From assembly GCF_000296695.1 (NCBI RefSeq), contig NZ_BAFK01000005.1, positions 1-64,000 on the forward strand: a stretch of DNA of 64,000 nucleotides, read 5' to 3'. Shown piece by piece: positions 1-64,000 of the stretch. Under the pieces are notes generated by a model. It was given only the letters and a program-made list of their open reading frames with translations, did not search any database and was not told the DNA's origin. The position numbers were made by a program, and so were the translations under genes. The DNA comes from Rheinheimera nanhaiensis E407-8 (lineage in GTDB: Bacteria > Pseudomonadota > Gammaproteobacteria > Enterobacterales > Alteromonadaceae). Each line of letters begins with the position of its first letter. Position 1 is the stretch's first letter.

Positions 1-12
1 AATACGCATACG

Positions 13-735
13 TTAACCCCAGCTAATCGGTTGGGTAAATTCGGGCTCTGCTGCTATTAACTTAACTAAACCTTCCATGCTATGGGCGCACAAAGCGCGT
101 TGCCCTGCTTGAGTAACACCTAATGCCGGCGATACCCGGCCTGCCAGGCTGATATTGCCGCATTGGTTATTAGCAAGTGTGCGGGTGCTGCCGGCAATGC
201 GTGCACCAGTTCCCACTGATACGGCATCGTGCTCACTACGGATATGCAGCACTTTTTTAAAATCATTGCGGTAACCACTTAAACGGACGCGGTTAATTAA
301 ATTACCTATTAAGCCAAAGTTAGAAGCGGTAGCGGCCCTTAACATACCTGGCGCATTAAAGGTAACCAGCGGTAAGGGTGTATTATGTTTGGCCGACAAT
401 AACGCAGCCAAGCCACCGCCCAATGAATGACCGGTAACAATGAAATTCTCATTTGTAACTTTTGCTTGTGCAATGGCGAGGCGAAGAGCGTCACGTGCAG
501 GACGATATTGGGTCGGCATAGACCCGGAAAAAATTGCAATATCGTTGGGGATATCGTAGCGAACATCATCCGTGCCGCGCACAGCAAAGATAGCTGTATC
601 GCCTTTTTTAAACAATGCAGCGTAAAAACCATGCGAAATTCGGTTATATTCTTCGATTAACCGCAAATCAAGTACTGAAGGGGCAATTTCATAAACAGCG
701 CTACAACATTTTGCTAAATCTAGTACCGAGGCCAT
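13..735 (-). CDS. Lipase family alpha/beta hydrolase (class 3-like)
   Basis: A 240-residue protein with the nucleophile elbow GHSLGGG (Ser104). Asp170 in the SEHDAVS segment and His218 in CAHSM sit where the other triad residues are expected. The order and spacing match the class 3 lipase/Mbeg1-like fold, which hydrolyses acylglycerols or other esters. No signal peptide or membrane segment is visible, so it is probably cytoplasmic or leaves by a non-Sec route. The ATG is preceded by AAGGAA at good spacing. It lies downstream of phoR on the same strand, separated by about 190 bases that contain a plausible promoter of its own. The substrate is unknown. Confidence 0.78.
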   Translation of the reverse strand: MASVLDLAKCCSAVYEIAPSVLDLRLIEEYNRISHGFYAALFKKGDTAIFAVRGTDDVRYDIPNDIAIFSGSMPTQYRPARDALRLAIAQAKVTNENFIVTGHSLGGGLAALLSAKHNTPLPLVTFNAPGMLRAATASNFGLIGNLINRVRLSGYRNDFKKVLHIRSEHDAVSVGTGARIAGSTRTLANNQCGNISLAGRVSPALGVTQAGQRALCAHSMEGLVKLIAAEPEFTQPISWG

Positions 736-765
736 TACTATTCCTTGTAAGGTGAAATTTAGCGA

Positions 766-794
766 ATGGTATTTTTCTTTGGTTTTGTTGTCAA
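766..794 (-). promoter_or_regulatory. Candidate sigma-70 promoter of the lipase gene
   Basis: On the minus strand a perfect TTGACA (789-794) is followed after 17 bases by TACCAT (766-771, 4 of 6 matches to TATAAT). It lies about 30 bases before the lipase start. Found by eye only. Confidence 0.4.
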
Positions 795-925
795 TTTATT
801 AATTTATTGTATTAAAAAATGAGGCGTTGTTTGTGGGGTACTATAAGGCGATTATCAGGATTTGCTCTTTATCGTTTGCCTGTGCGCTGCCTGCGAAACA
901 GCAGCTTAGCAGAAGTAATGTTAGC

Positions 926-2251
926 TTAGAGCGGGCGTGAACGTTTTTTTGTATTACCCAGCACCAACTCTGGCGGTAGGGTAAAGGAAAAACTGCTGCC
1001 TTTGCCCGGCTCGCTAAAGATCATTAAGCGGCTGTTATGCCGTGACAATACGTGTTTAACAATAGCCAGACCCAAACCAGTGCCGCCGGTATTGCGGGCG
1101 CGGGCTTCATCTACCCGGTAAAACCGCTCGGTTAAGCGTTTAACATGTTGCGGCGCTATACCGGGGCCATTGTCGTTTACCGAGAACACGGCTTTTACGT
1201 GCTGGCGCTGCCAGCTCACCTGAATATAGCCGCCCTCCTGAGTGTATTTAATGGCGTTAATCACCAGGTTAGAAAAGGCGCTGCGTAGCTCTTCGGTGAC
1301 ACCGGTCACTTTTAGCGTTGGGTCAATATCAAAGACCAACGTATGCTGCTTATCGCGGTTGACGGTTTGCGCTTCCTGCTCCAGCTGCAATAACATGGCA
1401 GGTACGTCTACTTCGGCGTCAAACTGTACCCGGGCCGAAGCTTCAATGCGCGATAAGGTCAGTAGCTGCTGCACTAAAGCATCCATGCGTTTGGTTTGGT
1501 CCAGCATCACGTTATGCGCCTTTTTCCACATGGCTTTATCCGGCAGATGTTCATCATCCATCACTTCCAGATAACCTTGCAGCACAGTAAGCGGTGTGCG
1601 TAGTTCGTGCGATACGTTAGCGACAAAGTCTTTGCGGATTTGCTCCAGTTGCTTTAGCTGGGTAATGTCGCGCACAATGAGTAAATATTGCTCAACACCG
1701 TACGGCATAATGTTAAATTCGAGCGTCAGGGCATCATTCACCGGCGAGGTTAGCTCTAGTGGCTGGTCGAATTTTGCTGCCTTTAAATACTGCAGAAAGT
1801 CAGGGTGGCGAATAAGATTGTCCAAACGCTGGCCTTCATCGGCCGGCCAATGCAACCCCACTAATATTTGCGCCAGCTGATTACACCAGATAATGCTCCA
1901 GTCATCGCGCAGTACCACCACGGCTTCCGGTAATGCTTCGGCACCGTCACGAAAACGGCGTACGACGTTGCGAAGCTCACGTCTTTTGCGACGATCGCGC
2001 CGCTGCAGGTAATAAATCCCCTCGAATAAATGCCCCCAAAGCCCTTCACTAATAGGTGGTGATAGTTTGCGGTCACGCCACAGCCATTTATCCATTAAAA
2101 ACAAATGATGGTAATGCCACAGCAGCAGCGCTACGGTAAAAATCAGCAGCGCCAGCAGCAGGCTGTTGGAAATAAGGCCAACCAGTGCAATAAAACAATA
2201 AAAAAGGAACAGCTTGGTGTACACCTTCCTTTTCGACAGCAGTTGGCGCAT
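926..2251 (-). CDS. phoR: Phosphate regulon sensor histidine kinase PhoR
   Basis: A 441-residue membrane kinase that phosphorylates PhoB when phosphate is scarce. Two adjacent hydrophobic segments (about residues 14-32 and 33-50) form the short N-terminal anchor typical of PhoR, without a large periplasmic sensor. A basic linker and a PAS domain (about 100-200) follow, then the dimerisation H-box VSHELRTP with phospho-acceptor His215. The ATPase domain shows the N-box (NLVINAIKYT), DNGPGI and GTGLGLAIVKH. It lies 17 bases after phoB in the same orientation, so phoB-phoR form one operon. Known PhoR is held inactive by the Pst transporter with PhoU, both encoded further along this window. Confidence 0.95.
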   Translation of the reverse strand: MRQLLSKRKVYTKLFLFYCFIALVGLISNSLLLALLIFTVALLLWHYHHLFLMDKWLWRDRKLSPPISEGLWGHLFEGIYYLQRRDRRKRRELRNVVRRFRDGAEALPEAVVVLRDDWSIIWCNQLAQILVGLHWPADEGQRLDNLIRHPDFLQYLKAAKFDQPLELTSPVNDALTLEFNIMPYGVEQYLLIVRDITQLKQLEQIRKDFVANVSHELRTPLTVLQGYLEVMDDEHLPDKAMWKKAHNVMLDQTKRMDALVQQLLTLSRIEASARVQFDAEVDVPAMLLQLEQEAQTVNRDKQHTLVFDIDPTLKVTGVTEELRSAFSNLVINAIKYTQEGGYIQVSWQRQHVKAVFSVNDNGPGIAPQHVKRLTERFYRVDEARARNTGGTGLGLAIVKHVLSRHNSRLMIFSEPGKGSSFSFTLPPELVLGNTKKRSRPL

Positions 2252-2268
2252 AGCGGCAGTGGTTACCT

Positions 2269-2955
2269 TTATTTGGCAGAGAAGCGGTAGCCAGAGCCCC
2301 GCACGGTTTGCACTAATCTATCATGGCCGGCGATAGAAATCGCCTTACGTAAGCGGCGGATATGTACATCGACAGTGCGGTCTTCCACATAGACATTGGT
2401 GCCCCAGACATGGTCCAGCAGCTGTTCACGGCTGTACACCCGCTCCGGGTGGGTCATAAAAAAGTGTAACAAGCGAAACTCGGTTGGGCCCATATCCAGT
2501 GGCGTATCCTGCGCCATCACCCGGTGTGACACCGGATCCAGTTTTAAGCCCTGCACTTCTATCACTTCATCCAGGCTGGTCGGTGCCACACGGCGGATCA
2601 CCGCTTTAATGCGTGCCATCAGCTCCTTGGGTGAGAAGGGTTTGGTCACGTAGTCGTCAGCGCCTACTTCCAGGCCGCGTACTTTATCTTCTTCCTCGCC
2701 ACGGGCGGTGATCATAATGATGGGAATGGTGCGGGTCAGCTCGTGTTGCTTCATTTTTTTTGCGATCTGAATGCCGCTGCCACCGGGCAGCATCCAGTCT
2801 AACAGCACTAAATCAGGGTAAGGCTCCACCAGCGCATTAATGGCAGAGTCAAAGTCCTCTGCGGTCGCGGCCTGATAGCCATTTTGCTCCAGCACAAAAC
2901 ACAACATATCGCGGATTGGGGCTTCATCTTCCACCACCAGGATCTTTCTTGCCAT
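2269..2955 (-). CDS. phoB: Phosphate regulon response regulator PhoB
   Basis: An OmpR-family response regulator of 228 residues. The receiver domain has the acidic pocket VVEDE, phospho-acceptor Asp53 (LLDWMLP) and Lys in VTKPF. The C-terminal winged helix ends in the PhoB-typical [11 protein letters not shown] and VRGSGYRF. The frame stays open for four more codons from a GTG at 2967. I chose the ATG at 2955 because it gives the standard [11 protein letters not shown] start and has GGTGG at a usable distance. PhoB activates genes through 11-bp direct repeats (Pho boxes). Such repeats lie before this gene and before several other genes in this window, so autoregulation is likely. Confidence 0.95.
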
Positions 2956-3033
2956 AGGGTCCACCACACTTTGGTTACCGGCTTGCTGCCGGGCTGTTGT
3001 AACTCGTTATGCCGCATAGTATTGCTGCAGTTT

Positions 3034-3051
3034 ATGACATTTTTATGAAAA
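3034..3051 (-). promoter_or_regulatory. Candidate Pho box before phoB
   Basis: The minus strand reads TTTTCATAAAAATGTCAT, which matches 14 of 18 positions of the Pho box consensus CTGTCATAAATCTGTCAT with two half-sites 11 bp apart. It lies about 80 bases before the phoB ATG, facing phoB. Confidence 0.6.
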
Positions 3052-3144
3052 CTAAAGGTTAATCCGCGTTGCGTGTAAGCACTTTGCCACGCCACCTTGC
3101 AAGTTCACACAAAAAACAAAATAACAACATTTATGCAACGCATA

Positions 3145-3177
3145 TAAAGTGACAGCAAGATGAATTTTTTTTGACAG
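3145..3177 (-). promoter_or_regulatory. Candidate distal PhoB half-sites
   Basis: On the minus strand CTGTCA occurs at 3172-3177 and 3150-3155, exactly 22 bp apart, with a weak middle half-site (AATTCAT) in phase. The first 18 bases match the Pho box at about 13 positions. They face phoB but lie about 200 bases from it, so they could be an auxiliary site or chance. Confidence 0.35.
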
Positions 3178-3215
3178 TCGAAGGTGAAAACCGCACTAAA
3201 CAAGGCGCGGCCACA

Positions 3216-3259
3216 GCGTCACATTAGCGACGCATTAGTGTAATAAAAGCGTCACTTCG
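3216..3259 (+). promoter_or_regulatory. Four 11-bp direct repeats, probable PhoB array before the lipoprotein gene
   Basis: Four consecutive 11-mers read GCGTCACATTA, GCGACGCATTA, GTGTAATAAAA and GCGTCACTTCG. The period and the pattern (GTCA followed by an A/T-rich tail) match tandem PhoB half-sites, though the first bases differ from CTGTCA. The array ends 62 bases before the lipoprotein ATG, the usual place for a PhoB-activated promoter. Confidence 0.5.
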
Positions 3260-3321
3260 TTTGTGTAGGGTGCCAGCAACTTTTTTGGCAACACCCAAAA
3301 TAACACAACGGAGAAAAGGTA

Positions 3322-6003
3322 ATGGCTTTAGGCAAACTGATTAAACTGAGCGCTATCGCATCAGCACTTATGCTGGCTGGTTGTGGCGGCGACTTAGTGG
3401 TTAACGCAGGCGGCAATGATTCAGGTGGTAACAATGGTGGCGGTAACCCACCGCCGGCAACCAGTGATTGCCCAGCCTTTGCTACTGAAGGTCAAAGCCT
3501 GGCGGGCGTAAACAAAACGGTGTGCGAAATTAGCGGCACTATTACCAGCGACACCCGTTTAACAGCAGATATCGCCTGGTCTTTAAGCGGCAAAGTTACC
3601 GTAGGTAATGACAATGCCAACAGCGCTACGCTGACCATTGAACCCGGTACCACCGTATTTGGTAAAAGTGGCGCCGACTATCTGGTAGTTGCCCGCGGCT
3701 CGAAAATTCAGGCAGTGGGCACTGCAAACGCGCCCATTATCATGACATCAGTAAACGATATGCTGGGCCTGTCAGATGACGAGTCCACCGCAGAATGGGG
3801 CGGCTTGGTGTTGTTGGGTAATGCCCCTACCACCAAATGTGATCAGGCGAATCTGGAAAATTGCCAGGTAGAGGCTGAAGGTGAAGCCGGCCCTTACGGC
3901 GGTGCCGATCCTGACGATGACAGCGGTGCTCTGCGTTATGTGCAGGTACGTTATGCCGGTTTTGAAGTACTGCCGGATAACGAATTAAACGGCATTACCT
4001 TTGCCGGTGTTGGTCGCGGCACCGAAGTGGAATATATTCAGGTGCATAACAACTTGGATGACGGTGTGGAATTCTTCGGCGGTACAGTCGATGCCAAATA
4101 CGTGGTGCTAACCGGCAACCGTGATGATTCCTTAGATTGGGCTGACGGGTGGCAAGGTCGTATGCAGCATGTGCTTATTCGCCACAACCCGAACGACACT
4201 AAAGCCAACCGCGGTATTGAAGCAGATAACCAGTCAGATAACTTTACCGCCGAGCCAGTATCTAAACCGCGTATCGCCAATATGACCATTATTGGCAATA
4301 ACTTTGATGGCGAAGATGACTCAGAAGGCATTTTGCTGCGTGCAGGTACTGCAGGTGAGTTGTATAACGTTATTGTTACTGGCCCGGCGGGTATGGGCGA
4401 GTGCTTTGAGATTAACTCTGATGAGTCAGTCGCCAATGCGCAAAACAGCGAAATTATTTTCCGCAACTCAATTATCGACTGTACTGAACCGTTTAAAAAC
4501 TCTGTAGATAGCAATGGCAACGTCACGCTGGATGCTGAAGCCTGGTTCCGCGCACAGCCGGGTAACATTGTTGGCGATGCGTTATTAGGTGGCTATATCC
4601 CAGCCCCTAACTCACCAGCGCTTGGCAATGGCTATAACGTAGCAAACAATGTTGATCCCTGGTTTGATAACGTAGATTACATTGGCGCTTTTGACGGCGA
4701 AACCGACTGGACCCTGGGCTGGACTGTTGGTATTCACCCGGAAGATGACTTAGCCGCTTGCCCGGCTGGCACCACTGAAGTAAACAGCCTGTCTGGCCGG
4801 TTAAACTGTCAGTTATCCGGTGACATTACCTCTAACATCACGCTGGCAGCTGGTGCTGACTATGTGCTGAGCGGCCGGGTGCGTGTTGGTATAGATAATA
4901 CCACTGCCGCTACCTTAACTATTCAGCCTGGCGTACGCATTTATGGTAAATCCGGTGCCGACTTTCTGGTAATTACCCGCGGCTCAAAAATTGATGCCAA
5001 CGGTACTGCGGCCAACCCTATTGTGATGACCTCAGTACAAGACATCATAGGCTCACCGACTGCAGCCGGCCAATGGGGCGGCTTGGTATTACTGGGTAAG
5101 GCGCCAAGCACCAAGTGTGACCAGGCTGACTTAGCCAGCTGTGAAATTCAGGCTGAAGGCGAAGCCGGCCCCTACGGTGGTGCCGATTGGGCAGACAACA
5201 GCGGCCGCTTAAACTATGTGGTAGTAAAACATGCCGGCTTTGAAGTTATCCCGGATAACGAGTTAAACGGTATTACCTTTGCCGGTGTTGGCTCTGGCAC
5301 TCAGTGCAGCAACATTCAGGTGCATCAGAACGTTGATGATGGTGTTGAGTTTTTCGGTGGCGCGGTTAACTGTAAGAACGTGGTACTGACCGCTAACGGT
5401 GATGACTCGGTAGACTGGGCTGACGGCTATCGCGGTAAGCTGCAATTTGTATTGGTAAAACACGCTGCCGATGACGCTAAAGCTAACCGCGGTATTGAAG
5501 CCGATAACCAGGCAGACAACCTGACTGCGACTCCGGTATCTAACCCTATCGTTGCCAACATGACCATTATCGGTAACAACTTCGATGGCGATGATGACTC
5601 AGAAGGCGTGCTGCTGCGTGCCGGTACTAACGCCAAGTTGCATAACTTTGTTATCACTGGCCCGGCCGGTATGGGCGAATGTTTAGAGTTGGCATCCACA
5701 GAAACGAAAGCCTTTGCTATCGATGGCTCATTAGAAATGACGCACTCGGTTATCGCTTGTGCTGAGCCATTCACCGGTGATTTGGGTAACGGCACCAGCA
5801 CAGAGCAGTGGTTCCTTGGCCAGACCGGCAACAGCGTAGCGGCTAACCAGGCTGCGGTGCTGGATGGTATCTTCACTATCGACGCCACTGCACCTAAAGA
5901 TATGACCGCAGTAGACAGCTTCTTTGAAGCCGTCGACTTCATCGGTGCGGTTGAAGCAGCAAATGACTGGACTGCTGGCTGGACGGTTGGCTTAGACGAC
6001 TAA
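3322..6003 (+). CDS. Large outer-membrane lipoprotein with two tandem beta-helix-like units
   Basis: An 893-residue lipoprotein: a signal peptide ends at LAGC with the lipidated Cys21, followed by a Gly/Asn/Pro-rich linker to about residue 48. The rest consists of two homologous units of roughly 415-430 residues starting at Cys50 and Cys480. Both repeat the same landmarks in order: GKSGAD, GSKI, WGGLVLLG, EGEAGPYGGAD, DNELNGITFAGVG, DDGVEFFGG, NRGIEADNQ and ITGPAGMGEC. This points to internal duplication. The short repeating strands resemble a right-handed parallel beta-helix, but no catalytic motif is recognised. It has AAGG-type translation signals, a PhoB-like array upstream and a TonB-dependent receptor downstream, so it is probably a surface partner of that receptor in phosphate starvation. 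The ligand is unknown. Confidence 0.75.
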   Translation: MALGKLIKLSAIASALMLAGCGGDLVVNAGGNDSGGNNGGGNPPPATSDCPAFATEGQSLAGVNKTVCEISGTITSDTRLTADIAWSLSGKVTVGNDNANSATLTIEPGTTVFGKSGADYLVVARGSKIQAVGTANAPIIMTSVNDMLGLSDDESTAEWGGLVLLGNAPTTKCDQANLENCQVEAEGEAGPYGGADPDDDSGALRYVQVRYAGFEVLPDNELNGITFAGVGRGTEVEYIQVHNNLDDGVEFFGGTVDAKYVVLTGNRDDSLDWADGWQGRMQHVLIRHNPNDTKANRGIEADNQSDNFTAEPVSKPRIANMTIIGNNFDGEDDSEGILLRAGTAGELYNVIVTGPAGMGECFEINSDESVANAQNSEIIFRNSIIDCTEPFKNSVDSNGNVTLDAEAWFRAQPGNIVGDALLGGYIPAPNSPALGNGYNVANNVDPWFDNVDYIGAFDGETDWTLGWTVGIHPEDDLAACPAGTTEVNSLSGRLNCQLSGDITSNITLAAGADYVLSGRVRVGIDNTTAATLTIQPGVRIYGKSGADFLVITRGSKIDANGTAANPIVMTSVQDIIGSPTAAGQWGGLVLLGKAPSTKCDQADLASCEIQAEGEAGPYGGADWADNSGRLNYVVVKHAGFEVIPDNELNGITFAGVGSGTQCSNIQVHQNVDDGVEFFGGAVNCKNVVLTANGDDSVDWADGYRGKLQFVLVKHAADDAKANRGIEADNQADNLTATPVSNPIVANMTIIGNNFDGDDDSEGVLLRAGTNAKLHNFVITGPAGMGECLELASTETKAFAIDGSLEMTHSVIACAEPFTGDLGNGTSTEQWFLGQTGNSVAANQAAVLDGIFTIDATAPKDMTAVDSFFEAVDFIGAVEAANDWTAGWTVGLDD

Positions 6004-6012
6004 CAGCAATAA

Positions 6013-6046
6013 ACACTGCCGGGTTTTGCCTGGCAGTGTTTTTTTA
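6013..6046 (+). terminator. Rho-independent terminator after the lipoprotein gene
   Basis: The 8-bp stem ACACTGCC/GGCAGTGT is followed by a run of T. It lies just after the lipoprotein stop, so the downstream receptor is expressed either by partial read-through or from its own promoter. Confidence 0.8.
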
Positions 6047-6124
6047 TTCCACTGCATTGCACCGACAAGGTTTTTGTTTGTGCAGGCACGTTGTAACCCT
6101 AAACGCTGATAGGACAAAGTTCAG

Positions 6125-8785
6125 ATGAGCAGCATGCAAAAGTTTAATTTCAGTCGTGTTGGCCGCAGTGTGCTGCTGGCGCTAAGCACAGCAACCGCCC
6201 TGGTTTCATTAAACGCCCTGGCGCAAGATAACCAGACGCAACCGGCAACTGCTGAAGAAGATGTTGAACGTATTTCTGTTTCCGGTCGCCTGATGAGCTC
6301 AGCCGCCTCTGCGGCCGCAGAGCGGCGCGAGCAACCGTACGTCGCCGAATTATTAGGTATGGAGCAAATCTCCCGCGCCGGCGATAGCAACGCTGCTACT
6401 GCGCTGCGTCGGGTAACCGGTTTAACGCTGGTAAAAGACAAGTTTATTTATGTACGGGGTTTGGGCGAGCGTTACTCCAGCACCCTGCTAAATGGCGCTC
6501 AGGTGCCAAGCCCGGACCCAACGCGTAACGTGATACCGCTGGATATGTTCCCGGCCGGCATCATTGAAAGCCTGGTGGTGCAAAAAGCCTACTCACCTGA
6601 GCTGCCGGCCGCCTTTGGCGGTGGTAATGTTAATATCCGCACCACAGCGATTCCGCTGCAAACCACCTTTAGCACCTCTGTTGGCACTGGCTACAACAGC
6701 CTGAACAGTAACGATGGCTTTAGTTATGCCGGCGGCAGTGATGACTGGCGTGGCAAAGATGATGGCTTGCGTGGTATATCGCCGGCCTTGTCTGCGGCAC
6801 AAGCCCAATATGGCACCCTGACTCCGGTGAATATTGCCGAAGCCTTAGGCGGTATTAATGCCACTAACCTGGCTCAGGCTGAAACCATAGTGCGTGAGCT
6901 TGGCACTGCGTTCAACCGCGATATTGATGTAAAGCCTACCAGCGTAAAGCCTGATTTTGATGGCAGCGTGTCTTTGGGCTCGCGTTTTGATTTGGCGAAA
7001 AACGTGGTATTTGGCGTCATGAGTGGTGTCAGTTATGACCGCGCGACGCAAAATATTGAAGAGCAGGAACGTTATTACTCGGTATCGGGTGATAATTTGC
7101 TACCGCTAAACCGTTATGACGACATTAAAGGCACCGAGCATCAGGTTAAGCTGTCTGGCATGCTGAACTTTGGTTTAGAGCTGGGGGTAGACCACCGGCT
7201 GGAGACTGCCACTATTTATCTGCGCGATACCAAAGATGAGATAAAAATTAAGAACGGTGACAGTATCGAAACCATCAACGAGGCTAACCGTTCTAACACC
7301 GATACCAGCATTTTATATGAAGAGCGCAGCATGCTAAGCAACCAGCTGCGTGGCCGGCATAACTTCCCGTACCTGATGGACTTAGCGGTTGACTGGCAGT
7401 ATACCGACGCCAAAGCGCGCCGCTATGCCCCGGGCGAGGTAGAATATCGCCGCTTAAATGAAACCCAGGCCGATGGCTCAGTGTTTTCGTTTTTGCGCCG
7501 TAACCAAAACGCAGTCAATTACAGTTTTGGTGATATGAAAGATAACACTGAAAACTTCAGTTGGAATGCTAAGCTCCCACTGACTCTGGGCAAAGCGGAA
7601 ATGACATTCAGCGGCGGTTACAGTTATTTTGAACGCAGCCGCAACGCCCAAACCGATCGCTTTAACTTTGATACCGTAGGGTATAGCTTGCAGCAGCTCT
7701 CTGGCAGCTTCTCTGAGATATTCTCTGACGACAACATTTTAAACCCGGATAACGGCTTTAAAATTTCTAACGTGACAACACAGGCCGACGATTACCTGGC
7801 CGCGCAAATGATCGATGCCGGTTATGGTGCGCTCGAGCTGAACTACGATTATAAGTTCCGCCTAAATCTGGGTGTGCGCTATGAAGATTTTAAGCAAATT
7901 TCGCTGCCGATTGGGGCGGATGGCGATATCAGCGGCAACCTGACCGATTCGGTGCTGTTAGAAGATGGCTTCTACCCGGCGCTGTCGCTGACCTGGTTTA
8001 TCAATGACGATTTACAGGCACGTTTTGGTTACAGTAAAACCGTAGTGCGGCCGGATTTACGCGAAGTAACACCGGTGCTGTATGTTGACCCATTGACCGA
8101 CTTTAAAGTAACCGGTTTTGCCGGCCTGAAAAGTACCGACATCAACAGTGCTGATGTGCGGTTAGAGTGGTACTTTGATACCAGTAACTACAGTATTGGC
8201 CTGTTCTATAAAGACTTAGACAACCCGATTGAAGCAATCGAGTTATCAGGTTCTGATGGCAACCTGCTGATGTCGTTCCGTAACGCGCAAAGCGGCGAAG
8301 TGTATGGCGCTGAAGCTGAGTTTTTACAACAGTTAGACATGTTTGGCGGCGACGCAGGACAATGGCTGAATAACTTCTTCGTTGCCGGTAACCTGACCGT
8401 CAGTGAGTCTGAAATTACCATTCAGCCGTTCCCGGGCGCTGATTTAACCAATCTTAAACGTGGTTTAAGCGGCCACTCTAAGTACGTGGCTAACCTGCAG
8501 TTGGGCTTTGACTCAGACAACAACCAGCACAATGCTACCCTGACCTACAACGTGTTTGGTAAACGGATTGCGTTTGCCGGCGTAAACGACAAAGACGACG
8601 CCTTCGAGCAACCGTTTAACTCGCTAGACTTCACCTACAGCTATACCCCCACCGAGAGCATGACGGTGAAACTGGGGCTAAAAAACCTGCTGGATGAAGA
8701 CGTAGAAATTTTGCAACAAGGCGAAATTCTGCAAAAACGTGTTGAAGGCCAAAGCTATAGCTTAAGTTTCTCGTATAAATACTAA
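6125..8785 (+). CDS. TonB-dependent receptor, probably phosphate-starvation linked
   Basis: An 886-residue outer-membrane receptor that would import a large substrate with energy from TonB-ExbBD. A signal peptide ends near ALAQ (about residue 34). A possible TonB-box-like segment (VERISVSG) follows, then a plug domain with ATALRRVTGLTL, KFIYVRGLGERYSSTLLNG and a GGGNVNIRT end. The remainder is beta-barrel with alternating aromatic strands and a terminal aromatic residue (SFSYKY). It follows the duplicated lipoprotein by about 120 bases, with a terminator between. The pairing with a surface lipoprotein beside phoBR suggests uptake of a phosphorus-containing compound, but the substrate cannot be read from the sequence. 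I saw no good Pho box directly before this gene. Confidence 0.85.
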   Translation: MSSMQKFNFSRVGRSVLLALSTATALVSLNALAQDNQTQPATAEEDVERISVSGRLMSSAASAAAERREQPYVAELLGMEQISRAGDSNAATALRRVTGLTLVKDKFIYVRGLGERYSSTLLNGAQVPSPDPTRNVIPLDMFPAGIIESLVVQKAYSPELPAAFGGGNVNIRTTAIPLQTTFSTSVGTGYNSLNSNDGFSYAGGSDDWRGKDDGLRGISPALSAAQAQYGTLTPVNIAEALGGINATNLAQAETIVRELGTAFNRDIDVKPTSVKPDFDGSVSLGSRFDLAKNVVFGVMSGVSYDRATQNIEEQERYYSVSGDNLLPLNRYDDIKGTEHQVKLSGMLNFGLELGVDHRLETATIYLRDTKDEIKIKNGDSIETINEANRSNTDTSILYEERSMLSNQLRGRHNFPYLMDLAVDWQYTDAKARRYAPGEVEYRRLNETQADGSVFSFLRRNQNAVNYSFGDMKDNTENFSWNAKLPLTLGKAEMTFSGGYSYFERSRNAQTDRFNFDTVGYSLQQLSGSFSEIFSDDNILNPDNGFKISNVTTQADDYLAAQMIDAGYGALELNYDYKFRLNLGVRYEDFKQISLPIGADGDISGNLTDSVLLEDGFYPALSLTWFINDDLQARFGYSKTVVRPDLREVTPVLYVDPLTDFKVTGFAGLKSTDINSADVRLEWYFDTSNYSIGLFYKDLDNPIEAIELSGSDGNLLMSFRNAQSGEVYGAEAEFLQQLDMFGGDAGQWLNNFFVAGNLTVSESEITIQPFPGADLTNLKRGLSGHSKYVANLQLGFDSDNNQHNATLTYNVFGKRIAFAGVNDKDDAFEQPFNSLDFTYSYTPTESMTVKLGLKNLLDEDVEILQQGEILQKRVEGQSYSLSFSYKY

Positions 8786-8788
8786 CGT

Positions 8789-8814
8789 AAAAGGCCCCGT
8801 AAGGGGCCTTTTTA
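8789..8814. terminator. Bidirectional terminator between the receptor and ompW
   Basis: The stem AAGGCCCC/GGGGCCTT is flanked by A on the left and T on the right. It can end the receptor transcript on the plus strand and, less strongly, the ompW transcript on the minus strand. Confidence 0.85.
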
Positions 8815-8890
8815 TTCAAACTATAATCCAGGCTTGACTCACTTCAGCTTCATCGTTACATCTGGTTAGATAAGCCCATTCAATACGATG

Positions 8891-9595
8891 TTAGAAGTAG
8901 TACTTCACACCAAACATACTAACAATTGGGTCGATTTGAATGTTGACACTTTGGATGCTTGCGCCATTTAAACGAACGTCTGCATCGGTATCAATGTCAA
9001 TTTTACTTATCATTGCATGGATACCCCAATTGCTGTTGAGCCGCCAGTCAAAGCCCGCTTGATAAGCCAGACCAAAGCTACCATCAAGGTTTAACCCGAC
9101 ACTGTCCTGAGCAGTTGCAACGCCAAAACCAATCAAAGCCTGCTTTAAATCGTCTGAGGCCTTTTCGCTAAAAAAGTGCGTGTAGTTGGCGCCGACACCG
9201 ATAAAGGGCGCAAAGTCTGAGCTAGATTTTAGTGGGTAATAACGGGCAAACACTGTGGGTGGTAAGTGTTTTGTTTCACCTATTGCTAAGCCATCAATAG
9301 CAGAGCCTGACACCCTGGCTCTGTGACTAAATGGTGTAGCAGCTACCACACTGGCAGACCAATAATCATTGAAGGCATAATCAAGGACAATACCAAGCTG
9401 CGTATTGTCATTCACGGCAACGCGTGTAGACCCATCAGGCAGCTGAGCAACCTGTTCAACTACGTTCAAATTGCCACTGCTCTCTTCCGGCGCTACTGTG
9501 ATAGGACCAACATTGATTGACCACTGCGCCATAGCGCTGAAGCAACTCAAACCTAAAGCACCTACGATAATTTTTTTAAACTTGAACATTTGCAT
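8891..9595 (-). CDS. ompW: OmpW family outer-membrane protein
   Basis: A 234-residue protein with a signal peptide cleaved near MAQ-W (about residue 24). It has an eight-stranded barrel pattern and the OmpW-typical ending (IDPIVSMFGVKYYF) with a terminal Phe. The segment LPPTVFARYYPL is characteristic of the family. OmpW proteins form small channels for hydrophobic molecules and are often stress or respiration responsive. The ATG has AGGGGA five bases upstream. A strong terminator for the preceding gene lies only about 15 bases before this start, so expression depends on read-through or on a promoter inside or before that hairpin. Confidence 0.88.
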   Translation of the reverse strand: MQMFKFKKIIVGALGLSCFSAMAQWSINVGPITVAPEESSGNLNVVEQVAQLPDGSTRVAVNDNTQLGIVLDYAFNDYWSASVVAATPFSHRARVSGSAIDGLAIGETKHLPPTVFARYYPLKSSSDFAPFIGVGANYTHFFSEKASDDLKQALIGFGVATAQDSVGLNLDGSFGLAYQAGFDWRLNSNWGIHAMISKIDIDTDADVRLNGASIQSVNIQIDPIVSMFGVKYYF

Positions 9596-9610
9596 AGCAT
9601 TCCCCTATCG

Positions 9611-9640
9611 TTAAAAAAATCCCCCTTCAAACGAAGGGGG
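9611..9640 (-). terminator. Terminator inside the ompW leader
   Basis: On the minus strand the stem CCCCCTT/AAGGGGG is followed by ATTTTTTT. It closes the upstream NTF2-like gene and lies immediately before the ompW start. Confidence 0.8.
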
Positions 9641-9647
9641 ATACCAG

Positions 9648-10208
9648 TCAGTTTGCCGCGTAAGGCAATGACGAGTGATGGAGAACTATACGAAGCTTAC
9701 CTTCTGCATCCTTTTTAAAACCCCAGGTCTTATCAACAGTGGTGGTTTTGCCTGACTTGTCAGTTACATGAACATGCCCCATGGTCAGTGCAAGGTCGCC
9801 GTTCAGGTAAACCCCTGCGTTTTCATATTCATATTTCTTCCAACCCTTTAAGGCGAAGCCACCATCTTGGGCAAAGTTTTTGTCGCCTGCTACAAAGTAT
9901 GACAAGGCGCCATCGTAGGTGGTGCGGAAGGTTTGCTCGCCGTTAGCCAGAGTCGGCTTAAACAACACTGCGCCCATGTTATAACCATAAGCAGCATCCA
10001 GTACTTGTTTTGCTACTGCCTTAGCAGCCGCAGCACCTTTTTGCTCGTGCGTGTTACTGATATTTATCAGTGCCTCACCCCAAGCTTGTTGCGCGGCTTT
10101 GACTTCTGCCAGCGTAATAGTGTTATTTACAACTTTTTCAGCAAATGCAGCAGACGAGAACAACACTGCCGCCGCACATAATGTTACTTTATTCAGAGCT
10201 AGTTTCAT
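9648..10208 (-). CDS. Secreted NTF2-like (SnoaL-type) protein of unknown function
   Basis: A 186-residue exported protein with a signal peptide ending in AFA-E. The remainder looks like an NTF2/SnoaL cone fold: an N-terminal helix containing QQAWGEALINIS, then strands including AGVYLNGDLALTMGHVHVTDKSG and a C-terminal TWGFKKDAEGKLRIVLHHSS. Relatives are sometimes labelled phosphoribosyl-AMP cyclohydrolase, which this sequence does not support. The frame is open from a GTG at 10214, but the ATG at 10208 follows GAGG at correct distance and begins a normal signal peptide. It lies between a two-component system and ompW, all on the same strand, and may be a target of that system. Confidence 0.65.
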   Translation of the reverse strand: MKLALNKVTLCAAAVLFSSAAFAEKVVNNTITLAEVKAAQQAWGEALINISNTHEQKGAAAAKAVAKQVLDAAYGYNMGAVLFKPTLANGEQTFRTTYDGALSYFVAGDKNFAQDGGFALKGWKKYEYENAGVYLNGDLALTMGHVHVTDKSGKTTTVDKTWGFKKDAEGKLRIVLHHSSLPYAAN

Positions 10209-10297
10209 AAACACCTCACTTTATTAATCAGCGAGGTAATAATGACTCATCGGGGCATAACTAATCCTGACGGAGAGATTAACAATAGCTGCTAATA

Positions 10298-10315
10298 AAC
10301 ATGAACAGAACATGA
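10298..10315 (-). promoter_or_regulatory. Direct repeat with 11-bp period, possible response-regulator site
   Basis: On the minus strand TCATGTT occurs twice exactly 11 bp apart (plus-strand AACATGA at 10298 and 10309). It lies about 90 bases before the NTF2-like gene and just beyond the end of the OmpR-family regulator gene. OmpR-type regulators bind such tandem sites, so the neighbour is the obvious candidate. Confidence 0.35.
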
Positions 10316-10327
10316 CAGCTTCGCCAT

Positions 10328-11017
10328 TTAAGACACCTGCATAGCATCAGCAGATATGCTGTAGCCTATACCACGAAACGTTTGAATATACTTAGCGTTA
10401 AAATCATCATCAATTTTTCTTCTTAACCGCCTGACGTAAACATCGACTACGTTAGTTAACGGATCTGTATTCATTCCCCACACATTGGCTAAAATTCGCT
10501 CACGACTAAAGACTTTTCCAGGTTGAGACAATAGCAAATCGAGTACTTGTAGCTCTTTAGCTGTCAGCTTTATAGCAACGCCCGCCCTGTTAACCTTCAA
10601 GGCCGACTTGTCATATTCCAGTTCACCCAGTTTAATCAGCTGCTCTGCGCTTGGAGCACTGTTGCGTTTTAATAATGCCTGAATACGCGCAAGCAGCTCC
10701 TCAAAAGCAAAGGGCTTTCCAAGGTAATCATCAGCTCCACGATTTAAACCCAATACTCTGTCGGGTACTTCATTTAAGGCAGATAACATCAGAATTTTTG
10801 CTGTAATACCTTTTGCCCGCATTCGCGAGCACAGCTCAATGCCATCAATATTTGGCAACATTCTGTCAAGAATGATCAGAGCAGGCTGAACTTGAAGCAC
10901 CAAATCGACAGCGTCTTTACCGTCTGAGCAACATTGAACAAGAAAACCTTCGCTTTTTAGGCCCCGCTCAAGGAAACCGGACACACGCAGATCATCTTCA
11001 ATAATTACGATACTCAT
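10328..11017 (-). CDS. OmpR-family response regulator
   Basis: A 229-residue regulator with a receiver domain (acidic IIEDD, phospho-acceptor Asp51 in LDRMLP, Lys in LGKPF) and a winged-helix domain ending in VDVYVRRLRRKI and TFRGIGYSI. Its start overlaps the stop of the sensor kinase gene by 4 bases, so the two are translationally coupled and form a pair. It resembles the CusR/QseB/CopR type more than PhoB, but the signal is not known. Likely targets are its own operon and the downstream NTF2-like and OmpW genes. Confidence 0.88.
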   Translation of the reverse strand: MSIVIIEDDLRVSGFLERGLKSEGFLVQCCSDGKDAVDLVLQVQPALIILDRMLPNIDGIELCSRMRAKGITAKILMLSALNEVPDRVLGLNRGADDYLGKPFAFEELLARIQALLKRNSAPSAEQLIKLGELEYDKSALKVNRAGVAIKLTAKELQVLDLLLSQPGKVFSRERILANVWGMNTDPLTNVVDVYVRRLRRKIDDDFNAKYIQTFRGIGYSISADAMQVS

Positions 11018-12606
11018 GGCAGAAAACCCTCTAAGCCAATTCTAAACATGACAGTTGTACCCTGGTGTAAACGACTTTTTAGCTGAATAAAACCGCGATG
11101 CTGCTCTATCAGGTATTTTGCTAATGACAAACCGATACCTAAACCGTCAGGCCTCAGCTTTCTGGCATTGTCACCACGATAGTAACGATCAAAAACGCTA
11201 TTTAGCTCATAATCCGCGATACCAATGCCATAGTCTGTGATGCTAACCTCGAACTGGTTATTACTAATGCTTACCACCATATCCAGTGCAGTAGTTGCCG
11301 GCGAGTAACGCACAGCGTTATCGAACAATATTTGCCAAGCTTGTAACAACTTACCCATATCAACCCTGATGCAGTGCTCAGACATTTCGACAGCATCGTC
11401 GAAATGTAATCTAAGCTCCCTACCCTGTACCTTAGCCTCTCTTTGCGCTTTGCTGACTAACTCTGTTGCAACTTCAACCAGTGGCACTGACTGCACATCA
11501 AGCAATGCCATACTGTTCTCACCACGAATGAGTAGTAATAAATCATCAATCCTTCCCGAAAGCGCAGCACTGGCATCCAAAATACGTTTTAACGTTTCTT
11601 TGTATTCTTCAGCTGTTTTATCTTTTCCTCTAAGCCCAATTTCGGCCTCTCCCCGTATAGCGGTAGCTGGGGTGCGTAGCTCATGACTGACATCAGCAAA
11701 AAATTGTTTTTGTTGTGCTTCGGCCTGCTTAAGCTGTTCAAGCGCGTGTTTAAGCTGTGCCGTGCGCGACGATACCTCTTGCTCTATTTCAAGCGTATGG
11801 CGTAACTCAGCTTGGCGTGCCTCTTCCAAAGCTGCAGACATGGTATTGAAACTCGTCGCAACGTTTCTAAATTCTTTATCGTCTAACTCAGCGATACGGT
11901 GGGTAAAATTACCTGACGCCACCGCTGAAGTTCCCTCCAGCAAACGGGTAATAGGGGAATATAGTGCCCGCAGCAAAAGTACAGCCAACAACACCGCAGT
12001 TATGCTACCGAATACGGCTAAGGACAATACTATTGTTCTAACCTTTGACAATGCATCGACCGCTGCTGATTCAGCTTTTGATGCGCGCTGCCGTTGAAGT
12101 TCGATCGCCTCTGCAATTAGGCTTTTTAAATCAAGCCCCTCTAGTTTATCGAACGTTTGTATTAGAAGTCGCCAAATCTCTGCTTCACTAAGCGTTATCG
12201 ATTCCTTGTCCAACAAACTGCGCTTTAGCGCAAAAATATTGGTTTCAAGAATGGAGAGCGCCCTTATCTGACGATTTACTTCCTGATAATCCTGTTCATC
12301 ATCTGATAGCAGCTGATCATTAACCAGCAGTGACTGTAAGTTACTGAGAATGTGCTCCATCTGCACTAACAATCTATCCCGCTCACTCAATGGCGCGTCA
12401 TTGGTTAACAAATACTGCGCTAGCCAAACCTTCAGTCGTTGTTTGTCGGCACCTAGCGCGATAAATTCGGCCAGCATCTGATTAGATACCCTACCTCGCT
12501 CAACATGATAGGCGGCTATCCCTGATGTCCAAAATGCGGCTACGGCCTGAACAATACAGAACATAACCAGCAAACCAAATGATAAGAGCAAACGATTTCG
12601 GTACAT
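11014..12606 (-). CDS. Membrane sensor histidine kinase with HAMP domain
   Basis: A 530-residue kinase: TM1 at about 7-28, a helical periplasmic domain of about 165 residues, TM2 at about 192-213, a HAMP linker (about 214-266), a coiled coil, and the H-box FADVSHELRTP with His308. The ATPase domain shows DNAVRYSP, DYGIGI and GLGIGLSLAKYLI. The all-helical periplasmic part suggests a four-helix-bundle sensor. It is the partner of the response regulator whose start overlaps its stop. The signal is unknown; context offers outer-membrane or envelope conditions. Confidence 0.88.
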   Translation of the reverse strand: MYRNRLLLSFGLLVMFCIVQAVAAFWTSGIAAYHVERGRVSNQMLAEFIALGADKQRLKVWLAQYLLTNDAPLSERDRLLVQMEHILSNLQSLLVNDQLLSDDEQDYQEVNRQIRALSILETNIFALKRSLLDKESITLSEAEIWRLLIQTFDKLEGLDLKSLIAEAIELQRQRASKAESAAVDALSKVRTIVLSLAVFGSITAVLLAVLLLRALYSPITRLLEGTSAVASGNFTHRIAELDDKEFRNVATSFNTMSAALEEARQAELRHTLEIEQEVSSRTAQLKHALEQLKQAEAQQKQFFADVSHELRTPATAIRGEAEIGLRGKDKTAEEYKETLKRILDASAALSGRIDDLLLLIRGENSMALLDVQSVPLVEVATELVSKAQREAKVQGRELRLHFDDAVEMSEHCIRVDMGKLLQAWQILFDNAVRYSPATTALDMVVSISNNQFEVSITDYGIGIADYELNSVFDRYYRGDNARKLRPDGLGIGLSLAKYLIEQHRGFIQLKSRLHQGTTVMFRIGLEGFLP

Positions 12607-12675
12607 ATCAATTTAACCCGATAACAAGATCACACTAATTAATGCGTGAAATACGCTGACTACAGCACTACGGAT

Positions 12676-12702
12676 GAAAAAAAACCCGGTAAACCGGGTT
12701 TA
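12676..12702 (-). terminator. Terminator after the phosphate-selective porin gene
   Basis: On the minus strand the stem AACCCGG/CCGGGTT with a four-base loop is followed by a run of eight T. It separates the porin from the downstream two-component operon. Confidence 0.85.
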
Positions 12703-12709
12703 ATCTATG

Positions 12710-13816
12710 TTAGAAATGGTACTGAGCCCGAACCCCAAAGCCAATAGGCTCCTCGGTTACCCCTGACGGTGTATCAATATCGCTAAACACAATGTTGCCC
12801 ATAAACCGAAGGTTATTTAACAAGTAATAGTTAACGCCCAATGTAAGATTTTTCTGCTCACCACCAAAAACAGTACCGTCATTCAAATCGGTGACAGAGT
12901 ACCGTGCAGCAACCTCAATAGCGCCAGACTCTTTTGATGGCTTAACGCCGCTAAACAAACCATTCTTGTACGAACGGCTCTCGCCAGTTAACACATAACT
13001 TAATTGAAAGTGATATCCAGAGAAGGAAACATCTTCAACTGTTGACGAAGTGCTTAGTGTCATCGCTTCAGCTTCGGCTGACCAGGCACCATTAATTAAG
13101 GCAGCCTCCAAACCAAAACGATTGATGGAATTTATGCCTTCCAGAGTACCGGTATCGATTAAACGCACACCAGAGTCAATACGTAGCTCAGGACGGTCTC
13201 GCAATCTAAGCGTGTTATAGTCACCCATGTCCTGATACACGAAAGCACCAGCAAAATGATACTGAACATCATCAACTTTTGGATGGTAAATAATCCGCTG
13301 AGCAAGCCCCATACTGTCGTCTTTGCCAGCATCGCCCTCTGTATTCATGGTGCGGCCGAACAACATAGATTCTGATGTTAAGTTACCGAAGGTTTTATCA
13401 AACCGCACGCCTAACTTACGGTCAGGGGTAATAACCGTAGAGCCGCTTGAGCGCTCCATAAAAGTAATAGAGTTGGAGCTGGTTAGGGTGTTTAGACTAA
13501 ACGGCACGCGCTGGTGGCCGATAGTCACATTGCCACCAGCCAGTTTAGTGCGAATATTTACATCAGCTGCTGAGGCATCGCCACCTTCAGCGAAGTCATA
13601 CTCAATAACAAAACGCCAATCAGGCGATAAATTGCCCTGCATACCAAGACGCCCACGACGCACATTAAAACCGTTACCAATTTCCGTAACATCGTCTTTG
13701 TACATACCCGCATCAAGATGCATTCTACCACGAGGCGTGATTTCCACTTCGGCAAGTGCGCTACCAGTGAAAGCACCAACGGCTAGGGCAACTAAAACTT
13801 TGCTATTTGTCTTCAT
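12710..13816 (-). CDS. Phosphate-selective porin (OprO/OprP family)
   Basis: A 368-residue outer-membrane channel of the OprO/OprP type, expected to pass phosphate or polyphosphate into the periplasm. It has a signal peptide ending in ALA-E, the family-typical N-terminal VRRGRLGMQGNLSPDWRF.IEYDF region, FMERSSGS and DRKLGVRFDK, and a C-terminal Phe after FGVRAQYHF. The frame is open to 13858, but the ATG at 13816 has AGGAT at good spacing and begins a standard signal peptide. A cluster of Pho-box half-sites lies 50-100 bases upstream, which independently supports phosphate-limited expression. The terminator after it makes it a single-gene unit. Confidence 0.88.
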   Translation of the reverse strand: MKTNSKVLVALAVGAFTGSALAEVEITPRGRMHLDAGMYKDDVTEIGNGFNVRRGRLGMQGNLSPDWRFVIEYDFAEGGDASAADVNIRTKLAGGNVTIGHQRVPFSLNTLTSSNSITFMERSSGSTVITPDRKLGVRFDKTFGNLTSESMLFGRTMNTEGDAGKDDSMGLAQRIIYHPKVDDVQYHFAGAFVYQDMGDYNTLRLRDRPELRIDSGVRLIDTGTLEGINSINRFGLEAALINGAWSAEAEAMTLSTSSTVEDVSFSGYHFQLSYVLTGESRSYKNGLFSGVKPSKESGAIEVAARYSVTDLNDGTVFGGEQKNLTLGVNYYLLNNLRFMGNIVFSDIDTPSGVTEEPIGFGVRAQYHF

Positions 13817-13864
13817 GATTAATCCTATCCCAATCTCTAGTTTTGACCCAGGCATCATATGTCA

Positions 13865-13917
13865 CTTATATGACATTTGCGTGACACAATGACAGTTTTA
13901 TGACTTAAAGATGACAA
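13865..13917 (-). promoter_or_regulatory. Double Pho box before the porin gene
   Basis: On the minus strand GTCA half-sites recur at 11-bp spacing in two groups. AAGTCATAAAACTGTCAT (13889-13906) matches the consensus at 15 of 18 positions and has a third half-site in phase before it (TTGTCATCTTT). GTGTCACGCAAATGTCAT (13870-13887) forms a second box. The groups are offset by 8 bp. Confidence 0.75.
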
Positions 13918-14001
13918 TAAAAACTAGACTACGTACCGCACCTTAATGAAGAAGTATTAATCAAATTAAGCAGATAGCCAGCGTTTTAAGTCTGCAGGCA
14001 G

Positions 14002-14025
14002 AAAAAAAGGAGCCGAAGCTCCTTC
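14002..14025 (-). terminator. Terminator after phoU
   Basis: The minus-strand stem AAGGAGC/GCTCCTT with a TTCG tetraloop is followed by a T-run. It ends the pst-phoU transcript. Confidence 0.85.
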
Positions 14026-14041
14026 TTATTGGCTAACATGA

Positions 14042-14767
14042 TTAGTCACGCCGCTTTTCCACGACCTGCTGCAGTTCATCGTCAGTTAAATGCGCGACAT
14101 TGCGGCCTTTGCAGAGAAAAATAGTGTGCTGGCAAATATTACGCGCATGGTCGCCCACCCGCTCCAGTGCTTTGGCCACCTGAGAAATTTGCAGGCTAAC
14201 ACCAATTTGACTGGCATCGTCCATCATACTGCTTAAGCTATGCTGCATAATCTGGGCGTAATCATCATCAATGGCTTTATCTTCACGCAGCACAGCAAGG
14301 GCGGTATCAGCATCCATTTGTTCAAAGGCGGTGATAGCCCGCGCCAGCATTTGCTGCACTTTGGCGCCCATGGTATTCAGCTGTGCCAGTTGAGCCTCTG
14401 TTGGCCGGTTGCCGCTTTCATCTTTTAGCAGGGCTTTGGCAATACGTTTGGCCAAATCGCCGATACGCTCAATATCATTGACACTTTTTAGTACCGAGAG
14501 CACCAAGCGCAGATCGGTCGCCGCCGGCTGACGCCGCGCCAAGATATCCAGGCAATGTTCATCGATATCTACTTCAAAGTTATTTACCGTGCGATCGCCT
14601 TGCTTTACTTGCTTTGCCAAAGCACGATCGGCATTAATAAAAGCCGTCATCGCATCGCTAAGCTGCTGCTGTGCCAATGTGGCCATGGCCAACAGCCGCT
14701 CTACCGCCTGGCGTAATTCGTCATCATAGGCCTGTGAATAGTGGCCACCGATCTTGTTATTGAGCAT
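14042..14767 (-). CDS. phoU: Phosphate signalling protein PhoU
   Basis: A 241-residue, all-helical cytoplasmic protein made of two PhoU repeats, each with the E/D-xxxD metal-ligand helices. Examples are the LKSVNDIERIGDLAKRIAK segment in the first and VAKALERVGDHARNICQH in the second. PhoU links the Pst transporter to PhoR and keeps the kinase off when phosphate is plentiful. The ATG has AGGAG nine bases upstream. It is the last gene of pst-phoU, 35 bases after pstB. Confidence 0.96.
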   Translation of the reverse strand: MLNNKIGGHYSQAYDDELRQAVERLLAMATLAQQQLSDAMTAFINADRALAKQVKQGDRTVNNFEVDIDEHCLDILARRQPAATDLRLVLSVLKSVNDIERIGDLAKRIAKALLKDESGNRPTEAQLAQLNTMGAKVQQMLARAITAFEQMDADTALAVLREDKAIDDDYAQIMQHSLSSMMDDASQIGVSLQISQVAKALERVGDHARNICQHTIFLCKGRNVAHLTDDELQQVVEKRRD

Positions 14768-14802
14768 AACGCCTGTCTCCTGCTAACGCTGCTATGCCGG
14801 TA

Positions 14803-15573
14803 TTAACCGTAGCGGCCGGTAATGTAATCTTCGGTACGTTTTTGCTGTGGGTTGGTAAAGAGATCATTGGTGTTACCAATTTCAATTAAATTACCCAGAT
14901 GGAAAAACGCGGTTCTGTCTGACACCCGTGCTGCTTGCTGCATATTGTGGGTCACGATGACGATGGTGAAATTTTGCTTCAGCTCGTCGATCAGCTCTTC
15001 AATAATAGAGGTGGCGATGGGATCCAGTGCCGAGCAGGGCTCGTCCATTAGGATCACTTCCGGGCTTACCGCTATGCTGCGGGCAATGCACAGACGCTGC
15101 TGCTGACCACCGGACAAGCCCGTGCCAGGCTGATCCAGCCGGTCTTTTACTTCATTCCATAAACCGGCCCGGCGCAGGCTGGACTCGACAATGTCATCTA
15201 AGTCGGCTTTGCGTTCAGCCAGGCCATGCAATTTCGGGCCATAAGCAATGTTTTCATAGATAGACTTCGGGAACGGGTTCGGCTTTTGAAACACCATGCC
15301 TACCTGTGCTCTTAACTGCACCACATCCAAAGACGGATCATGAATGTCGCGGCCATCCAGTGTAATGCTGCCGGTTACCCGGCAATGTTCTATGGTGTCG
15401 TTCATCCGGTTCATACAGCGTAAAAAGGTAGATTTACCGCAGCCCGACGGGCCGATAAACGAGATCACTTCGTTTTCGTAGACATCCATGCTGATACCAT
15501 GTAATGCCTCATTTTCGCCATAAAACACTTTGACATCTTTGGCACTGATTTTTACCGCAGCTGAATTACTCAT
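14803..15573 (-). CDS. pstB: Phosphate ABC transporter ATP-binding protein PstB
   Basis: A 256-residue ATPase that drives phosphate import through PstC-PstA. Walker A is GPSGCGKST (41-49), the signature LSGGQQQR (153-160), Walker B VILMDEP (173-179), and the switch His is in VTHNMQQ. The segment [10 protein letters not shown] after Walker A is typical of PstB. Length is normal. It lies between pstA and phoU on one strand with short gaps. Confidence 0.97.
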
Positions 15574-15630
15574 CTGTTTTTCCGTTCGCTAAATTTAAAC
15601 GTTGTGAAAGCCTGGCCGGACAAAGCGCCG

Positions 15631-17001
15631 TTACCAGCGCTTCTCATATTTTTTACGCAGCCAGATGGCCAGCCCATTCAGGCTTATCATCATCAGTAGC
15701 AGCACAATAATGGCCGCTGAGGTACGGGCTTCAAAGAAATTACGCAGCTCATTGCCCTGCCACAAGTAAATTTGTACCGGCAAGGCTGATGCTTGTTCAA
15801 AAGGCGATGCCGGGATGGACGCCACAAAAGATTTCATGCCGATTAACAGCAGTGGCGCGGTTTCGCCCAGCGCTTGCGCCACGCCCAAGATGGCGCCGGT
15901 TAAAATACCCGGAATAGCCAGCGGCAGTACATGATGGAAAATCGCCTGCATTTTTGACGCGCCAAGCCCCAATGCCGCCTGGCGGATTGATGGCGGTATG
16001 GCTTTTAACGTCGAGCGGGTGGCAATAATCACCGTTGGCAGTGTCATTAACGACAACACTAAACCGCCGACAATAGGCGCCGACATTGGTAAATTAAACC
16101 AGCCAATCAGTACCGAAGCGCCCAGCAGACCAAACACGATAGAGGGCACCGCCGCCAGGTTATTAATATTCACTTCGACCAGGTCGGTCAGCTTGTTGCG
16201 CGGAGCAAATTCTTCTAAGTAAATCGCGGCGGCTACACCCATGGGTACTGCCAATAAAATCACCACCAGCATCATATAGAACGAGCCCATAAAGGCACCG
16301 GCCAAACCGGCTGAAGCCAGCGAGCTGCGCGAGTCCGGGTTCATAAACAGTGCCAGACTAAAACGGTTTTGAATTACCCCCTCGGCTGACAGCTTATCTA
16401 TCCATTCTCGCATTTTCGGGCTTAGCTGCTGCTGCGCATCGGGCAGGCTGCGGTCAATATTGCCTTTTAACCAAACATCGATGTTGGCATCGGTAAGCAG
16501 GTGCAGGCTGCGGGTCTGACCAATAATAGACGGGTCGGCAATCACCATGTCACGCAGGGCAAAGCGCTCGCCTGAAGTGACGATGCGGCCCAGATCGCGC
16601 CGGTGCTTGCTGGCGTCAGGCAGTATTTTTTGCAGGCTGTCGGTGATCAGGCGGTTAAAGTTAACAAAGCCAACCTGTGTCTGCCAATCCAGATAACGCT
16701 GACGAAAATCGTTGTCACTCTCATCCGCTGCTTGCTCTGGTTTTGCCGGGATCTTGATGATCTGCGGGTCAAAATAGATCTCCAGTGTAATGGCCGACTG
16801 CCAGAACGCTGGCAGCCCTTTGGAGAAAATATTAATAAATAATAAGGCGACCAGTGACAAGCTAATCAACACTGCCAACAGGCCAGTGCGGCGAAACCAG
16901 GCCTCTTTACGGTGACGGCGGTTTAGCGATGCGATTACCTTTTGCTGCACCTGGCTTGGGTGCACCACGGTTTTTATCGGGTTTTCTGCAAGAATCGTCA
17001 T
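15631..17001 (-). CDS. pstA: Phosphate ABC transporter permease PstA, long form
   Basis: A 456-residue inner-membrane permease, against about 300 in Escherichia coli. After a basic N-terminus a membrane helix (about 40-60) is followed by an extra periplasmic region of about 170 residues. The conserved permease core begins near residue 235 and carries the EAA loop (RQAALGLGASKMQAIFHHVLPLA, about 340-365). The start lies only three bases after the pstC stop, so the two permeases are coupled. Long PstA/PstC forms are usual in Shewanella-like bacteria. The role of the insertion is not known. Confidence 0.93.
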   Translation of the reverse strand: MTILAENPIKTVVHPSQVQQKVIASLNRRHRKEAWFRRTGLLAVLISLSLVALLFINIFSKGLPAFWQSAITLEIYFDPQIIKIPAKPEQAADESDNDFRQRYLDWQTQVGFVNFNRLITDSLQKILPDASKHRRDLGRIVTSGERFALRDMVIADPSIIGQTRSLHLLTDANIDVWLKGNIDRSLPDAQQQLSPKMREWIDKLSAEGVIQNRFSLALFMNPDSRSSLASAGLAGAFMGSFYMMLVVILLAVPMGVAAAIYLEEFAPRNKLTDLVEVNINNLAAVPSIVFGLLGASVLIGWFNLPMSAPIVGGLVLSLMTLPTVIIATRSTLKAIPPSIRQAALGLGASKMQAIFHHVLPLAIPGILTGAILGVAQALGETAPLLLIGMKSFVASIPASPFEQASALPVQIYLWQGNELRNFFEARTSAAIIVLLLMMISLNGLAIWLRKKYEKRW

Positions 17002-17004
17002 AAC

Positions 17005-18384
17005 TTACTCGTATTGCTCACGGTATTTACGCACTATCACCAGCGCCATCACGTTTAACAGCAGGGTAATAACAAACAGGGTTAAGCCCAGTGCAAAAGC
17101 CACTAACGACTGCGGGCTGGAAAAATCATTGTCGCCGGTTAGCTGATTAACAATGGTTACGGTAACGGTTGATACGGCCTCAAACGGGTTGGCCGTCAGC
17201 GCCGGGCTGTTGCCTGCCGCCAGCACGACTATCATGGTTTCACCGATGGCCCGGCTAACGGCTAACAAAATGGCGCCGACGATGCCGGGCAAGGCAGCCG
17301 GCAGCACTACTTTTAAAATGGTTTCAGACTTGGTTGCGCCAAGGCCTAGCGAGCCATCACGCATTGATTTAGGCACCTGAGTAATAATGTCATCAGACAA
17401 GGATGAGATAAACGGGATTATCATAATACCCATTACCACACCGGCGGTAAGTGCCGAAGTGGCGTTAATATCCAGGCCCAAAGCCGCACCTAAGTCACGT
17501 AAGAAAGGGCCCACGGTAACCAGGGCAAAGAAGCCGTACACTATAGTAGGAATACCTGCCAGCACTTCGATCACCGGCTTGGCGGTGTTACGCAGTTTAA
17601 GCGGCGCATATTCGGCCAGGTACACCGCTACCATTAAGCCAAGCGGAATAGCCACCAGCATAGCAATACCGGCAATCAGCACAGTACCGGACAACAAGGG
17701 TATTAAACCAAAATCCCCTTGCTCACCGACACCGACAGTAGAAAAGCGCGGGTTCCAGGTAGTACCAAAGAAGAACTCTGATGGCGGAATAAAGCTAAAA
17801 AACTTTAAGGTTTCGCCCACCATCGACAACACTATGCCAATAGTCGTTAGAATGGCCACGGTAGAGCACAGTACTAACAGCGCCTTTACCACCCGCTCAA
17901 CCTGATGCCGGGCCTTTAAGCGCGGGGTAATTTTCAGCAGGCTAATCAGCATACCCACAGCAGCAATAACGGCCATCAGCGCAGTTAACACTATAGCGCT
18001 GTTCGCCTTTAGCTGGCGTAAGTGCTCAGCCGCAGCCAGCTCCCACTCAGACGCATCGGCCACCACACCAAAATTACTGGCCAGGTTGTTAATGCGCTGG
18101 CTGACAACACGCAATTGTTCGGCGCTTTGGCTGGCGATATCTGCCGGTAGCTGAGTCAGCATCATCGAATTGATTACGGCTGGAGCTAACCACAGCCACA
18201 GCAACAGAATAAAGAACGCCGGCAACACCGCCCATAACCCCACCATCATGCCGTAATGATGTGGCCGCGAGTGCATTCGCACATCGGCGTTAATTGTTGC
18301 TACTTTGCGGCTGCGCACCATCCCGAGCTGGTAGCCCAGTGCCAGCAATACCAGCAGCACCACAATTAACGAAAGATTACTCAT
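17005..18384 (-). CDS. pstC: Phosphate ABC transporter permease PstC, long form
   Basis: A 459-residue permease, about 140 residues longer than the E. coli protein. Extra N-terminal material contains membrane helices at about 3-20 and 46-70, a hydrophilic part and another helix near 135. The PstC core then shows FFFGTTWNP, EVLAGIPTIVYGFFAL and the EAA loop (MRDGSLGLGATKSETILKVVLPAA). It pairs with PstA and PstB to import phosphate delivered by PstS. It is separated from pstS by a terminator and has its own well-matched Pho box, so it seems to have a second PhoB-dependent promoter. Confidence 0.93.
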   Translation of the reverse strand: MSNLSLIVVLLVLLALGYQLGMVRSRKVATINADVRMHSRPHHYGMMVGLWAVLPAFFILLLWLWLAPAVINSMMLTQLPADIASQSAEQLRVVSQRINNLASNFGVVADASEWELAAAEHLRQLKANSAIVLTALMAVIAAVGMLISLLKITPRLKARHQVERVVKALLVLCSTVAILTTIGIVLSMVGETLKFFSFIPPSEFFFGTTWNPRFSTVGVGEQGDFGLIPLLSGTVLIAGIAMLVAIPLGLMVAVYLAEYAPLKLRNTAKPVIEVLAGIPTIVYGFFALVTVGPFLRDLGAALGLDINATSALTAGVVMGIMIIPFISSLSDDIITQVPKSMRDGSLGLGATKSETILKVVLPAALPGIVGAILLAVSRAIGETMIVVLAAGNSPALTANPFEAVSTVTVTIVNQLTGDNDFSSPQSLVAFALGLTLFVITLLLNVMALVIVRKYREQYE

Positions 18385-18445
18385 AATTGCTCCGTAAACA
18401 GCCTAACCTTAGCGCTAAATTAGCTGCGCAGTGTAAGCGGCTTAT

Positions 18446-18463
18446 ATTTCAGTTTTATGACAG
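18446..18463 (-). promoter_or_regulatory. Pho box between pstS and pstC
   Basis: The minus strand reads CTGTCATAAAACTGAAAT, with 15 of 18 matches to the consensus and a perfect first half-site. It lies about 60-80 bases before the pstC ATG and after the pstS terminator. Confidence 0.65.
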
Positions 18464-18472
18464 CTGGCAGGC

Positions 18473-18501
18473 AAAAAAAGAGAACCCATTACAGGTTCTC
18501 T
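18473..18501 (-). terminator. Terminator between pstS and pstC
   Basis: On the minus strand the stem AGAGAACC/GGTTCTCT is followed by a run of seven T, just after the pstS stop. It would lower read-through into pstCAB-phoU and so favour PstS in the ratio of products. Confidence 0.85.
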
Positions 18502-18526
18502 TTACCAGGCTGCATTAGTATAGTGC

Positions 18527-19558
18527 TTACAGCGACTTTTTCAGCCGGATGTTTTCACTGATCGCAGCACGCTCGTCATCTGACAGCGGAATTAAGCCGG
18601 CACTTTCCAGCACGCTACCAAAGCCCGACATACCCTCACTGACATGGAACATCGCGTATTCCTGTAAGCCCGGGATCACGCCGATATGGGCGCCTTTAAT
18701 GTAGATGTACAGTGGGCGGGATACCGGATACTCACCAGAGATAATAGTATCCAGGTTAGGCTCGACACCCGATACCGTCGCGACCTTAATGCGGTCACGG
18801 TTGGCTTCATAGAAGCTCAAACCAAACACACCAATAGCATCCTTTTGCGCGGTTAAACGCGCCAGGGTTTCAGTGTAATCACCCGCGATCTCCACTACGC
18901 GACCATCGGTGCGCATGGCAGTACAGAACTTTTTACCCGCGTCTTTATCCATGGCGTTCACTTCAGTCAAAGTCTCACAACCGGGTACTACCACTTTTTC
19001 TTCATAGACTTCACGGGTACCGTGATTAGAGCCCGGAATGGCCAGCAAAATTTCCTGATCTGGCAGGGATTTGTCAATCTGGTTCCAACGGCTGTATGGG
19101 TTAGCCACCATTTTGCCATTTTGTGGCACTTGCGCTGCCTGAGCTAAAAACACATGCACCGGCTCCAGTTTAAACACCGCAGCATCGGTACGAGAGGCAA
19201 ACACAATGCCGTCGTAACCAATTTTCACTTCAATGATTTCCTGAACGCCATTAGCTTTACAAGCTTCAACTTCATTGGGGCGAATTTTGCGTGATGAGTT
19301 CGCCACATCAATAGTATTGGCCCCCACACCCTGGCAGAACTGACGCAGGCCGCCAGATGAACCGCCAGAGCCTACCACCGGCGTGCGAAACTGGGCAAAG
19401 TTATTACCAAACTCTTCCGCTACGATAGAGGAGAACGGCAACACGGTAGACGAGCCGGCAATTTGGATAGTGTCACGGCTTTGTGCTTGCGCCACACCCG
19501 TTACGGCAAAAGTCATGCTGGCAGCCAGCAACAGGTTAGACAGTTTATTCAGCTTCAT
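18527..19558 (-). CDS. pstS: Phosphate ABC transporter substrate-binding protein PstS
   Basis: A 343-residue periplasmic binding protein that delivers phosphate to PstC-PstA. A signal peptide ends near AQAQ-S (about residue 26). Phosphate-site motifs include IAGSSTV, VGSGGSSGGLRQFC and GIDVANSSR-like text (TIDVANSSRKI), and NHGTREVYEE. The frame is open to 19606, but the ATG at 19558 has AGGAA at good spacing and begins the signal peptide. It belongs to the longer PstS type (as in Pseudomonas PstS relatives). A Pho box precedes it. Confidence 0.93.
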   Translation of the reverse strand: MKLNKLSNLLLAASMTFAVTGVAQAQSRDTIQIAGSSTVLPFSSIVAEEFGNNFAQFRTPVVGSGGSSGGLRQFCQGVGANTIDVANSSRKIRPNEVEACKANGVQEIIEVKIGYDGIVFASRTDAAVFKLEPVHVFLAQAAQVPQNGKMVANPYSRWNQIDKSLPDQEILLAIPGSNHGTREVYEEKVVVPGCETLTEVNAMDKDAGKKFCTAMRTDGRVVEIAGDYTETLARLTAQKDAIGVFGLSFYEANRDRIKVATVSGVEPNLDTIISGEYPVSRPLYIYIKGAHIGVIPGLQEYAMFHVSEGMSGFGSVLESAGLIPLSDDERAAISENIRLKKSL

Positions 19559-19610
19559 ATCAATTCCTCGGTTATCCGAACTGGGTATGACGGCATTTTG
19601 CTGCATTTTT

Positions 19611-19628
19611 ATTGCAGTAATATGACAA
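19611..19628 (-). promoter_or_regulatory. Candidate Pho box before pstS
   Basis: The minus strand reads TTGTCATATTA followed in phase by CTGCAATAAAA; about 12 of 18 positions match the consensus. It lies about 55 bases before the pstS ATG. Confidence 0.5.
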
Positions 19629-19629
19629 C

Positions 19630-19646
19630 CGGCAATTAAATTGCCG
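19630..19646. repeat. Short inverted repeat beside the pstS Pho box
   Basis: CGGCAATT-A-AATTGCCG is a perfect 8-bp inverted repeat. It has no following T-run, so it is not an obvious terminator. It may be an operator or a weak hairpin at the end of the GGDEF gene. Confidence 0.4.
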
Positions 19647-19663
19647 ACAGCAGAAAAACAGCG

Positions 19664-21304
19664 TTAATACATGACGGCGCAGCGATTGCGCCCCAGGTGT
19701 TTTGCCTGATACAGCGCCTGATCGGCGCGTAACAGTAATTTGTCCAGGTTATCCTGCTGTGGCAGGTACATGGCAATGCCGATACTGCAGGTTACCTGCA
19801 ATTGCTCACCACAGCTTAGGGTAAAGGGGTGCTCAGCCACAGCGAGGCGCAAACGCTCGGCAGACAAAATGGCGGTTTGCAGGTCAACTTCGGGTAACAG
19901 GATAAAAAACTCTTCGCCGCCATAGCGGCCGGCTAAATCCGTGTCGCGGATATTGCGCAGACACAATGCAGCGAACTCGGCCAGCACCTTATCGCCGGCA
20001 GCATGGCCGTGCTGGTCATTAATTTTCTTAAAATGATCGATATCCAGCATTAGCACAGCTAAATTTTTCTGATAACGATTAGCCCGGCGAATTTCTGCCT
20101 GCGCCTGTTGCATGATGACCCGGCGGTTCGCCAGCCCGGTTAAAATATCGGTGCTGGCTAGCTGCAACAATTCCTGATTGCGCTCTATCAGTTGCTGTTC
20201 GGTCTGTGCATGACGGGCAATTTCCGCTTGCAAGGCTCTGGCCAGCCGGCGGTAACGCAAGGTAAAAAAGCTTAGCAGCGACATTAACAACAGCATCAGT
20301 AATACCGACTTAAGTAACAAGCGGTAATCCACCACGGCCTCTGTCGCCGACTGATAAATAAAGCCGTCCAACGGTTTTAGCTGGTCAATCATGCCCAGCT
20401 GCAAATACATAGCGGCAATTTGCTGCCAGCGCCCGGCGTTCATATGACCAATTTCCACCAGTTCGGGCATGATTAACTGGCGCAGTACTCTGGCCTCATA
20501 CTGCAAGTGTGCGATGCTTTTTTCCGGCGCATAGCGCTGATGAATATGCGCTACAGTGTAATCGATATTATCCAGCGCAAAGCGCCAGCCACGTAAACTG
20601 GCCTGCAAAAAGGCCTCGGCGGCAACAGGGTGCTGTGCCAGCCAATCAGCATGCCCAACCAAAATATCCTGATAAAAGTTCACACCATATTCGATGGGCT
20701 GGATCACCCGGTACGGTACGTCCATCTGCTCGAGCAGATAAGGCTCGTTTGACAGGTAAGCGTTAAAGGCATCCGACTGACCACTGAGTAAATTGTCCAG
20801 CTTCATCGAAGAGCTGCTCAGCTTGAGCTTACTGATATCAATACCTTCTTTGGCAAATACAGCCAAAAGCTCAGTATTTTCCTGTGACAGTGTCAGCTCC
20901 AGCCGTTTTTGCGCCAGATCCTGCAGCGTGTAAATGCCGGAGTCGGCGCGTACCAGCCAGACGCTGGGTGATTTTTGCATAATCGCCGCCAGCGCCACCA
21001 CTGGCTGGCCTTGCAGATAAGTTAACAGCGCACCGGATGCTGATACGGCAAACTCGGCTTCACGCTTTAGCACCTGGTCCAGCGCCGCGATACCGGGGGC
21101 TCCGGGCATAATCTGCACATCCAGCCCGGCTGAATGATAATAGCCTTGCTCCAGCGCCATATAATAGCCGGCAAACTGAAACTGATGGTGCCAGCGCAAT
21201 TGTAAGCGAACCGTGTTGGTCTGTGCTGCTGCCTGGCCGACGAAGACGCAGCAACTTAACAACACCATCAAACACTGGTAAAGGCATGTAGTGTGACGCT
21301 GCAC
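19664..21304 (-). CDS. Diguanylate cyclase with periplasmic NMT1/SsuA-type sensor domain
   Basis: A 546-residue signalling protein. A signal peptide (ends about AAAQ) leads to a periplasmic NMT1/SsuA-type binding domain recognised by LRWHHQFQFAGYYMALEQGYY, about 25-325. A membrane helix (about 335-355) and a short coiled coil follow, then a GGDEF domain with active-site GGEEF (462-466) and the inhibitory RxxD site (RDTD) in place. It would make cyclic di-GMP in response to a bound small molecule. The frame is open to 21439. I chose GTG at 21304 because AGGAA lies six bases before it and it gives a clean signal peptide; ATG at 21268 is possible. It is upstream of pstS on the same strand, with the Pho box between. 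Confidence 0.85.
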   Translation of the reverse strand: MQRHTTCLYQCLMVLLSCCVFVGQAAAQTNTVRLQLRWHHQFQFAGYYMALEQGYYHSAGLDVQIMPGAPGIAALDQVLKREAEFAVSASGALLTYLQGQPVVALAAIMQKSPSVWLVRADSGIYTLQDLAQKRLELTLSQENTELLAVFAKEGIDISKLKLSSSSMKLDNLLSGQSDAFNAYLSNEPYLLEQMDVPYRVIQPIEYGVNFYQDILVGHADWLAQHPVAAEAFLQASLRGWRFALDNIDYTVAHIHQRYAPEKSIAHLQYEARVLRQLIMPELVEIGHMNAGRWQQIAAMYLQLGMIDQLKPLDGFIYQSATEAVVDYRLLLKSVLLMLLLMSLLSFFTLRYRRLARALQAEIARHAQTEQQLIERNQELLQLASTDILTGLANRRVIMQQAQAEIRRANRYQKNLAVLMLDIDHFKKINDQHGHAAGDKVLAEFAALCLRNIRDTDLAGRYGGEEFFILLPEVDLQTAILSAERLRLAVAEHPFTLSCGEQLQVTCSIGIAMYLPQQDNLDKLLLRADQALYQAKHLGRNRCAVMY

Positions 21305-21654
21305 TGCTCTGTTCCTAAAAAATAAAACTGAAGTAGCTGCTTCAGTATAGGCTAGTCTGCCACGACAGAGAGCTATGAATTGGCCCGCTACATCAATTAA
21401 AAAAATGCAACATATTAACAACATACGGCGACACACCAATAAATGTCAGCTTTGTTTACAATTTTAACTGGTCATGCCTGTGTACATTTTCAGCTTATTT
21501 TTGTTAACCGGCACAAAATCGTCTTTGCTAAGTACGGCTTAATTTATGCGTTGAGCCATACCCTGAGTATTTTTGCCACTCGGGAAAACGGTCGCCAGGC
21601 AGGCATGGGCTGTACTGTTAAGGCGATGTAAAATAAGAAAAGGAGTCTTCATTT
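21305..21654. other. Intergenic region between divergent GGDEF and subtilase genes
   Basis: About 350 bases that must hold both promoters. A 62-codon frame (21443-21631) has no ribosome site or recognisable product and was not called. I see no convincing operator. Confidence 0.4.
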
Positions 21655-24231
21655 ATGTTTTCGAAGAAAAAAAGCAAAGCCAATCTTAGTGTCCATGTAG
21701 CTTCAGTTTGCTTGCTGGCAGCCAGTATCCACGCTGCAGTTGCTCAGCAACAACTTGCTGTTAGCGCTGCCGAGGGCGGCAACCTCTGGTTTGTTGAACT
21801 GACGGATAAGCCAGTTGCGGACGGCAATTCCAGAAAAAATGTCACCGCAGCACAACAACAATTTCGTTTAGCTGCCAGGGATGCCGGTGTGACATTCACT
21901 GAGCGACGCCAGTTCAGTACCCTGTTTAACGGTTTCTCTATCGAAGTCAGCCCGGCACAGCGCGCTAAGTTGATGCAATTGCCTGGCGTTAAAGCCATTT
22001 ACCCGGTTGAACTTATTCAGGCACCAACGGCAGATGTCAGTATGGCTGGTTCTGCTGCCGATATGGCCAGTGCTATCGGCATGACAGGTGCTGATATTGC
22101 CCAGAATGTGCTGGGTTATACCGGTAGCGGCATAAAAGTGGCAGTAATGGATACCGGTATTGATATTGACCATCCCGACTTTGGCGGCAATGGCAGTAAT
22201 GGCAGCACCAGCTTCCCCACTGCACGCATTGCCTATGGCTACGACTTTGTCGGTGATGCCTTTAATGCTGACCCTTCCAGTCCAAGCTATAACCCTATAG
22301 CCACACCGGACAACAACCCAGACGATTGTGGCGGCCACGGCACCCATGTAGCCGGTATTGTTGGCGCAAACGGGACAGTGAAAGGCGTTGCGCCGGATGT
22401 TACTTTTGGTGCGTACCGGGTGTTTGGCTGTAATGGCAGCACTACCGCCGACATTATGATTGCCGCAATGGAGCAGGCTTATAATGATGGTATGCACATT
22501 CTGAATATGAGCATAGGCTCGGCTTTCCAATGGCCACAATATCCGACAGCACAAGCTGCCGACCGTTTAGTCGACAAAGGCATGGTGGTAGTAGCTTCTA
22601 TCGGTAACAGTGGTGCCAACGGCTTATATTCCGCCGGTGCACCCGGCTTGGGTGAGCATGTTATTGGTGTAGCCTCTTTTGATAATGTGGCCAGTACCTC
22701 AGCAGTAGTGGAAGTTAACGGGCAGGATATTGCCTATAACACCATGACCTTTAGCGGACCAGTGCCAACAGCAGGCTCTGGCGATGTCGTGTTTATTGGC
22801 CAGGCATGTAACACTGACCCGTTATTAGTCAGCCCCGCCGGTAAAATTGCCCTTGCCGTGCGTGGAGTGTGTCCCTTTGGTGAAAAAGCAGCCAATGCCA
22901 TTAATGCCGGTGCCAGTGCCGTGGTGATCCATAACAACGCGCCCGGTATTTTTAGCGGTACCCTGGGTGGTCAAATTGGCGATGGATCTGTCCCTGTGAT
23001 AAGCATTTCTCAGGCTGATGGCTTATTTATCCGGGCGCAAGCTACGCCAGTGTTAAGCTGGACTGATCGCACTATGCAGGTTGCGCTACCAACTGGTGGC
23101 TTAATCTCCAGCTTTAGCTCCTATGGCCTGTCACCTGATCTGGCGTTAAAACCGGATATAGGTGCGCCAGGCGGGGTAATTTACTCCACTTATCCACTGG
23201 AAAGCGGTGGTTTTGCTACCCTGGGTGGCACCTCGATGTCGTCGCCACATGTTGCCGGTGCTGCAGCCTTATTGCTGCAAGCCAAACCAGACACGCCGGC
23301 GATGGCGGTACGCTCAGTACTGCAAAACAGTGCTGATCCGAAAAACTGGTGGGGCAACCCCAATATTGGCTTCCTGGATAACGTGCATCGCCAGGGCGCA
23401 GGTATGGTAGACGTGGCGGGCAGCATTACTGCCAACACCTATATTACGCCGGGTAAAATTGCCACCGGCGAAGGTGAGAGCGGCTCCTTTACACAAACCC
23501 TAACGGTGCACAATAAAGGCACTGAGGTGGTAACTTACCAGCTCTCATCCATTAATGCGTTATCCACCGGCGGCATTATTACGCCAAGTTTCTTTGCCAG
23601 CGACGCCAGTGTCAGCTTCAGCAGTGATACGCTGACGGTAGCGCCAGGTAGTAGCGCAATGGTAGACGCAACCATTACTCCGGCGTCGCAACCGGTTAAT
23701 GGTCAGTACGGCGGCTATATCGTGTTTACACCAGAAGATGGCGGCCAGGTTTATCGCGTGCCCTTTGCCGGTTTTGTTGGCGACTATCAGGGTATACAGG
23801 TATTGGCCCCAACCGGTAATGGCTTCCCCTGGCTGGCAAAACTTGAAGACGGTTTCTTCAACAATTGCACAATGGCTTGCAGTTACACCATGCAGGGCGA
23901 CGATATACCCTGGTTCCTGATCCACTTTGACCACCACGCGCGTTATATGGAAATGAACATTCTGCATGCTGGTTCAATGCAGCCGGTACATCCGGTATTC
24001 CATAAAACCAATGTGTTTGACTATCTGCCACGTAACAGTACTGCAACTGGTTTCTTTACCTTTAGCTGGGATGGCACTCGCATTCACAGCAATGGCGGCA
24101 AAGGCAAAACCAAAGTAGTACCAAACGGTGCTTATGTACTGCAGTTAAAAGTACTGAAAGCTTTAGGTGATGAAAGCAATCCGGCGCACTGGGAAACTTG
24201 GACCTCACCGGTGATTACTATTGCCCGCTAA
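21655..24231 (+). CDS. Secreted subtilisin-like serine protease (S8) with PA insert
   Basis: An 858-residue exported protease. A signal peptide (about 1-30) is followed by an inhibitor_I9-like propeptide (about 45-122). The S8 catalytic domain has Asp166 (VMDTGID), His228 (GGHGTHVAG), oxyanion Asn318 (IGNSG) and Ser527 (GGTSMSSPHVAG). A protease-associated domain is inserted between Asn318 and Ser527 (about 365-470). The C-terminal 280 residues are beta-rich, Fn3-like, and include a Cys pair in the FFNNCTMACSYT region. The ATG has AAGGAG about ten bases upstream. It probably digests extracellular protein. It is convergent with a second subtilase and has a strong terminator. Confidence 0.93.
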   Translation: MFSKKKSKANLSVHVASVCLLAASIHAAVAQQQLAVSAAEGGNLWFVELTDKPVADGNSRKNVTAAQQQFRLAARDAGVTFTERRQFSTLFNGFSIEVSPAQRAKLMQLPGVKAIYPVELIQAPTADVSMAGSAADMASAIGMTGADIAQNVLGYTGSGIKVAVMDTGIDIDHPDFGGNGSNGSTSFPTARIAYGYDFVGDAFNADPSSPSYNPIATPDNNPDDCGGHGTHVAGIVGANGTVKGVAPDVTFGAYRVFGCNGSTTADIMIAAMEQAYNDGMHILNMSIGSAFQWPQYPTAQAADRLVDKGMVVVASIGNSGANGLYSAGAPGLGEHVIGVASFDNVASTSAVVEVNGQDIAYNTMTFSGPVPTAGSGDVVFIGQACNTDPLLVSPAGKIALAVRGVCPFGEKAANAINAGASAVVIHNNAPGIFSGTLGGQIGDGSVPVISISQADGLFIRAQATPVLSWTDRTMQVALPTGGLISSFSSYGLSPDLALKPDIGAPGGVIYSTYPLESGGFATLGGTSMSSPHVAGAAALLLQAKPDTPAMAVRSVLQNSADPKNWWGNPNIGFLDNVHRQGAGMVDVAGSITANTYITPGKIATGEGESGSFTQTLTVHNKGTEVVTYQLSSINALSTGGIITPSFFASDASVSFSSDTLTVAPGSSAMVDATITPASQPVNGQYGGYIVFTPEDGGQVYRVPFAGFVGDYQGIQVLAPTGNGFPWLAKLEDGFFNNCTMACSYTMQGDDIPWFLIHFDHHARYMEMNILHAGSMQPVHPVFHKTNVFDYLPRNSTATGFFTFSWDGTRIHSNGGKGKTKVVPNGAYVLQLKVLKALGDESNPAHWETWTSPVITIAR

Positions 24232-24279
24232 GCGTTAGCAGCAATGAGAAGGCGAACTTAGGTTCGCCTCAGCTCAATG

Positions 24280-24316
24280 ACAAACCCCGGTTTTTAACGC
24301 CGGGGTTTGTTTTTTG
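24280..24316 (+). terminator. Terminator after the first subtilase
   Basis: The stem ACAAACCCCGG/CCGGGGTTTGT with a nine-base loop is followed by six T. A smaller hairpin (GGCGAAC/GTTCGCC, 24251-24268) precedes it. Confidence 0.85.
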
Positions 24317-24445
24317 GTTGTGATTTTAGTTCTGCCGACGTTAGTTTTCTTAACGCTATGCAACCGCTGTTAGGTTTTATGCCGTGGCACAGACGTAATA
24401 GGATTAAAGTCCCACATCAACGTACAGGACTTTGTCAGCTTGCTG

Positions 24446-24469
24446 AGCCCGGCAAACAGCGCCGGGCCT
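24446..24469. repeat. GC-rich hairpin downstream of the second subtilase
   Basis: GCCCGGC and GCCGGGC form a 7-bp inverted repeat about 20 bases after the second subtilase stop. No T-run follows on the minus strand, so a terminator role is uncertain. Confidence 0.35.
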
Positions 24470-24487
24470 CACCTTTTCTAACACAGG

Positions 24488-27400
24488 TTAGTTGGCAGTA
24501 ATTTCCAGTAAGGTACTGTCCTGCTCTACCCCATCGGCATCATAAAACATCGCCACACCCAAATAAGGGAACGGGCTTGCAGCGAGGTTAGTGGTCGTAA
24601 CCGTCACATTATTAAACCGTCCCATAATAGCGCGCGGGCTGGCCGCAATTCGGGTTGACGCTTCTTTGGCATTCACTATCCAGAACGGCATAGTGTAGCT
24701 GGCTTCTGCTGCACCACCTAAATCATAGCCATGTACAAACGCCAGATAGAAATCGCCTGCGGCACCATTATTGGCTGGCTCTGGGTTCATTATAGTCACC
24801 ACTTCGTTCCCACCTGCTGCGGCTGATGAGCCAACAGCAGTGCAGCTGTATGCAATGCAGCGATAGACATAAAGATCCAGATCGGCACCGGGCACAGAGG
24901 CCAAGGCTTCATACAGGCTAAAACGCGCGACTTTAGTGCCTGCTGGCACCAATAAAGCGTGGAAGCCCAAGCCTGGCTCGTTAAAGACAAAGTTTCTGTC
25001 AGCATCTTGTGCGACCACATCGGAAGAGCCAAAGGGCGCACTTACGCCAACAATAGCCGCACTGGTGGTACCGCTGTAGTTCATTTCTACCGGGAAGCTC
25101 ACCCGGCCAGCTTTCGCTTTTATGGTCGCGTTAATAGACTCAGGCGCAACAATCAGCTGGGGTGATTCTACTTTAATCGCAATCGGGCTACGTACACTAT
25201 GTACCCCATTTGACCAGGTAATAGCACCAAAGCTCCAGCTGCCAATAGTGGCGTTGGCATTGGGTGTAAATGTAATGCCATAGCTTGCTGAGCCATTCGC
25301 GGCTACCGACATTTGGTTGCCACCATCATCGGTAATGAGTTCAACATCAACACCCGCCGGCGCTTCCACTGTTGCGCTGTACACCGAGGCACTGCCAGAT
25401 ACATCCGTCACCTGACGCACTATCGTCTCAGCACCGGTTAATTCAGCAATAGCGATTGAAGGCAGGTTTAACTGACTAGGATCAGTGTTGTAGCCCGCGG
25501 CTTCAAACTGCGCACAGCTAGCTCCGGTAGTGTTAAGCACAAAGTTTGCATTACCAACGCCGCAAAGGAAGGCGAAATAATCAAGGTTGTCAATATCATA
25601 GGTTAAACCCGGATTAATTGACTTATTCGGCACCGCATGGCCGGCACCAAAATCAAAGGCATCAGCTGGCGTAATACCATTCTCTTTGGTTAAATTCTGC
25701 CGGGCAGTGGTCATCAGCGCTGACTTGATCATCGCCGGTGTCCAGTTCGGATGGCTTTCTTTAACCAGTGCTGCCATACCCGCAATATGTGGGCTGGACA
25801 TAGAAGTACCCTGCAGGTAAGTGAAGCTGACACCGGCAGGCGTTAACATAGGCTGTGACGACGCACCGGCCAGAATTTTTACCCCCGGCGCGGTAATATC
25901 AGGTTTAATCACATCAAAACTGGCCAGGTTAGGCCCGCGTGATGAGAACCCGGCCATCAGGTTGCCCACTTCGACTACGTTATCGACAAACACCGACGGG
26001 CTCATTTTGATATTCACTACACCGCCAGCGGTTACTTCGGCATTGAATGCACTACCAGCAGCTAAGGTGGTCATTACTGCCGGAATGCCAAAACTACCGG
26101 AGCCGCCCATCACGATGGGTGCAGCAGGTGAATTGTTGTACATTACCACGCCTGCGGCTCCTGCAGCCTCGGCTTGACCCAGTTTAATATCAAAAGCACA
26201 GGTACCACGCTGAATCAGCACAAACTTACCTGCTACCTCAGCAGCATTACTCAGTGGCGCACAAGCTTCTAACGGCATAGCAACCGCCAGATCAGCGCTG
26301 ATTTCACCGGTAACGCTCAGCGGTAATGAGGTTCCACCTTCTACCGCAATGTAGGTGCCTTGCAATGGCCCGGCAGTTACCTCGATACCATTGGCAATAC
26401 TGGTGCCATCATAGGTAGAGGCGGCGACTGTGGTTACCCAGGGCGCCGGCGTACCAACGGTGCCTGCCGCCGGGCCGCTGTTACCTGCAGAGACGGCAAC
26501 GAAAACACCCGCCTGAGCTGCGCGTAGCTTAGCTGCTGCCGCCATAGTGGTGAGATCCGTTAAACTGCCACCAATAGAGTAGTTAATGACGTCCACACCA
26601 TCAGCCACTGCCTGATCGATAGCCGCCATGGTATCACCATAGAAACAGCCACGCTCGGCAACGCCCTCAGGGCTAACATAGCTGCTGTTCCAACAGGCCT
26701 TATACATAGCAATACGGGCGCGCGGCGCTATACCGGATACGGTTGCCACTGGCGTGCCGTTAAATACTGCTGTGACCCCCTCATTACCGCCGGCAGTTGA
26801 GGCAACATGGGTACCATGGTTGTCGGCATCCCGCGGCGAAACAAACTCACCGGGCTGTAAGTCGTACACGCTTTCAAAGGTGTTTTTGTAATAACGCGCA
26901 CCAATCAATTTATTGTTACAACTAAATTCGGTGTCTTCGCCGACATCACAACTACCTGCCCAGCCTGGTAGCGGTGCATAAGAGCCGTCATCGGCAAAGC
27001 TTGGGTGCTCAGGCCAAATACCGCTGTCGACCACACCTATCACCACATCTTCGCCTTTCACCCCCAGCGTATGCAGGCCTTCAGGGCTTTGCGTTAAGCC
27101 TAAAAACGCCGGCGTGTTAGAGGTAGTCATTTGCTGGGCTTCATCGCGCCAGACACCGGCAACATTGGGATGGTTACGCAGCGCTTCGGCTTGTGCCGGG
27201 GTTAATCTGGCGGCAAAACCATTAAAGGTATGCGTGTAAGAGTACATCACCTCAGCTGCGCCTGTGCTACTGGCCAGATGTTGGTGAAACGCTTTAAGTG
27301 AACTGGTGTAGTTTTGCATCCGGGCTGAGCTGGCGTTATAGCGGTTTAGTGCCTTAGTCACAGACTGCCTGGCAGGTAACAGCTCACCCAGCTCCTGTGC

Positions 27401-27589
27401 TTTTTCAATACCACTCTTGCCTTTAACTTGCACGATATAAGGTGCCGGCGCAGTGTCAGCGGCGGCCAGGGTTAACTGACCAGCATCGACGTTTATCTGA
27501 TAAGGGCTATTTGCCTGTTGTGCACTTACTGTGCCTACCGCCATCGCCACGGCGACCGCGGTTTTGGATACCATTTTATTAAATTGCAT
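24488..27589 (-). CDS. Large secreted subtilase (S8) with PA domain and Fn3-like C-terminus
   Basis: A 1033-residue exported protease of the plant-cucumisin-like bacterial type. After the signal peptide (about 1-25) comes an inhibitor_I9 propeptide (about 50-155, ending FNGFAARLTPAQAEALRNHP). The catalytic domain has Asp188 (VVDSGIW), His258 (NHGTHVAS), Asn370 (SAGNSGP) and Ser596 (GTSMSSPHIAG). A PA domain lies at about 425-525. An Fn3-like domain follows the protease, then a beta-sandwich C-terminal region with LDLYVYRC. The ATG has GGAG seven bases upstream. It is convergent with the other subtilase but differs in architecture, so the two are not a recent tandem copy. Likely role: extracellular protein breakdown. 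Confidence 0.93.
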   Translation of the reverse strand: MQFNKMVSKTAVAVAMAVGTVSAQQANSPYQINVDAGQLTLAAADTAPAPYIVQVKGKSGIEKAQELGELLPARQSVTKALNRYNASSARMQNYTSSLKAFHQHLASSTGAAEVMYSYTHTFNGFAARLTPAQAEALRNHPNVAGVWRDEAQQMTTSNTPAFLGLTQSPEGLHTLGVKGEDVVIGVVDSGIWPEHPSFADDGSYAPLPGWAGSCDVGEDTEFSCNNKLIGARYYKNTFESVYDLQPGEFVSPRDADNHGTHVASTAGGNEGVTAVFNGTPVATVSGIAPRARIAMYKACWNSSYVSPEGVAERGCFYGDTMAAIDQAVADGVDVINYSIGGSLTDLTTMAAAAKLRAAQAGVFVAVSAGNSGPAAGTVGTPAPWVTTVAASTYDGTSIANGIEVTAGPLQGTYIAVEGGTSLPLSVTGEISADLAVAMPLEACAPLSNAAEVAGKFVLIQRGTCAFDIKLGQAEAAGAAGVVMYNNSPAAPIVMGGSGSFGIPAVMTTLAAGSAFNAEVTAGGVVNIKMSPSVFVDNVVEVGNLMAGFSSRGPNLASFDVIKPDITAPGVKILAGASSQPMLTPAGVSFTYLQGTSMSSPHIAGMAALVKESHPNWTPAMIKSALMTTARQNLTKENGITPADAFDFGAGHAVPNKSINPGLTYDIDNLDYFAFLCGVGNANFVLNTTGASCAQFEAAGYNTDPSQLNLPSIAIAELTGAETIVRQVTDVSGSASVYSATVEAPAGVDVELITDDGGNQMSVAANGSASYGITFTPNANATIGSWSFGAITWSNGVHSVRSPIAIKVESPQLIVAPESINATIKAKAGRVSFPVEMNYSGTTSAAIVGVSAPFGSSDVVAQDADRNFVFNEPGLGFHALLVPAGTKVARFSLYEALASVPGADLDLYVYRCIAYSCTAVGSSAAAGGNEVVTIMNPEPANNGAAGDFYLAFVHGYDLGGAAEASYTMPFWIVNAKEASTRIAASPRAIMGRFNNVTVTTTNLAASPFPYLGVAMFYDADGVEQDSTLLEITAN

Positions 27590-27921
27590 GTGTTTTCTCC
27601 GTTTATGCCGCTGCGCCAGGCCTCAACACTTGCTACTGTTGTAGGCCATGATGTTCGGCGTGCGCTGGCATTTTTTTATTCAGCAATATCTTTTTTGGCG
27701 CATCTTTTAGTCTGTACAACAAATAGCCTGTACACTAACCAAGATGCGATACCCTGGCTGTATAAAATTCCGACCCCCCAGCAAGCCATACCTGATGTAA
27801 CAATTTATTCAGATAGGGCTGCGCCCAGCGTATTTGAAATGTTAATGGCAATAACACTTGTAAAGACGCCATGCGTAAGCTGCTAAAAAAGCTGACACTT
27901 AGAATGTCGTAATCGGTCGTT
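27590..27921. other. Intergenic region before the large subtilase
   Basis: About 330 bases without a credible gene. CTGTACA occurs at 27712 and 27728, and CTGTATA at 27758, which may be part of a regulatory site; the significance is unknown. A 122-codon frame here overlaps the subtilase start and is judged spurious. Confidence 0.3.
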
Positions 27922-28413
27922 TCAGCGCCGACGACGTAACAATAAGCCGCCCATCGCTGCCAGCATCAGGAGCGCTGTTGCCGGCGCTGATACCAGGGTT
28001 GCGCGCCCCAAGGCGAAGCTGCCGGCATCAATAAATTGGCCATCAGTGCTGAAAATATCCATAAAGCCTTCGCCAAACTCCGCGTCCCAGAAGCCCTGGA
28101 AGGCAAAAGTATTGCTAAGGTCATTTACGTCGAAATTGAAGAAAGTGAAACCGGCCGCTAAGTCCAGTGGGTCATAGTCAACAATGAACAGGAAGCTTTC
28201 ACCGATGGTGAGACCAAACAGTTCAAATAACTCCCATTCCAACACATTGCCAGACTCATCGATATTATCTAAATCGATGGATAACACACCAAAGCTGCTG
28301 CCATCTTCAAACAGAAACTCTTGCGTCATGATTGGCGCTGCCTGTGCTGATTGAGCCAGTGGCAGTGCGCTAAGTAATAGGGTGGATAATGCAAAAACGA
28401 TCGACTTCAACAT
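27922..28413 (-). CDS. PEP-CTERM-like sorted secreted protein
   Basis: A 163-residue acidic protein with a signal peptide (ends near AQAAP). Its C-terminal tripartite tail has a VSAPAT motif, a hydrophobic segment (ALLMLAAMGGLLL) and RRRR. This is a PEP-CTERM-type sorting signal with the less common S-A-P form, processed by an exosortase system. The body is rich in Asp, Glu and Phe and has no recognised domain. PEP-CTERM proteins are exported to the surface or to extracellular polymers. The ATG has AGAGG at good spacing. Confidence 0.75.
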   Translation of the reverse strand: MLKSIVFALSTLLLSALPLAQSAQAAPIMTQEFLFEDGSSFGVLSIDLDNIDESGNVLEWELFELFGLTIGESFLFIVDYDPLDLAAGFTFFNFDVNDLSNTFAFQGFWDAEFGEGFMDIFSTDGQFIDAGSFALGRATLVSAPATALLMLAAMGGLLLRRRR

Positions 28414-28580
28414 GGATATACCTCTGAATGTTGTTATTTATTATTGTGCAAGATTACGGCTTGCCGCACGGGCAATGCATAAAACAATCCAACTAAATAT
28501 TTTGTTAAAGAACAATTAGTTAAGATTTTATTGTTGGCGTTTTTGCAGGAAAAATCTGCCGATGCTAAAAAAGCAGACAT

Positions 28581-28611
28581 AAAAAAAAGCGAACCGAAGT
28601 TCGCTTTTTTT
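28581..28611. terminator. Terminator after tdh
   Basis: The stem GCGAAC/GTTCGC with a CGAA loop is flanked by eight A and seven T, so it works in both directions. It ends the kbl-tdh transcript on the minus strand. Confidence 0.85.
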
Positions 28612-28624
28612 ATGATGGGGATAT

Positions 28625-29650
28625 TTACGACCAGTTAAGCACCACTTTACCGGACTGGCCTGAGCACATAATGTCGAAGCCTTCCTGAAAGCGTTCCATC
28701 GGCAGCTCGTGCGTAACCATCGGCGTGAGATCCAGACCGGACTGAATTAAGCTGGCCATTTTGTACCAGGTTTCAAACATCTCACGGCCGTAAATGCCTT
28801 TGATCACCAGACCTTTAAAGATAACCTTGTTCCAATCAACCGCCATATCTGATGGCGGAATACCCAGCATGGCAATTTTGCCGCCGTGGTTCATGGTATC
28901 CAGCATGCTGCGAAACGCCGCCGGCACGCCTGACATTTCCAGGCCCACATCAAAGCCCTCTGTCATGCCCAGCTCTTTCATCACATCTTTTAGGTTTTGC
29001 TGGCTAACATCCACCGCGCGGGTGGCGCCCATTTTCAGCGCCAGCTCCAGCCGGTAGGGGTTCACATCAGTAATCACTACATGGCGGGCGCCCACATGGC
29101 GCGCTACCGCGGCTGCCATAATGCCGATAGGGCCAGCACCGGTGATAAGCACGTCTTCACCGACCAAATCAAATGACAGTGCGGTGTGTACCGCATTACC
29201 GAACGGGTCGAAAATAGCGGCGATGTTATCCGGAATATTGTCCGGCAGTTTAAAAGCGTTATAGGCCGGAATCACCAGATATTCGGCAAAAGAGCCGGCG
29301 CGGTTTACCCCCACACCAATAGTATTACGGCACAAATGCACGCGGCCAGCACGGCAGTTACGGCAATAACCACAGGTGATGTGGCCTTCGCCCGACACCC
29401 GGTCGCCCACTTTGAAACCGCGCACTTCAGAGCCCATGCCTTCAATAACGCCGACATATTCATGCCCCACTACCATACCGTGTGGAATGGTGTTTTGCGC
29501 CCATTCGTCCCACTTGTAAATGTGCACGTCGGTGCCGCAAATGGCAGTTTTTTTAATGCGGATCAGTACATCGTTCGGGCCCACTTCCGGCTTTGCTACC
29601 TCGGTTTGCCAAATGCCCGGTTCTGCTTTTAACTTTGCTAATGCTTTCAT
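28625..29650 (-). CDS. tdh: L-threonine 3-dehydrogenase
   Basis: A 341-residue zinc-dependent medium-chain dehydrogenase that oxidises L-threonine to 2-amino-3-ketobutyrate with NAD. Catalytic Cys38 (AICGTD) and the structural-zinc cysteines 93, 96, 99 and 107 are at the positions of the E. coli enzyme. The NAD site is [13 protein letters not shown]. The frame extends two codons to a GTG at 29656; ATG at 29650 matches the known family start. It follows kbl by 15 bases, so product passes directly to the next enzyme in the pathway. Confidence 0.97.
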
Positions 29651-29665
29651 TTTCACGCCCCGCCG

Positions 29666-30862
29666 TTAGGCAATCACGCCCATGTCTTTACCAATACGGA
29701 TGAAGGCGTCTATCGCCTTATCCAGTTGTGCTTTGCTGTGTGCTGCTGAAATTTGGGTACGAATACGCGCCTGGCCTTTAGGTACCACCGGGAACGAGAA
29801 ACCGACCACATAAATGCCTTCAGCCAACATACGTTTGGCCATCTCAGCCGCTACCTTGGCATCGCCTAACATCACCGGAATAATGGCATGGTCTTTACCG
29901 GCCAGGGTAAAACCGGCCGCTGACATTTTTTCGCGGAAATAATTGGCGTTGTCCCACAGTTTAGCCCGCAGTGCATCACCCTGCGCCAGCATATCCAGCA
30001 CTTTAATTGACGCAGTTACGATAGACGGCGCCAGCGAGTTTGAGAACAAATAAGGCCGTGAGCGCTGGCGCAGCCAGTCAATCACTTCTTTTTTGCCCGA
30101 AGTATAACCACCGGATGCACCGCCCAGCGCCTTGCCCAAAGTGCCGGTAATAATATCTACTCTGTCCATCACGTCGCAGTATTCGTGCGTGCCGCGGCCA
30201 TTTTTACCAACAAAACCCACCGCATGGCTGTCATCGACCATCACCATGGCGTTGTATTTGTCGGCCAGATCACAGATAGCTTTCAGATCGGCTATCACAC
30301 CGTCCATCGAGAACACACCATCAGTGGCAATCAGCTTAAAGCGGGCACCCTCGGCATCGGCCTGCTTTAACTGGGCTTCCAGCTCGGCCATATCGTTGTT
30401 GGCGTAGCGGTAGCGCTTGGCTTTGCACAGACGCACGCCGTCGATAATAGAGGCGTGGTTTAGTGCATCGGAAATCACCGCGTCTTCCGCGCCCAGAATA
30501 GTTTCGAACAAACCGCCGTTAGCATCAAAGCAAGAGGAATACAGAATGGTATCTTCAGTGCCTAAAAAGGCGCTAATTTTGGCTTCCAGCTGTTTGTGGA
30601 TATCCTGCGTGCCGCAAATAAAGCGCACCGACGCTACACCAAAACCGTGGCTGGCAAGCCCCTGTTGCGCGGCGGCGATAAGGTCAGGGTGATTGGCCAG
30701 GCCCAGATAGTTATTGGCGCAAAAATTCAGTACCTGCTGGCCGCCAACGGTGACATCGGCCTGCTGCTGCGAGGTAATAATACGTTCTGCTTTGTATAAA
30801 CCTTCTGCGGTCACATCGTCTAGTTGTTGTTGTAGATGCTGCAGAAAAGCGCTGTTGCGCAT
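29666..30862 (-). CDS. kbl: 2-amino-3-ketobutyrate coenzyme A ligase (glycine C-acetyltransferase)
   Basis: A 398-residue PLP enzyme that splits 2-amino-3-ketobutyrate with CoA into glycine and acetyl-CoA. The cofactor Lys244 is in [14 protein letters not shown], as in E. coli. Family text such as [10 protein letters not shown] and DDSHAVGF is intact. The frame is open to 30952, but the ATG at 30862 follows a perfect AGGAGG by four bases and gives the standard length. It is the first gene of kbl-tdh. Confidence 0.97.
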
Positions 30863-31002
30863 AAAGCCTCCTGTGTAGGGGGTGAGGATAGTAAAAACGG
30901 CGCCATTGTAATGCTTATGGCCGGCCGGCGCAGCGCTTTTGTACTTACTCAAGCGCTGCTCAGACCTGCTGTTGTAAAGATTAGCCTACAATTTCAGCAA
31001 GG

Positions 31003-31650
31003 TTAGCTTGCCAGTGCCTCGTAATGTTGCTGCAGGCGGGCAATGCGTGGTTTAGCCTCGGCGGTAGCGTAGGGTTTAAACAGCAACAGCACCTTTAACA
31101 CGCCCTGATACACACTGGCTTTGTCTATCGCTTGCTGCGGTGCCTGGGTTTTTAAATAGCTGATCCAAAAGGTTACCAGCAGCTTAATGCTGTGCGCCAG
31201 ATCAGTAATATCATCATCATCAATATCAATTATGTCGGACTGTTTCAGCGCTTTGAGTACCGCTGTTACCCGCACCAGCACGCCCTGCTGCACGTGCTGA
31301 TAATCCTGCTGCAGCGCCGGGTCGCGCGATAAAATATCTGGCAGGTTGGCGTAAAAAAAGTGAAAGCGCCACATCAGTTCAAACACCGCATCCAAATAAC
31401 AGGCCAGTGCATCTAAGGCTTCAGCTTTATCTGACGGTGGTTTAATCCGGGTTTCCAACAGCTTGGCGTATTCTTTAAAAATGTGCCGTACGATGTCTTC
31501 TTTATTACGAAAATGGTAATACAGGTTGCCAGGGCTGATGCCCAAATGGGCGGCAATATGGTTGGTGGTGACCTGGCGCTCTCCCACCTGATTAAACAGC
31601 TCGATGCTGGCCTGCAGAATTTTATCTTTGGTTCTGAGCTTTTTTTCCAT
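31003..31650 (-). CDS. TetR family transcriptional regulator
   Basis: A 215-residue regulator with an N-terminal TetR helix-turn-helix (about 8-54: TTNHIAAHLGISPGNLYYHF) and a helical C-terminal domain for an unknown ligand. It diverges from coaD and lies about 140 bases after the kbl start region on the same strand as kbl-tdh. Nothing here shows its targets; a role in membrane lipid or threonine metabolism would be guesswork. Confidence 0.85.
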   Translation of the reverse strand: MEKKLRTKDKILQASIELFNQVGERQVTTNHIAAHLGISPGNLYYHFRNKEDIVRHIFKEYAKLLETRIKPPSDKAEALDALACYLDAVFELMWRFHFFYANLPDILSRDPALQQDYQHVQQGVLVRVTAVLKALKQSDIIDIDDDDITDLAHSIKLLVTFWISYLKTQAPQQAIDKASVYQGVLKVLLLFKPYATAEAKPRIARLQQHYEALAS

Positions 31651-31749
31651 CTGCGAAACAGGCTTATAGTTGGCGAAATTAATTTGCTATAGTAACGCCA
31701 AATTGACTAAAAACTCTAGTCGGGCCGTTTTAGCGCGCTAACCTGATAA

Positions 31750-32250
<501 letters not shown>

Positions 32251-32276
32251 CAGCAAACTTACCTAATACTGCTGGC

Positions 32277-33572
32277 TTAACGCCAGCGTGTCAGCTTGTG
32301 GCCTTTTACCGCGTAAAACAGAATAAACAGGTAGCACGGCAGCATGACAATATAAGCACCTTGCTGCCCCAGGCCACTACTACTTAACAAGCCCCAGGCC
32401 AGCGGGCCAAAAGCACCACCGGCTATACCCATAATGAGCAGCGCTGCGCCGACACTGGTTAACGCACCAAGGCCAGATAGCGCCAGCGGCCACACCGCCG
32501 GCCAGACAATGGCATTAGCCAGCCCCAGCACCGCTATATATAGCAAGGTGTCAGGCAGCGCCGTGCCGCCAAAGGGCACCAGCAGCGTATTGGCAATAGC
32601 ATAAGAGCCGGTATCCCCCAGCGTAATGGCTAAGGTAAGCAGCACACCCAGCACCGCAGAGACCGCCAGGGCTGCCTGTTGCGACAGCACTCTGGGAATA
32701 AGCGCGATACCCAGTACATAACCCAGCACCATACAGGCCATGGTATAAGAGGTCATCACCGTATAGCGCTCGACCCCCAGTGACAAAGCAAATAAGCCGA
32801 TGGTGTCACCGGCAATGACCTCTACCGCCACATAAACAAACAGCGCCAACACACCAAGCGCCAGGCTGGGCCGGGCCAGCGCAGCTTTAACCTGACCGCG
32901 GTTGTCGCTGTCAGCCTCTTTTACCAGCTCGGGCAGCGGCGCATATTTTACCGCCAGTGCCAACAAGCCTAAAAAGGCCGCCAGGCCCAGATAAGGCAGT
33001 ACCAGACTGCCAGCCATGGTGTCGATTTGCGCTTGAGTCATTACGCTGTCGTTATTGGCGACAAACCCTTGCGCCATCAAAGCGGTAAACACTATAGGGG
33101 CAACCACACCGGCGGTTTTGTTTAAAATGCCCATAATGCTGATGCGCACCGCGGCAGTTTCTTCAGGGCCAATTTTTACCACATAAGGGTTTACCGCCGT
33201 TTGCAGCAGTGTCTGGCCGGCACCTATGACCAACTGCGCTAACAGAAACAGCACAAAGGTTTGCGTTTGGGCGGCAGGAATATACAGCAAACCGGCCAGC
33301 ATCATGGTGGCCATACCCAGCGCCATACCATTTTTATAACCCACTTTACGGATCAGCCAGGCCGAGGGCAGTGCGGTAAAGGTTACTGCGATATAGAATG
33401 AGAACAGCACTAAGGAGGCCTGCAACGGCGTCAGTTGCAGCATTTGTTTTAAGTACGGCATTAAAGAGCCATTAAGCCAGGTCGCAAAACCCAGCACGAA
33501 AAATAAGATGGCCACTATCACCATCGGGATCAGGCTGCTGCGTGTTGGCGCCTGTGTTGCTGTTGTATCCAT
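32277..33572 (-). CDS. nagP: N-acetylglucosamine MFS permease NagP
   Basis: A 431-residue sugar transporter of the FucP/GluP branch of the major facilitator superfamily, with about 12 membrane helices. The N-terminal FVLGFATWLNGSLMPYLK is typical of the branch. NagP replaces the phosphotransferase uptake of GlcNAc in Shewanella and relatives, so the sugar enters unphosphorylated and needs the NagK kinase encoded in the same operon. It is the last gene of nagK-nagB-nagA-nagP, and its ATG follows GGGGAA. Confidence 0.92.
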   Translation of the reverse strand: MDTTATQAPTRSSLIPMVIVAILFFVLGFATWLNGSLMPYLKQMLQLTPLQASLVLFSFYIAVTFTALPSAWLIRKVGYKNGMALGMATMMLAGLLYIPAAQTQTFVLFLLAQLVIGAGQTLLQTAVNPYVVKIGPEETAAVRISIMGILNKTAGVVAPIVFTALMAQGFVANNDSVMTQAQIDTMAGSLVLPYLGLAAFLGLLALAVKYAPLPELVKEADSDNRGQVKAALARPSLALGVLALFVYVAVEVIAGDTIGLFALSLGVERYTVMTSYTMACMVLGYVLGIALIPRVLSQQAALAVSAVLGVLLTLAITLGDTGSYAIANTLLVPFGGTALPDTLLYIAVLGLANAIVWPAVWPLALSGLGALTSVGAALLIMGIAGGAFGPLAWGLLSSSGLGQQGAYIVMLPCYLFILFYAVKGHKLTRWR

Positions 33573-33598
33573 TAAGGTTCCCCGTTTTTATGTAATTA

Positions 33599-34720
33599 TT
33601 ATTTTGTCTCTATCAGCTGCTGTTGGCCTTGTATCCAACAGCCTTGTACCTGAAAGTCAGTGTCGAGCAACACCAGATCGGCAGCGGCCCCTACCCTGAT
33701 TTGGCCGCCAGCAGACAAGCCTAAAAATTGTGCCGGATACAACGAGGCCATCCGTAGCGCTTCATCCGGCACAACCCCCAGGGACTCAATGGCATAACGC
33801 ACCGCGCCGGCCATGTCCAGCACTGAGCCGGCCAGCCGGCCCTCTGCGTCGGTAAGCCGGTTACCCTGGCGTATTACCTTGCCGTCGAACAAGTCAAACT
33901 CTGTCGCGTCAGTGCCTACCGGTGACATCGCATCAGTGACTATCAGCAACTTACCTTTAGGCTTCGCCGCCAGCGCGACTTTGGCGGCCAGTGGGTGCAT
34001 ATGGTGGCCATCAAAAATCACGCCGCACCAGCTGTCGGCATCGGCCAGCGCCACGCCAACCATACCCGGCTCACGCGAGGTTAACGGCGACATAGCGTTG
34101 TATAAATGCGTAAAACCGGTGGCACCGGCGTCTAACGCCGCCTGCACAGTAGCCGCATCCGCGTTGGAGTGCCCCAGGCAGACAATCACCTTTAACGCGG
34201 TCAGCTGTTTGATCTGGGCCGGACTGACGTTCTCCGGCGCCACCGTAAGCAGTTTAATGCCTAAATCGGTACGGCCATATAATGCCAACTCCTGCTCACT
34301 GAGCTCGCGGATATGCCGGGGCGGATGCACGCCTTTTTTCGGCAGCGATAAATGCGGCCCTTCAAAATGCACACCGATAATGCCGGGCTCATTGGCTGCA
34401 ATGGCCCCGGCTATCGCATCGGCTGCCTGGTGCATCACCTCGATGCTATCGGTAATCACAGTCGGCAGCATGGCGGTGGTGCCAAACCGGGCATGCGCGC
34501 TAAGCATCGTCTGCAGGCTGTGTAGATTGGGCGTGCTATTAAACAGCACCCCGCCGCCACCGTTAACCTGGATGTCGATAAAACCCGGCACCAGCATGCC
34601 GGATATGATGTCGCCGCTGGCAGGGGTGATGGCCTGCACCAGGCCGTTGTCGATGACAACGCTAACATTTTCCCGCCAGTGATGGCCGTCAAACAGCCGG
34701 CTGACATTCAGTTGCTGCAT
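33599..34720 (-). CDS. nagA: N-acetylglucosamine-6-phosphate deacetylase
   Basis: A 373-residue amidohydrolase that removes acetate from GlcNAc-6-phosphate. Metal- and substrate-site motifs are in place: PGFIDIQVNGGGG, GVHFEGPHL, CLGHSNADA, THLYNAMSPL, DGHHMHP and the catalytic Asp in VTDAMSP. It lies between nagB and nagP with gaps of 15 and 26 bases. Its product goes to the SIS-type deaminase. Confidence 0.96.
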   Translation of the reverse strand: MQQLNVSRLFDGHHWRENVSVVIDNGLVQAITPASGDIISGMLVPGFIDIQVNGGGGVLFNSTPNLHSLQTMLSAHARFGTTAMLPTVITDSIEVMHQAADAIAGAIAANEPGIIGVHFEGPHLSLPKKGVHPPRHIRELSEQELALYGRTDLGIKLLTVAPENVSPAQIKQLTALKVIVCLGHSNADAATVQAALDAGATGFTHLYNAMSPLTSREPGMVGVALADADSWCGVIFDGHHMHPLAAKVALAAKPKGKLLIVTDAMSPVGTDATEFDLFDGKVIRQGNRLTDAEGRLAGSVLDMAGAVRYAIESLGVVPDEALRMASLYPAQFLGLSAGGQIRVGAAADLVLLDTDFQVQGCWIQGQQQLIETK

Positions 34721-34735
34721 AATTTACAACCTTCT

Positions 34736-35734
34736 TTAAACCGTTTTCGTGACTTTATTCAGCCCCGGCGGCGCATCCGGGTTAATGCCGCGCCGGTGTG
34801 CGACCACTTCCACATCAAGATAAAACCGCTGTAACACCAACAGCGGCAACAAGCGCGGGTGAGCACTAATACCACGATGATGCAGCTGCACCACAGCAGC
34901 GCCGCGCCGGGTAACCTCGGCAATTTGTGCCTGGTGTGCGCTTAAGCTTTCATCTTCTACAGTCACATCGACAATAGCAAACTGATTTTTTACCAGCGTA
35001 ACCGGGCCATGTAAAAACTCGGCGCTGGAAAAGGCCTCGGCATGAATACCGCACACTTCTTTTAACTTCAGCGCAATTTCACGCGAAATGGCATAGCCCA
35101 GGCCACGGCCCAGCACCACTAAATGCGCCACAGTACCAAGTGCCTCGGCTTTAAGCTGTGACGGCAGTGCAATGGCCGCCTGCAGGCTTTGCGGCAACTG
35201 CGCTAAGGCTTGCTGCAGTTCACGGTTAGCCGACCACACCGACACCAGTTGCAAAATCGCACTTAAGGTTGCCAGGTAACTTTTGGTTGCTGCGACGGCT
35301 TTTTCTGCACCGACATGCAACGGCAGCACAAAGTGCGCCTGCTCCGCCAGCGGCGAGCTGGTGTCATTGACCAGCGCGACCACCATAGCGCCACTGCGTT
35401 TGGCCATCTCAACCTGCGCTAGAATATCCGGGCTGCGGCCAGATTGTGAGATCACCAGCACCAGCGCATCGGCCAGTTGCAGCCCTTTGTTATACACACT
35501 GGCGATAGACGGCGCGGCGGCAGCCACCGGCAAGCCCAGCTCAATCTCAATCAGGTATTTGGCAAACACACCGGCATGATCAGAAGAGCCACGACCCACC
35601 ATGTACACAAAACGCGGTTTACGTGCCTGAATTTGCGCCACTACCTCGGCGACAACACCGGCGTTAGCCGTTAATTGTTCTGCAATGCGCGTTGGCGCTT
35701 CTGCGGCTTCCTGCGCCATGATACTGTTGTACAT
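34736..35734 (-). CDS. nagB: Glucosamine-6-phosphate deaminase, SIS type (NagB-II)
   Basis: A 332-residue protein with two SIS sugar-isomerase domains (GRGSSDHAGVFAKYL at about 47-61; a second domain with GRGLGYAISREIALKLKE). It corresponds to NagB-II of Shewanella, a deaminase unrelated to classic NagB, resembling the isomerase half of GlmS without the glutaminase. It turns glucosamine-6-phosphate into fructose-6-phosphate and ammonia. The start at 35734 reads like the Shewanella protein. Gaps of 12 and 15 bases join it to nagK and nagA. Confidence 0.92.
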   Translation of the reverse strand: MYNSIMAQEAAEAPTRIAEQLTANAGVVAEVVAQIQARKPRFVYMVGRGSSDHAGVFAKYLIEIELGLPVAAAAPSIASVYNKGLQLADALVLVISQSGRSPDILAQVEMAKRSGAMVVALVNDTSSPLAEQAHFVLPLHVGAEKAVAATKSYLATLSAILQLVSVWSANRELQQALAQLPQSLQAAIALPSQLKAEALGTVAHLVVLGRGLGYAISREIALKLKEVCGIHAEAFSSAEFLHGPVTLVKNQFAIVDVTVEDESLSAHQAQIAEVTRRGAAVVQLHHRGISAHPRLLPLLVLQRFYLDVEVVAHRRGINPDAPPGLNKVTKTV

Positions 35735-35746
35735 AACTTTATTTAC

Positions 35747-36661
35747 CTATAACGAGAGTGCGATAGACTGCGCCGAACTGCTTTGCCGGGCAAACCAGAT
35801 AGCGCCAAGCTCCGGCGTTTGCAGGGCCGGAGTAACCTGTTGTTGAATATCGGCGGGCAGATAAGGCAGTAACTTCGGCGCCAGGCCGCCAATTAATGAC
35901 AATCTCGGCGGTCTGGCGTTTAACAGTCGCCGGGCAATCGCAGTGATAAAACCAGCGCCTTGCGTAACTAGCTGCAGGGCAGTGTCATCGCCCGCTTCGG
36001 CTGCCGTAAATACCAGCGGGGCAAAACGGGCATAAGTGGTAGGCGTGGCATGCATAAAGTGCGATACCAGCGCCATCGTATCCTGCACCGCTAACTGCTG
36101 CTGCAGCAACTCGGTCATCAGTGTGGCCGGTGCCAGCTGATCCAGGCTCAGCAGCACCTTATGCAGCAGCTGCATGCCAAACCAGGCGCCGCTGCCATTA
36201 TCACCGTAAGGAAAACCGTGGCCGCCTACTTCAATCAGCTGGCCGTTAACGGCCGCCAAACCACAGGAACCAGTGCCAATAATAATTACCGCGCCATCCT
36301 GGCCCTGATGCGCGCCCATACAGGCAATGTGCAAGTCACTGGTCAGGTGCAAAGCTTTAAACGGGTGCTGCCAGTCGCTGAACATTTTAAAGTACTGCGG
36401 TACATTTAAGCCGGCCAGGCCAGCGCCTACCGTTAGCCGTGCCATGTCATTAAACGCCAGTCCCGCACAGGTTAGTGCCTGCTGGGTGGCACTGATAATG
36501 GAGTCAGTCGCCGTTTTCATGCCGCGCAGCGGGTTGGCCGGCCCGGACAACCCTTCTCCTAATACCTGCTGATCGGCGGAGACAATTACCACCCGGCATT
36601 TGCTGCCACCACCATCAATCCCCAGATATAACGGCGTATCACCACCGTGCGCTACACTCAT
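35747..36661 (-). CDS. nagK: N-acetylglucosamine kinase (BadF/BadG family)
   Basis: A 304-residue ATP-dependent sugar kinase of the BadF/BadG/BcrA family. It has phosphate-binding LGIDGGGSKC near the N-terminus, IIIGTGSCGL and GYGDNGSG-like text (FPYGDNGSGAWFG), and a C-terminal LSLIGGLAP. It phosphorylates GlcNAc brought in by NagP. The frame is open to a GTG at 36679, but the ATG at 36661 follows AAGGGG and is preferred. It is the first gene of the nag operon, divergent from the hexosaminidase gene across a palindromic operator. Confidence 0.93.
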   Translation of the reverse strand: MSVAHGGDTPLYLGIDGGGSKCRVVIVSADQQVLGEGLSGPANPLRGMKTATDSIISATQQALTCAGLAFNDMARLTVGAGLAGLNVPQYFKMFSDWQHPFKALHLTSDLHIACMGAHQGQDGAVIIIGTGSCGLAAVNGQLIEVGGHGFPYGDNGSGAWFGMQLLHKVLLSLDQLAPATLMTELLQQQLAVQDTMALVSHFMHATPTTYARFAPLVFTAAEAGDDTALQLVTQGAGFITAIARRLLNARPPRLSLIGGLAPKLLPYLPADIQQQVTPALQTPELGAIWFARQSSSAQSIALSL

Positions 36662-36753
36662 CCTGTCCACCCCTTGCACTCTTTGCTGAAATACGCTGCG
36701 CGTTTCGCTTATTGCCGCTTTTTACCTTACACTTGTTACTGCGCGATAAAATT

Positions 36754-36769
36754 GACAGCGTTGTCATTT
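36754..36769. promoter_or_regulatory. NagR-type operator between nagK and the hexosaminidase gene
   Basis: TTGACAGCGTTGTCAT contains the palindrome TGACARCGYTGTCA. The same element occurs before the receptor gene at 45316. It sits midway between two divergent genes of GlcNAc metabolism and can control both. Confidence 0.8.
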
Positions 36770-36843
36770 TTACAAATCAGCATATAATAAATCTGACAAA
36801 TAACAAGTGCCTTGTTTAAAAAATACACTTAAAGGGAATGCCA

Positions 36844-39405
36844 ATGCGTAAGTTACTGCTTGTTTTGCTCTGTTGTTACCTGCCCTCTGCCGCCGGTTTT
36901 ACCCAGTCGCAACTGGCCGACTTTGCCGCCAACAGCAGCCTGCATTATCAGCTGCTAAGCAATCAACTGCCTGAACCCATGCGCTTTAACGCGGCGCTGG
37001 TGCTGCGCAATGGCTCCAACATCGCCCTGCCTGCCGGCGAGCACAACTGGCAGCTGTATTTTCATCTTATTCGCCGTATCGACACGCTGGAGCAGCAAGG
37101 CCTGCTGATTGAGCATGTGCAGGGCGATTTGCACCGGGTGCGCCCACTCAGTAGCTTTTCCGGCTTGCTGCCACAGCAACAGCTGGTACTGCCGTTTAGC
37201 TCGGCGCCATGGATGGTGAGCTACAGTGACTTTATGCCGCGCGCTTTTATCGTGGCCGAAGGTTTAACGGCTGAAATCATTGCCAACACCGATAGCGAAC
37301 AGCTCGCCGACTTCGTGTTGCCGTTAACCGCGCCGGCGCAGCTGAAACGCCATTTCGACGAGGGTGACGATTTAGTGCCGGTGGTGAACGCAGCCAGCCG
37401 CTTTGCGCATAACCAGACGCTACGAACAGACTCGGCTAAGCTACCAAGCCACTTACGGGTTATTCCAACGCCAAAACAAGTGCGCTTTAACAAAGGCCAG
37501 GTAAAACTTAATAGCCAATGGCAGCTGAGCTTTGATGGCCGTTTAAGCAACGAGGCGCAGTATCTGCAGGCGCAATTATTGGCTTACGGCGTTCAGTTAA
37601 CCAACAACAAAGACGGTGCACAGTACAAAGCGGCTGAACTTAGCCTGCGTATCGCTGCTGACAATGCCATATCGCCGGAAGGCTATCAGCTAAACATCAG
37701 TGATAACGCCATTCGCATTGTCGCCGCCGATAATGCCGGTGTGTTTTACGGCATTCAGACCTTACTGGCACTGGCGCAGCGTGATAACAACAGCTTATTG
37801 CTCAATAAAGCCAGTATCAGTGATGCGCCGCGCGCCGGCTGGCGCGGTATGCATTATGATATGGGGCGCAATTTTCACGGCCAAGACGTGACCTTGCGCC
37901 TGATAGACACTATGGCGCGCTATAAACTCAACAAACTGCACCTGCATTTAACCGAAGATGAAGGCTGGCGTTTGCAAATACCCGGCTTGCCAGAGCTTAC
38001 CGCCATCGGTGCCACCCGCTGTTTTGATTTAACCGAGCAGCGCTGCCTGCTTACACAACTGGGAACTGGCCCGCATGCTGATGGCTCGGGTAACGGCTAT
38101 TACAGCACGGCAGATTTTGTTGAAATACTGCAATACGCCAAAGCGCGTCATATCGAAGTGATCCCGGAGATTGACCTGCCCGGCCATGCCCGCGCCGCTA
38201 TTGTGGCCATGCAAGCCCGCTATCAGCGCTTAATGGCGGCAGGCCGGAACGAAGCAGCCAAGCAGTACTTATTGTCCGACCCAGAAGACAGCTCACGTTA
38301 TTTAAGCGTGCAGAATTACACCGACAACGCCGCTAATGTCTGCCTGGACTCTACCTATGCTTTTGTCGATAAAGTGCTGTACGAGCTGCAACAATTGTAT
38401 CGCCAGGCAGGCAGCAGTTTGCGGGTATTTCATATGGGCGGTGATGAAGTCGCCGACGGCGCCTGGTTAGGGTCACCGGCCTGTCAGGCCTTGTTTAGCC
38501 AACCAGATAATGGTATCGCCGGTGTTGCCGATTTAAAACCGTATTTTGTCCGTCGGGTGGCCAAACTGAGCGCAGCACGGGGCCTGCAACTGGCCGGCTG
38601 GGAAGACGGTTTAATGTATGACCGGCAAAATACCTTTGATCGCAGCCAATTTGCCAACAGCGCAGTAATAGCCAATGCCTGGGACAATATCTGGGAATGG
38701 GGCGTAGCCGACCGCGCTTACCGGCTGGCCAATAATGGTTATCAGGTGGTGTTGTCGCCGGGTACCCATTTGTATTTTGACCACCCACACGAAGCCCATC
38801 CAGAGGAGCGCGGCTATTACTGGGCTACCCGCTTTAGCAGCCTGGACAAAGTTTTTGGTTTTAGGCCAGATAATTTGTATGCCAACGCCGACAGCACCCG
38901 CCGTGGCGAGCCGATTGCCGATCTGGAAAAGCTGCTGGGCCGGGCACTGCCTAAGTTGCAACGGCCGGAAAATATCCTTGGTATTCAGGGCCAGGTGTGG
39001 AGCGAAACCATACGCACCAGCGCCCAGTTAGAGCAGATGATTTACCCCAGGTTACTGGCACTGGCCGAACGCGCCTGGCATAAAGCCGCTTGGGAACACA
39101 CAGGCGATACTGCAGCACGCCAACAAGACTTTTCTGCTTTTGCCAAACGTGTTGCCGAGGTCGAGCTGACACGCCTTACGGCGAACGGTAGTGGCTTTTA
39201 TCTGCCACCGCCCGGGGTTAACCAGCAGCAAGGCGTTATCAGTGCGAATGTGGCCTGGCCGGGCTTAGTTATTGAGTACAGTCTGGATCAGGGTGCCAGC
39301 TGGCAGCAATACCAGCAGCCATTGTCTTCAACCCACAAGGATATATGGTGGCGTAGCCGTCATCAGCAGCAGGTGAGCCGGTTGGTAAAACTAGAGGGGT
39401 TATAG
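36844..39405 (+). CDS. Beta-N-acetylhexosaminidase (GH20)
   Basis: An 853-residue exported glycosidase that releases GlcNAc from chitooligosaccharides. A signal peptide (about 1-18) is followed by a CHB_HEX carbohydrate-binding domain, a GH20b domain (about 205-330) and the GH20 barrel. The catalytic pair Asp534-Glu535 is in HMGGDEVADG; other signatures are GMHYDMGRNF, HLHLTEDEGWRL and EIDLPGHARA. A short C-terminal beta domain ends the protein. The frame begins at 36838, but the ATG at 36844 has AGGGA at seven bases and is preferred. It is regulated with the divergent nag operon by the palindrome between them. Confidence 0.95.
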   Translation: MRKLLLVLLCCYLPSAAGFTQSQLADFAANSSLHYQLLSNQLPEPMRFNAALVLRNGSNIALPAGEHNWQLYFHLIRRIDTLEQQGLLIEHVQGDLHRVRPLSSFSGLLPQQQLVLPFSSAPWMVSYSDFMPRAFIVAEGLTAEIIANTDSEQLADFVLPLTAPAQLKRHFDEGDDLVPVVNAASRFAHNQTLRTDSAKLPSHLRVIPTPKQVRFNKGQVKLNSQWQLSFDGRLSNEAQYLQAQLLAYGVQLTNNKDGAQYKAAELSLRIAADNAISPEGYQLNISDNAIRIVAADNAGVFYGIQTLLALAQRDNNSLLLNKASISDAPRAGWRGMHYDMGRNFHGQDVTLRLIDTMARYKLNKLHLHLTEDEGWRLQIPGLPELTAIGATRCFDLTEQRCLLTQLGTGPHADGSGNGYYSTADFVEILQYAKARHIEVIPEIDLPGHARAAIVAMQARYQRLMAAGRNEAAKQYLLSDPEDSSRYLSVQNYTDNAANVCLDSTYAFVDKVLYELQQLYRQAGSSLRVFHMGGDEVADGAWLGSPACQALFSQPDNGIAGVADLKPYFVRRVAKLSAARGLQLAGWEDGLMYDRQNTFDRSQFANSAVIANAWDNIWEWGVADRAYRLANNGYQVVLSPGTHLYFDHPHEAHPEERGYYWATRFSSLDKVFGFRPDNLYANADSTRRGEPIADLEKLLGRALPKLQRPENILGIQGQVWSETIRTSAQLEQMIYPRLLALAERAWHKAAWEHTGDTAARQQDFSAFAKRVAEVELTRLTANGSGFYLPPPGVNQQQGVISANVAWPGLVIEYSLDQGASWQQYQQPLSSTHKDIWWRSRHQQQVSRLVKLEGL

Positions 39406-39415
39406 CAGGATAAAC

Positions 39416-39450
39416 GCAGGCAACAAATGTGCTTGTTGCCTGCACTTTTG
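39416..39450 (+). terminator. Hairpin terminator after the hexosaminidase gene
   Basis: The stem GCAGGCAACAA/TTGTTGCCTGC is 11 bp and perfect, followed by ACTTTTG. The T-run is short. It may also serve the convergent sapC-like gene. Confidence 0.65.
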
Positions 39451-39463
39451 ACAAGCAACAGGC

Positions 39464-40171
39464 TTAGCCAGCTTCAGCGATGCGCTTAACCAGTTTTTGC
39501 GTATGCTGCAGTGACATTAGCTGGGCATAAATCGCAGTTAAATAACCGTTTTTACGCAGTTCAATGAAGGTTTCATCGCTTAATTCATTCAGCTTTTTCT
39601 CATCAATTAAGAAAATGCCGTTAATGCGCCGCTCAGTGCCGTTGATATTCAACGTCAGGGTTTGCTCTTTAATCAGCTCCAGGCTTTGCAGTTTCTCGAC
39701 GAAATTACGCGTAATAACCCCCATATCCAGGTATTCGGCCATTTGTTGTTTACGCTGGGTTAAAAACTCGCTTTCGCTGCCATCTTCATTAAATAACGGG
39801 TTACCTTCGGCCTGGCTTACGCGCTCAGAGGCTTCATCTAATGCCACCATTAAACGATCGCCATCCGGCTTATCTTTCACCAGCACCAGCGGGTAGTTGC
39901 GTACGGCGCGCGGCACGTACAGCGCCTGCCATTCATTACCCTGCATAAACAGGTTTTGCTGTGCGGCTAAACCCAACATCGCCACCGGCTGAAAGCCGTC
40001 ATTGGCTTTAACAAAAACAATCGGGAATTCTGCGCCGGCCACCACAAACTCATGCACCACCACCGGCAGCATATGCTCGCCACTGATATGAGAAAACGCA
40101 TTGGTATTGTTAATCTTGGTTGCACTGTGCTGGTCTTTATTTAACGGCACAATCTTTGGTGTTGAAGTCAT
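39464..40171 (-). CDS. SapC family protein
   Basis: A 235-residue protein of the SapC family. Typical text is VVVHEFVVAGAEFPIVFV, the LYVPRAVRNYPL segment, and a C-terminal FLIDEKKLNELSDE. No signal peptide is visible. The name comes from a Campylobacter S-layer gene, but in marine and plant-associated gammaproteobacteria the family is found beside TonB-dependent receptors and cupin_8 or tryptophan-halogenase genes, as here. The molecular function is not established. It probably belongs to the chitin-related receptor locus next door. Confidence 0.85.
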   Translation of the reverse strand: MTSTPKIVPLNKDQHSATKINNTNAFSHISGEHMLPVVVHEFVVAGAEFPIVFVKANDGFQPVAMLGLAAQQNLFMQGNEWQALYVPRAVRNYPLVLVKDKPDGDRLMVALDEASERVSQAEGNPLFNEDGSESEFLTQRKQQMAEYLDMGVITRNFVEKLQSLELIKEQTLTLNINGTERRINGIFLIDEKKLNELSDETFIELRKNGYLTAIYAQLMSLQHTQKLVKRIAEAG

Positions 40172-40430
40172 AAACTACTCTTTAGTCTGTTCTTGGATTT
40201 GAGAAGTGCTGATAGCAAAAATTATTATCATCATAGCGCTGCAGGCTACCAGCAGTGCCGCCTTATCATGCGCTAAGTTAGCACTGCGATCAACTGCGCC
40301 GCAGCGACAAACAGCTTAAAGCAGGCTAATTGGTTAGCCCGATAAGATTTTTTCTTGCATACGTTTGCAACTGGCGGAACAAACGGCATCAGAGTATAAC
40401 AAGGTAGCGCTCATTCAATAACAGCACACT

Positions 40431-41489
40431 ATGCAGCAAAAATTAACGCAATATCTTTGGGTTTGGCTACTCTGGTTAGCCGGCTTTTATGCCGTCTGGC
40501 TTTATCTGGTTATTGGCCTGGGGTACTGGCCAGAGGCCAAAGCACACTGGCCCATCGCGGTGGCGATGGCGATTGGCAGCTACGCCGCAGGCTCAACCCC
40601 TATGGGTGGCGGCACAGTCGGCTTTCCGGTTTTAGTATTACTGTTTGAGCTACCCGCTACGCTGGGGCGCGATTTTAGCTTTGCGGTACAGGCCATCGGC
40701 ATGACCAGCGCCAGTATTTTTATTTTGGCCCGCCGCCAGCCAGTGGCCTGGGCCATGTTAAAGGGGGCTATGCTGGGCAGCTTAATTGGCACGCCACTGG
40801 GGATCTGGTTTATTGCGCCCTATATTCCCGGCCTGTGGATAAAATTAGTGTTTGCCGTAGTTTGGGCCAGTTTCGGCTTGCTGCATCTGTATCGGCTGAA
40901 TGAAATCGCCGGCCATACCGGCATGACCGAATTTAACGAGCGCTGGGATTTTAAAGTCGGCTGCTGGATTGGCCTGCTGTCCGGCGCGGCCGTAGCCTCT
41001 GTTACCGGTGTCGGTATTGATATGGTGCTGTATACCGCACTGGTGTTACTGTGCCGGACAGATCTGAAAATCGCTATTCCCACTTCTGTGATTATTATGG
41101 CGTTTACCTCAGTACTGGGCGTGATCGTTAAAAACCTCACTACCGGTATGCAGCCCGGCGTGTTTGAAAACTGGCTGGCAGCCGCACCTGTGGTGGCGCT
41201 TGGCGCGCCGCTGGGCGTGTTTATTGTCGCGCTGATTGGCCGCAAACCGACCTTGTTAGTCGTTGCACTGTTGTGTGTACTGCAATTTGTCTGGACTATG
41301 CATTGTGAACAGGCCAGCCTGGGAGTAACGGGTATCTTACTCTCTACGCTTGCCATAGGCGCATGCTTGCTAGGCTTTGAGCACCTGAGGCGCTGGGGTG
41401 CCAAACTGGTAGGCGAGCGTAACGCAGCCTTGGTGCACACCAGCACCACGACATCGCAACCTGCGGTAAAAGAGCTCAGCGCATCTTAA
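40431..41489 (+). CDS. TauE/SafE family anion permease
   Basis: A 352-residue inner-membrane protein with about eight to nine hydrophobic helices. It has the TauE/SafE pattern GGGTVGFPVLVLLF near residue 60 and the repeated TGVGIDMVLYTALVLL in the second half. Family members export sulfite, sulfoacetate or other small organic anions. Its stop codon directly abuts the stop of the convergent cupin_8 gene with no spacer. The last 50 residues are hydrophilic. The substrate is unknown, as is any link to the surrounding receptor locus. Confidence 0.85.
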   Translation: MQQKLTQYLWVWLLWLAGFYAVWLYLVIGLGYWPEAKAHWPIAVAMAIGSYAAGSTPMGGGTVGFPVLVLLFELPATLGRDFSFAVQAIGMTSASIFILARRQPVAWAMLKGAMLGSLIGTPLGIWFIAPYIPGLWIKLVFAVVWASFGLLHLYRLNEIAGHTGMTEFNERWDFKVGCWIGLLSGAAVASVTGVGIDMVLYTALVLLCRTDLKIAIPTSVIIMAFTSVLGVIVKNLTTGMQPGVFENWLAAAPVVALGAPLGVFIVALIGRKPTLLVVALLCVLQFVWTMHCEQASLGVTGILLSTLAIGACLLGFEHLRRWGAKLVGERNAALVHTSTTTSQPAVKELSAS

Positions 41490-42503
41490 TTACATCAGTT
41501 GCAATTGTTTCGCCAGCCATTGCAACAGCTGGGGTTTGCGTTTCCCGCTAAACAGGCTGCGTTTGCCATCAACCTGTGCAGGCAAATGCGCCGCCGGATC
41601 GCCATTAGCATGAAACACCCAATGGTTAAATAGCGCCTGCCAGTGCTGGCGCTGCGCTGGCGTTACCTTTTGCAGCGTCAGTAAACTATGCAGCAAGCTG
41701 TCAAACGGTGATACCGGGCTGGCATCATCCGCAATAGAGCCGCCCCACCAGTAATTTACTAACATATTCAGCGGCTGCAACGATTGCACATGGTGCCACC
41801 ACAAGGCGGGTATGTAGAGCACATCCCCCGGCTCCAGCTCAGCATACTGCGCCTGCTTAAGTGCCGTAGCAAACTTCGGGTAACGCTGTAGATCAGGCTG
41901 CATGACGTCAACCAGACTGACCGGCGCGCCGGCTGGGGTAAAATCCAGCGGTCCGGGATATAAATTGGCCACCTGCTCAGGGGCAAATAAGGTAAAGCGC
42001 CGCTGCCCCGCTACGACACAAGCCAGGTTGTGCGCATCATCAAAATGTGCCGGCACCACAATGCGGTTGCCCAGCCAAATACGTGGCACCGCTGCCGCAT
42101 TTAACAGTGGCATGGCGTTGTAACGGCTAAATTGCGGCAAGCAAGCATCTGCCCGTGCACTTTGTACGGCGATATGTAACGCGTCCGGCTGGTTTGCGAT
42201 ACGTTGTAATTCGTCAAATACCGCCGTCAACGGCGCCTTTTGCCGCTCAAAATTAAGCCCGCTTAAATCTGCGTTATAGCTTAGCCTGCCACCGGTATCA
42301 GGGTGCGCCAGTACCGTATTGACCTCAGCCTTGTTGTCTAACGCAGCAATATAGTCGCGTAGTGCACGATCTGAGGTTAACGCCGCCTGCACTGCCGGCC
42401 AGTGGCGCACAGCCTGGCGTAATAGCGCAGGTTGTTGCAAAGGCAGTATCTGTTGCAAAAAGCTGTCGGCATCCACGTTATGCCACTCGGTTATACTTTG
42501 CAT
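41490..42503 (-). CDS. Cupin-like (JmjC/cupin_8) protein
   Basis: A 337-residue protein of the cupin_8/JmjC fold. It shows the metal triad pattern VPAHFDDAHNLACVVAG (His and Asp) and LYIPALWWHHVQSL (distal His), and FTLFAPEQ between. Such proteins are Fe(II)/2-oxoglutarate oxygenases, often hydroxylating proteins or small molecules. The frame is open to 42527; the ATG at 42503 follows AGGGG and is preferred. It lies downstream of a TonB-dependent receptor in the same direction, a frequent pairing. Its substrate and its role in uptake are not known. Confidence 0.82.
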   Translation of the reverse strand: MQSITEWHNVDADSFLQQILPLQQPALLRQAVRHWPAVQAALTSDRALRDYIAALDNKAEVNTVLAHPDTGGRLSYNADLSGLNFERQKAPLTAVFDELQRIANQPDALHIAVQSARADACLPQFSRYNAMPLLNAAAVPRIWLGNRIVVPAHFDDAHNLACVVAGQRRFTLFAPEQVANLYPGPLDFTPAGAPVSLVDVMQPDLQRYPKFATALKQAQYAELEPGDVLYIPALWWHHVQSLQPLNMLVNYWWGGSIADDASPVSPFDSLLHSLLTLQKVTPAQRQHWQALFNHWVFHANGDPAAHLPAQVDGKRSLFSGKRKPQLLQWLAKQLQLM

Positions 42504-42528
42504 ATTTTGCCCCTGCCAGAAAAACACA

Positions 42529-42560
42529 AAGGTTGATACTGCCAGAACAGTATCAACCTT
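42529..42560 (-). terminator. Attenuator-like hairpin between the receptor and cupin_8 genes
   Basis: A perfect 13-bp stem (AAGGTTGATACTG with its complement) and a six-base loop lie between the receptor stop and the cupin_8 start. The T-tract after it on the minus strand is interrupted (TGTGTTTTT), so partial termination or 3'-end protection of the receptor mRNA is likely. Confidence 0.6.
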
Positions 42561-42582
42561 GTCGTTAGCGTTGTCGCCTTAA

Positions 42583-45258
42583 TCAGAAGTTCATCCGGAT
42601 CCCGGCAACAAAACGGCGACCATTCTGGTAAATGGAGAACAACCGGGCTGGCTCAGTGTTGTACTCCACCACTTCCTCATCGGTCAGGTTAATGGCTTCA
42701 AATGACAGGGTAATGTTATCAGTCAGGTTATAGCCAAAGCTGGCGTCTAACTGCCCATAGCTGTCGTTCCACAGCTCATCACCATTGAAATGCAGGCCTT
42801 TGTACCACTCGGTGCGGTAGTTATACATCAGACGCGCACTTAAGCTGTCGGTTTCATAATACACACTGGCGTTCATCATATGGCGCGACGTCCCCTCAAC
42901 CAGGCCTGAACCCGGCTTGGTTAAGTCGCGTTCTTCATCGCGCTGCGCATTGGTGTAGGTGTAGTTGGCACTGACACCAAAATCACCAAAGGCCTGCTGA
43001 TAGCTCAGCTCAATACCGTCAGTTTTGCCACCCGGGCCGTTTTCTGGCCGGGTAAAGGTTACATCTACCCATTCTTCACCTTCTTCCCAGTAACGCTGGT
43101 CGACAAAGGTAGAGAAACTGCGGTAGCTCTTAATATCTTTGTGGAAATAAGTTACTGCCAATAACGATGATGCATCGAAATACCACTCCCACGACAGATC
43201 AAACTGGTCAGCAATTTGCGGCATCAGATGCGGATTACTGGCACTGCCGGTAGGTTGGGCTACGTTTAATGACCCATAGGTAATAGACGAGGAAATATTA
43301 TTCCAGTCTTGTCGCGCCATCACGCGGGCAGCGCCAAAACGCAGGATCTGATCATCATCTAAATCAAAGGCTATGTTTAAACTCGGTAGCACTTCGCTGT
43401 AGTCGTTATCCGTCTCTACCCACTCCAGCACCTCCGGCGTTAACCACTCACGGTCAATGGTCCAAAGCCCCCAGGAATCACCGGAGAACTCATAACCGCC
43501 TGAGGTTTGCCGGGTGTCGACATAGCGCACACCGATATTGCCGCGAAAGCCTTCGCCTTCAAACTCGCCCTGCACATATAACGCCAGAATGTCCTCTTCT
43601 ACCGCCCAGATTTCGGCCAGGTTCTTTGAGCGGGCAAAATCAGCCGGCACACCTTCCAACCCTTCAAAGGCTATACGCTCCATCGCTGCACGGTTGTGCG
43701 CCATTTGCTGTGTCATATTGCCGTTTACAACCGCATCCACACTGACAGTGCCGTTAAACAAACCACACTGCGCCCAATCATAACAAGTAGCGAAAATATG
43801 GCTTAAGTAATCGCCGGCAATATCCTCGTTACCCGCCATAGTTTGTGGGCCATGCCAGCTGTAAGCTGTACGGTCTTGTGTGCGTTCTGCCATACGGTAC
43901 TTGGCACCGGTTTTAATTGCAGTAAAGGCGCCTTTTTGTACCGGGATGGTGAAGTCAAACTGCGCATAGCTTTCTTCGTCAGTAGTCGGTTTATCACCAC
44001 CCCAAATCCAGCCCGGACGGAACTGCGTCGGATCAGTCGCATCGACATCTGTGCTTGCCGATGGCGTGCCGCCACGTAAATCAAAACTGTAGCCGGTGCC
44101 CCCTGCCGGCACATACTCCCACGACGTTTCGCGGTAAGTACCGCCTTTAGCCTCGGTATGGCCAACCTGGGTATGCAGCTCGTAGGTCTCGCCGCTATAG
44201 GTCAGGTCAAAGTCGATAGCACGGGTTTCGGTAGACGACACCCGGTTAATAAAGTTATAGGCAGCAGTGCCGGCGGCAGCCACTTCGCCAGCCACAACAC
44301 TGCCATTTTGCAGCACTGTATTGCTTAAAACATCAGCATTGTTGTTAACAAAAATCAGCCAGTTCTGGTTGTGGTTATTGGCATCCACTTTTGAGTCCAG
44401 CACGTTCAGCACCATGTCTAACTGTGCATTTGGCCGTGATTGTAGCGATAAAAACAGCGTTTCGCGCTCACGATCCTGCTCAAAGCGTGGCACACCGATA
44501 TGGCTTGGCACCTTGGCATCTAAATCGGCATTGGTTGGCCAGCCCAGTACTTCAAACCCCTGGCGCACTACTTTACGGTCTTGCTTAATGGCCGACACCA
44601 GCACACCGAAACTTTCTGCGTCGTTTTTCCACGAATACATGCCTGACACCTGCGGGTCCCACTTTTCAGCCGCATCAGAATACTGCCCTTCCAGTGACAG
44701 GTTAATGCTGTTTGCCTCCATCGCTAATGGCTGACGGGTGCGCAGAATCACCGTACCGCCGATAGAACCTTCATCAATACTGGCCTGAGGTGACTTGTAC
44801 ACTTCTAAATCAGACACCAGCGCCGATGGCAACATCGTGTAGTTGAAACTGCGACCCGGGTTATCCAGAATAAACCAGTCGGCTGTGGCTACCGTCTGGC
44901 CATTTAACAGGGTACGGTTAGTCGAAGAGCTGGCGCCGCGCACGGTAATCTTTTCGCCTTCACCAAATTCACGGCTTACACCCACACCGGTAATACGTGA
45001 CAGCGACTCTGCGACGTTCTTATCCGGAAATTTGCCAATGTCTTCCGCTGTCACTACATCGACAATAGAGTTTGAAAACCGTTTCGCATTTAAGTTGGCT
45101 TCTTGCGATGCACGGATACCGCGCACCTGAATCACTTCTACCTGCTGCTCTTTGGCGACTTCAGTTTCAGCAAATGCCGGCATTGTTAAGGCGGCGCTGC
45201 CGACCATTAATCCAAGCTTCACTGCTATCGCACATTTCGTTATTTTTGTGTGCTGCAT
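42583..45258 (-). CDS. TonB-dependent receptor, probable chitooligosaccharide uptake
   Basis: An 891-residue outer-membrane receptor of the Xanthomonas/Caulobacter type. A signal peptide ends at AFA-E. EVIQVRGIRAS and SNSIVDVVTAEDIGKFPDKNVAESLSRI-type text, kept here in pieces, mark the plug. The barrel ends in NGRRFVAGIRMNF with terminal Phe. GGAGAAGG precedes the ATG. A NagR-type palindrome lies about 60 bases upstream, which ties it to GlcNAc or chitin oligomer import and explains the hexosaminidase and NagP encoded nearby. The gene diverges from the LacI-type regulator and is followed by cupin_8. The ligand is inferred from regulation and context only. Confidence 0.87.
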   Translation of the reverse strand: MQHTKITKCAIAVKLGLMVGSAALTMPAFAETEVAKEQQVEVIQVRGIRASQEANLNAKRFSNSIVDVVTAEDIGKFPDKNVAESLSRITGVGVSREFGEGEKITVRGASSSTNRTLLNGQTVATADWFILDNPGRSFNYTMLPSALVSDLEVYKSPQASIDEGSIGGTVILRTRQPLAMEANSINLSLEGQYSDAAEKWDPQVSGMYSWKNDAESFGVLVSAIKQDRKVVRQGFEVLGWPTNADLDAKVPSHIGVPRFEQDRERETLFLSLQSRPNAQLDMVLNVLDSKVDANNHNQNWLIFVNNNADVLSNTVLQNGSVVAGEVAAAGTAAYNFINRVSSTETRAIDFDLTYSGETYELHTQVGHTEAKGGTYRETSWEYVPAGGTGYSFDLRGGTPSASTDVDATDPTQFRPGWIWGGDKPTTDEESYAQFDFTIPVQKGAFTAIKTGAKYRMAERTQDRTAYSWHGPQTMAGNEDIAGDYLSHIFATCYDWAQCGLFNGTVSVDAVVNGNMTQQMAHNRAAMERIAFEGLEGVPADFARSKNLAEIWAVEEDILALYVQGEFEGEGFRGNIGVRYVDTRQTSGGYEFSGDSWGLWTIDREWLTPEVLEWVETDNDYSEVLPSLNIAFDLDDDQILRFGAARVMARQDWNNISSSITYGSLNVAQPTGSASNPHLMPQIADQFDLSWEWYFDASSLLAVTYFHKDIKSYRSFSTFVDQRYWEEGEEWVDVTFTRPENGPGGKTDGIELSYQQAFGDFGVSANYTYTNAQRDEERDLTKPGSGLVEGTSRHMMNASVYYETDSLSARLMYNYRTEWYKGLHFNGDELWNDSYGQLDASFGYNLTDNITLSFEAINLTDEEVVEYNTEPARLFSIYQNGRRFVAGIRMNF

Positions 45259-45315
45259 AACCTTCTCCAGTTCCTGTTCTCTTGTTGTATTGCTGTTTTA
45301 CTTCCCGGACAAACC

Positions 45316-45331
45316 ATGACAACGCTGTCAT
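45316..45331. promoter_or_regulatory. NagR-type operator before the receptor gene
   Basis: ATGACAACGCTGTCAT is a 16-bp near-perfect palindrome of the form TGACARCGYTGTCA, the same as at 36754. It lies about 60 bases from the receptor ATG. Confidence 0.8.
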
Positions 45332-45623
45332 TGAAATTTAACATACACAAAAAAAATCGCCTTTGCAAACCGAATTCGATGATTTTTTAAACGCTATTGG
45401 CGCGTTTGAACAAGGGTAAAACAACACCAACCTTAGCGGCTGACAACAGACAGTAAGAAAATGACAGACCAAGCCAAAATATTTTTTTGTTTTTATACAG
45501 CATGTTAAGCATTTATTTTTTAAAATTCTCTTATTCTTGCCAAAAGTCGTAGCAAAAATAAGCAAGAAATGTTTGCCGTTTCGGCAAAAAAGAGGTATCC
45601 ATTAGTTCAATTTGATCTAATAA

Positions 45624-45640
45624 ATGACCAGCGCTGTCAT
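45624..45640. promoter_or_regulatory. Variant operator before the LacI regulator gene
   Basis: ATGACCAGCGCTGTCAT has the same outer arms (ATGAC/GTCAT) as the other two sites, but seven bases between them where the others have six. It lies about 30 bases before the regulator ATG, a likely autoregulatory site of lower affinity. Confidence 0.6.
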
Positions 45641-45668
45641 TAACTCTATAAAGAGCCGGGATCTCAGC

Positions 45669-46694
45669 ATGAAAGTAACCATAAATGATGTCGCCCGTCA
45701 GGCCGGTGTCTCAATAAAAACGGTGTCCAGGGTGATGAACAACGAACCCTCCGTTCGCAAAGACACCTATGATAAAGTGATGGCGGCCATCAACGAACTG
45801 CAGTATCAGCCAAACGCTGCCGCCCGCAATCTGGCCAGTAGCCGTTCATTCAGCATTGGCTATATCTATGATAACCCCAATGCCTACTATGTTATCGACA
45901 TGCAAAGAGGTATGTTGGATGCCTGTCGTAAACATGGCTATGAGCTGATAATCCATCCGACGAATGCCAAATCTGCCGGTATAGTGCAGGAAGTGTTAGA
46001 TTTAGTGCAGCATTCACGCCTGGCAGGTTTAGTGCTGACCCCGCCATTTTCCGAGATGCCCGAGATTGCCCAGGCACTGGAAAAAATTGGTCTGCCGTTT
46101 ATCCGTATTATTTCGGGGTCTACCCCTTCACCTAAACTCAGCAATTGTGTGTTGGTAGATGACTTTACCGCCGCCTTTAAAATTACTAATCACCTGCTGG
46201 AGCTGGGCCATACTGAGATTGCTTTTTTATGTGGTGACGATGAGCACAGCTCTAGCGGTGAGCGTTTAGCGGGCTATCAGGCCGCACTGGCAAAACGCGG
46301 TATCGCAACTAATCCGAAATTTATCGTGCCGGGCAGCTACTCATTTGAGTCTGGCGTAAAGGGGGCGGAGAAATTGCTGCAGTTAAGCAAAAGGCCGACC
46401 GCCATTTTTGCCTGTAACGATGAGATTGCCGCCGGTGCTTTGTTTAGTGCCAGGCTAATGAATATTGCTATTCCGCAGCAACTGGCTATCGCCGGTTTTG
46501 AGAACAGCCCCTTCTCGCGCCAGACCTGGCCGCCGTTGACGACAGCACACCAGCCCAACGTCACCATTGCCCAACAGGCCGCTGAATTGCTGTTTCGCCA
46601 TACCAAACCCAATGCCAGTAAAAACCTGCCAGACAAGCAACCGGTGTTTATTCCGGAATTGCTGGTACGCGAGTCTACCGCTGTCAGTAGTTAA
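45669..46694 (+). CDS. nagR: LacI-family regulator of GlcNAc/chitin genes (NagR-like)
   Basis: A 341-residue repressor with an N-terminal LacI helix-turn-helix (TINDVARQAGVSIKTVSRVMNN, in residues 4-25) and a periplasmic-binding-protein-like effector domain (about 60-335). The frame is open to 45624, but ATG at 45669 gives the family start MKVTINDVARQAG. The operators found before this gene, before the receptor, and between nagK and the hexosaminidase form a coherent regulon. By analogy with Shewanella NagR the effector would be GlcNAc-6-phosphate or GlcNAc; this is inferred. Confidence 0.85.
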   Translation: MKVTINDVARQAGVSIKTVSRVMNNEPSVRKDTYDKVMAAINELQYQPNAAARNLASSRSFSIGYIYDNPNAYYVIDMQRGMLDACRKHGYELIIHPTNAKSAGIVQEVLDLVQHSRLAGLVLTPPFSEMPEIAQALEKIGLPFIRIISGSTPSPKLSNCVLVDDFTAAFKITNHLLELGHTEIAFLCGDDEHSSSGERLAGYQAALAKRGIATNPKFIVPGSYSFESGVKGAEKLLQLSKRPTAIFACNDEIAAGALFSARLMNIAIPQQLAIAGFENSPFSRQTWPPLTTAHQPNVTIAQQAAELLFRHTKPNASKNLPDKQPVFIPELLVRESTAVSS

Positions 46695-46695
46695 T

Positions 46696-46726
46696 AAAAA
46701 ACCGCAGTTAACTGCGGTTTTTTATT
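46696..46726. terminator. Bidirectional terminator between nagR and the AbgT gene
   Basis: The stem AAAACCGCAG/CTGCGGTTTT with a TTAA loop is flanked by A and T runs. It serves the plus-strand regulator and the convergent transporter gene. Confidence 0.88.
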
Positions 46727-46783
46727 CTTTATAGCTCGGCAGTCAAACTGCCTGAACACCACGCTACCTAGCCGCTAAACTGC

Positions 46784-48382
46784 CTAGCCACCAAACTGAT
46801 AGTAGGTCGGTGCGCCGGGGCCAACCGGCAAGCCAAATACAAATACCCACAGGTAGAACAGCGTTACCCAGCCGACAAAAAACACCAGCGTATACGGCAA
46901 CATAGTGGCAATCAGCGTACCGATACCGAGATCTTTCTTGTAGCGTGCCGCCACGGCCAGTATTAAGCCAAAGTAGCTCATCATCGGCGTAATCAGGTTC
47001 GTTACCGAGTCACCGATACGGTAGGCAGCCTGGATCACTTCCGGCGAGTAGCCGACAATCATCAGCATGGGGACAAATATCGGTGCGAAAATGGCCCACT
47101 GCGCCGAGGCCGAGCCCAGCGATAAATTCACCAGCGCACACATGGCAATAAAGAACACAAACAGCATAGGACCGGTTAAACCAATATCCTGCAGTAAGGT
47201 TGCACCTTTTACCGCCAAAATGGAGCCTAAATTCGACCAGCCAAAAAAGGCAACAAACTGGGCCGCGAAAAATACCAGTACGATATACAAGCCCATAGAG
47301 CTGATGCTTTTGGACATGGCGTTAATAACATCACGGTCGGTTTTCATGCTGCCAACAATACGGCCATAAACAAAACCCGGTATGGCGAAACCGATAAAGA
47401 TAAACACGACTATGCCTTTTAAAAACGGTGAGCCATCAATTAAACCAGTTTGCGGATGGCGCAGCGGCCCCCACTCTGGTACCACACTCAACGCCAGTAA
47501 CACAGCAATAGCCACAAACGCAACGCCAGCCCAGGCCAGGCCGCGCTTTTCATGCTGAGTTAATTTATCCAGTTGCTGTTTGCCCAAATCGATGCTGGCC
47601 TCATTTGGGTCGTACTTACCCAACTTGGGCTCGACGATTTTCTCGGTAACAAAAGCCCCTAAGCCGGCAATAAAAAACGTACTGATAAACATAAAAAACC
47701 AGTTTGCATCTGGGCTAACGGTGTAATTCGGATCGATTAAGTTGGCCGCCGACTGGGTAAACCCCGCCAGTAAAGGGTCAACAGTGCCAATCAGCAAGTT
47801 AGCACTGTAGCCACCAGACACGCCGGCAAAAGCCGCCGCCAGCCCTGCCAGTGGATGGCGGCCAAGCGAATGAAAGATCACTGCCGCCATCGGAATCAGC
47901 ACCACATAGCCCAGCTCCGATGCGGTGTTAGACACGATACCGGCAAACACGATAGTGACGGTAACCATGCGCTTGGAGGCGCCCATCACTAAACCGCGCA
48001 TCGCGGCAGAGATAAGCCCGGAGTGCTCAGCAATACTCACGCCCAGCAGCGCCACCAACACCACACCCAGCGGTGGAAAACTGGTGAAATTCGTCACCAG
48101 GTTCGACACTATGCGCTGTAAACCTTCGACACTAACCAGGTTGACCACCCGGATCACGCCATCGGCGGCGCGCCCCGCCGTGCCCTCTGGCCGCGGATCA
48201 ATGGCGCTGACATCAAAATAAGCAGCAATACCACTGCCCAGCACTACCGCCAGGGCGAAGCAGGCAAATAAGGTTACCGGGTGCGGCAATAAGTTACCGA
48301 GAAACTCTACCGTATCAAGAAAACGGGTAAACCAGCCGCGTTTGCCACTGTCTACCACGGCTGTATTGTCAGGCGCTGACAT
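46784..48382 (-). CDS. AbgT family transporter
   Basis: A 532-residue inner-membrane protein with about 11 to 13 hydrophobic helices. The family text is clear: FLDTVEFLGNLLPHPVTLF at the N-terminus, GVSGGYSANLLIGTVDPLLAGFTQ and SASAQWAIFAPIFVPMLM. AbgT members import p-aminobenzoyl-glutamate or export sulfonamide-like drugs using ion gradients. GAGGA precedes the ATG. It is divergent from the 3-hydroxybutyrate dehydrogenase gene and convergent with nagR, and I see no clear functional tie to either. Confidence 0.9.
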   Translation of the reverse strand: MSAPDNTAVVDSGKRGWFTRFLDTVEFLGNLLPHPVTLFACFALAVVLGSGIAAYFDVSAIDPRPEGTAGRAADGVIRVVNLVSVEGLQRIVSNLVTNFTSFPPLGVVLVALLGVSIAEHSGLISAAMRGLVMGASKRMVTVTIVFAGIVSNTASELGYVVLIPMAAVIFHSLGRHPLAGLAAAFAGVSGGYSANLLIGTVDPLLAGFTQSAANLIDPNYTVSPDANWFFMFISTFFIAGLGAFVTEKIVEPKLGKYDPNEASIDLGKQQLDKLTQHEKRGLAWAGVAFVAIAVLLALSVVPEWGPLRHPQTGLIDGSPFLKGIVVFIFIGFAIPGFVYGRIVGSMKTDRDVINAMSKSISSMGLYIVLVFFAAQFVAFFGWSNLGSILAVKGATLLQDIGLTGPMLFVFFIAMCALVNLSLGSASAQWAIFAPIFVPMLMIVGYSPEVIQAAYRIGDSVTNLITPMMSYFGLILAVAARYKKDLGIGTLIATMLPYTLVFFVGWVTLFYLWVFVFGLPVGPGAPTYYQFGG

Positions 48383-48732
48383 AGGGTGTCCTCTGTGAAG
48401 TCTTGGTTGGGCTGCTTTTTACGCCGGTCGCAACAAGATAATAGGCCTTTACACTGCGTTGCAGGGTAAAACAGCACTAAAGCGCTGAAATATTATAATT
48501 TTTCTGATAAAACCGGCCGGCTGCAGCAAGTTTATTATTTATTTAAGCTGGCAGAATGTACCACAAGGCGCTTTGAGCACCAAATATTGCCCGCTATTTA
48601 TTGATTTTAGCCGTGTAGCCACCTCTACTGCGTTTTTCCCACAAGCTGATACCTCATAGCACTAAAGTAGCGTTGCCGGCTGGCCGCTACGCTTCTAGCA
48701 TAAGGCCATCACTACAGTTTGGAGTAACAGCT
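48383..48732. other. Intergenic region between divergent AbgT and hydroxybutyrate dehydrogenase genes
   Basis: About 350 bases with no credible gene. It contains TAGCACTAAAGT at 48657-48668, about 65 bases before the dehydrogenase ATG, which resembles elements at 60168 and 56929. Confidence 0.4.
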
Positions 48733-49482
48733 ATGCAGGTTCTGGTTACCGGCGCTACCGGTGGTATCGGCTTTGAAATCGCCAGTCAGTTTGCCAGCGC
48801 GGGGCACAGTGTCATTCTGGCCGACTTACAATTAGCGCAAGCAGAACAAAAAGCCGCCCGGTTAACCGCGCAGGGTTTTAACGCCAGCGCCATCCAGTTG
48901 GATGTGACTAACGAAGCTGATATTGCCCGCTGCACCAGTCAGTTTGACATTGACGTGCTAATTAATAATGCCGGCATACAACATGTGGCGCGGCTGGAGG
49001 ATTTTCCACCGCAAAAGTGGCAGCAACTGCTCAACGTGATGCTAACCGGCCCGGCTATGCTAAGCCGCGCAGTGCTGCCTGGCATGCGCGCGCGTAACTT
49101 TGGCCGTATTATCAATATCGGCTCTATTCACGCCCTGGTGGCGTCGCCGTTTAAATCGGCCTATGTGGCAGCTAAGCATGGCCTGCTGGGCTTTAGCAAG
49201 GTGGTGGCGCTGGAAAATGCCGACATCAACTTCACCATTAACACCATTTGCCCGGCCTATGTGAAAACGCCGCTGGTCGAGCAGCAAATTGCCGCTCAGG
49301 CCAAAGAGCATAACCTGACCGAGCAACAGGTGATAGAGCAAATTATGCTGGCGCCCATGCCACAAAAAGCCTTTATTGGTGTAGAGGAAATTGCGGCAAC
49401 TGCGCTGTTTTTATGCAGCCCGGCAGCGAAGCATATCAGCGCGCAAACTCTGGTGCTGGATGGCGGCTGGACAGCCCGCTAG
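48733..49482 (+). CDS. 3-hydroxybutyrate dehydrogenase (SDR family)
   Basis: A 249-residue short-chain dehydrogenase. The NAD site is TGATGGIG (7-13), NNAG (78-81), and the catalytic residues are Ser131, Tyr144 and Lys148 (YVAAK). The C-terminal motif CPAYVKTPLVEQQI and QAKEHN are typical of D-3-hydroxybutyrate dehydrogenase, which makes acetoacetate. The frame is open to 48673, but ATG at 48733 with GGAG eight bases upstream fits the family. It is followed after 45 bases by a hybrid sensor kinase on the same strand, suggesting an operon. Confidence 0.88.
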   Translation: MQVLVTGATGGIGFEIASQFASAGHSVILADLQLAQAEQKAARLTAQGFNASAIQLDVTNEADIARCTSQFDIDVLINNAGIQHVARLEDFPPQKWQQLLNVMLTGPAMLSRAVLPGMRARNFGRIINIGSIHALVASPFKSAYVAAKHGLLGFSKVVALENADINFTINTICPAYVKTPLVEQQIAAQAKEHNLTEQQVIEQIMLAPMPQKAFIGVEEIAATALFLCSPAAKHISAQTLVLDGGWTAR

Positions 49483-49527
49483 CCGGGCGGTGAAAACTCA
49501 GGCACAATCGGCTTCTGTGATAAGTGG

Positions 49528-52500
49528 ATGACAACAGCAGAACAGATGATCCTAAACGGCAGCAGTATTGGCCTGGGTAGCATTGCCGCCCTCTCGTTGC
49601 TCTACCTGCTGGTGCTGTTTAGTGTTGGCCATTTCGGCAAACGCATTAACAGCAAACACCCACTGGCGCCCTGGGTGTTCAGTTTTGCCTTGTCTATTTA
49701 CTGCACCTCCTGGGCCTTTTATGGCGTCACGGCGCAGGCCGCCGTAAACGGCTGGTGGATGCCGCCCACCTATATCGGCTCGTTTATTTTGTTTTGGTTT
49801 GGCTTTAAACTGGTGGCCCGCATTGCTATTGCCTGCCGCCGCTACCGCATTACCTCTATTGCCGACTTTATCGCCACCCGCTTCGGCCATTCCCGTAGCC
49901 TGGCGGTTATTACCACGCTTATTTTGCTAATGTCGGTTATCCCCTACGTTGCGCTGCAACTGCATGCGGTAGCCACCAGCATTAATACCCTGGTTGCCAC
50001 CGCGCCGGGCAGCGCCTGGTACAGCGACACCGGCTTATATGTCAGCTTGTGGATGGCGGTATTTGCGCTGTTGTTTGTCAGTAAAGGCGCTAAAGCCCAC
50101 CAGCCCAACCCCGGCCTGATGACCGCCATCGCCTTTGAGTCGCTGGTTAAGCTGCTGGCCCTGTTAGCCATTGGCGCCTTTGTGTTTTGGGGCATGTATG
50201 ACGGCATAGGGCAGATTTTTCAGCTGGCGGCACTAAGCCCGGCGGTCAGCCAGCTGCAGCAGCAGGCCCTGCCATCTCATACTTACTGGCTGCATGTATT
50301 ACTGGGCTTTGCTGCCACCCTGTGCTTACCGCGGCAGTTTCATGTCACCTTTGTCGAGAACCAGCATTTAGGCCATTTACGCGCTGCCCGCTGGATCTTC
50401 CCGCTTTACCTGCTGCTGATGGGCATGTTTACCCTGCCACTGGCGCTGGCCGGCGTGATGCTGCTGGGCAGCGACGCCAATATTGATTTAGTAGTGCTGC
50501 AGCTGCCGCTGGCGGCACAGCGTACCGATATGGCGCTGCTGGCGTACTTAGGTGGCTTTTCTGCCGCGACCAGTATGGTGGTGGTGGCGACTGTGGTGCT
50601 GGGCATTATGATCACCAACGAGCTGCTGGCCCCTTTGTTGTACCGTAGCGCTACAGCCAGCGACAAAGGCCATATTAAAGTGGCCACCTTGCGCCGTATT
50701 GCCATGCTAAGCGTGATGGCGCTGGGCTATTTGTATTACCGCTGGATTGGTACCGAAACCGGTCTGGCCCAGCTGGGCTTGATGGCCTTTGCACTGGTGG
50801 CGCAGCTGGCACCGGCGCTGATGTTAGGCTTATTAAGCCGCAACATTAACCGCCAGGGTGCCATTGCCGGCTTATGTGGCGGTGCCCTGGCCTGGGCTTA
50901 TATTATTTTGCTGCCTGAGTTAAGCCGTGCCGGTTTAATCGGCAACCGCTGGCTTAGCGAAGGCCCGTTTGGCTGGCAACTGCTGGCACCGCAGCAGCTG
51001 TTTGGCATCAATGCGGATGTGATAAGCATAGGCGTACTGGTAAGCCTGAGCCTGAACTGCGCACTGATTTTGCTGGTTAGCCGGCTAAGCACCACCCGGG
51101 TCGGTGAATGGTTGGAAAGCGGCCGCTTTTTGCGCACCCAGCTCAGCAGCCCGCTAAAGCGGCCACTGCATTTAACGGTGCAGGACTGTTACCTGCTGGT
51201 AAAGCGGTTTGCCGGCGAAAAAGAAGCCAGCCGCTTGCTGCAACGTAATTTAAAGCAAGCTCACGAACTGCAACAATTAGCCCCGGCAAATCTGGTGCAA
51301 GCTGCCGAGCGTAGCCTGGCTGCCGTGGTGGGCGGTGCCTCCATGCGGCTTATTATGGATGCCAGTGGCCGCCATGCTAGCCTGCCGTTGGAGTCGGTAG
51401 CCCGCTTTGTTGATGAAGCCAGCCAGGTATTTCAGTTTAATCAGGCGCTGCTGCGCGCTACCATCGACAATATCAGCCAGGGCATCAGCGTGGTAGACGC
51501 CGACCTGCGCTTAATTGCCTGGAACCAGCGTTATATCGACATGTTTCACTATCCGCCGGGCTTGGTAGAAGTCGGCAAACCGGTAGCCGAGCTTATTCGC
51601 TTTAACCTTGAGCGCGGCTTAATTGACAGTGATGATGTGCAAAGCGAAATCGACAAGCGCTTAAGTTACCTGCGTCAGGGTAGCGCCTACAAGTTTCAGC
51701 GCCGCCAGCAGGACGGCCGGGTTCTGGAAATGCAAGGAAACCCCTTGCCCGGCGGCGGCTTTGTGACAACCTACAGTGACGTGAGCGCCTTTATCGATAC
51801 CCAACAGCAGCTGGAGCAACGGGTCGCCGAGCGCACTGCCGCCTTGCAGCAGCTAAATGGCCAACTGCAGCTGGCCCAGCAACAGCTGGAGCAAAGCACC
51901 CAGGCAAAAACCCGTTTTTTCGCTGCCGCCAGCCATGATTTAATGCAGCCGTTTAACGCCGCGGTGCTGTTTGCCAGCTTGCTGCGCGACAAACAACCTA
52001 ATACCGAACTTAAGCAGCTCAGCCATAATTTAATCAGTTCGCTTAACTCCGCTGAAGAGCTGTTAGGCGCTATTTTAGAGCTGACTAAACTCGACTCAGG
52101 TGTGATAACGGCCAATCCACAGCCGGTTAGCCTTAACAGTGTACTGGACGATATTGCCCGCGACGCCGCCATTCTGGCCAGTGAAAAAGGCCTGCAGCTG
52201 CACTACCGTGCCAGTAAGCTCAGCATTTACAGCGATCGTAAATTGCTAAAGCGGGTGATACAAAACCTGCTGGCCAATGCTATTCGTTACACGCCAGCTG
52301 GCAAGGTGCTGCTGGGGGTAAAACGCTGTGGCCAGCACATTGATATTTGTGTGCTGGATACCGGTATTGGCATTAAAGCTGAAGATCAGCAGCGCATCTT
52401 TGACGAATTTCAGCAAGGCGAGCAACAAAGCCAGAAAGGTTTAGGCTTAGGGCTGGCGATAGCCAGGCGCATCAGCACCATTCTGGCGCATCCGCTTAAG

Positions 52501-52977
52501 GTGCGTTCAACACCGGGCAGAGGCAGTTGTTTTAGCCTGAGGGTTCCGCTAAGTGGCGTAACTGCAGCCGCAGCCGCACCGGTAAAGGTAACCGAAGCTG
52601 CGGCCAGCTTTGCCGGTAAAACCGTGCTGCTGCTGGATAACGAGCCACAGCTGCGCAGTGCGGTAGCAGAGCTATTACGCAGCTGGCACATTACTGTGCT
52701 GGCTGTTGGCCAGCCGGCCGAGGCCCTACAAGCACTGGCACAGGGCCTGAAAGCCGATCTACTGCTGTTTGACTATCACCTGGATAACGGCGCCACCGGT
52801 GTGGAAGTCGCCAGCCAGTTGGCAGCACACTTAGCCGTGCAACTGCCGGTAATAATTCACTCGGCCGACCACAGCGAGCATATCCGCGAACAGGCCCTTA
52901 ACGCTGGCTACTACTTTTTGCTAAAACCGCTAAAAGCGCCGGCGCTGAAACGGCTGTTTCAGCGCCTGTTACGCTAG
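49528..52977 (+). CDS. Hybrid sensor kinase with sodium/solute symporter domain (CrbS/CbrA-like)
   Basis: A 1149-residue sensor in four parts. Residues about 10-500 form a sodium/solute symporter (SSS) domain of about 13 helices. A PAS domain follows (about 640-760: DNISQGISVVDADLRLIAWNQRY). The kinase core has His803 in AAASHDLMQPFNAA, then NAIRYTP, DTGIGI and GLGLGLAIARR. A C-terminal receiver (1031-1149) has Asp1082 and Lys1133, with Asn in place of one acidic pocket residue. Such kinases monitor a transported metabolite or flux and often act with a LuxR-type regulator; one lies at 57055. The start is not certain, as the ribosome site (AGTGG) is weak. It may sense hydroxybutyrate or acetate-type carbon sources. 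Confidence 0.88.
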   Translation: MTTAEQMILNGSSIGLGSIAALSLLYLLVLFSVGHFGKRINSKHPLAPWVFSFALSIYCTSWAFYGVTAQAAVNGWWMPPTYIGSFILFWFGFKLVARIAIACRRYRITSIADFIATRFGHSRSLAVITTLILLMSVIPYVALQLHAVATSINTLVATAPGSAWYSDTGLYVSLWMAVFALLFVSKGAKAHQPNPGLMTAIAFESLVKLLALLAIGAFVFWGMYDGIGQIFQLAALSPAVSQLQQQALPSHTYWLHVLLGFAATLCLPRQFHVTFVENQHLGHLRAARWIFPLYLLLMGMFTLPLALAGVMLLGSDANIDLVVLQLPLAAQRTDMALLAYLGGFSAATSMVVVATVVLGIMITNELLAPLLYRSATASDKGHIKVATLRRIAMLSVMALGYLYYRWIGTETGLAQLGLMAFALVAQLAPALMLGLLSRNINRQGAIAGLCGGALAWAYIILLPELSRAGLIGNRWLSEGPFGWQLLAPQQLFGINADVISIGVLVSLSLNCALILLVSRLSTTRVGEWLESGRFLRTQLSSPLKRPLHLTVQDCYLLVKRFAGEKEASRLLQRNLKQAHELQQLAPANLVQAAERSLAAVVGGASMRLIMDASGRHASLPLESVARFVDEASQVFQFNQALLRATIDNISQGISVVDADLRLIAWNQRYIDMFHYPPGLVEVGKPVAELIRFNLERGLIDSDDVQSEIDKRLSYLRQGSAYKFQRRQQDGRVLEMQGNPLPGGGFVTTYSDVSAFIDTQQQLEQRVAERTAALQQLNGQLQLAQQQLEQSTQAKTRFFAAASHDLMQPFNAAVLFASLLRDKQPNTELKQLSHNLISSLNSAEELLGAILELTKLDSGVITANPQPVSLNSVLDDIARDAAILASEKGLQLHYRASKLSIYSDRKLLKRVIQNLLANAIRYTPAGKVLLGVKRCGQHIDICVLDTGIGIKAEDQQRIFDEFQQGEQQSQKGLGLGLAIARRISTILAHPLKVRSTPGRGSCFSLRVPLSGVTAAAAAPVKVTEAAASFAGKTVLLLDNEPQLRSAVAELLRSWHITVLAVGQPAEALQALAQGLKADLLLFDYHLDNGATGVEVASQLAAHLAVQLPVIIHSADHSEHIREQALNAGYYFLLKPLKAPALKRLFQRLLR

Positions 52978-52983
52978 GCTATT

Positions 52984-53583
52984 TCAACGTAGCGCGAAGC
53001 GGCGCTGCAGTGGTAATAACAACGCCAGCCCCAGCAGCCACAGGGTAGACGGCGCGGGTATATCAGTACCACACTGGCCCTGACCAACGCCAATACAGGC
53101 ACCGCGGGCAGCCAGTTGCAGGCTCAGGCCGTCCAGCCCGGTAACATTCAGCTCATAATCCGGATCAGTGCCAAAGTTAATTAAGCTTATGCCATCGGTT
53201 AGTGCTAAAAAACTGATCGACATCAGCCGCACCGGCTCTGTCTGCTTTAATAGCAAGTCAGCATCGCTTAAAAAAGACACCAGAAAACTGTTAATATTTC
53301 CGCCCACTGCACTGCTGTCATACAGCACGTCCAGCATAGGATCATCAGCAAAATTGGCCAGGTCAAAAAATACATCGCTGAATTGTAAGATGCTGTCATC
53401 AAACAGCAAATTTAAGTCCCAGCCAGAGACTACCTCGCCGGCTAATCCGGTGACGAACACATCAACCGCTACACTGTCAGACACTGCAACCTGTTGCTGC
53501 GCCGGCGACAAATAGATCACCGCCGCTTTTACCGGAAACATCAGCGTCAAAGCAAGCAGACCACATAGCAATAACATACGCAT
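52984..53583 (-). CDS. Secreted cohesin-like protein with PEP-CTERM-type tail
   Basis: A 199-residue exported protein. After the signal peptide (about 1-20) it has a cohesin-like beta-sandwich: VAVSDSVAVDVFVTGLAG, VSGWDLNLLFDDSILQFSDV, and a final SISFLALTDG strand. The C-terminus has IPAPSTLWLLGLALLL and basic residues, a PEP-CTERM-type sorting signal. It is the last gene of a four-gene secreted operon whose preceding gene encodes a dockerin domain, so binding between the two products is plausible. The stop is six bases from that of the convergent hybrid kinase. Confidence 0.75.
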   Translation of the reverse strand: MRMLLLCGLLALTLMFPVKAAVIYLSPAQQQVAVSDSVAVDVFVTGLAGEVVSGWDLNLLFDDSILQFSDVFFDLANFADDPMLDVLYDSSAVGGNINSFLVSFLSDADLLLKQTEPVRLMSISFLALTDGISLINFGTDPDYELNVTGLDGLSLQLAARGACIGVGQGQCGTDIPAPSTLWLLGLALLLPLQRRFALR

Positions 53584-53612
53584 AATAATATCCTTCTTAT
53601 TAACTTTCCTGT

Positions 53613-55445
53613 TTAAGGCGCAACTGCACAGCGCGGTAAGCTACATTTCAGCGCGCATAACCGGGCGTCATTGACGGTAATTTTGCCATCGCCGTTCTGG
53701 TCACGCACATCACCCGGTAGCGGTGTCTGACCAATGCCGGCCCGCACCAGGGCAACATCAACCGAATCGGTGGCGCCATTGCCATCCACATCACAACCGG
53801 CATCGACCGCATTAATGGTCAGGTCAAACAGTATTGGCGATTGGCCTTGCTCATTACCATTTAACCGGCTTTGCACCTGAATAAAGCGGCCACTGCTGGC
53901 CAATGCACTGCCTTTAGTGGTTGGCTGATAACTAACTAATGCCAGTCCGGCTTGGGTTTCTGCCGCACGGAACGCCACCTGAACCGAGGTATCTGCCGGA
54001 GTCAGATCATTCCAGTTAATATTGTCCCAGGCAGTGCCACTGTTGCCACTGTCATACACTACTGTCCAGGTGCCGGTGGGGTTGGTCACATTACGTGCGA
54101 CCAGACCGGTGGCATCACTGTAGGTATAAGGCATATTGCCTACCGGGAACACGCCAAGCGGTGCACCGTCTGTACCACGGTATTTTTGAATACGACCGGC
54201 ACTGGTAAAGCCAATTTGCAACACGTCATTGTTGGCGTCTACCTGTATCCCCACCGAGCTGCTGCCACCTGCCTGCAACGGTGCCTGCCATAACAAGGTG
54301 CCATCCGGTGCCACTTTACGCACTGTTGAGCTGCCGGCAATAATATTGCCGCCACCATCGACAACGATACCGGAGCTACCCACATTCATATTCGGAATAG
54401 CACTGTAGGTATTGGTGGCCGGATCAAACTGTTGATTGGCACTACCCAGGTAAACTTTGCCGTTGCCCAGTGCGATACCATAGTTAAAACTGGAAGCAAA
54501 AGATGAGACGGTATAAGGCCCAGTGTCGCTCTGCGTATTAGTAATTTTGCCCAATACGCCAGATAACGACGCACTCCACAGCGTGCCGCTGGCATCGATC
54601 AGACAGCCATAGGGTGTCCAGGACCCCGCATTAGGCTGGCCGGCAGTAGGTGTTGTCGATACCGGGCCTGTTATGGTCGAACCGTCGGCTGAGCTGATCT
54701 TGTAATAAGTACGGTCATTGAACAGCCCGACCCACAAGTTGCCGTCGGTGCCAATGCACATGGCACGGCCTAATACACCTGTTGGCCGCAAAGGCGCCGC
54801 TATGCCATCAGGTACGCGCTTAACCCAGGCAATACGTTCATCCTGAATTTCACTTTCGTCAATAATGCCATTACCGTTGGTATCTGCCAGCGGCATCATT
54901 TCAGTGTTATCGATGATGCCATCATCATCACTGTCAGCGGAGGTGTCCATCACGCCATTACCATTACGGTCGATAAAGCCCTCAGCCAGAATTTTTAGCA
55001 CCACACCGGCACTACTGGTGCCCTGGCTAAAATGCCGGTTAAGTACATAGGCGTTACCATTAATATCAACAGCTGTGCGTGATGGCGCCGGCCCGGCATA
55101 GGCATTACCCAAATGGTTGAAATATCCGGGCTGGCCGGCCGGACCAAACCAGGTACGATAGCGCGCCACTTCTTTGTTCAGGTTAGTATCAAACTTTGAT
55201 ACGGTATCTTCCCCGGCGTTGGCTATCCAGGCCACCGGAAAGGTTGTGCCTACTGCATTTAGCTGTAATTGATCACTATTGGGTGCGTCATAATTGACGC
55301 CGTCAAGCACGCCCAGGGCGAAATCGGCATCCAGGGTGTAGGTTTTGCCGGCGGCCCAGGCCAGGCTGCTGACACAACACAGACTAGCGACCGCCAACTG
55401 CCGCCATGCTGCTTGGTATATAAAACTGCTGGTGCTATTTTTCAT
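53613..55445 (-). CDS. Secreted beta-propeller protein with C-terminal dockerin-type domain
   Basis: A 610-residue exported protein. A signal peptide (ends near AWA-A) leads to NHL/YVTN-like propeller repeats (about 40-460), interrupted by a calcium-binding thrombospondin-3-like segment (DRNGNGVMDT, DSDDDGIID, DTNGNGIID; about 160-200). The C-terminal about 60 residues are a type I dockerin: CDVDGNGATDSVDVALVRAG and DQNGDGKITVNDARLCAL, two EF-hand-like loops. The frame is open to 55517, but the ATG at 55445 follows AGGAG. This start overlaps the end of the TolB-like gene by 11 bases, so translation is coupled. Function unknown; likely an extracellular structural or binding protein. Confidence 0.75.
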   Translation of the reverse strand: MKNSTSSFIYQAAWRQLAVASLCCVSSLAWAAGKTYTLDADFALGVLDGVNYDAPNSDQLQLNAVGTTFPVAWIANAGEDTVSKFDTNLNKEVARYRTWFGPAGQPGYFNHLGNAYAGPAPSRTAVDINGNAYVLNRHFSQGTSSAGVVLKILAEGFIDRNGNGVMDTSADSDDDGIIDNTEMMPLADTNGNGIIDESEIQDERIAWVKRVPDGIAAPLRPTGVLGRAMCIGTDGNLWVGLFNDRTYYKISSADGSTITGPVSTTPTAGQPNAGSWTPYGCLIDASGTLWSASLSGVLGKITNTQSDTGPYTVSSFASSFNYGIALGNGKVYLGSANQQFDPATNTYSAIPNMNVGSSGIVVDGGGNIIAGSSTVRKVAPDGTLLWQAPLQAGGSSSVGIQVDANNDVLQIGFTSAGRIQKYRGTDGAPLGVFPVGNMPYTYSDATGLVARNVTNPTGTWTVVYDSGNSGTAWDNINWNDLTPADTSVQVAFRAAETQAGLALVSYQPTTKGSALASSGRFIQVQSRLNGNEQGQSPILFDLTINAVDAGCDVDGNGATDSVDVALVRAGIGQTPLPGDVRDQNGDGKITVNDARLCALKCSLPRCAVAP

Positions 55446-56517
55446 ACGACAGGTCTCCTTTTGTCGCAGACGCCGCATGCTGCCCATTGGCAGGACGTGG
55501 CACCTGATCCATATCATGTGACTGGTTCACGCTAAGCCGTTCGGCCCGTTGTTTAGCCATGTCATAGCGGTAAATTTGTGCCGTGCCGGTGCGTAAACTG
55601 GTAAACAGCACCTGCTTGCCATCGGCAGACCAATGTGGGTTGTAATCTTCGTGTGGGTGCTGGCTTAGGTTAGTGACCGCAGAACCATCGGCATTCATCA
55701 CGAAAATATCCATCCGCGTCAGACCGGGATCATCCCGGCTACTGGCAAACAGTAACTGACGGCCATCGGCAGACCAGCGCGGCGTTTCATAAGCCGCCGG
55801 TTTATCGGCCGTCAGGTTAACGGACTCACCGGTTTGCAGGTCGGTGCGAAACAGTGCTAAATGCCCTCGCATGTCAGCAACATAGGCAACATAACGGCCA
55901 TCTGGCGAAATAGCCGGGTGCGCTTTATTACGTTTTGATGTCTGCTCACTGATATTTTTCAGGCCACTACCATCGCGCTGCACCAGCCAGACATCGGCCT
56001 TGCCATCGGCATTAGCGCCCAAAAACACTAACTGTTTACCATCGGCCGACCACACTGGCGCATCGGGCCCTTTCTCCAGGCCATCCGCTACCAGCACTTT
56101 GGTCTCGCCAGTGGCCAGTTGTACCAGATGCAGTTCCACACCCGTTTTACTGTTATCTCTGGCCAGATAGGCAATGGCAGTGCCATCCGGCGACCAGGCT
56201 GGCGCCGTTTGCCATAGCGGGCTTGGTGTTAACCGGCGCAGCTGACTGCCATCGGCTTGCATCAGATAGATAGCAGACTGGCCGTCGCGCACTGAACTAA
56301 ATGCCAGTTCACTGCCATCGGCAGACCAGGCTGGCTGGGTATTCACTGAGCTGCCGCTGGTAAGCGCCTGTTCGCTACTGCCCTGACGCAGGTAGATATG
56401 GGCATGACCATCACGGATAGAGACAAAGGCCAGCCCCTGCTGCTGCGGTGTAGCGCACAGGCCAAAGCTGGCTAACACCAGCGCCAAACCGGTGACAACA
56501 TATCGTTGCAGGTTCAT
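55435..56517 (-). CDS. Secreted TolB-like WD40/PD40 propeller protein
   Basis: A 360-residue exported protein with a signal peptide (about 1-22) and six or seven PD40-type repeats of the form PxWSxDGxxLxFxSxRDGxxxIY, as in TolB. Examples are PAWSADGSELAFSSVRDGQ and PHWSADGKQVLFTSLRTGT. It is not expected to be true TolB: no tol-pal genes lie nearby and its N-terminal TolB domain is missing. It overlaps the downstream dockerin-protein gene by 11 bases and starts three bases after the upstream small Ig-like gene. Confidence 0.8.
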   Translation of the reverse strand: MNLQRYVVTGLALVLASFGLCATPQQQGLAFVSIRDGHAHIYLRQGSSEQALTSGSSVNTQPAWSADGSELAFSSVRDGQSAIYLMQADGSQLRRLTPSPLWQTAPAWSPDGTAIAYLARDNSKTGVELHLVQLATGETKVLVADGLEKGPDAPVWSADGKQLVFLGANADGKADVWLVQRDGSGLKNISEQTSKRNKAHPAISPDGRYVAYVADMRGHLALFRTDLQTGESVNLTADKPAAYETPRWSADGRQLLFASSRDDPGLTRMDIFVMNADGSAVTNLSQHPHEDYNPHWSADGKQVLFTSLRTGTAQIYRYDMAKQRAERLSVNQSHDMDQVPRPANGQHAASATKGDLSYEK

Positions 56518-56519
56518 CG

Positions 56520-56873
56520 CTAGTCTCCTGCCGGCCGTACCAGCACAGCAGTGGTTGCTACCAGGCGTTTTTTGCTGTCACGCACCTGCAGCTGATACTG
56601 GCCCGCACTGCCGGTAACCAGTTGAAAGCTCAAGCTGCCGGACTCGTCAGCCGTCACCAGCTGTTGGCTACTTTTCTTGCCCATAATGGTCTTAATGCTG
56701 TAACTTTCGCCAGCGCTAAAATGCTGGCCTTGCAAGGTGACGATATCACCGGCTGCAGCATGCGATGGCCCGGACAGTACTGCTTTTGCCCCCGCCAGCG
56801 CGCCAAAACTCAGACAACAGAGCAAATATAAAGATAGGGTGCCAAGGCCCCTGATTGAAACAAGGTTTTCCAT
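56520..56873 (-). CDS. Small secreted Ig-like protein
   Basis: A 117-residue exported protein: signal peptide to about ALAG (residue 28), then a single beta-sandwich domain resembling an IPT/TIG or Ig-like fold (VTLQGQHFSAGESYSIKTI, AGQYQLQVRDSKK). It is the first gene of the four-gene secreted operon, with AGGAG before its ATG. Function unknown. An inverted pair of GCACTA-type elements lies 55-90 bases upstream. Confidence 0.65.
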   Translation of the reverse strand: MENLVSIRGLGTLSLYLLCCLSFGALAGAKAVLSGPSHAAAGDIVTLQGQHFSAGESYSIKTIMGKKSSQQLVTADESGSLSFQLVTGSAGQYQLQVRDSKKRLVATTAVLVRPAGD

Positions 56874-56928
56874 TGCTAGCTTCTCCTTTGAAAAAAGTCG
56901 AAACCCGCATCACACCTTAATATGCAGG

Positions 56929-56960
56929 ACGCACTACAGTGCAGCACAATGCATAGTGCA
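56929..56960. promoter_or_regulatory. Inverted GCACTA elements before the secreted operon
   Basis: GCACTA (56931-56936) and TAGTGC (56954-56959) form an inverted pair. Each with flanks matches the TAG(T/C)ACTANNGT element of the bdh and gntP-like promoters at about 9 of 12 positions. It could bind the adjacent LuxR-type regulator. Confidence 0.3.
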
Positions 56961-57054
56961 AGCCAACATTAGAAGGTACTGTTTTATCTGACATTAATAT
57001 AGGTTGCTTTCGCACGCTGAGGAGGCTTTGTAAAGCTGCCTGACGCTGGTATTG

Positions 57055-57696
57055 CTAGGACGGCAGCCTTAGCTTTTCAAATAAGATGCCGGCCAGGGTA
57101 CGGTTATTGACATTTAACTTGCGCAGTATGGCCGAGACATGTTGTTTTACCGTGGTTTCCTGCACCTGCATTTCATAGGCAATTTGCTTATTGAGCAGGC
57201 CATCGGCAATCATCTTCAGCACGCGAAACTGCTGTGGTGTCAGCTGCTCCAACCGGCTGGCAAAGTCTTCATCGATCAGTGCCTTGGCGTTGTGCACGTC
57301 TTGCGCCAGCGCGGCCGGCAACCAACTGTCGCCATTTAACACGGCACTGATGGCTTGCGACAGTAGCTCAAGCGGCGCTGACTTAGGAATATAGGCGGCA
57401 GCGCCAAGTGCCAACGCTTGCTTTATCACGACCGGGTCTTCCTCCGCCGATACCATAATCACCGGCACGTCCGGGTATTCGGTGCGCAGCGCGGTTAAGC
57501 CGGTAAAGCCTTCACTGCCTGGCATTTTTAAATCGAGAAAAATAAAGTGGGTGTCGGGGTGGGCTCGCAGTAAAGGCCACACCTGTTGCATATTTTCCGC
57601 TTGCAGCAGTAATGCATCGCTGCCAAGAATATTGGCACAGGCTTGGGACAGGGCCACCCGAAACAGTGGGTGATCATCAGCAATTAAGGCAATCAT
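57055..57696 (-). CDS. LuxR-family response regulator (NarL/AgmR/CrbR type)
   Basis: A 213-residue regulator. The receiver has acidic IADDHP, phospho-acceptor Asp55 (FLDLKMPG) and Lys in YIPKSAP. The C-terminal LuxR helix-turn-helix (about 148-206) reads LTPQQFRVLKMIADGLLNKQ and VQETTVKQHVSAIL. This type is the usual partner of SSS-PAS kinases such as CrbS, and the hybrid kinase at 49528 has no other candidate here. It lies 67 bases after the receptor gene and before the secreted operon, all on the minus strand. Confidence 0.87.
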   Translation of the reverse strand: MIALIADDHPLFRVALSQACANILGSDALLLQAENMQQVWPLLRAHPDTHFIFLDLKMPGSEGFTGLTALRTEYPDVPVIMVSAEEDPVVIKQALALGAAAYIPKSAPLELLSQAISAVLNGDSWLPAALAQDVHNAKALIDEDFASRLEQLTPQQFRVLKMIADGLLNKQIAYEMQVQETTVKQHVSAILRKLNVNNRTLAGILFEKLRLPS

Positions 57697-57730
57697 AAGC
57701 TAACTTCTGGGCTTTTTTGCCCATCATGTA

Positions 57731-57748
57731 CCGGGGCTTGCGCCCCGG
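57731..57748. repeat. GC-rich hairpin between the receptor and regulator genes
   Basis: CCGGGGC and GCCCCGG make a 7-bp stem. No T-run follows on the minus strand, so it may protect mRNA or terminate weakly. Confidence 0.35.
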
Positions 57749-57762
57749 CAAGGGTTTTGTGT

Positions 57763-60075
57763 TTAGAAACGGTAACCGACACTCAGGCTTACTGTGCGTG
57801 GCGCACCGTAATAACCAATCAGCGTATTGTCACCGCCCAGGCCTGGAATATACTGGCCAGGGTTAGCCGGGTCCGGCGCAATAAACGCATAGTTACCTAC
57901 CAGATACTCTTCATCAGTCAGGTTTTTACCATGCAGTGCTATGCTCCAGTGGCCATCATTACTAAACCAGGTTACCCCCAGGTTTAACAACCCATAGCTG
58001 TCTTGTGTCAACAGGTTGTCCAGCTCTACCAGTGAGTAGCTGCTGCGATAGTTGTAGTTACCATTAACAATTACATCACCAAAGTCTGTCAGCAGGTTGT
58101 AACTGAAGCCAACATTCGCCGTCGTCTCCGGTGTATTGGTTACCGAGAAGCGATCGGAAATATCCACCGCGCCGGTGCCCGGCACAAAGGTTAGCGCCTC
58201 TTCAAAACTGGCATCTATCAGGCCCAGATTACCGTAAATTTCCAGCTCACGACTGGCTTTCCAGGTCACTTCCAGCTCCAGGCCTGTCGCTTCTGAACGG
58301 CCAACGTTACCTAACCGCTGGTTCAATGCCGTTGCATCATTTTCATCAGGGATCACGGCGATATATTGGCGGTCCTTGTGGTCCAGCATGAATAAGGTGG
58401 CATTAATGCGCAGCCGGTCATTCCAGTCGCTTTTCATACCAATTTCAAACGAGTTAACATCTTCAGGATCAGCGGCAGGCTCCGCCACCGTCGCCCTTGG
58501 GTTAAAGGTACCGGACTTAAAGCCCTGGCTGTAACTGGCAAACAACATCAGATCATTACTGTGCTGATATTCCACACCAATTTTTGGCGTTACCTTAGAC
58601 CAGCTTTCGCTGTCATCCAGCACCACTGGCGTGGTTAAACCATCTGGCCGCACATAGCCTGGGATCCAACCCGACTCCGGATACACAATGTCAAAAATCA
58701 GCCCATTGCGCACCACCGCTTCTTTTTCATCTTTGGTGTAGCGTAAGCCTGCTGTTACCGACCATTTATCATCAATATCGTAAGTCCCCTGAGCATATAG
58801 CGCAGTGCTGTCACCGTTACTGCAACCTCCCACTTCACGGGTAAGCCCCGGCGCCCCCAAGGATTGTCCCAATACCCCCAGAATGGCATCGAACACACCA
58901 CAGGAATCAGCTGTGTAATAGTAAGCACCTGATACCATCTTAAAGCCATCAGTCTGGTAGTTAAGCTGGAACTCCTGCGTGAACTGCTCATCGTCATAAA
59001 TGGCAGGCACGTCAAAAATAGGCAAAGAGGTATTATCAAAATCAATATTGGTTGGCGAGTAACTCTCGCGCTGGGCGGTAATCGACTTTAACGTCCAGTT
59101 ATCGTTGATGTCCCAGTTAACCGTCAGGCTTAAGCCTTCGGTTTCCACTTTATTTTTTGTTGGTAAGCTGGTGTACGAGTCGAATACACTGTCAGGCACC
59201 GGCGCATCAGTCAGTAGGCTTGGCAGTAAACGAAAGCCGCCTTTGGCATTCGATTTATCGTCGGTTTTGTCATAGTTCAGCCGCATAAACACCGCATCAG
59301 TCGGGCGGTATTCCAGCGTCATACGGTAGGCTTGTAAGTCTTTGTTGTAGTTTTCCCCATCCTGATTGGGCAACGCTGAGGTTAAAAAATTACCATAACC
59401 GTCACGCTGTAAGTTGGCATAACCGAAGCCAAAATACAGCTGGTTGTCAATCAGCGGGATCTGACCGGTTAATTTCACATCGCCCTGTTTATAGCTGCCG
59501 GCGGTCAGGTTTACCGCAAATTCAGTGTCGCCGCTCATCTCTTTAGTGACGTATTTCACTGCGCCACCAATGGTGTTTTTGCCATAAAGCGTGCCTTGCG
59601 GGCCACGCAGTACTTCAATGCGTTCTACGTTGAGGATATCCAGCACCGCGCCTTGTGGCCGCGCGACATAGACATCGTCAATGTAAATACCTACGCCAGG
59701 CTCATAACCCCATAACGGGTCTTCCTGGCCGACACCACGGATAAACGCCGTCAGCGTCGAGTTAGTACCACGGCTTTGCTGCAGGGTGGTATTAGGTGAG
59801 AACTGCTGAATTTCCACCACTGACTCCAGGCCACGCTCAGCAATATCGGCGGCACCAATAGATGTCACGGCAACCGGCACTTCCTGCAGGTTTTCCACTG
59901 TGCGCCGGGCGGTCACCTCAATCCGCTCCAGCTTAACTTCTTCATCGTCTTTTGCGCTTTCCTGCGCCAGCGCAGGCAGGGCAAAACTACTGCTGATGGC
60001 TAAAGCAATAAGGCTGGGTTTTAACAGGGTACGACTAAACTTGTGCTGTGCATCTTTATTATGGTTATGGGCCAT
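57763..60075 (-). CDS. TonB-dependent receptor, possible hydroxybutyrate-oligomer uptake
   Basis: A 770-residue receptor of the FecA/siderophore-like type. After a long signal peptide (ends at PALAQ) comes a TonB-box-like ERIEVTARR, a plug with VERIEVLRGPQGTLYGKNTIGG split over the conserved area, and a 22-strand barrel ending in VSLSVGYRF with terminal Phe. The frame is open to 60102; the ATG at 60075 has AGGAG eight bases upstream. It diverges from the GntP permease gene, and the two would move a substrate across outer and inner membranes. The ligand is inferred from context, not from sequence. Confidence 0.85.
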   Translation of the reverse strand: MAHNHNKDAQHKFSRTLLKPSLIALAISSSFALPALAQESAKDDEEVKLERIEVTARRTVENLQEVPVAVTSIGAADIAERGLESVVEIQQFSPNTTLQQSRGTNSTLTAFIRGVGQEDPLWGYEPGVGIYIDDVYVARPQGAVLDILNVERIEVLRGPQGTLYGKNTIGGAVKYVTKEMSGDTEFAVNLTAGSYKQGDVKLTGQIPLIDNQLYFGFGYANLQRDGYGNFLTSALPNQDGENYNKDLQAYRMTLEYRPTDAVFMRLNYDKTDDKSNAKGGFRLLPSLLTDAPVPDSVFDSYTSLPTKNKVETEGLSLTVNWDINDNWTLKSITAQRESYSPTNIDFDNTSLPIFDVPAIYDDEQFTQEFQLNYQTDGFKMVSGAYYYTADSCGVFDAILGVLGQSLGAPGLTREVGGCSNGDSTALYAQGTYDIDDKWSVTAGLRYTKDEKEAVVRNGLIFDIVYPESGWIPGYVRPDGLTTPVVLDDSESWSKVTPKIGVEYQHSNDLMLFASYSQGFKSGTFNPRATVAEPAADPEDVNSFEIGMKSDWNDRLRINATLFMLDHKDRQYIAVIPDENDATALNQRLGNVGRSEATGLELEVTWKASRELEIYGNLGLIDASFEEALTFVPGTGAVDISDRFSVTNTPETTANVGFSYNLLTDFGDVIVNGNYNYRSSYSLVELDNLLTQDSYGLLNLGVTWFSNDGHWSIALHGKNLTDEEYLVGNYAFIAPDPANPGQYIPGLGGDNTLIGYYGAPRTVSLSVGYRF

Positions 60076-60163
60076 CTTGGCTCTCCTGCTGTTTGATTTC
60101 ACATGATCTTGTTGTTATTTGTGTAGCCTTACTGTAGGCGCAAACGCAGATTTTTTAACCTGT

Positions 60164-60179
60164 ACCTTAGTACTATGGT
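60164..60179. promoter_or_regulatory. 16-bp palindrome between receptor and GntP permease genes
   Basis: ACCTTAGTACTATGGT matches its own reverse complement at 14 of 16 positions. It sits between divergent genes. Part of it, TAGTACTATGGT, resembles TAGCACTAAAGT before the hydroxybutyrate dehydrogenase gene (9 of 12). Confidence 0.5.
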
Positions 60180-60232
60180 GATGCCTGCTGTCCTGTATCA
60201 GACTAAACGAAAATGAGCACAAGGATAACAAG

Positions 60233-61534
60233 ATGTTGAGTCTTATAGGGTTGCTGGCCGGGCTCGGCTTGCTGATTACGCTAACGATGCGCGGCTTTAA
60301 CCTGTTTATCACGGCACCACTGTGCGCTTTGCTGGTGGCTATCACCAACGGCATTCCGTTTTGGCAGGTCAGTGACAAGCTCGACTTTGTCCACGGTTAT
60401 ATGAGCGGCTTTTCCGGCTTTGTTGCCGCCTGGTTTTTAATGTTTTTATTAGGCTCGCTGTTTGGCAAATTAATGGAGCACACTGGCGCGGCCGATGCGG
60501 TGGCGCTGGCGATTGTGAAAAAACTTGGTCACGGCAAAGCGGTGTTAGCCGTAGTGCTGGCCTGTGCCGTGCTTACTTACGGCGGTGTCAGCGTGTTTGT
60601 GGTGGCATTCTCGGCCTACCCAATGGCGGTCAGCTTGTTTAAAGGCGCTAACCTGCCGCGGCGTTTTATTCCGGCCGCACTGGCGCTGGGCTCAGTCACC
60701 TTTACCATGACCTCGGCCGGCTCGCCGGAAATTCAAAACTGGATCCCTATTCCTTATCTGGGCACCACGCCCTATGCCGGCTGGCAGGTCAGTATAGTGG
60801 TTGCCATCTTTATGGCCGTTGCCGGTTACGCTGCGCTGATGTGGATGATTAAACGGGCGCAGGCTGCTGGCGAACACTTTGTGCAGCGCAGCAGCGATCC
60901 GGAAATTACCGACCGCGCCTTACCCCACCCGCTGACGGGCATAATTCCGTTAGGTGTGGTGCTGCTGTTATCTTTTTTACTGCACGACAGTCTGCAACAA
61001 GCAGCATTAATTGTCGCGCTCTCCGGTGGTGTGGTCAGCCTGTACCTGCTTAACTTTCGTTTTTTACGTAACCCGGCAGCAGCCACCAATGAAGGCGTGC
61101 TAGGGGCACTGTTGGCGATAGGCAACACTGCCGCCGTGGTGGGGTTTGGCTCAGTGGCGAAACTTACCCCGGCGTTCAACAGCGTGGTTAACACCATGAC
61201 ACACTTGCCGGGGCCTGAGCTTTTAGGCGCTGCGGTAGCGGTAAGTGCCATTGCTGGCCTTACCGGCTCAGCTTCCGGCGGCCAGGTGATTGCGCTGCCC
61301 GAGCTGGCACCGCACTATTTAGAGCGTGGTGTCGATGCCGAGCAGCTGCACCGCGTGGTGGCCATCTCGTCCGGTGCACTGGATTCCCTGCCGCATAATG
61401 GCTATGTGGTGACCACTATCCGTGCTATCTGTGGTGAAAGCCATCAAAACGCCTATTGGCCGGTCGCCGTTGTCAGCGTATTAGTACCGGTGCTTGGCAC
61501 AGCGCTGGCTATCTTATTATTTCAGTGGTTTTAA
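60233..61534 (+). CDS. GntP-family permease, possible 3-hydroxybutyrate importer
   Basis: A 433-residue inner-membrane permease with about 12 hydrophobic helices. Text such as GGVSVFVVAFSAYPMAVSLF and SGALDSLPHNGYVVTTI belongs to the GntP group, in particular the branch often labelled D-beta-hydroxybutyrate permease. AAGGA precedes the ATG. It is followed after nine bases by an exported alpha/beta hydrolase in the same direction and diverges from a TonB-dependent receptor. With the dehydrogenase at 48733 this suggests import of 3-hydroxybutyrate. Confidence 0.85.
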   Translation: MLSLIGLLAGLGLLITLTMRGFNLFITAPLCALLVAITNGIPFWQVSDKLDFVHGYMSGFSGFVAAWFLMFLLGSLFGKLMEHTGAADAVALAIVKKLGHGKAVLAVVLACAVLTYGGVSVFVVAFSAYPMAVSLFKGANLPRRFIPAALALGSVTFTMTSAGSPEIQNWIPIPYLGTTPYAGWQVSIVVAIFMAVAGYAALMWMIKRAQAAGEHFVQRSSDPEITDRALPHPLTGIIPLGVVLLLSFLLHDSLQQAALIVALSGGVVSLYLLNFRFLRNPAAATNEGVLGALLAIGNTAAVVGFGSVAKLTPAFNSVVNTMTHLPGPELLGAAVAVSAIAGLTGSASGGQVIALPELAPHYLERGVDAEQLHRVVAISSGALDSLPHNGYVVTTIRAICGESHQNAYWPVAVVSVLVPVLGTALAILLFQWF

Positions 61535-61543
61535 GGAGCGATA

Positions 61544-62701
61544 ATGCGCTGGCTTACCGCCCTCATACTTTGCTTTAGTGTCGCTGTATCGGCCGACCCC
61601 TTACTGGTAGCAAAGCAGCGCTTTACGCTGGACAAGTTTACTACCGAAAATGGCCAGACTATTGCCCCGGTTAATATCGGCTGGGAAGCCTATGGCACAC
61701 TTAATAGCGATAAATCTAATGCGATCTTAATTACCCATTTTTTCTCTGGCAGCAGCCATGCTGCCGGTAAATACCACACCGAGGATGCCGCCGCTGGCTA
61801 TTGGGATGCCATTATCGGCCCGGATAAAGCGATAGACACCAATAAGTTTTATGTTATCAGCAGCGATACCTTAGTAAACGCCAATGTGTTTGACCCCAAG
61901 GTGATTACCACGGGCCCGGCAACGATTAACCCGGCGACAAGCAAACCCTATGGTTTAGCTTTTCCGGTGGTGACCATTGGTGACTTTGTTGAAGTGCAAA
62001 AAGCGCTGCTCGACAGTTTAGGCATTGACAAGCTGCATGCGGTAATAGGGCCATCGATGGGCTCGTTTCAGGCCATTGAATGGGCAGTGCGTTACCCCGA
62101 CAAGGTTGAACGGCTGCTGCCAGTGATTGGCAGCGCCTATATGGACAACTACAGTGCAATTAAACTGCAGCGCTGGGCCTACCCGATTTTACAAGATCCG
62201 GCCTGGCAGGGCGGCGACTACTACGATAAAGGCCAGCCCTGGCAGGGCTTAAGCACGGCACTGGCTTACATTACCCAGGATGCCTTGCACCCGGACGGCT
62301 TCAACCCACGCTATGCGGCCTTTAGCACCGATAAAGCCTTACATCAGGATATCCGCGCCCTGCCACAAGCCTGGCAGCAACTGCTGGCACAAGCCCGGCA
62401 ACGGGCAGCAAAACAAGACGCCAACCATATTTTGTATTTAGTGCGGGCCTCGCAGCTGTGGCGAGCCGGCATGGGCGATAACTGGCAGCAGGCACTGGGC
62501 CGGGTGAAAGCCAAAACGCTGTTTTTGCCCGCCAGCGGTGATTTACTGCTACCACCGGCATTAAGCCAGCACAGCGTCAAGGTAATGCAGGCAGCCGGTA
62601 ACAGCGCACAATATGGCGAGATCCCCGGCAGCTTTGGTCATTTAGACGGCGTACTGGGCATCAGCACTGTGGCCAGCCAAATCAGTGATTTTTTAAAATA
62701 A
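61544..62701 (+). CDS. Exported alpha/beta hydrolase of the MetX-like group
   Basis: A 385-residue protein with a signal peptide (about 1-17, ends SAD). It has an alpha/beta hydrolase fold with nucleophile Ser171 (GPSMGSFQAIEW), Asp333 (ASGDLLLPP) and His366 (FGHLDGV), all in the order expected. The closest family pattern is homoserine O-acetyltransferase (MetX), but export to the periplasm makes methionine synthesis unlikely. AAGGAG precedes the ATG. It is coupled to the GntP permease. A role as an esterase releasing 3-hydroxybutyrate or related acids from oligomers is a fitting inference. Confidence 0.82.
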   Translation: MRWLTALILCFSVAVSADPLLVAKQRFTLDKFTTENGQTIAPVNIGWEAYGTLNSDKSNAILITHFFSGSSHAAGKYHTEDAAAGYWDAIIGPDKAIDTNKFYVISSDTLVNANVFDPKVITTGPATINPATSKPYGLAFPVVTIGDFVEVQKALLDSLGIDKLHAVIGPSMGSFQAIEWAVRYPDKVERLLPVIGSAYMDNYSAIKLQRWAYPILQDPAWQGGDYYDKGQPWQGLSTALAYITQDALHPDGFNPRYAAFSTDKALHQDIRALPQAWQQLLAQARQRAAKQDANHILYLVRASQLWRAGMGDNWQQALGRVKAKTLFLPASGDLLLPPALSQHSVKVMQAAGNSAQYGEIPGSFGHLDGVLGISTVASQISDFLK

Positions 62702-62720
62702 CGACAGTGCCATTTCCTGG

Positions 62721-62750
62721 TAGGCGCTGCTGGTTTTGGGCGCCTTTTTT
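62721..62750 (+). terminator. Terminator after the exported hydrolase gene
   Basis: The stem AGGCGC/GCGCCT with a 12-base loop is followed by six T. It ends the permease-hydrolase operon. Confidence 0.75.
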
Positions 62751-62880
62751 CTTTGCCGATAAAAAATTTCGCTAACCGGCTAATTATCCGCTAAAACTAT
62801 CGGGCAGTGCCTTGCAAAAGCATGGCAGTCAGGCAAGATAGCAGTTTTACAACAAACTGATTTTTAAAAGGAAGTAACCA

Positions 62881-64000
62881 TGGCCTATGATTACGGCAGT
62901 GAATCGCTTGGCATCCGTAACCCGTTTAAAGCTGAAGGCTTATTGCGCGCCATTCGCGGCCTGCTGGTAAGCTTACTGGGTATTTACCCACTGCTGCAGG
63001 TGGTGAGTCTGGTGCAGCAGGATAAAACCTTGGCCTGGATTTATGCCGCAGTCGGTTTTATGTTGCTGGCCGGTGGCCTGCGGGCGCTGGGTGGCGGTAT
63101 TTTTCAGATGCTGCGTTTTTTTGTTGGCCGCAGCGTACCCACCTCGCTGGCACCTAATTACAGTAAGTCTGAGCGTGAAAGCGCTAAACTGGAACAACCG
63201 CATTATAAAAGCATCGATTTAGAAGAGATGCTGATGGGGCGGAAAAACAAAACCTTTGTCGAGCCGGTAGGCTTTATCTCCCGCCTGGTGCACACCCTGG
63301 TGCCCAAGCTGATTTTTCTACCCTACCCACTGCGTAACCTGGCGCAGCGCTTTGCCGGCGCGCTGATTGCCACTGCGATAGCGCTGGTGGCCTATGCATT
63401 AACCGCCTTTGTCTGCCTGACAGGGCTGGCCGGTGACACCGGCGATATCCTGCTGCCGTTCTTTTCTTTTGTGCTGGTGGTGTACCTTATTTTAACCTGG
63501 CGCGCGGCCAGCACCGTGTACCGGCAGGCGGAGAAAAGCATTGAAACCCAGGGCAACCTGAAGCTGGCCAAAATTATGGCGTTCGCTATTCTGGCACCGG
63601 TACTGCTGGGGCTGGGCATTAATTATCTGCTGCAGCAACCAGAGGTGCGCCAGTTTGTCACCGAGCTGCAACAATCCGAGCTGCAAAGCTTTGCTGTTAC
63701 ACCGCAATTGTTGTTAGTACTGCTGTTTGCTGCCTTAAGCGGCGCCTTTATCTTCCTGCTGCTAAAACAGCGTACTGCCCAGGTGCAGGCGCAAACCAAA
63801 GTGTCGGAGTACCGCGCCAACTGGCAGGAGAATATTCACCCGCGTGAGCTGTTTGTTAATATCGACAATATCGTGATGGCAAACCGCCGTTATAAAGAGA
63901 TCCCGAACCGGGTGTACCGCGAGCTTAACCCCAGCCTGAACGAACAATCTGAAAGCAAAGGCGATTTTAGCGGCGAAGTGATGATTGAAACCCAGCCGGC
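62881..64000 (+). CDS. Multi-pass membrane protein, cut by the window end
   Basis: An open frame of 373 codons running to the last base of the window, so the protein is incomplete. The start MAYDYGSESLGIRNPFKAEG is preceded by AAGGAAG at good spacing. Hydrophobic segments lie at about 28-47, 52-75, 157-180, 187-205, 221-240 and 264-288, with hydrophilic loops between. I do not recognise the family and see no enzyme motif. It is separated from the previous operon by a terminator and about 130 bases. Confidence 0.7.

Follow-up and report, generated by a model that had tools for sequence, protein, structure and literature searches.

A two-unit ElpS-family lipoprotein and its TonB-dependent receptor beside phoBR in Rheinheimera nanhaiensis: a candidate phosphorus capture-and-import pair

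Described relatives and the Rheinheimera pair

The lipoprotein ElpS of Caulobacter is surface exposed and induced at Pi starvation (PMC2996285). ElpS itself has no alkaline phosphatase activity, its overproduction increases alkaline phosphatase activity in supernatants, and deletion of elpS leaves phosphatase activity unchanged (PMC2996285). The effect of overproduction does not require import, and in the same study cc0171 was reported to be constitutive; both observations count against an import pair. A study on Flavobacterium (PMC8115612) describes strong induction on Pi depletion of FII and its TBDT, whose genes belong to the phoBR operon in F. johnsoniae, and one member of the family ranks there with the proteins that rise most in Flavobacterium under Pi starvation. 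Its authors state the homology of FII to ElpS, include FI and FIII in the family, and suggest from homology modelling a role in binding or hydrolysing glycans.

In this work, we analysed a window of 64,000 nucleotides (positions 1 to 64,000 of contig NZ_BAFK01000005.1) of R. nanhaiensis E407-8, in which a lipoprotein gene is followed by a gene for a TonB-dependent receptor (TBDR) next to phoBR (table 1). Judged by description and synteny, this pair corresponds to ElpS (CC0170) and CC0171 of Caulobacter and, judged by description, to FII (Fjoh_0546) and the TBDT Fjoh_0545 of F. johnsoniae. Like the Caulobacter pair, it combines a lipobox lipoprotein, a TBDR gene after it and a link to phosphate starvation, here in silico, and homologues of the window lipoprotein show the order lipoprotein-TBDR-gspC-gspD-gspE of the Caulobacter layout (PMC2996285). 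ElpS, however, is reported at ~50 kDa, the size of a single unit, and is encoded beside type II secretion genes (PMC2996285), whereas the window lipoprotein has two units and lies beside phoBR. The neighbours OprP, phoR, phoB, TBDT and lipoprotein are also found in Flavobacterium PUSIV, but in another phylum and with the TBDT 5' of the lipoprotein (PMC8115612). The fold entry given there for FII, IPR011050, is of the pectin-lyase type, and our model supports such a fold, with no significant PDB match.

Two further systems resemble the pair by description. The SusCD-like PusCD of Flavobacterium also joins a Pi-starvation TBDT to a surface lipoprotein (PMC8115612), a likeness in manner of working only, since the window lipoprotein is a modelled beta-helix; a SusD-type lipoprotein was ruled out, as Pfam finds no SusD domain. 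In BtuB-BtuG a surface lipoprotein captures the ligand for a TBDT, although that ligand is unrelated (PMC10404256). New here are the two- and three-unit forms, the TonB/ExbBD operon that adjoins the pair in marine relatives, the terminator between the genes, the beta-helix model and the invariant acidic set. A sequence-only reading of this DNA had proposed a phosphate-controlled import pair with a possibly undescribed component. Its surface-type lipoprotein/TBDR unit, phoBR linkage and Pho-box promoter held; the undescribed status did not, ElpS and FI/FII/FIII having already been published and assigned a putative phosphorus role. For the organic or polymeric phosphorus source that it had proposed, evidence of neither substrate nor catalysis was found.

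Table 1. Features of the lipoprotein-TBDR locus and neighbouring pho genes (positions in the window)
Feature	Position	Strand	Basis
phoR	926..2251	-	NF008235, TIGR02966 above cut-off
phoB	2269..2967	-	TIGR02154 above cut-off
Pho box, divergent phoB promoter	3034..3051	-	PWM rank 2 of 127966
Pho-box-like direct repeats, two overlapping 18-mers, facing phoB	3149..3177	-	PWM ranks 7, 24
Four tandem 11-bp repeats, read as Pho-box array	3216..3259	+	periodicity; PWM; shuffles
Putative -10 element TAGGGT	3266..3271	+	14 aligned promoters
ElpS-family outer-membrane lipoprotein, 893 aa	3322..6003	+	ORF; lipobox; units; unit-1 model
Unit 1, residues 50-473	3469..4740	+	HMM domain; AlphaFold2
Unit 2, residues 480-893	4759..6000	+	HMM domain; alignment to unit 1
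Intrinsic-terminator-like hairpin and T run, in the lipoprotein-receptor gap	6011..6046	+	fold energy; shuffles
TonB-dependent receptor (TBDR), 886 aa	6125..8785	+	PF00593, PF07715
Phosphate-selective porin O/P	12710..13858	-	PF07396
phoU, pstB, pstA, pstC, pstS	14042..19606	-	profile matches

The architecture proposed in the earlier reading was borne out: both genes lie where it had placed them, and HMM units that are 58% identical to each other begin at Cys50 and Cys480. The lipobox LAGC at residues 18-21, read off the sequence, predicts acylation of Cys21, which is followed by a Gly/Asn-rich linker and the two homologous units. The identity of phoBR also agreed with that reading; phoB scores 373 bits against a cut-off of 296 for TIGR02154, but 436 against 471 for NF007546. 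The porin O/P gene and phoU-pstBACS lie 4-11 kb from the pair, with phoU, pstB, pstA and pstC above profile cut-off and pstS recognised through PF12849.

Pho-box array and regulation

The array 5' of the lipoprotein gene reads GCGTCACATTA GCGACGCATTA GTGTAATAAAA GCGTCACTTCG. Its 11-bp periodicity, already noticed in the sequence-only reading, was confirmed by 19 of 33 self-matches at lag 11 against at most 14 at the other lags tested (5-19), a value attained by 2 of 2000 mononucleotide shuffles. The best 18-mer of the array (3238-3255) ranks 17 of 127966 within the window, by a PWM that draws on seven E. coli sites, a limit on the case for an import pair, and the array scores p=0.02 against dinucleotide shuffles. 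It is conserved among the aligned promoters of relatives. The putative -10 element begins 10 bp past the last box, a spacing invariant in 14/14 aligned promoters, as is TAnnnT (alignment columns T87, A88 and T92). The direct repeats that face phoB sit within the intergenic region shared by phoB and the lipoprotein gene. Elsewhere in the window, the same PWM places sites 18446, before pstC, and 19611, before pstS, at ranks 1 and 4, and the minus-strand 18-mers 13859, 13889 and 13900, just 5' of the porin O/P gene, at ranks 5, 3 and 6.

Among relatives, a Pho-box-like site (p<=0.05 against dinucleotide shuffles) precedes the lipoprotein gene in 36/39 pho-linked loci and in 42/62 loci away from pho genes. 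These figures, and the comparison with other genes that follows, cover 101 of 104 loci, L111, L138 and L151 being left out where the ORF picker missed the lipoprotein; L029, whose contig ends 148 bases upstream, was scored as not pho-linked, and the 'same family/order' group includes one same-class locus, L135. Lipoprotein promoters were richer in such sites than the other genes of the same loci, the controls being other ORFs with pho/pst genes included. In the remaining 20/62 loci away from pho genes no significant site was found by the same shuffles, which speaks against an import pair. Not every expected Pho gene carries the motif: in the window genome, the five top-ranked Pho-box-like sites of the 8.4-kb stretch with phoX all fall outside the 500 bp upstream of this gene. 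The lipoprotein and TBDR genes are very probably switched on at phosphate shortage.

Fold, conserved residues and receptor

Sequence searches with the lipoprotein gave no match in Pfam, NCBIfam or PDB, and 28 family units run against the profile libraries returned a single weak Beta_helix match. AlphaFold2 models unit 1 as a beta-helix (mean pLDDT 94.8), in agreement with the earlier guess of a beta-helix-like unit. The best-ranked Foldseek neighbours in the PDB include tailspikes, alginate epimerases, the pectate lyase Pel9A, a PL6 alginate lyase and polygalacturonases, but none reached E<=0.001, and TM-scores normalised by query length were <=0.35 among the 50 matches listed. A catalytic assignment from these neighbours was dropped. 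The single BFVD match at E<=0.001 is a phage tailspike, which on the model would have the same broad fold as the unit.

Across the 99 alignment rows, D198, D219, D220, D223 and E251 are invariant, and unit 2 retains D197, D198, E201, D219, D220, D223 and E251 in unit-1 numbering. The only basic or His columns at or above 75% are R76 (97%, replaced by Pro in the Parabacteroides homologue), R291 (78%) and H193 (82%), and simple phosphate binding via basic residues was on this account ruled out. That the invariant charged residues are acidic rather than basic speaks against direct binding of the phosphate anion, and would be unexpected if the import pair bound phosphate directly. The ElpS-type family occurs in two-unit and three-unit forms whose sister units are often nearest to each other within one genome, in trees built from subsets of 44 and 66 unit rows. 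Several lipoproteins of the sampled loci have no N-terminal lipobox.

Both the plug (PF07715) and the barrel (TonB_dep_Rec, PF00593) of the TBDR score above the Pfam cut-off, and the protein resembles TIGR01782 below its cut-off (207 vs 310 bits). Its model (mean pLDDT 69.3, with a poorly predicted plug <50) matches heme, siderophore and transferrin receptors generally, and its structural neighbours gave no clue to substrate. The hairpin between the two genes folds at -22.6 kcal/mol (z -5.6; 0/200 shuffles equally stable), and similar inverted repeats occur in the lipoprotein-TBDR gaps of relatives.

Neighbourhoods and proposed function

The arrangement goes beyond chance: of the genome_contigs loci, 31/44 hold phoB and phoR and 43/44 a TBDR gene directly 3' of the lipoprotein gene. 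We also inspected 60 neighbourhoods in 59 hand-chosen genomes, mostly with the stronger matches, out of 84 others that matched, together with 7 of the 21 plasmid records that match the family. A TBDR adjoins the lipoprotein gene in 54/60 of these neighbourhoods, a co-occurrence that spans the phylum; the 6/60 where it does not are a further point against an import pair. A TonB/ExbB/ExbD/TPR operon adjoins the pair in 13/44 and 14/60, respectively, including marine relatives, which fits energised import; in the window genome the DUF3450-ExbB-ExbD-TonB operon lies on a separate contig, beside central-metabolism genes and away from the pair. Type II secretion genes adjoin the pair in 15/60 neighbourhoods, and in Indioceanicola and Sphingomonas, but in none of the 44 loci nor in the first 24 kb of the window, the cluster of this genome being on another contig. 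Because this adjacency varies inside the family, we did not treat it as family-defining. Away from pho genes the pair often adjoins one or other of these two gene sets, and Pho-box-like sites are enriched there too, so that the case which the sequence-only reading had set against its own proposal, homologues found consistently beside unrelated regulons, did not arise. Such promoters occur in several classes, and the family reaches Bacteroidota. Among the inspected layouts, whose neighbours were partly identified, no phosphatase or substrate-linked enzyme gene recurs beside the pair, which in the case of the latter also counts against an import pair.

We consider the pair to be a PhoB-activated outer-membrane capture-and-import system for a phosphorus source, with a probability of a little under 60%. 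For this reading, computation supplies the identity of the genes, the Pho-box promoter, the linkage and co-occurrence, the fold, the conserved acidic residues and the terminator, and published relatives supply Pi-starvation induction and surface display; we infer the lipoprotein-TBDR complex, its ligand and metal, and the direction of transport. Under phosphate scarcity, PhoB-P would bind the 11-bp Pho-box array and turn on the lipoprotein gene, and the terminator past this gene would let the lipoprotein be made in excess of the receptor. Lipidated at Cys21, the lipoprotein would be displayed on the cell surface by its flexible linker, and the two beta-helix units would hold a phosphorus-containing ligand with their acidic face, probably via a divalent metal or a glycan/organic part instead of contacts between phosphate and basic residues. 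The lipoprotein would then hand the ligand to the TBDR for import in a TonB-energised step, leaving what follows to Pst and periplasmic phosphatases. An unlikely, more specific version is a multivalent metal-bridged trap, in which ladders of invariant carboxylates would hold divalent cations (e.g. Ca2+), and these, rather than basic residues, would catch polymeric or mineral-associated phosphorus by its phosphate groups, with avidity tuned in lineages that repeatedly arrived at one, two or three units and import by the TBDR with the co-encoded TonB-ExbBD motor.

Alternatively, the lipoprotein might be a hydrolase, lyase or depolymerase of pectate-lyase fold whose acidic face is catalytic and that cuts a phosphorylated or phosphorus-shielding surface polymer, the TBDR importing the product. 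We regard this as possible but doubtful: the carbohydrate-active folds among the neighbours of the model, the five invariant acidic residues, which would suit acid catalysis, and the glycan binding or hydrolysis suggested in PMC8115612 are in its favour, but neither an enzyme family nor a catalytic motif was recovered by Pfam, NCBIfam or Foldseek at E<=0.001, and ElpS showed no activity as an alkaline phosphatase. Rather improbable is a lipoprotein that activates or anchors another secreted extracellular phosphatase, as proposed for ElpS, with a separate role for the TBDR. The supernatant activity raised by an ElpS that has none of its own and the type II secretion genes beside some pairs would agree with it, but the unchanged activity on elpS deletion and the absence of such genes from the surroundings of the pair, both in the window and at the 44 loci, would not, and the near-constant TBDR partner would be left unexplained. 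Least probable, at very low odds, is a Pho-regulated pair that serves adhesion, an S-layer-like coat, vesicle cargo or metal scavenging in place of phosphorus import; the acidic face, possibly metal-binding, and the neighbourhoods where no TBDR is adjacent would be compatible with it, but the steady TBDR pairing and the TonB operon of many genomes argue otherwise.

In many waters and soils, growth is limited by phosphorus. The TonB operon encoded with the pair directs the search to energised outer-membrane uptake of something besides free phosphate. Which ligand is captured can be tested directly with the help of the fold model, the set of invariant acidic residues and the differing unit counts.

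Setting of the lipoprotein and receptor genes

The sequence-only reading had described a lipoprotein of two homologous units, followed by a TonB-dependent receptor (TBDR) and lying beside phoBR. This was confirmed: the units share 58% identity, the receptor is recognized by Pfam and the NCBIfam search identified phoB and phoR as genuine (see table). The genome containing the window has 4.0 Mb, and in the closest named relative found, Rheinheimera pleomorphica, the lipoprotein is 92% identical. The lipoprotein had no match in Pfam and NCBIfam searches up to E 0.01 nor, alone or as a profile, in a PDB sequence search up to E 1.

Features of the window around the lipoprotein and receptor genes
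Feature	Position	Strand	Description
Lipase class 3-like protein	13-735		240 aa; beyond phoR
phoR	926-2251	-	
phoB	2269-2967	-	
11-bp array	3216-3259		four tandem repeats
Lipoprotein	3322-6003	+	lipobox, Cys21; then Gly/Asn/Pro linker; then two units
Lipoprotein units	residues 50-473 and 480-893		HMM domain search
TBDR	6125-8785	+	clear Pfam assignment
OmpW-family gene, 188-aa secreted-type protein, response regulator/kinase pair	8891-12606		between receptor and porin
Phosphate porin O/P and pstS-like binding protein	farther along window	-	Pfam
phoU, pstB, pstA, pstC	farther along window	-	family cut-offs exceeded

Genes equal in size to the set between receptor and porin occur in three relatives' loci (L011, L013, L017); L010 is without them, and phoU-pst come close behind instead.

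In the window the gap between the lipoprotein and TBDR genes holds a hairpin with a T run (-22.6 kcal/mol, z -5.6), which would permit an excess of the lipoprotein. Similar inverted repeats could be read by eye in the corresponding gaps of the Rheinheimera group, but not in those of Pseudidiomarina.

In Caulobacter, according to the sections covered of PMC2996285, elpS is induced and cc0171, the TBDR gene, is constitutive. The same sections describe ElpS as induced by Pi starvation, surface exposed and released by a route that type II secretion assists. Overproducing ElpS raised phosphatase activity, deleting it caused no drop, and no phosphatase activity of ElpS itself was seen. The Caulobacter PhoB regulon includes the type II secretion system along with a variety of TBDRs (PMC11208175, in part). 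In Flavobacterium johnsoniae, the part covered of PMC8115612 places OprP, a TBDT and the lipoprotein FII in the phoBR cluster, with strong induction of the TBDT and FII on Pi depletion, and gives 31-36% identity of FI, FII and FIII with the Caulobacter protein. A literature search, with subscription papers mostly outside it, brought up no title recognizable as dealing with gammaproteobacterial, multi-unit or TonB-operon forms.

Pho-box sites

Judged by its sequence, the 11-bp array before the lipoprotein gene is a Pho-box array. A motif built from seven E. coli sites was scored at 127966 positions of the 64-kb window and ranked highest before pstC (1), phoB (2), the porin gene (3, 5, 6) and pstS (4); the array ranked 17, with p=0.02 against dinucleotide shuffles, and is therefore weaker than the other Pho sites of the window. 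Among 44 relatives, the top plus-strand site within 350 bases before the gene ranked 1-22 in its own locus. In 14 aligned Rheinheimera-group promoters the flanks diverge, but three elements are invariant: the run TGTAATAAAA, a G and a T in the second half-site, and the three specified bases of a TAnnnT hexamer. The hexamer is separated from the box by 10 bases, the spacing known from E. coli PhoB promoters.

Sites scoring at least 10 preceded 32 of 39 pho-linked lipoprotein genes, against 97 of 321 control genes from the same loci. In groups without nearby pho genes the counts were 9/13 (controls 21/60), 9/17 (7/81) and 9/9 (6/56), and in other classes of the phylum, likewise without nearby pho genes, 15/23 (10/98); in the latter, loci beside type II secretion genes gave a lower proportion, 5/12 (7/55), than the rest, 10/11 (3/43). 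When each upstream region was compared with its own dinucleotide shuffles, p<=0.05 was reached at 36 of 39 pho-linked loci and 42 of 62 others, the remaining 20 of these 62 having no Pho-box-like site at that level. Motif scoring gave no credible site at some loci, such as L122, L124, L126 and L128.

Distribution, gene order and unit history

Among the 44 relatives' loci, a TBDR lies directly 3' of the lipoprotein gene in 43, phoB and phoR are present in 31, a pst gene in 19 and at least four queries of the TonB set in 13. The 13 loci without phoBR comprise ten of Pseudidiomarina plus L050, L053 and L029, the last counted so with its contig ending there. Three Alteromonas-like loci (L038, L040, L041) read phoB-phoR-PstS-like-(other gene)-lipoprotein-TBDR and then DUF3450-ExbB-ExbB-ExbD-TonB-TPR, an order that annotation also gives for Alteromonas macleodii plasmid pBGP9. 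On this 239-kb plasmid the entire phoB-phoR-PstS-like-lipoprotein (1356 aa; L177, 7498-11568)-TBDR-TonB cluster was seen. In Pseudoalteromonas replicons the TonB operon precedes the pair. L109, L113, L116 and L117 show these parts in a second, reversed layout, TonB-set genes, TBDR, lipoprotein, with TBDRs above 1000 aa where measured (1071 aa in L109). Arsukibacterium tuosuense also encodes a second protein, divergent and 1027 aa long (L050, 8159-11242), with one C-terminal family unit, no adjoining TBDR and an upstream Pho-box-like site scoring 21.5, rank 1 in its locus.

Counting weak partial matches, profile searches detected family members in 35 of 369 genomes sampled from the class and 55 of 398 from the phylum. 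In 60 sampled neighbourhoods from 59 genomes, a TBDR adjoins in 54 (44 downstream, 10 upstream), type II secretion genes occur in 15, a TonB set in 14, and pho or pst genes in eight, six of them from the window's own family and two (L118, L127) from outside it. The lipoprotein-TBDR-gsp order annotated in Sphingomonas parapaucimobilis and Indioceanicola profundi is the CC0170-CC0171-gspC order described for Caulobacter in the sections covered of PMC2996285. In Parabacteroides distasonis the order is TBDR-lipoprotein, and a Marinobacter plasmid copy has no adjacent TBDR. Four loci (L122, L125, L126, L127) encode proteins without recognized lipobox that carry family units C-terminally, with an N-terminal part that in some may be TPR/anti-sigma-like; the L127 gene is divergent from pstSCAB-phoU.

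One, two and three units were found in 13, 30 and 1 of the relatives' loci; the sampled loci have one (36) or two (24). In a 66-row unit tree, both units are sisters within the protein in L112, L117, L120, L136, L137, L140, L146 and L153, and the three units of L040 form one clade. In the Rheinheimera, Alteromonas-like, L114/L115 and L133/L134 sets, by contrast, unit-1 and unit-2 sequences fall into separate clades. This contrast suggests that units were duplicated repeatedly or homogenized within genes, the tree being compatible with either. The single unit of Rheinheimera sp. D18 is nested among unit-1 sequences, and unit 2 was likely lost there.

Fold and conserved acidic residues

Behind the lipidated Cys, most lipoproteins of other phylum classes read about (V/I)ASPG (L136-L160 N-termini), and those of the Rheinheimera/Alteromonas side CGG(G)D(I/L) (window residues 21-30); this conserved tail could be a surface-export signal.

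The structure prediction of one unit proposed with the sequence-only reading gave a confident AlphaFold2 model (pLDDT 94.8, pTM 0.94). Foldseek against the PDB returned no match up to E 0.001 and 285 up to E 10, the best 50 being tailspikes, alginate epimerases and lyases, polygalacturonases and similar proteins, which we take to be parallel beta-helices. Across 99 units (unit-1 numbering), D198, D219, D220, D223 and E251 are invariant, E137, D197 and E201 reach 98%, E172 94% and D150 92%, and no Lys column reaches 75%. Both window units retain the acidic set, and the Parabacteroides homologue keeps all but D150 (Glu). The units bear an acidic face, possibly metal-binding or catalytic.

We conclude that the window encodes a Pho-regulated lipoprotein and TBDR of the ElpS/FII kind, here as a variant with tandem units; we put the probability of Pho regulation at about 0.95. 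The two proteins very probably function together, and the balance leans modestly toward their capturing and importing a phosphorus source. The acidic face is the main new mechanistic clue.
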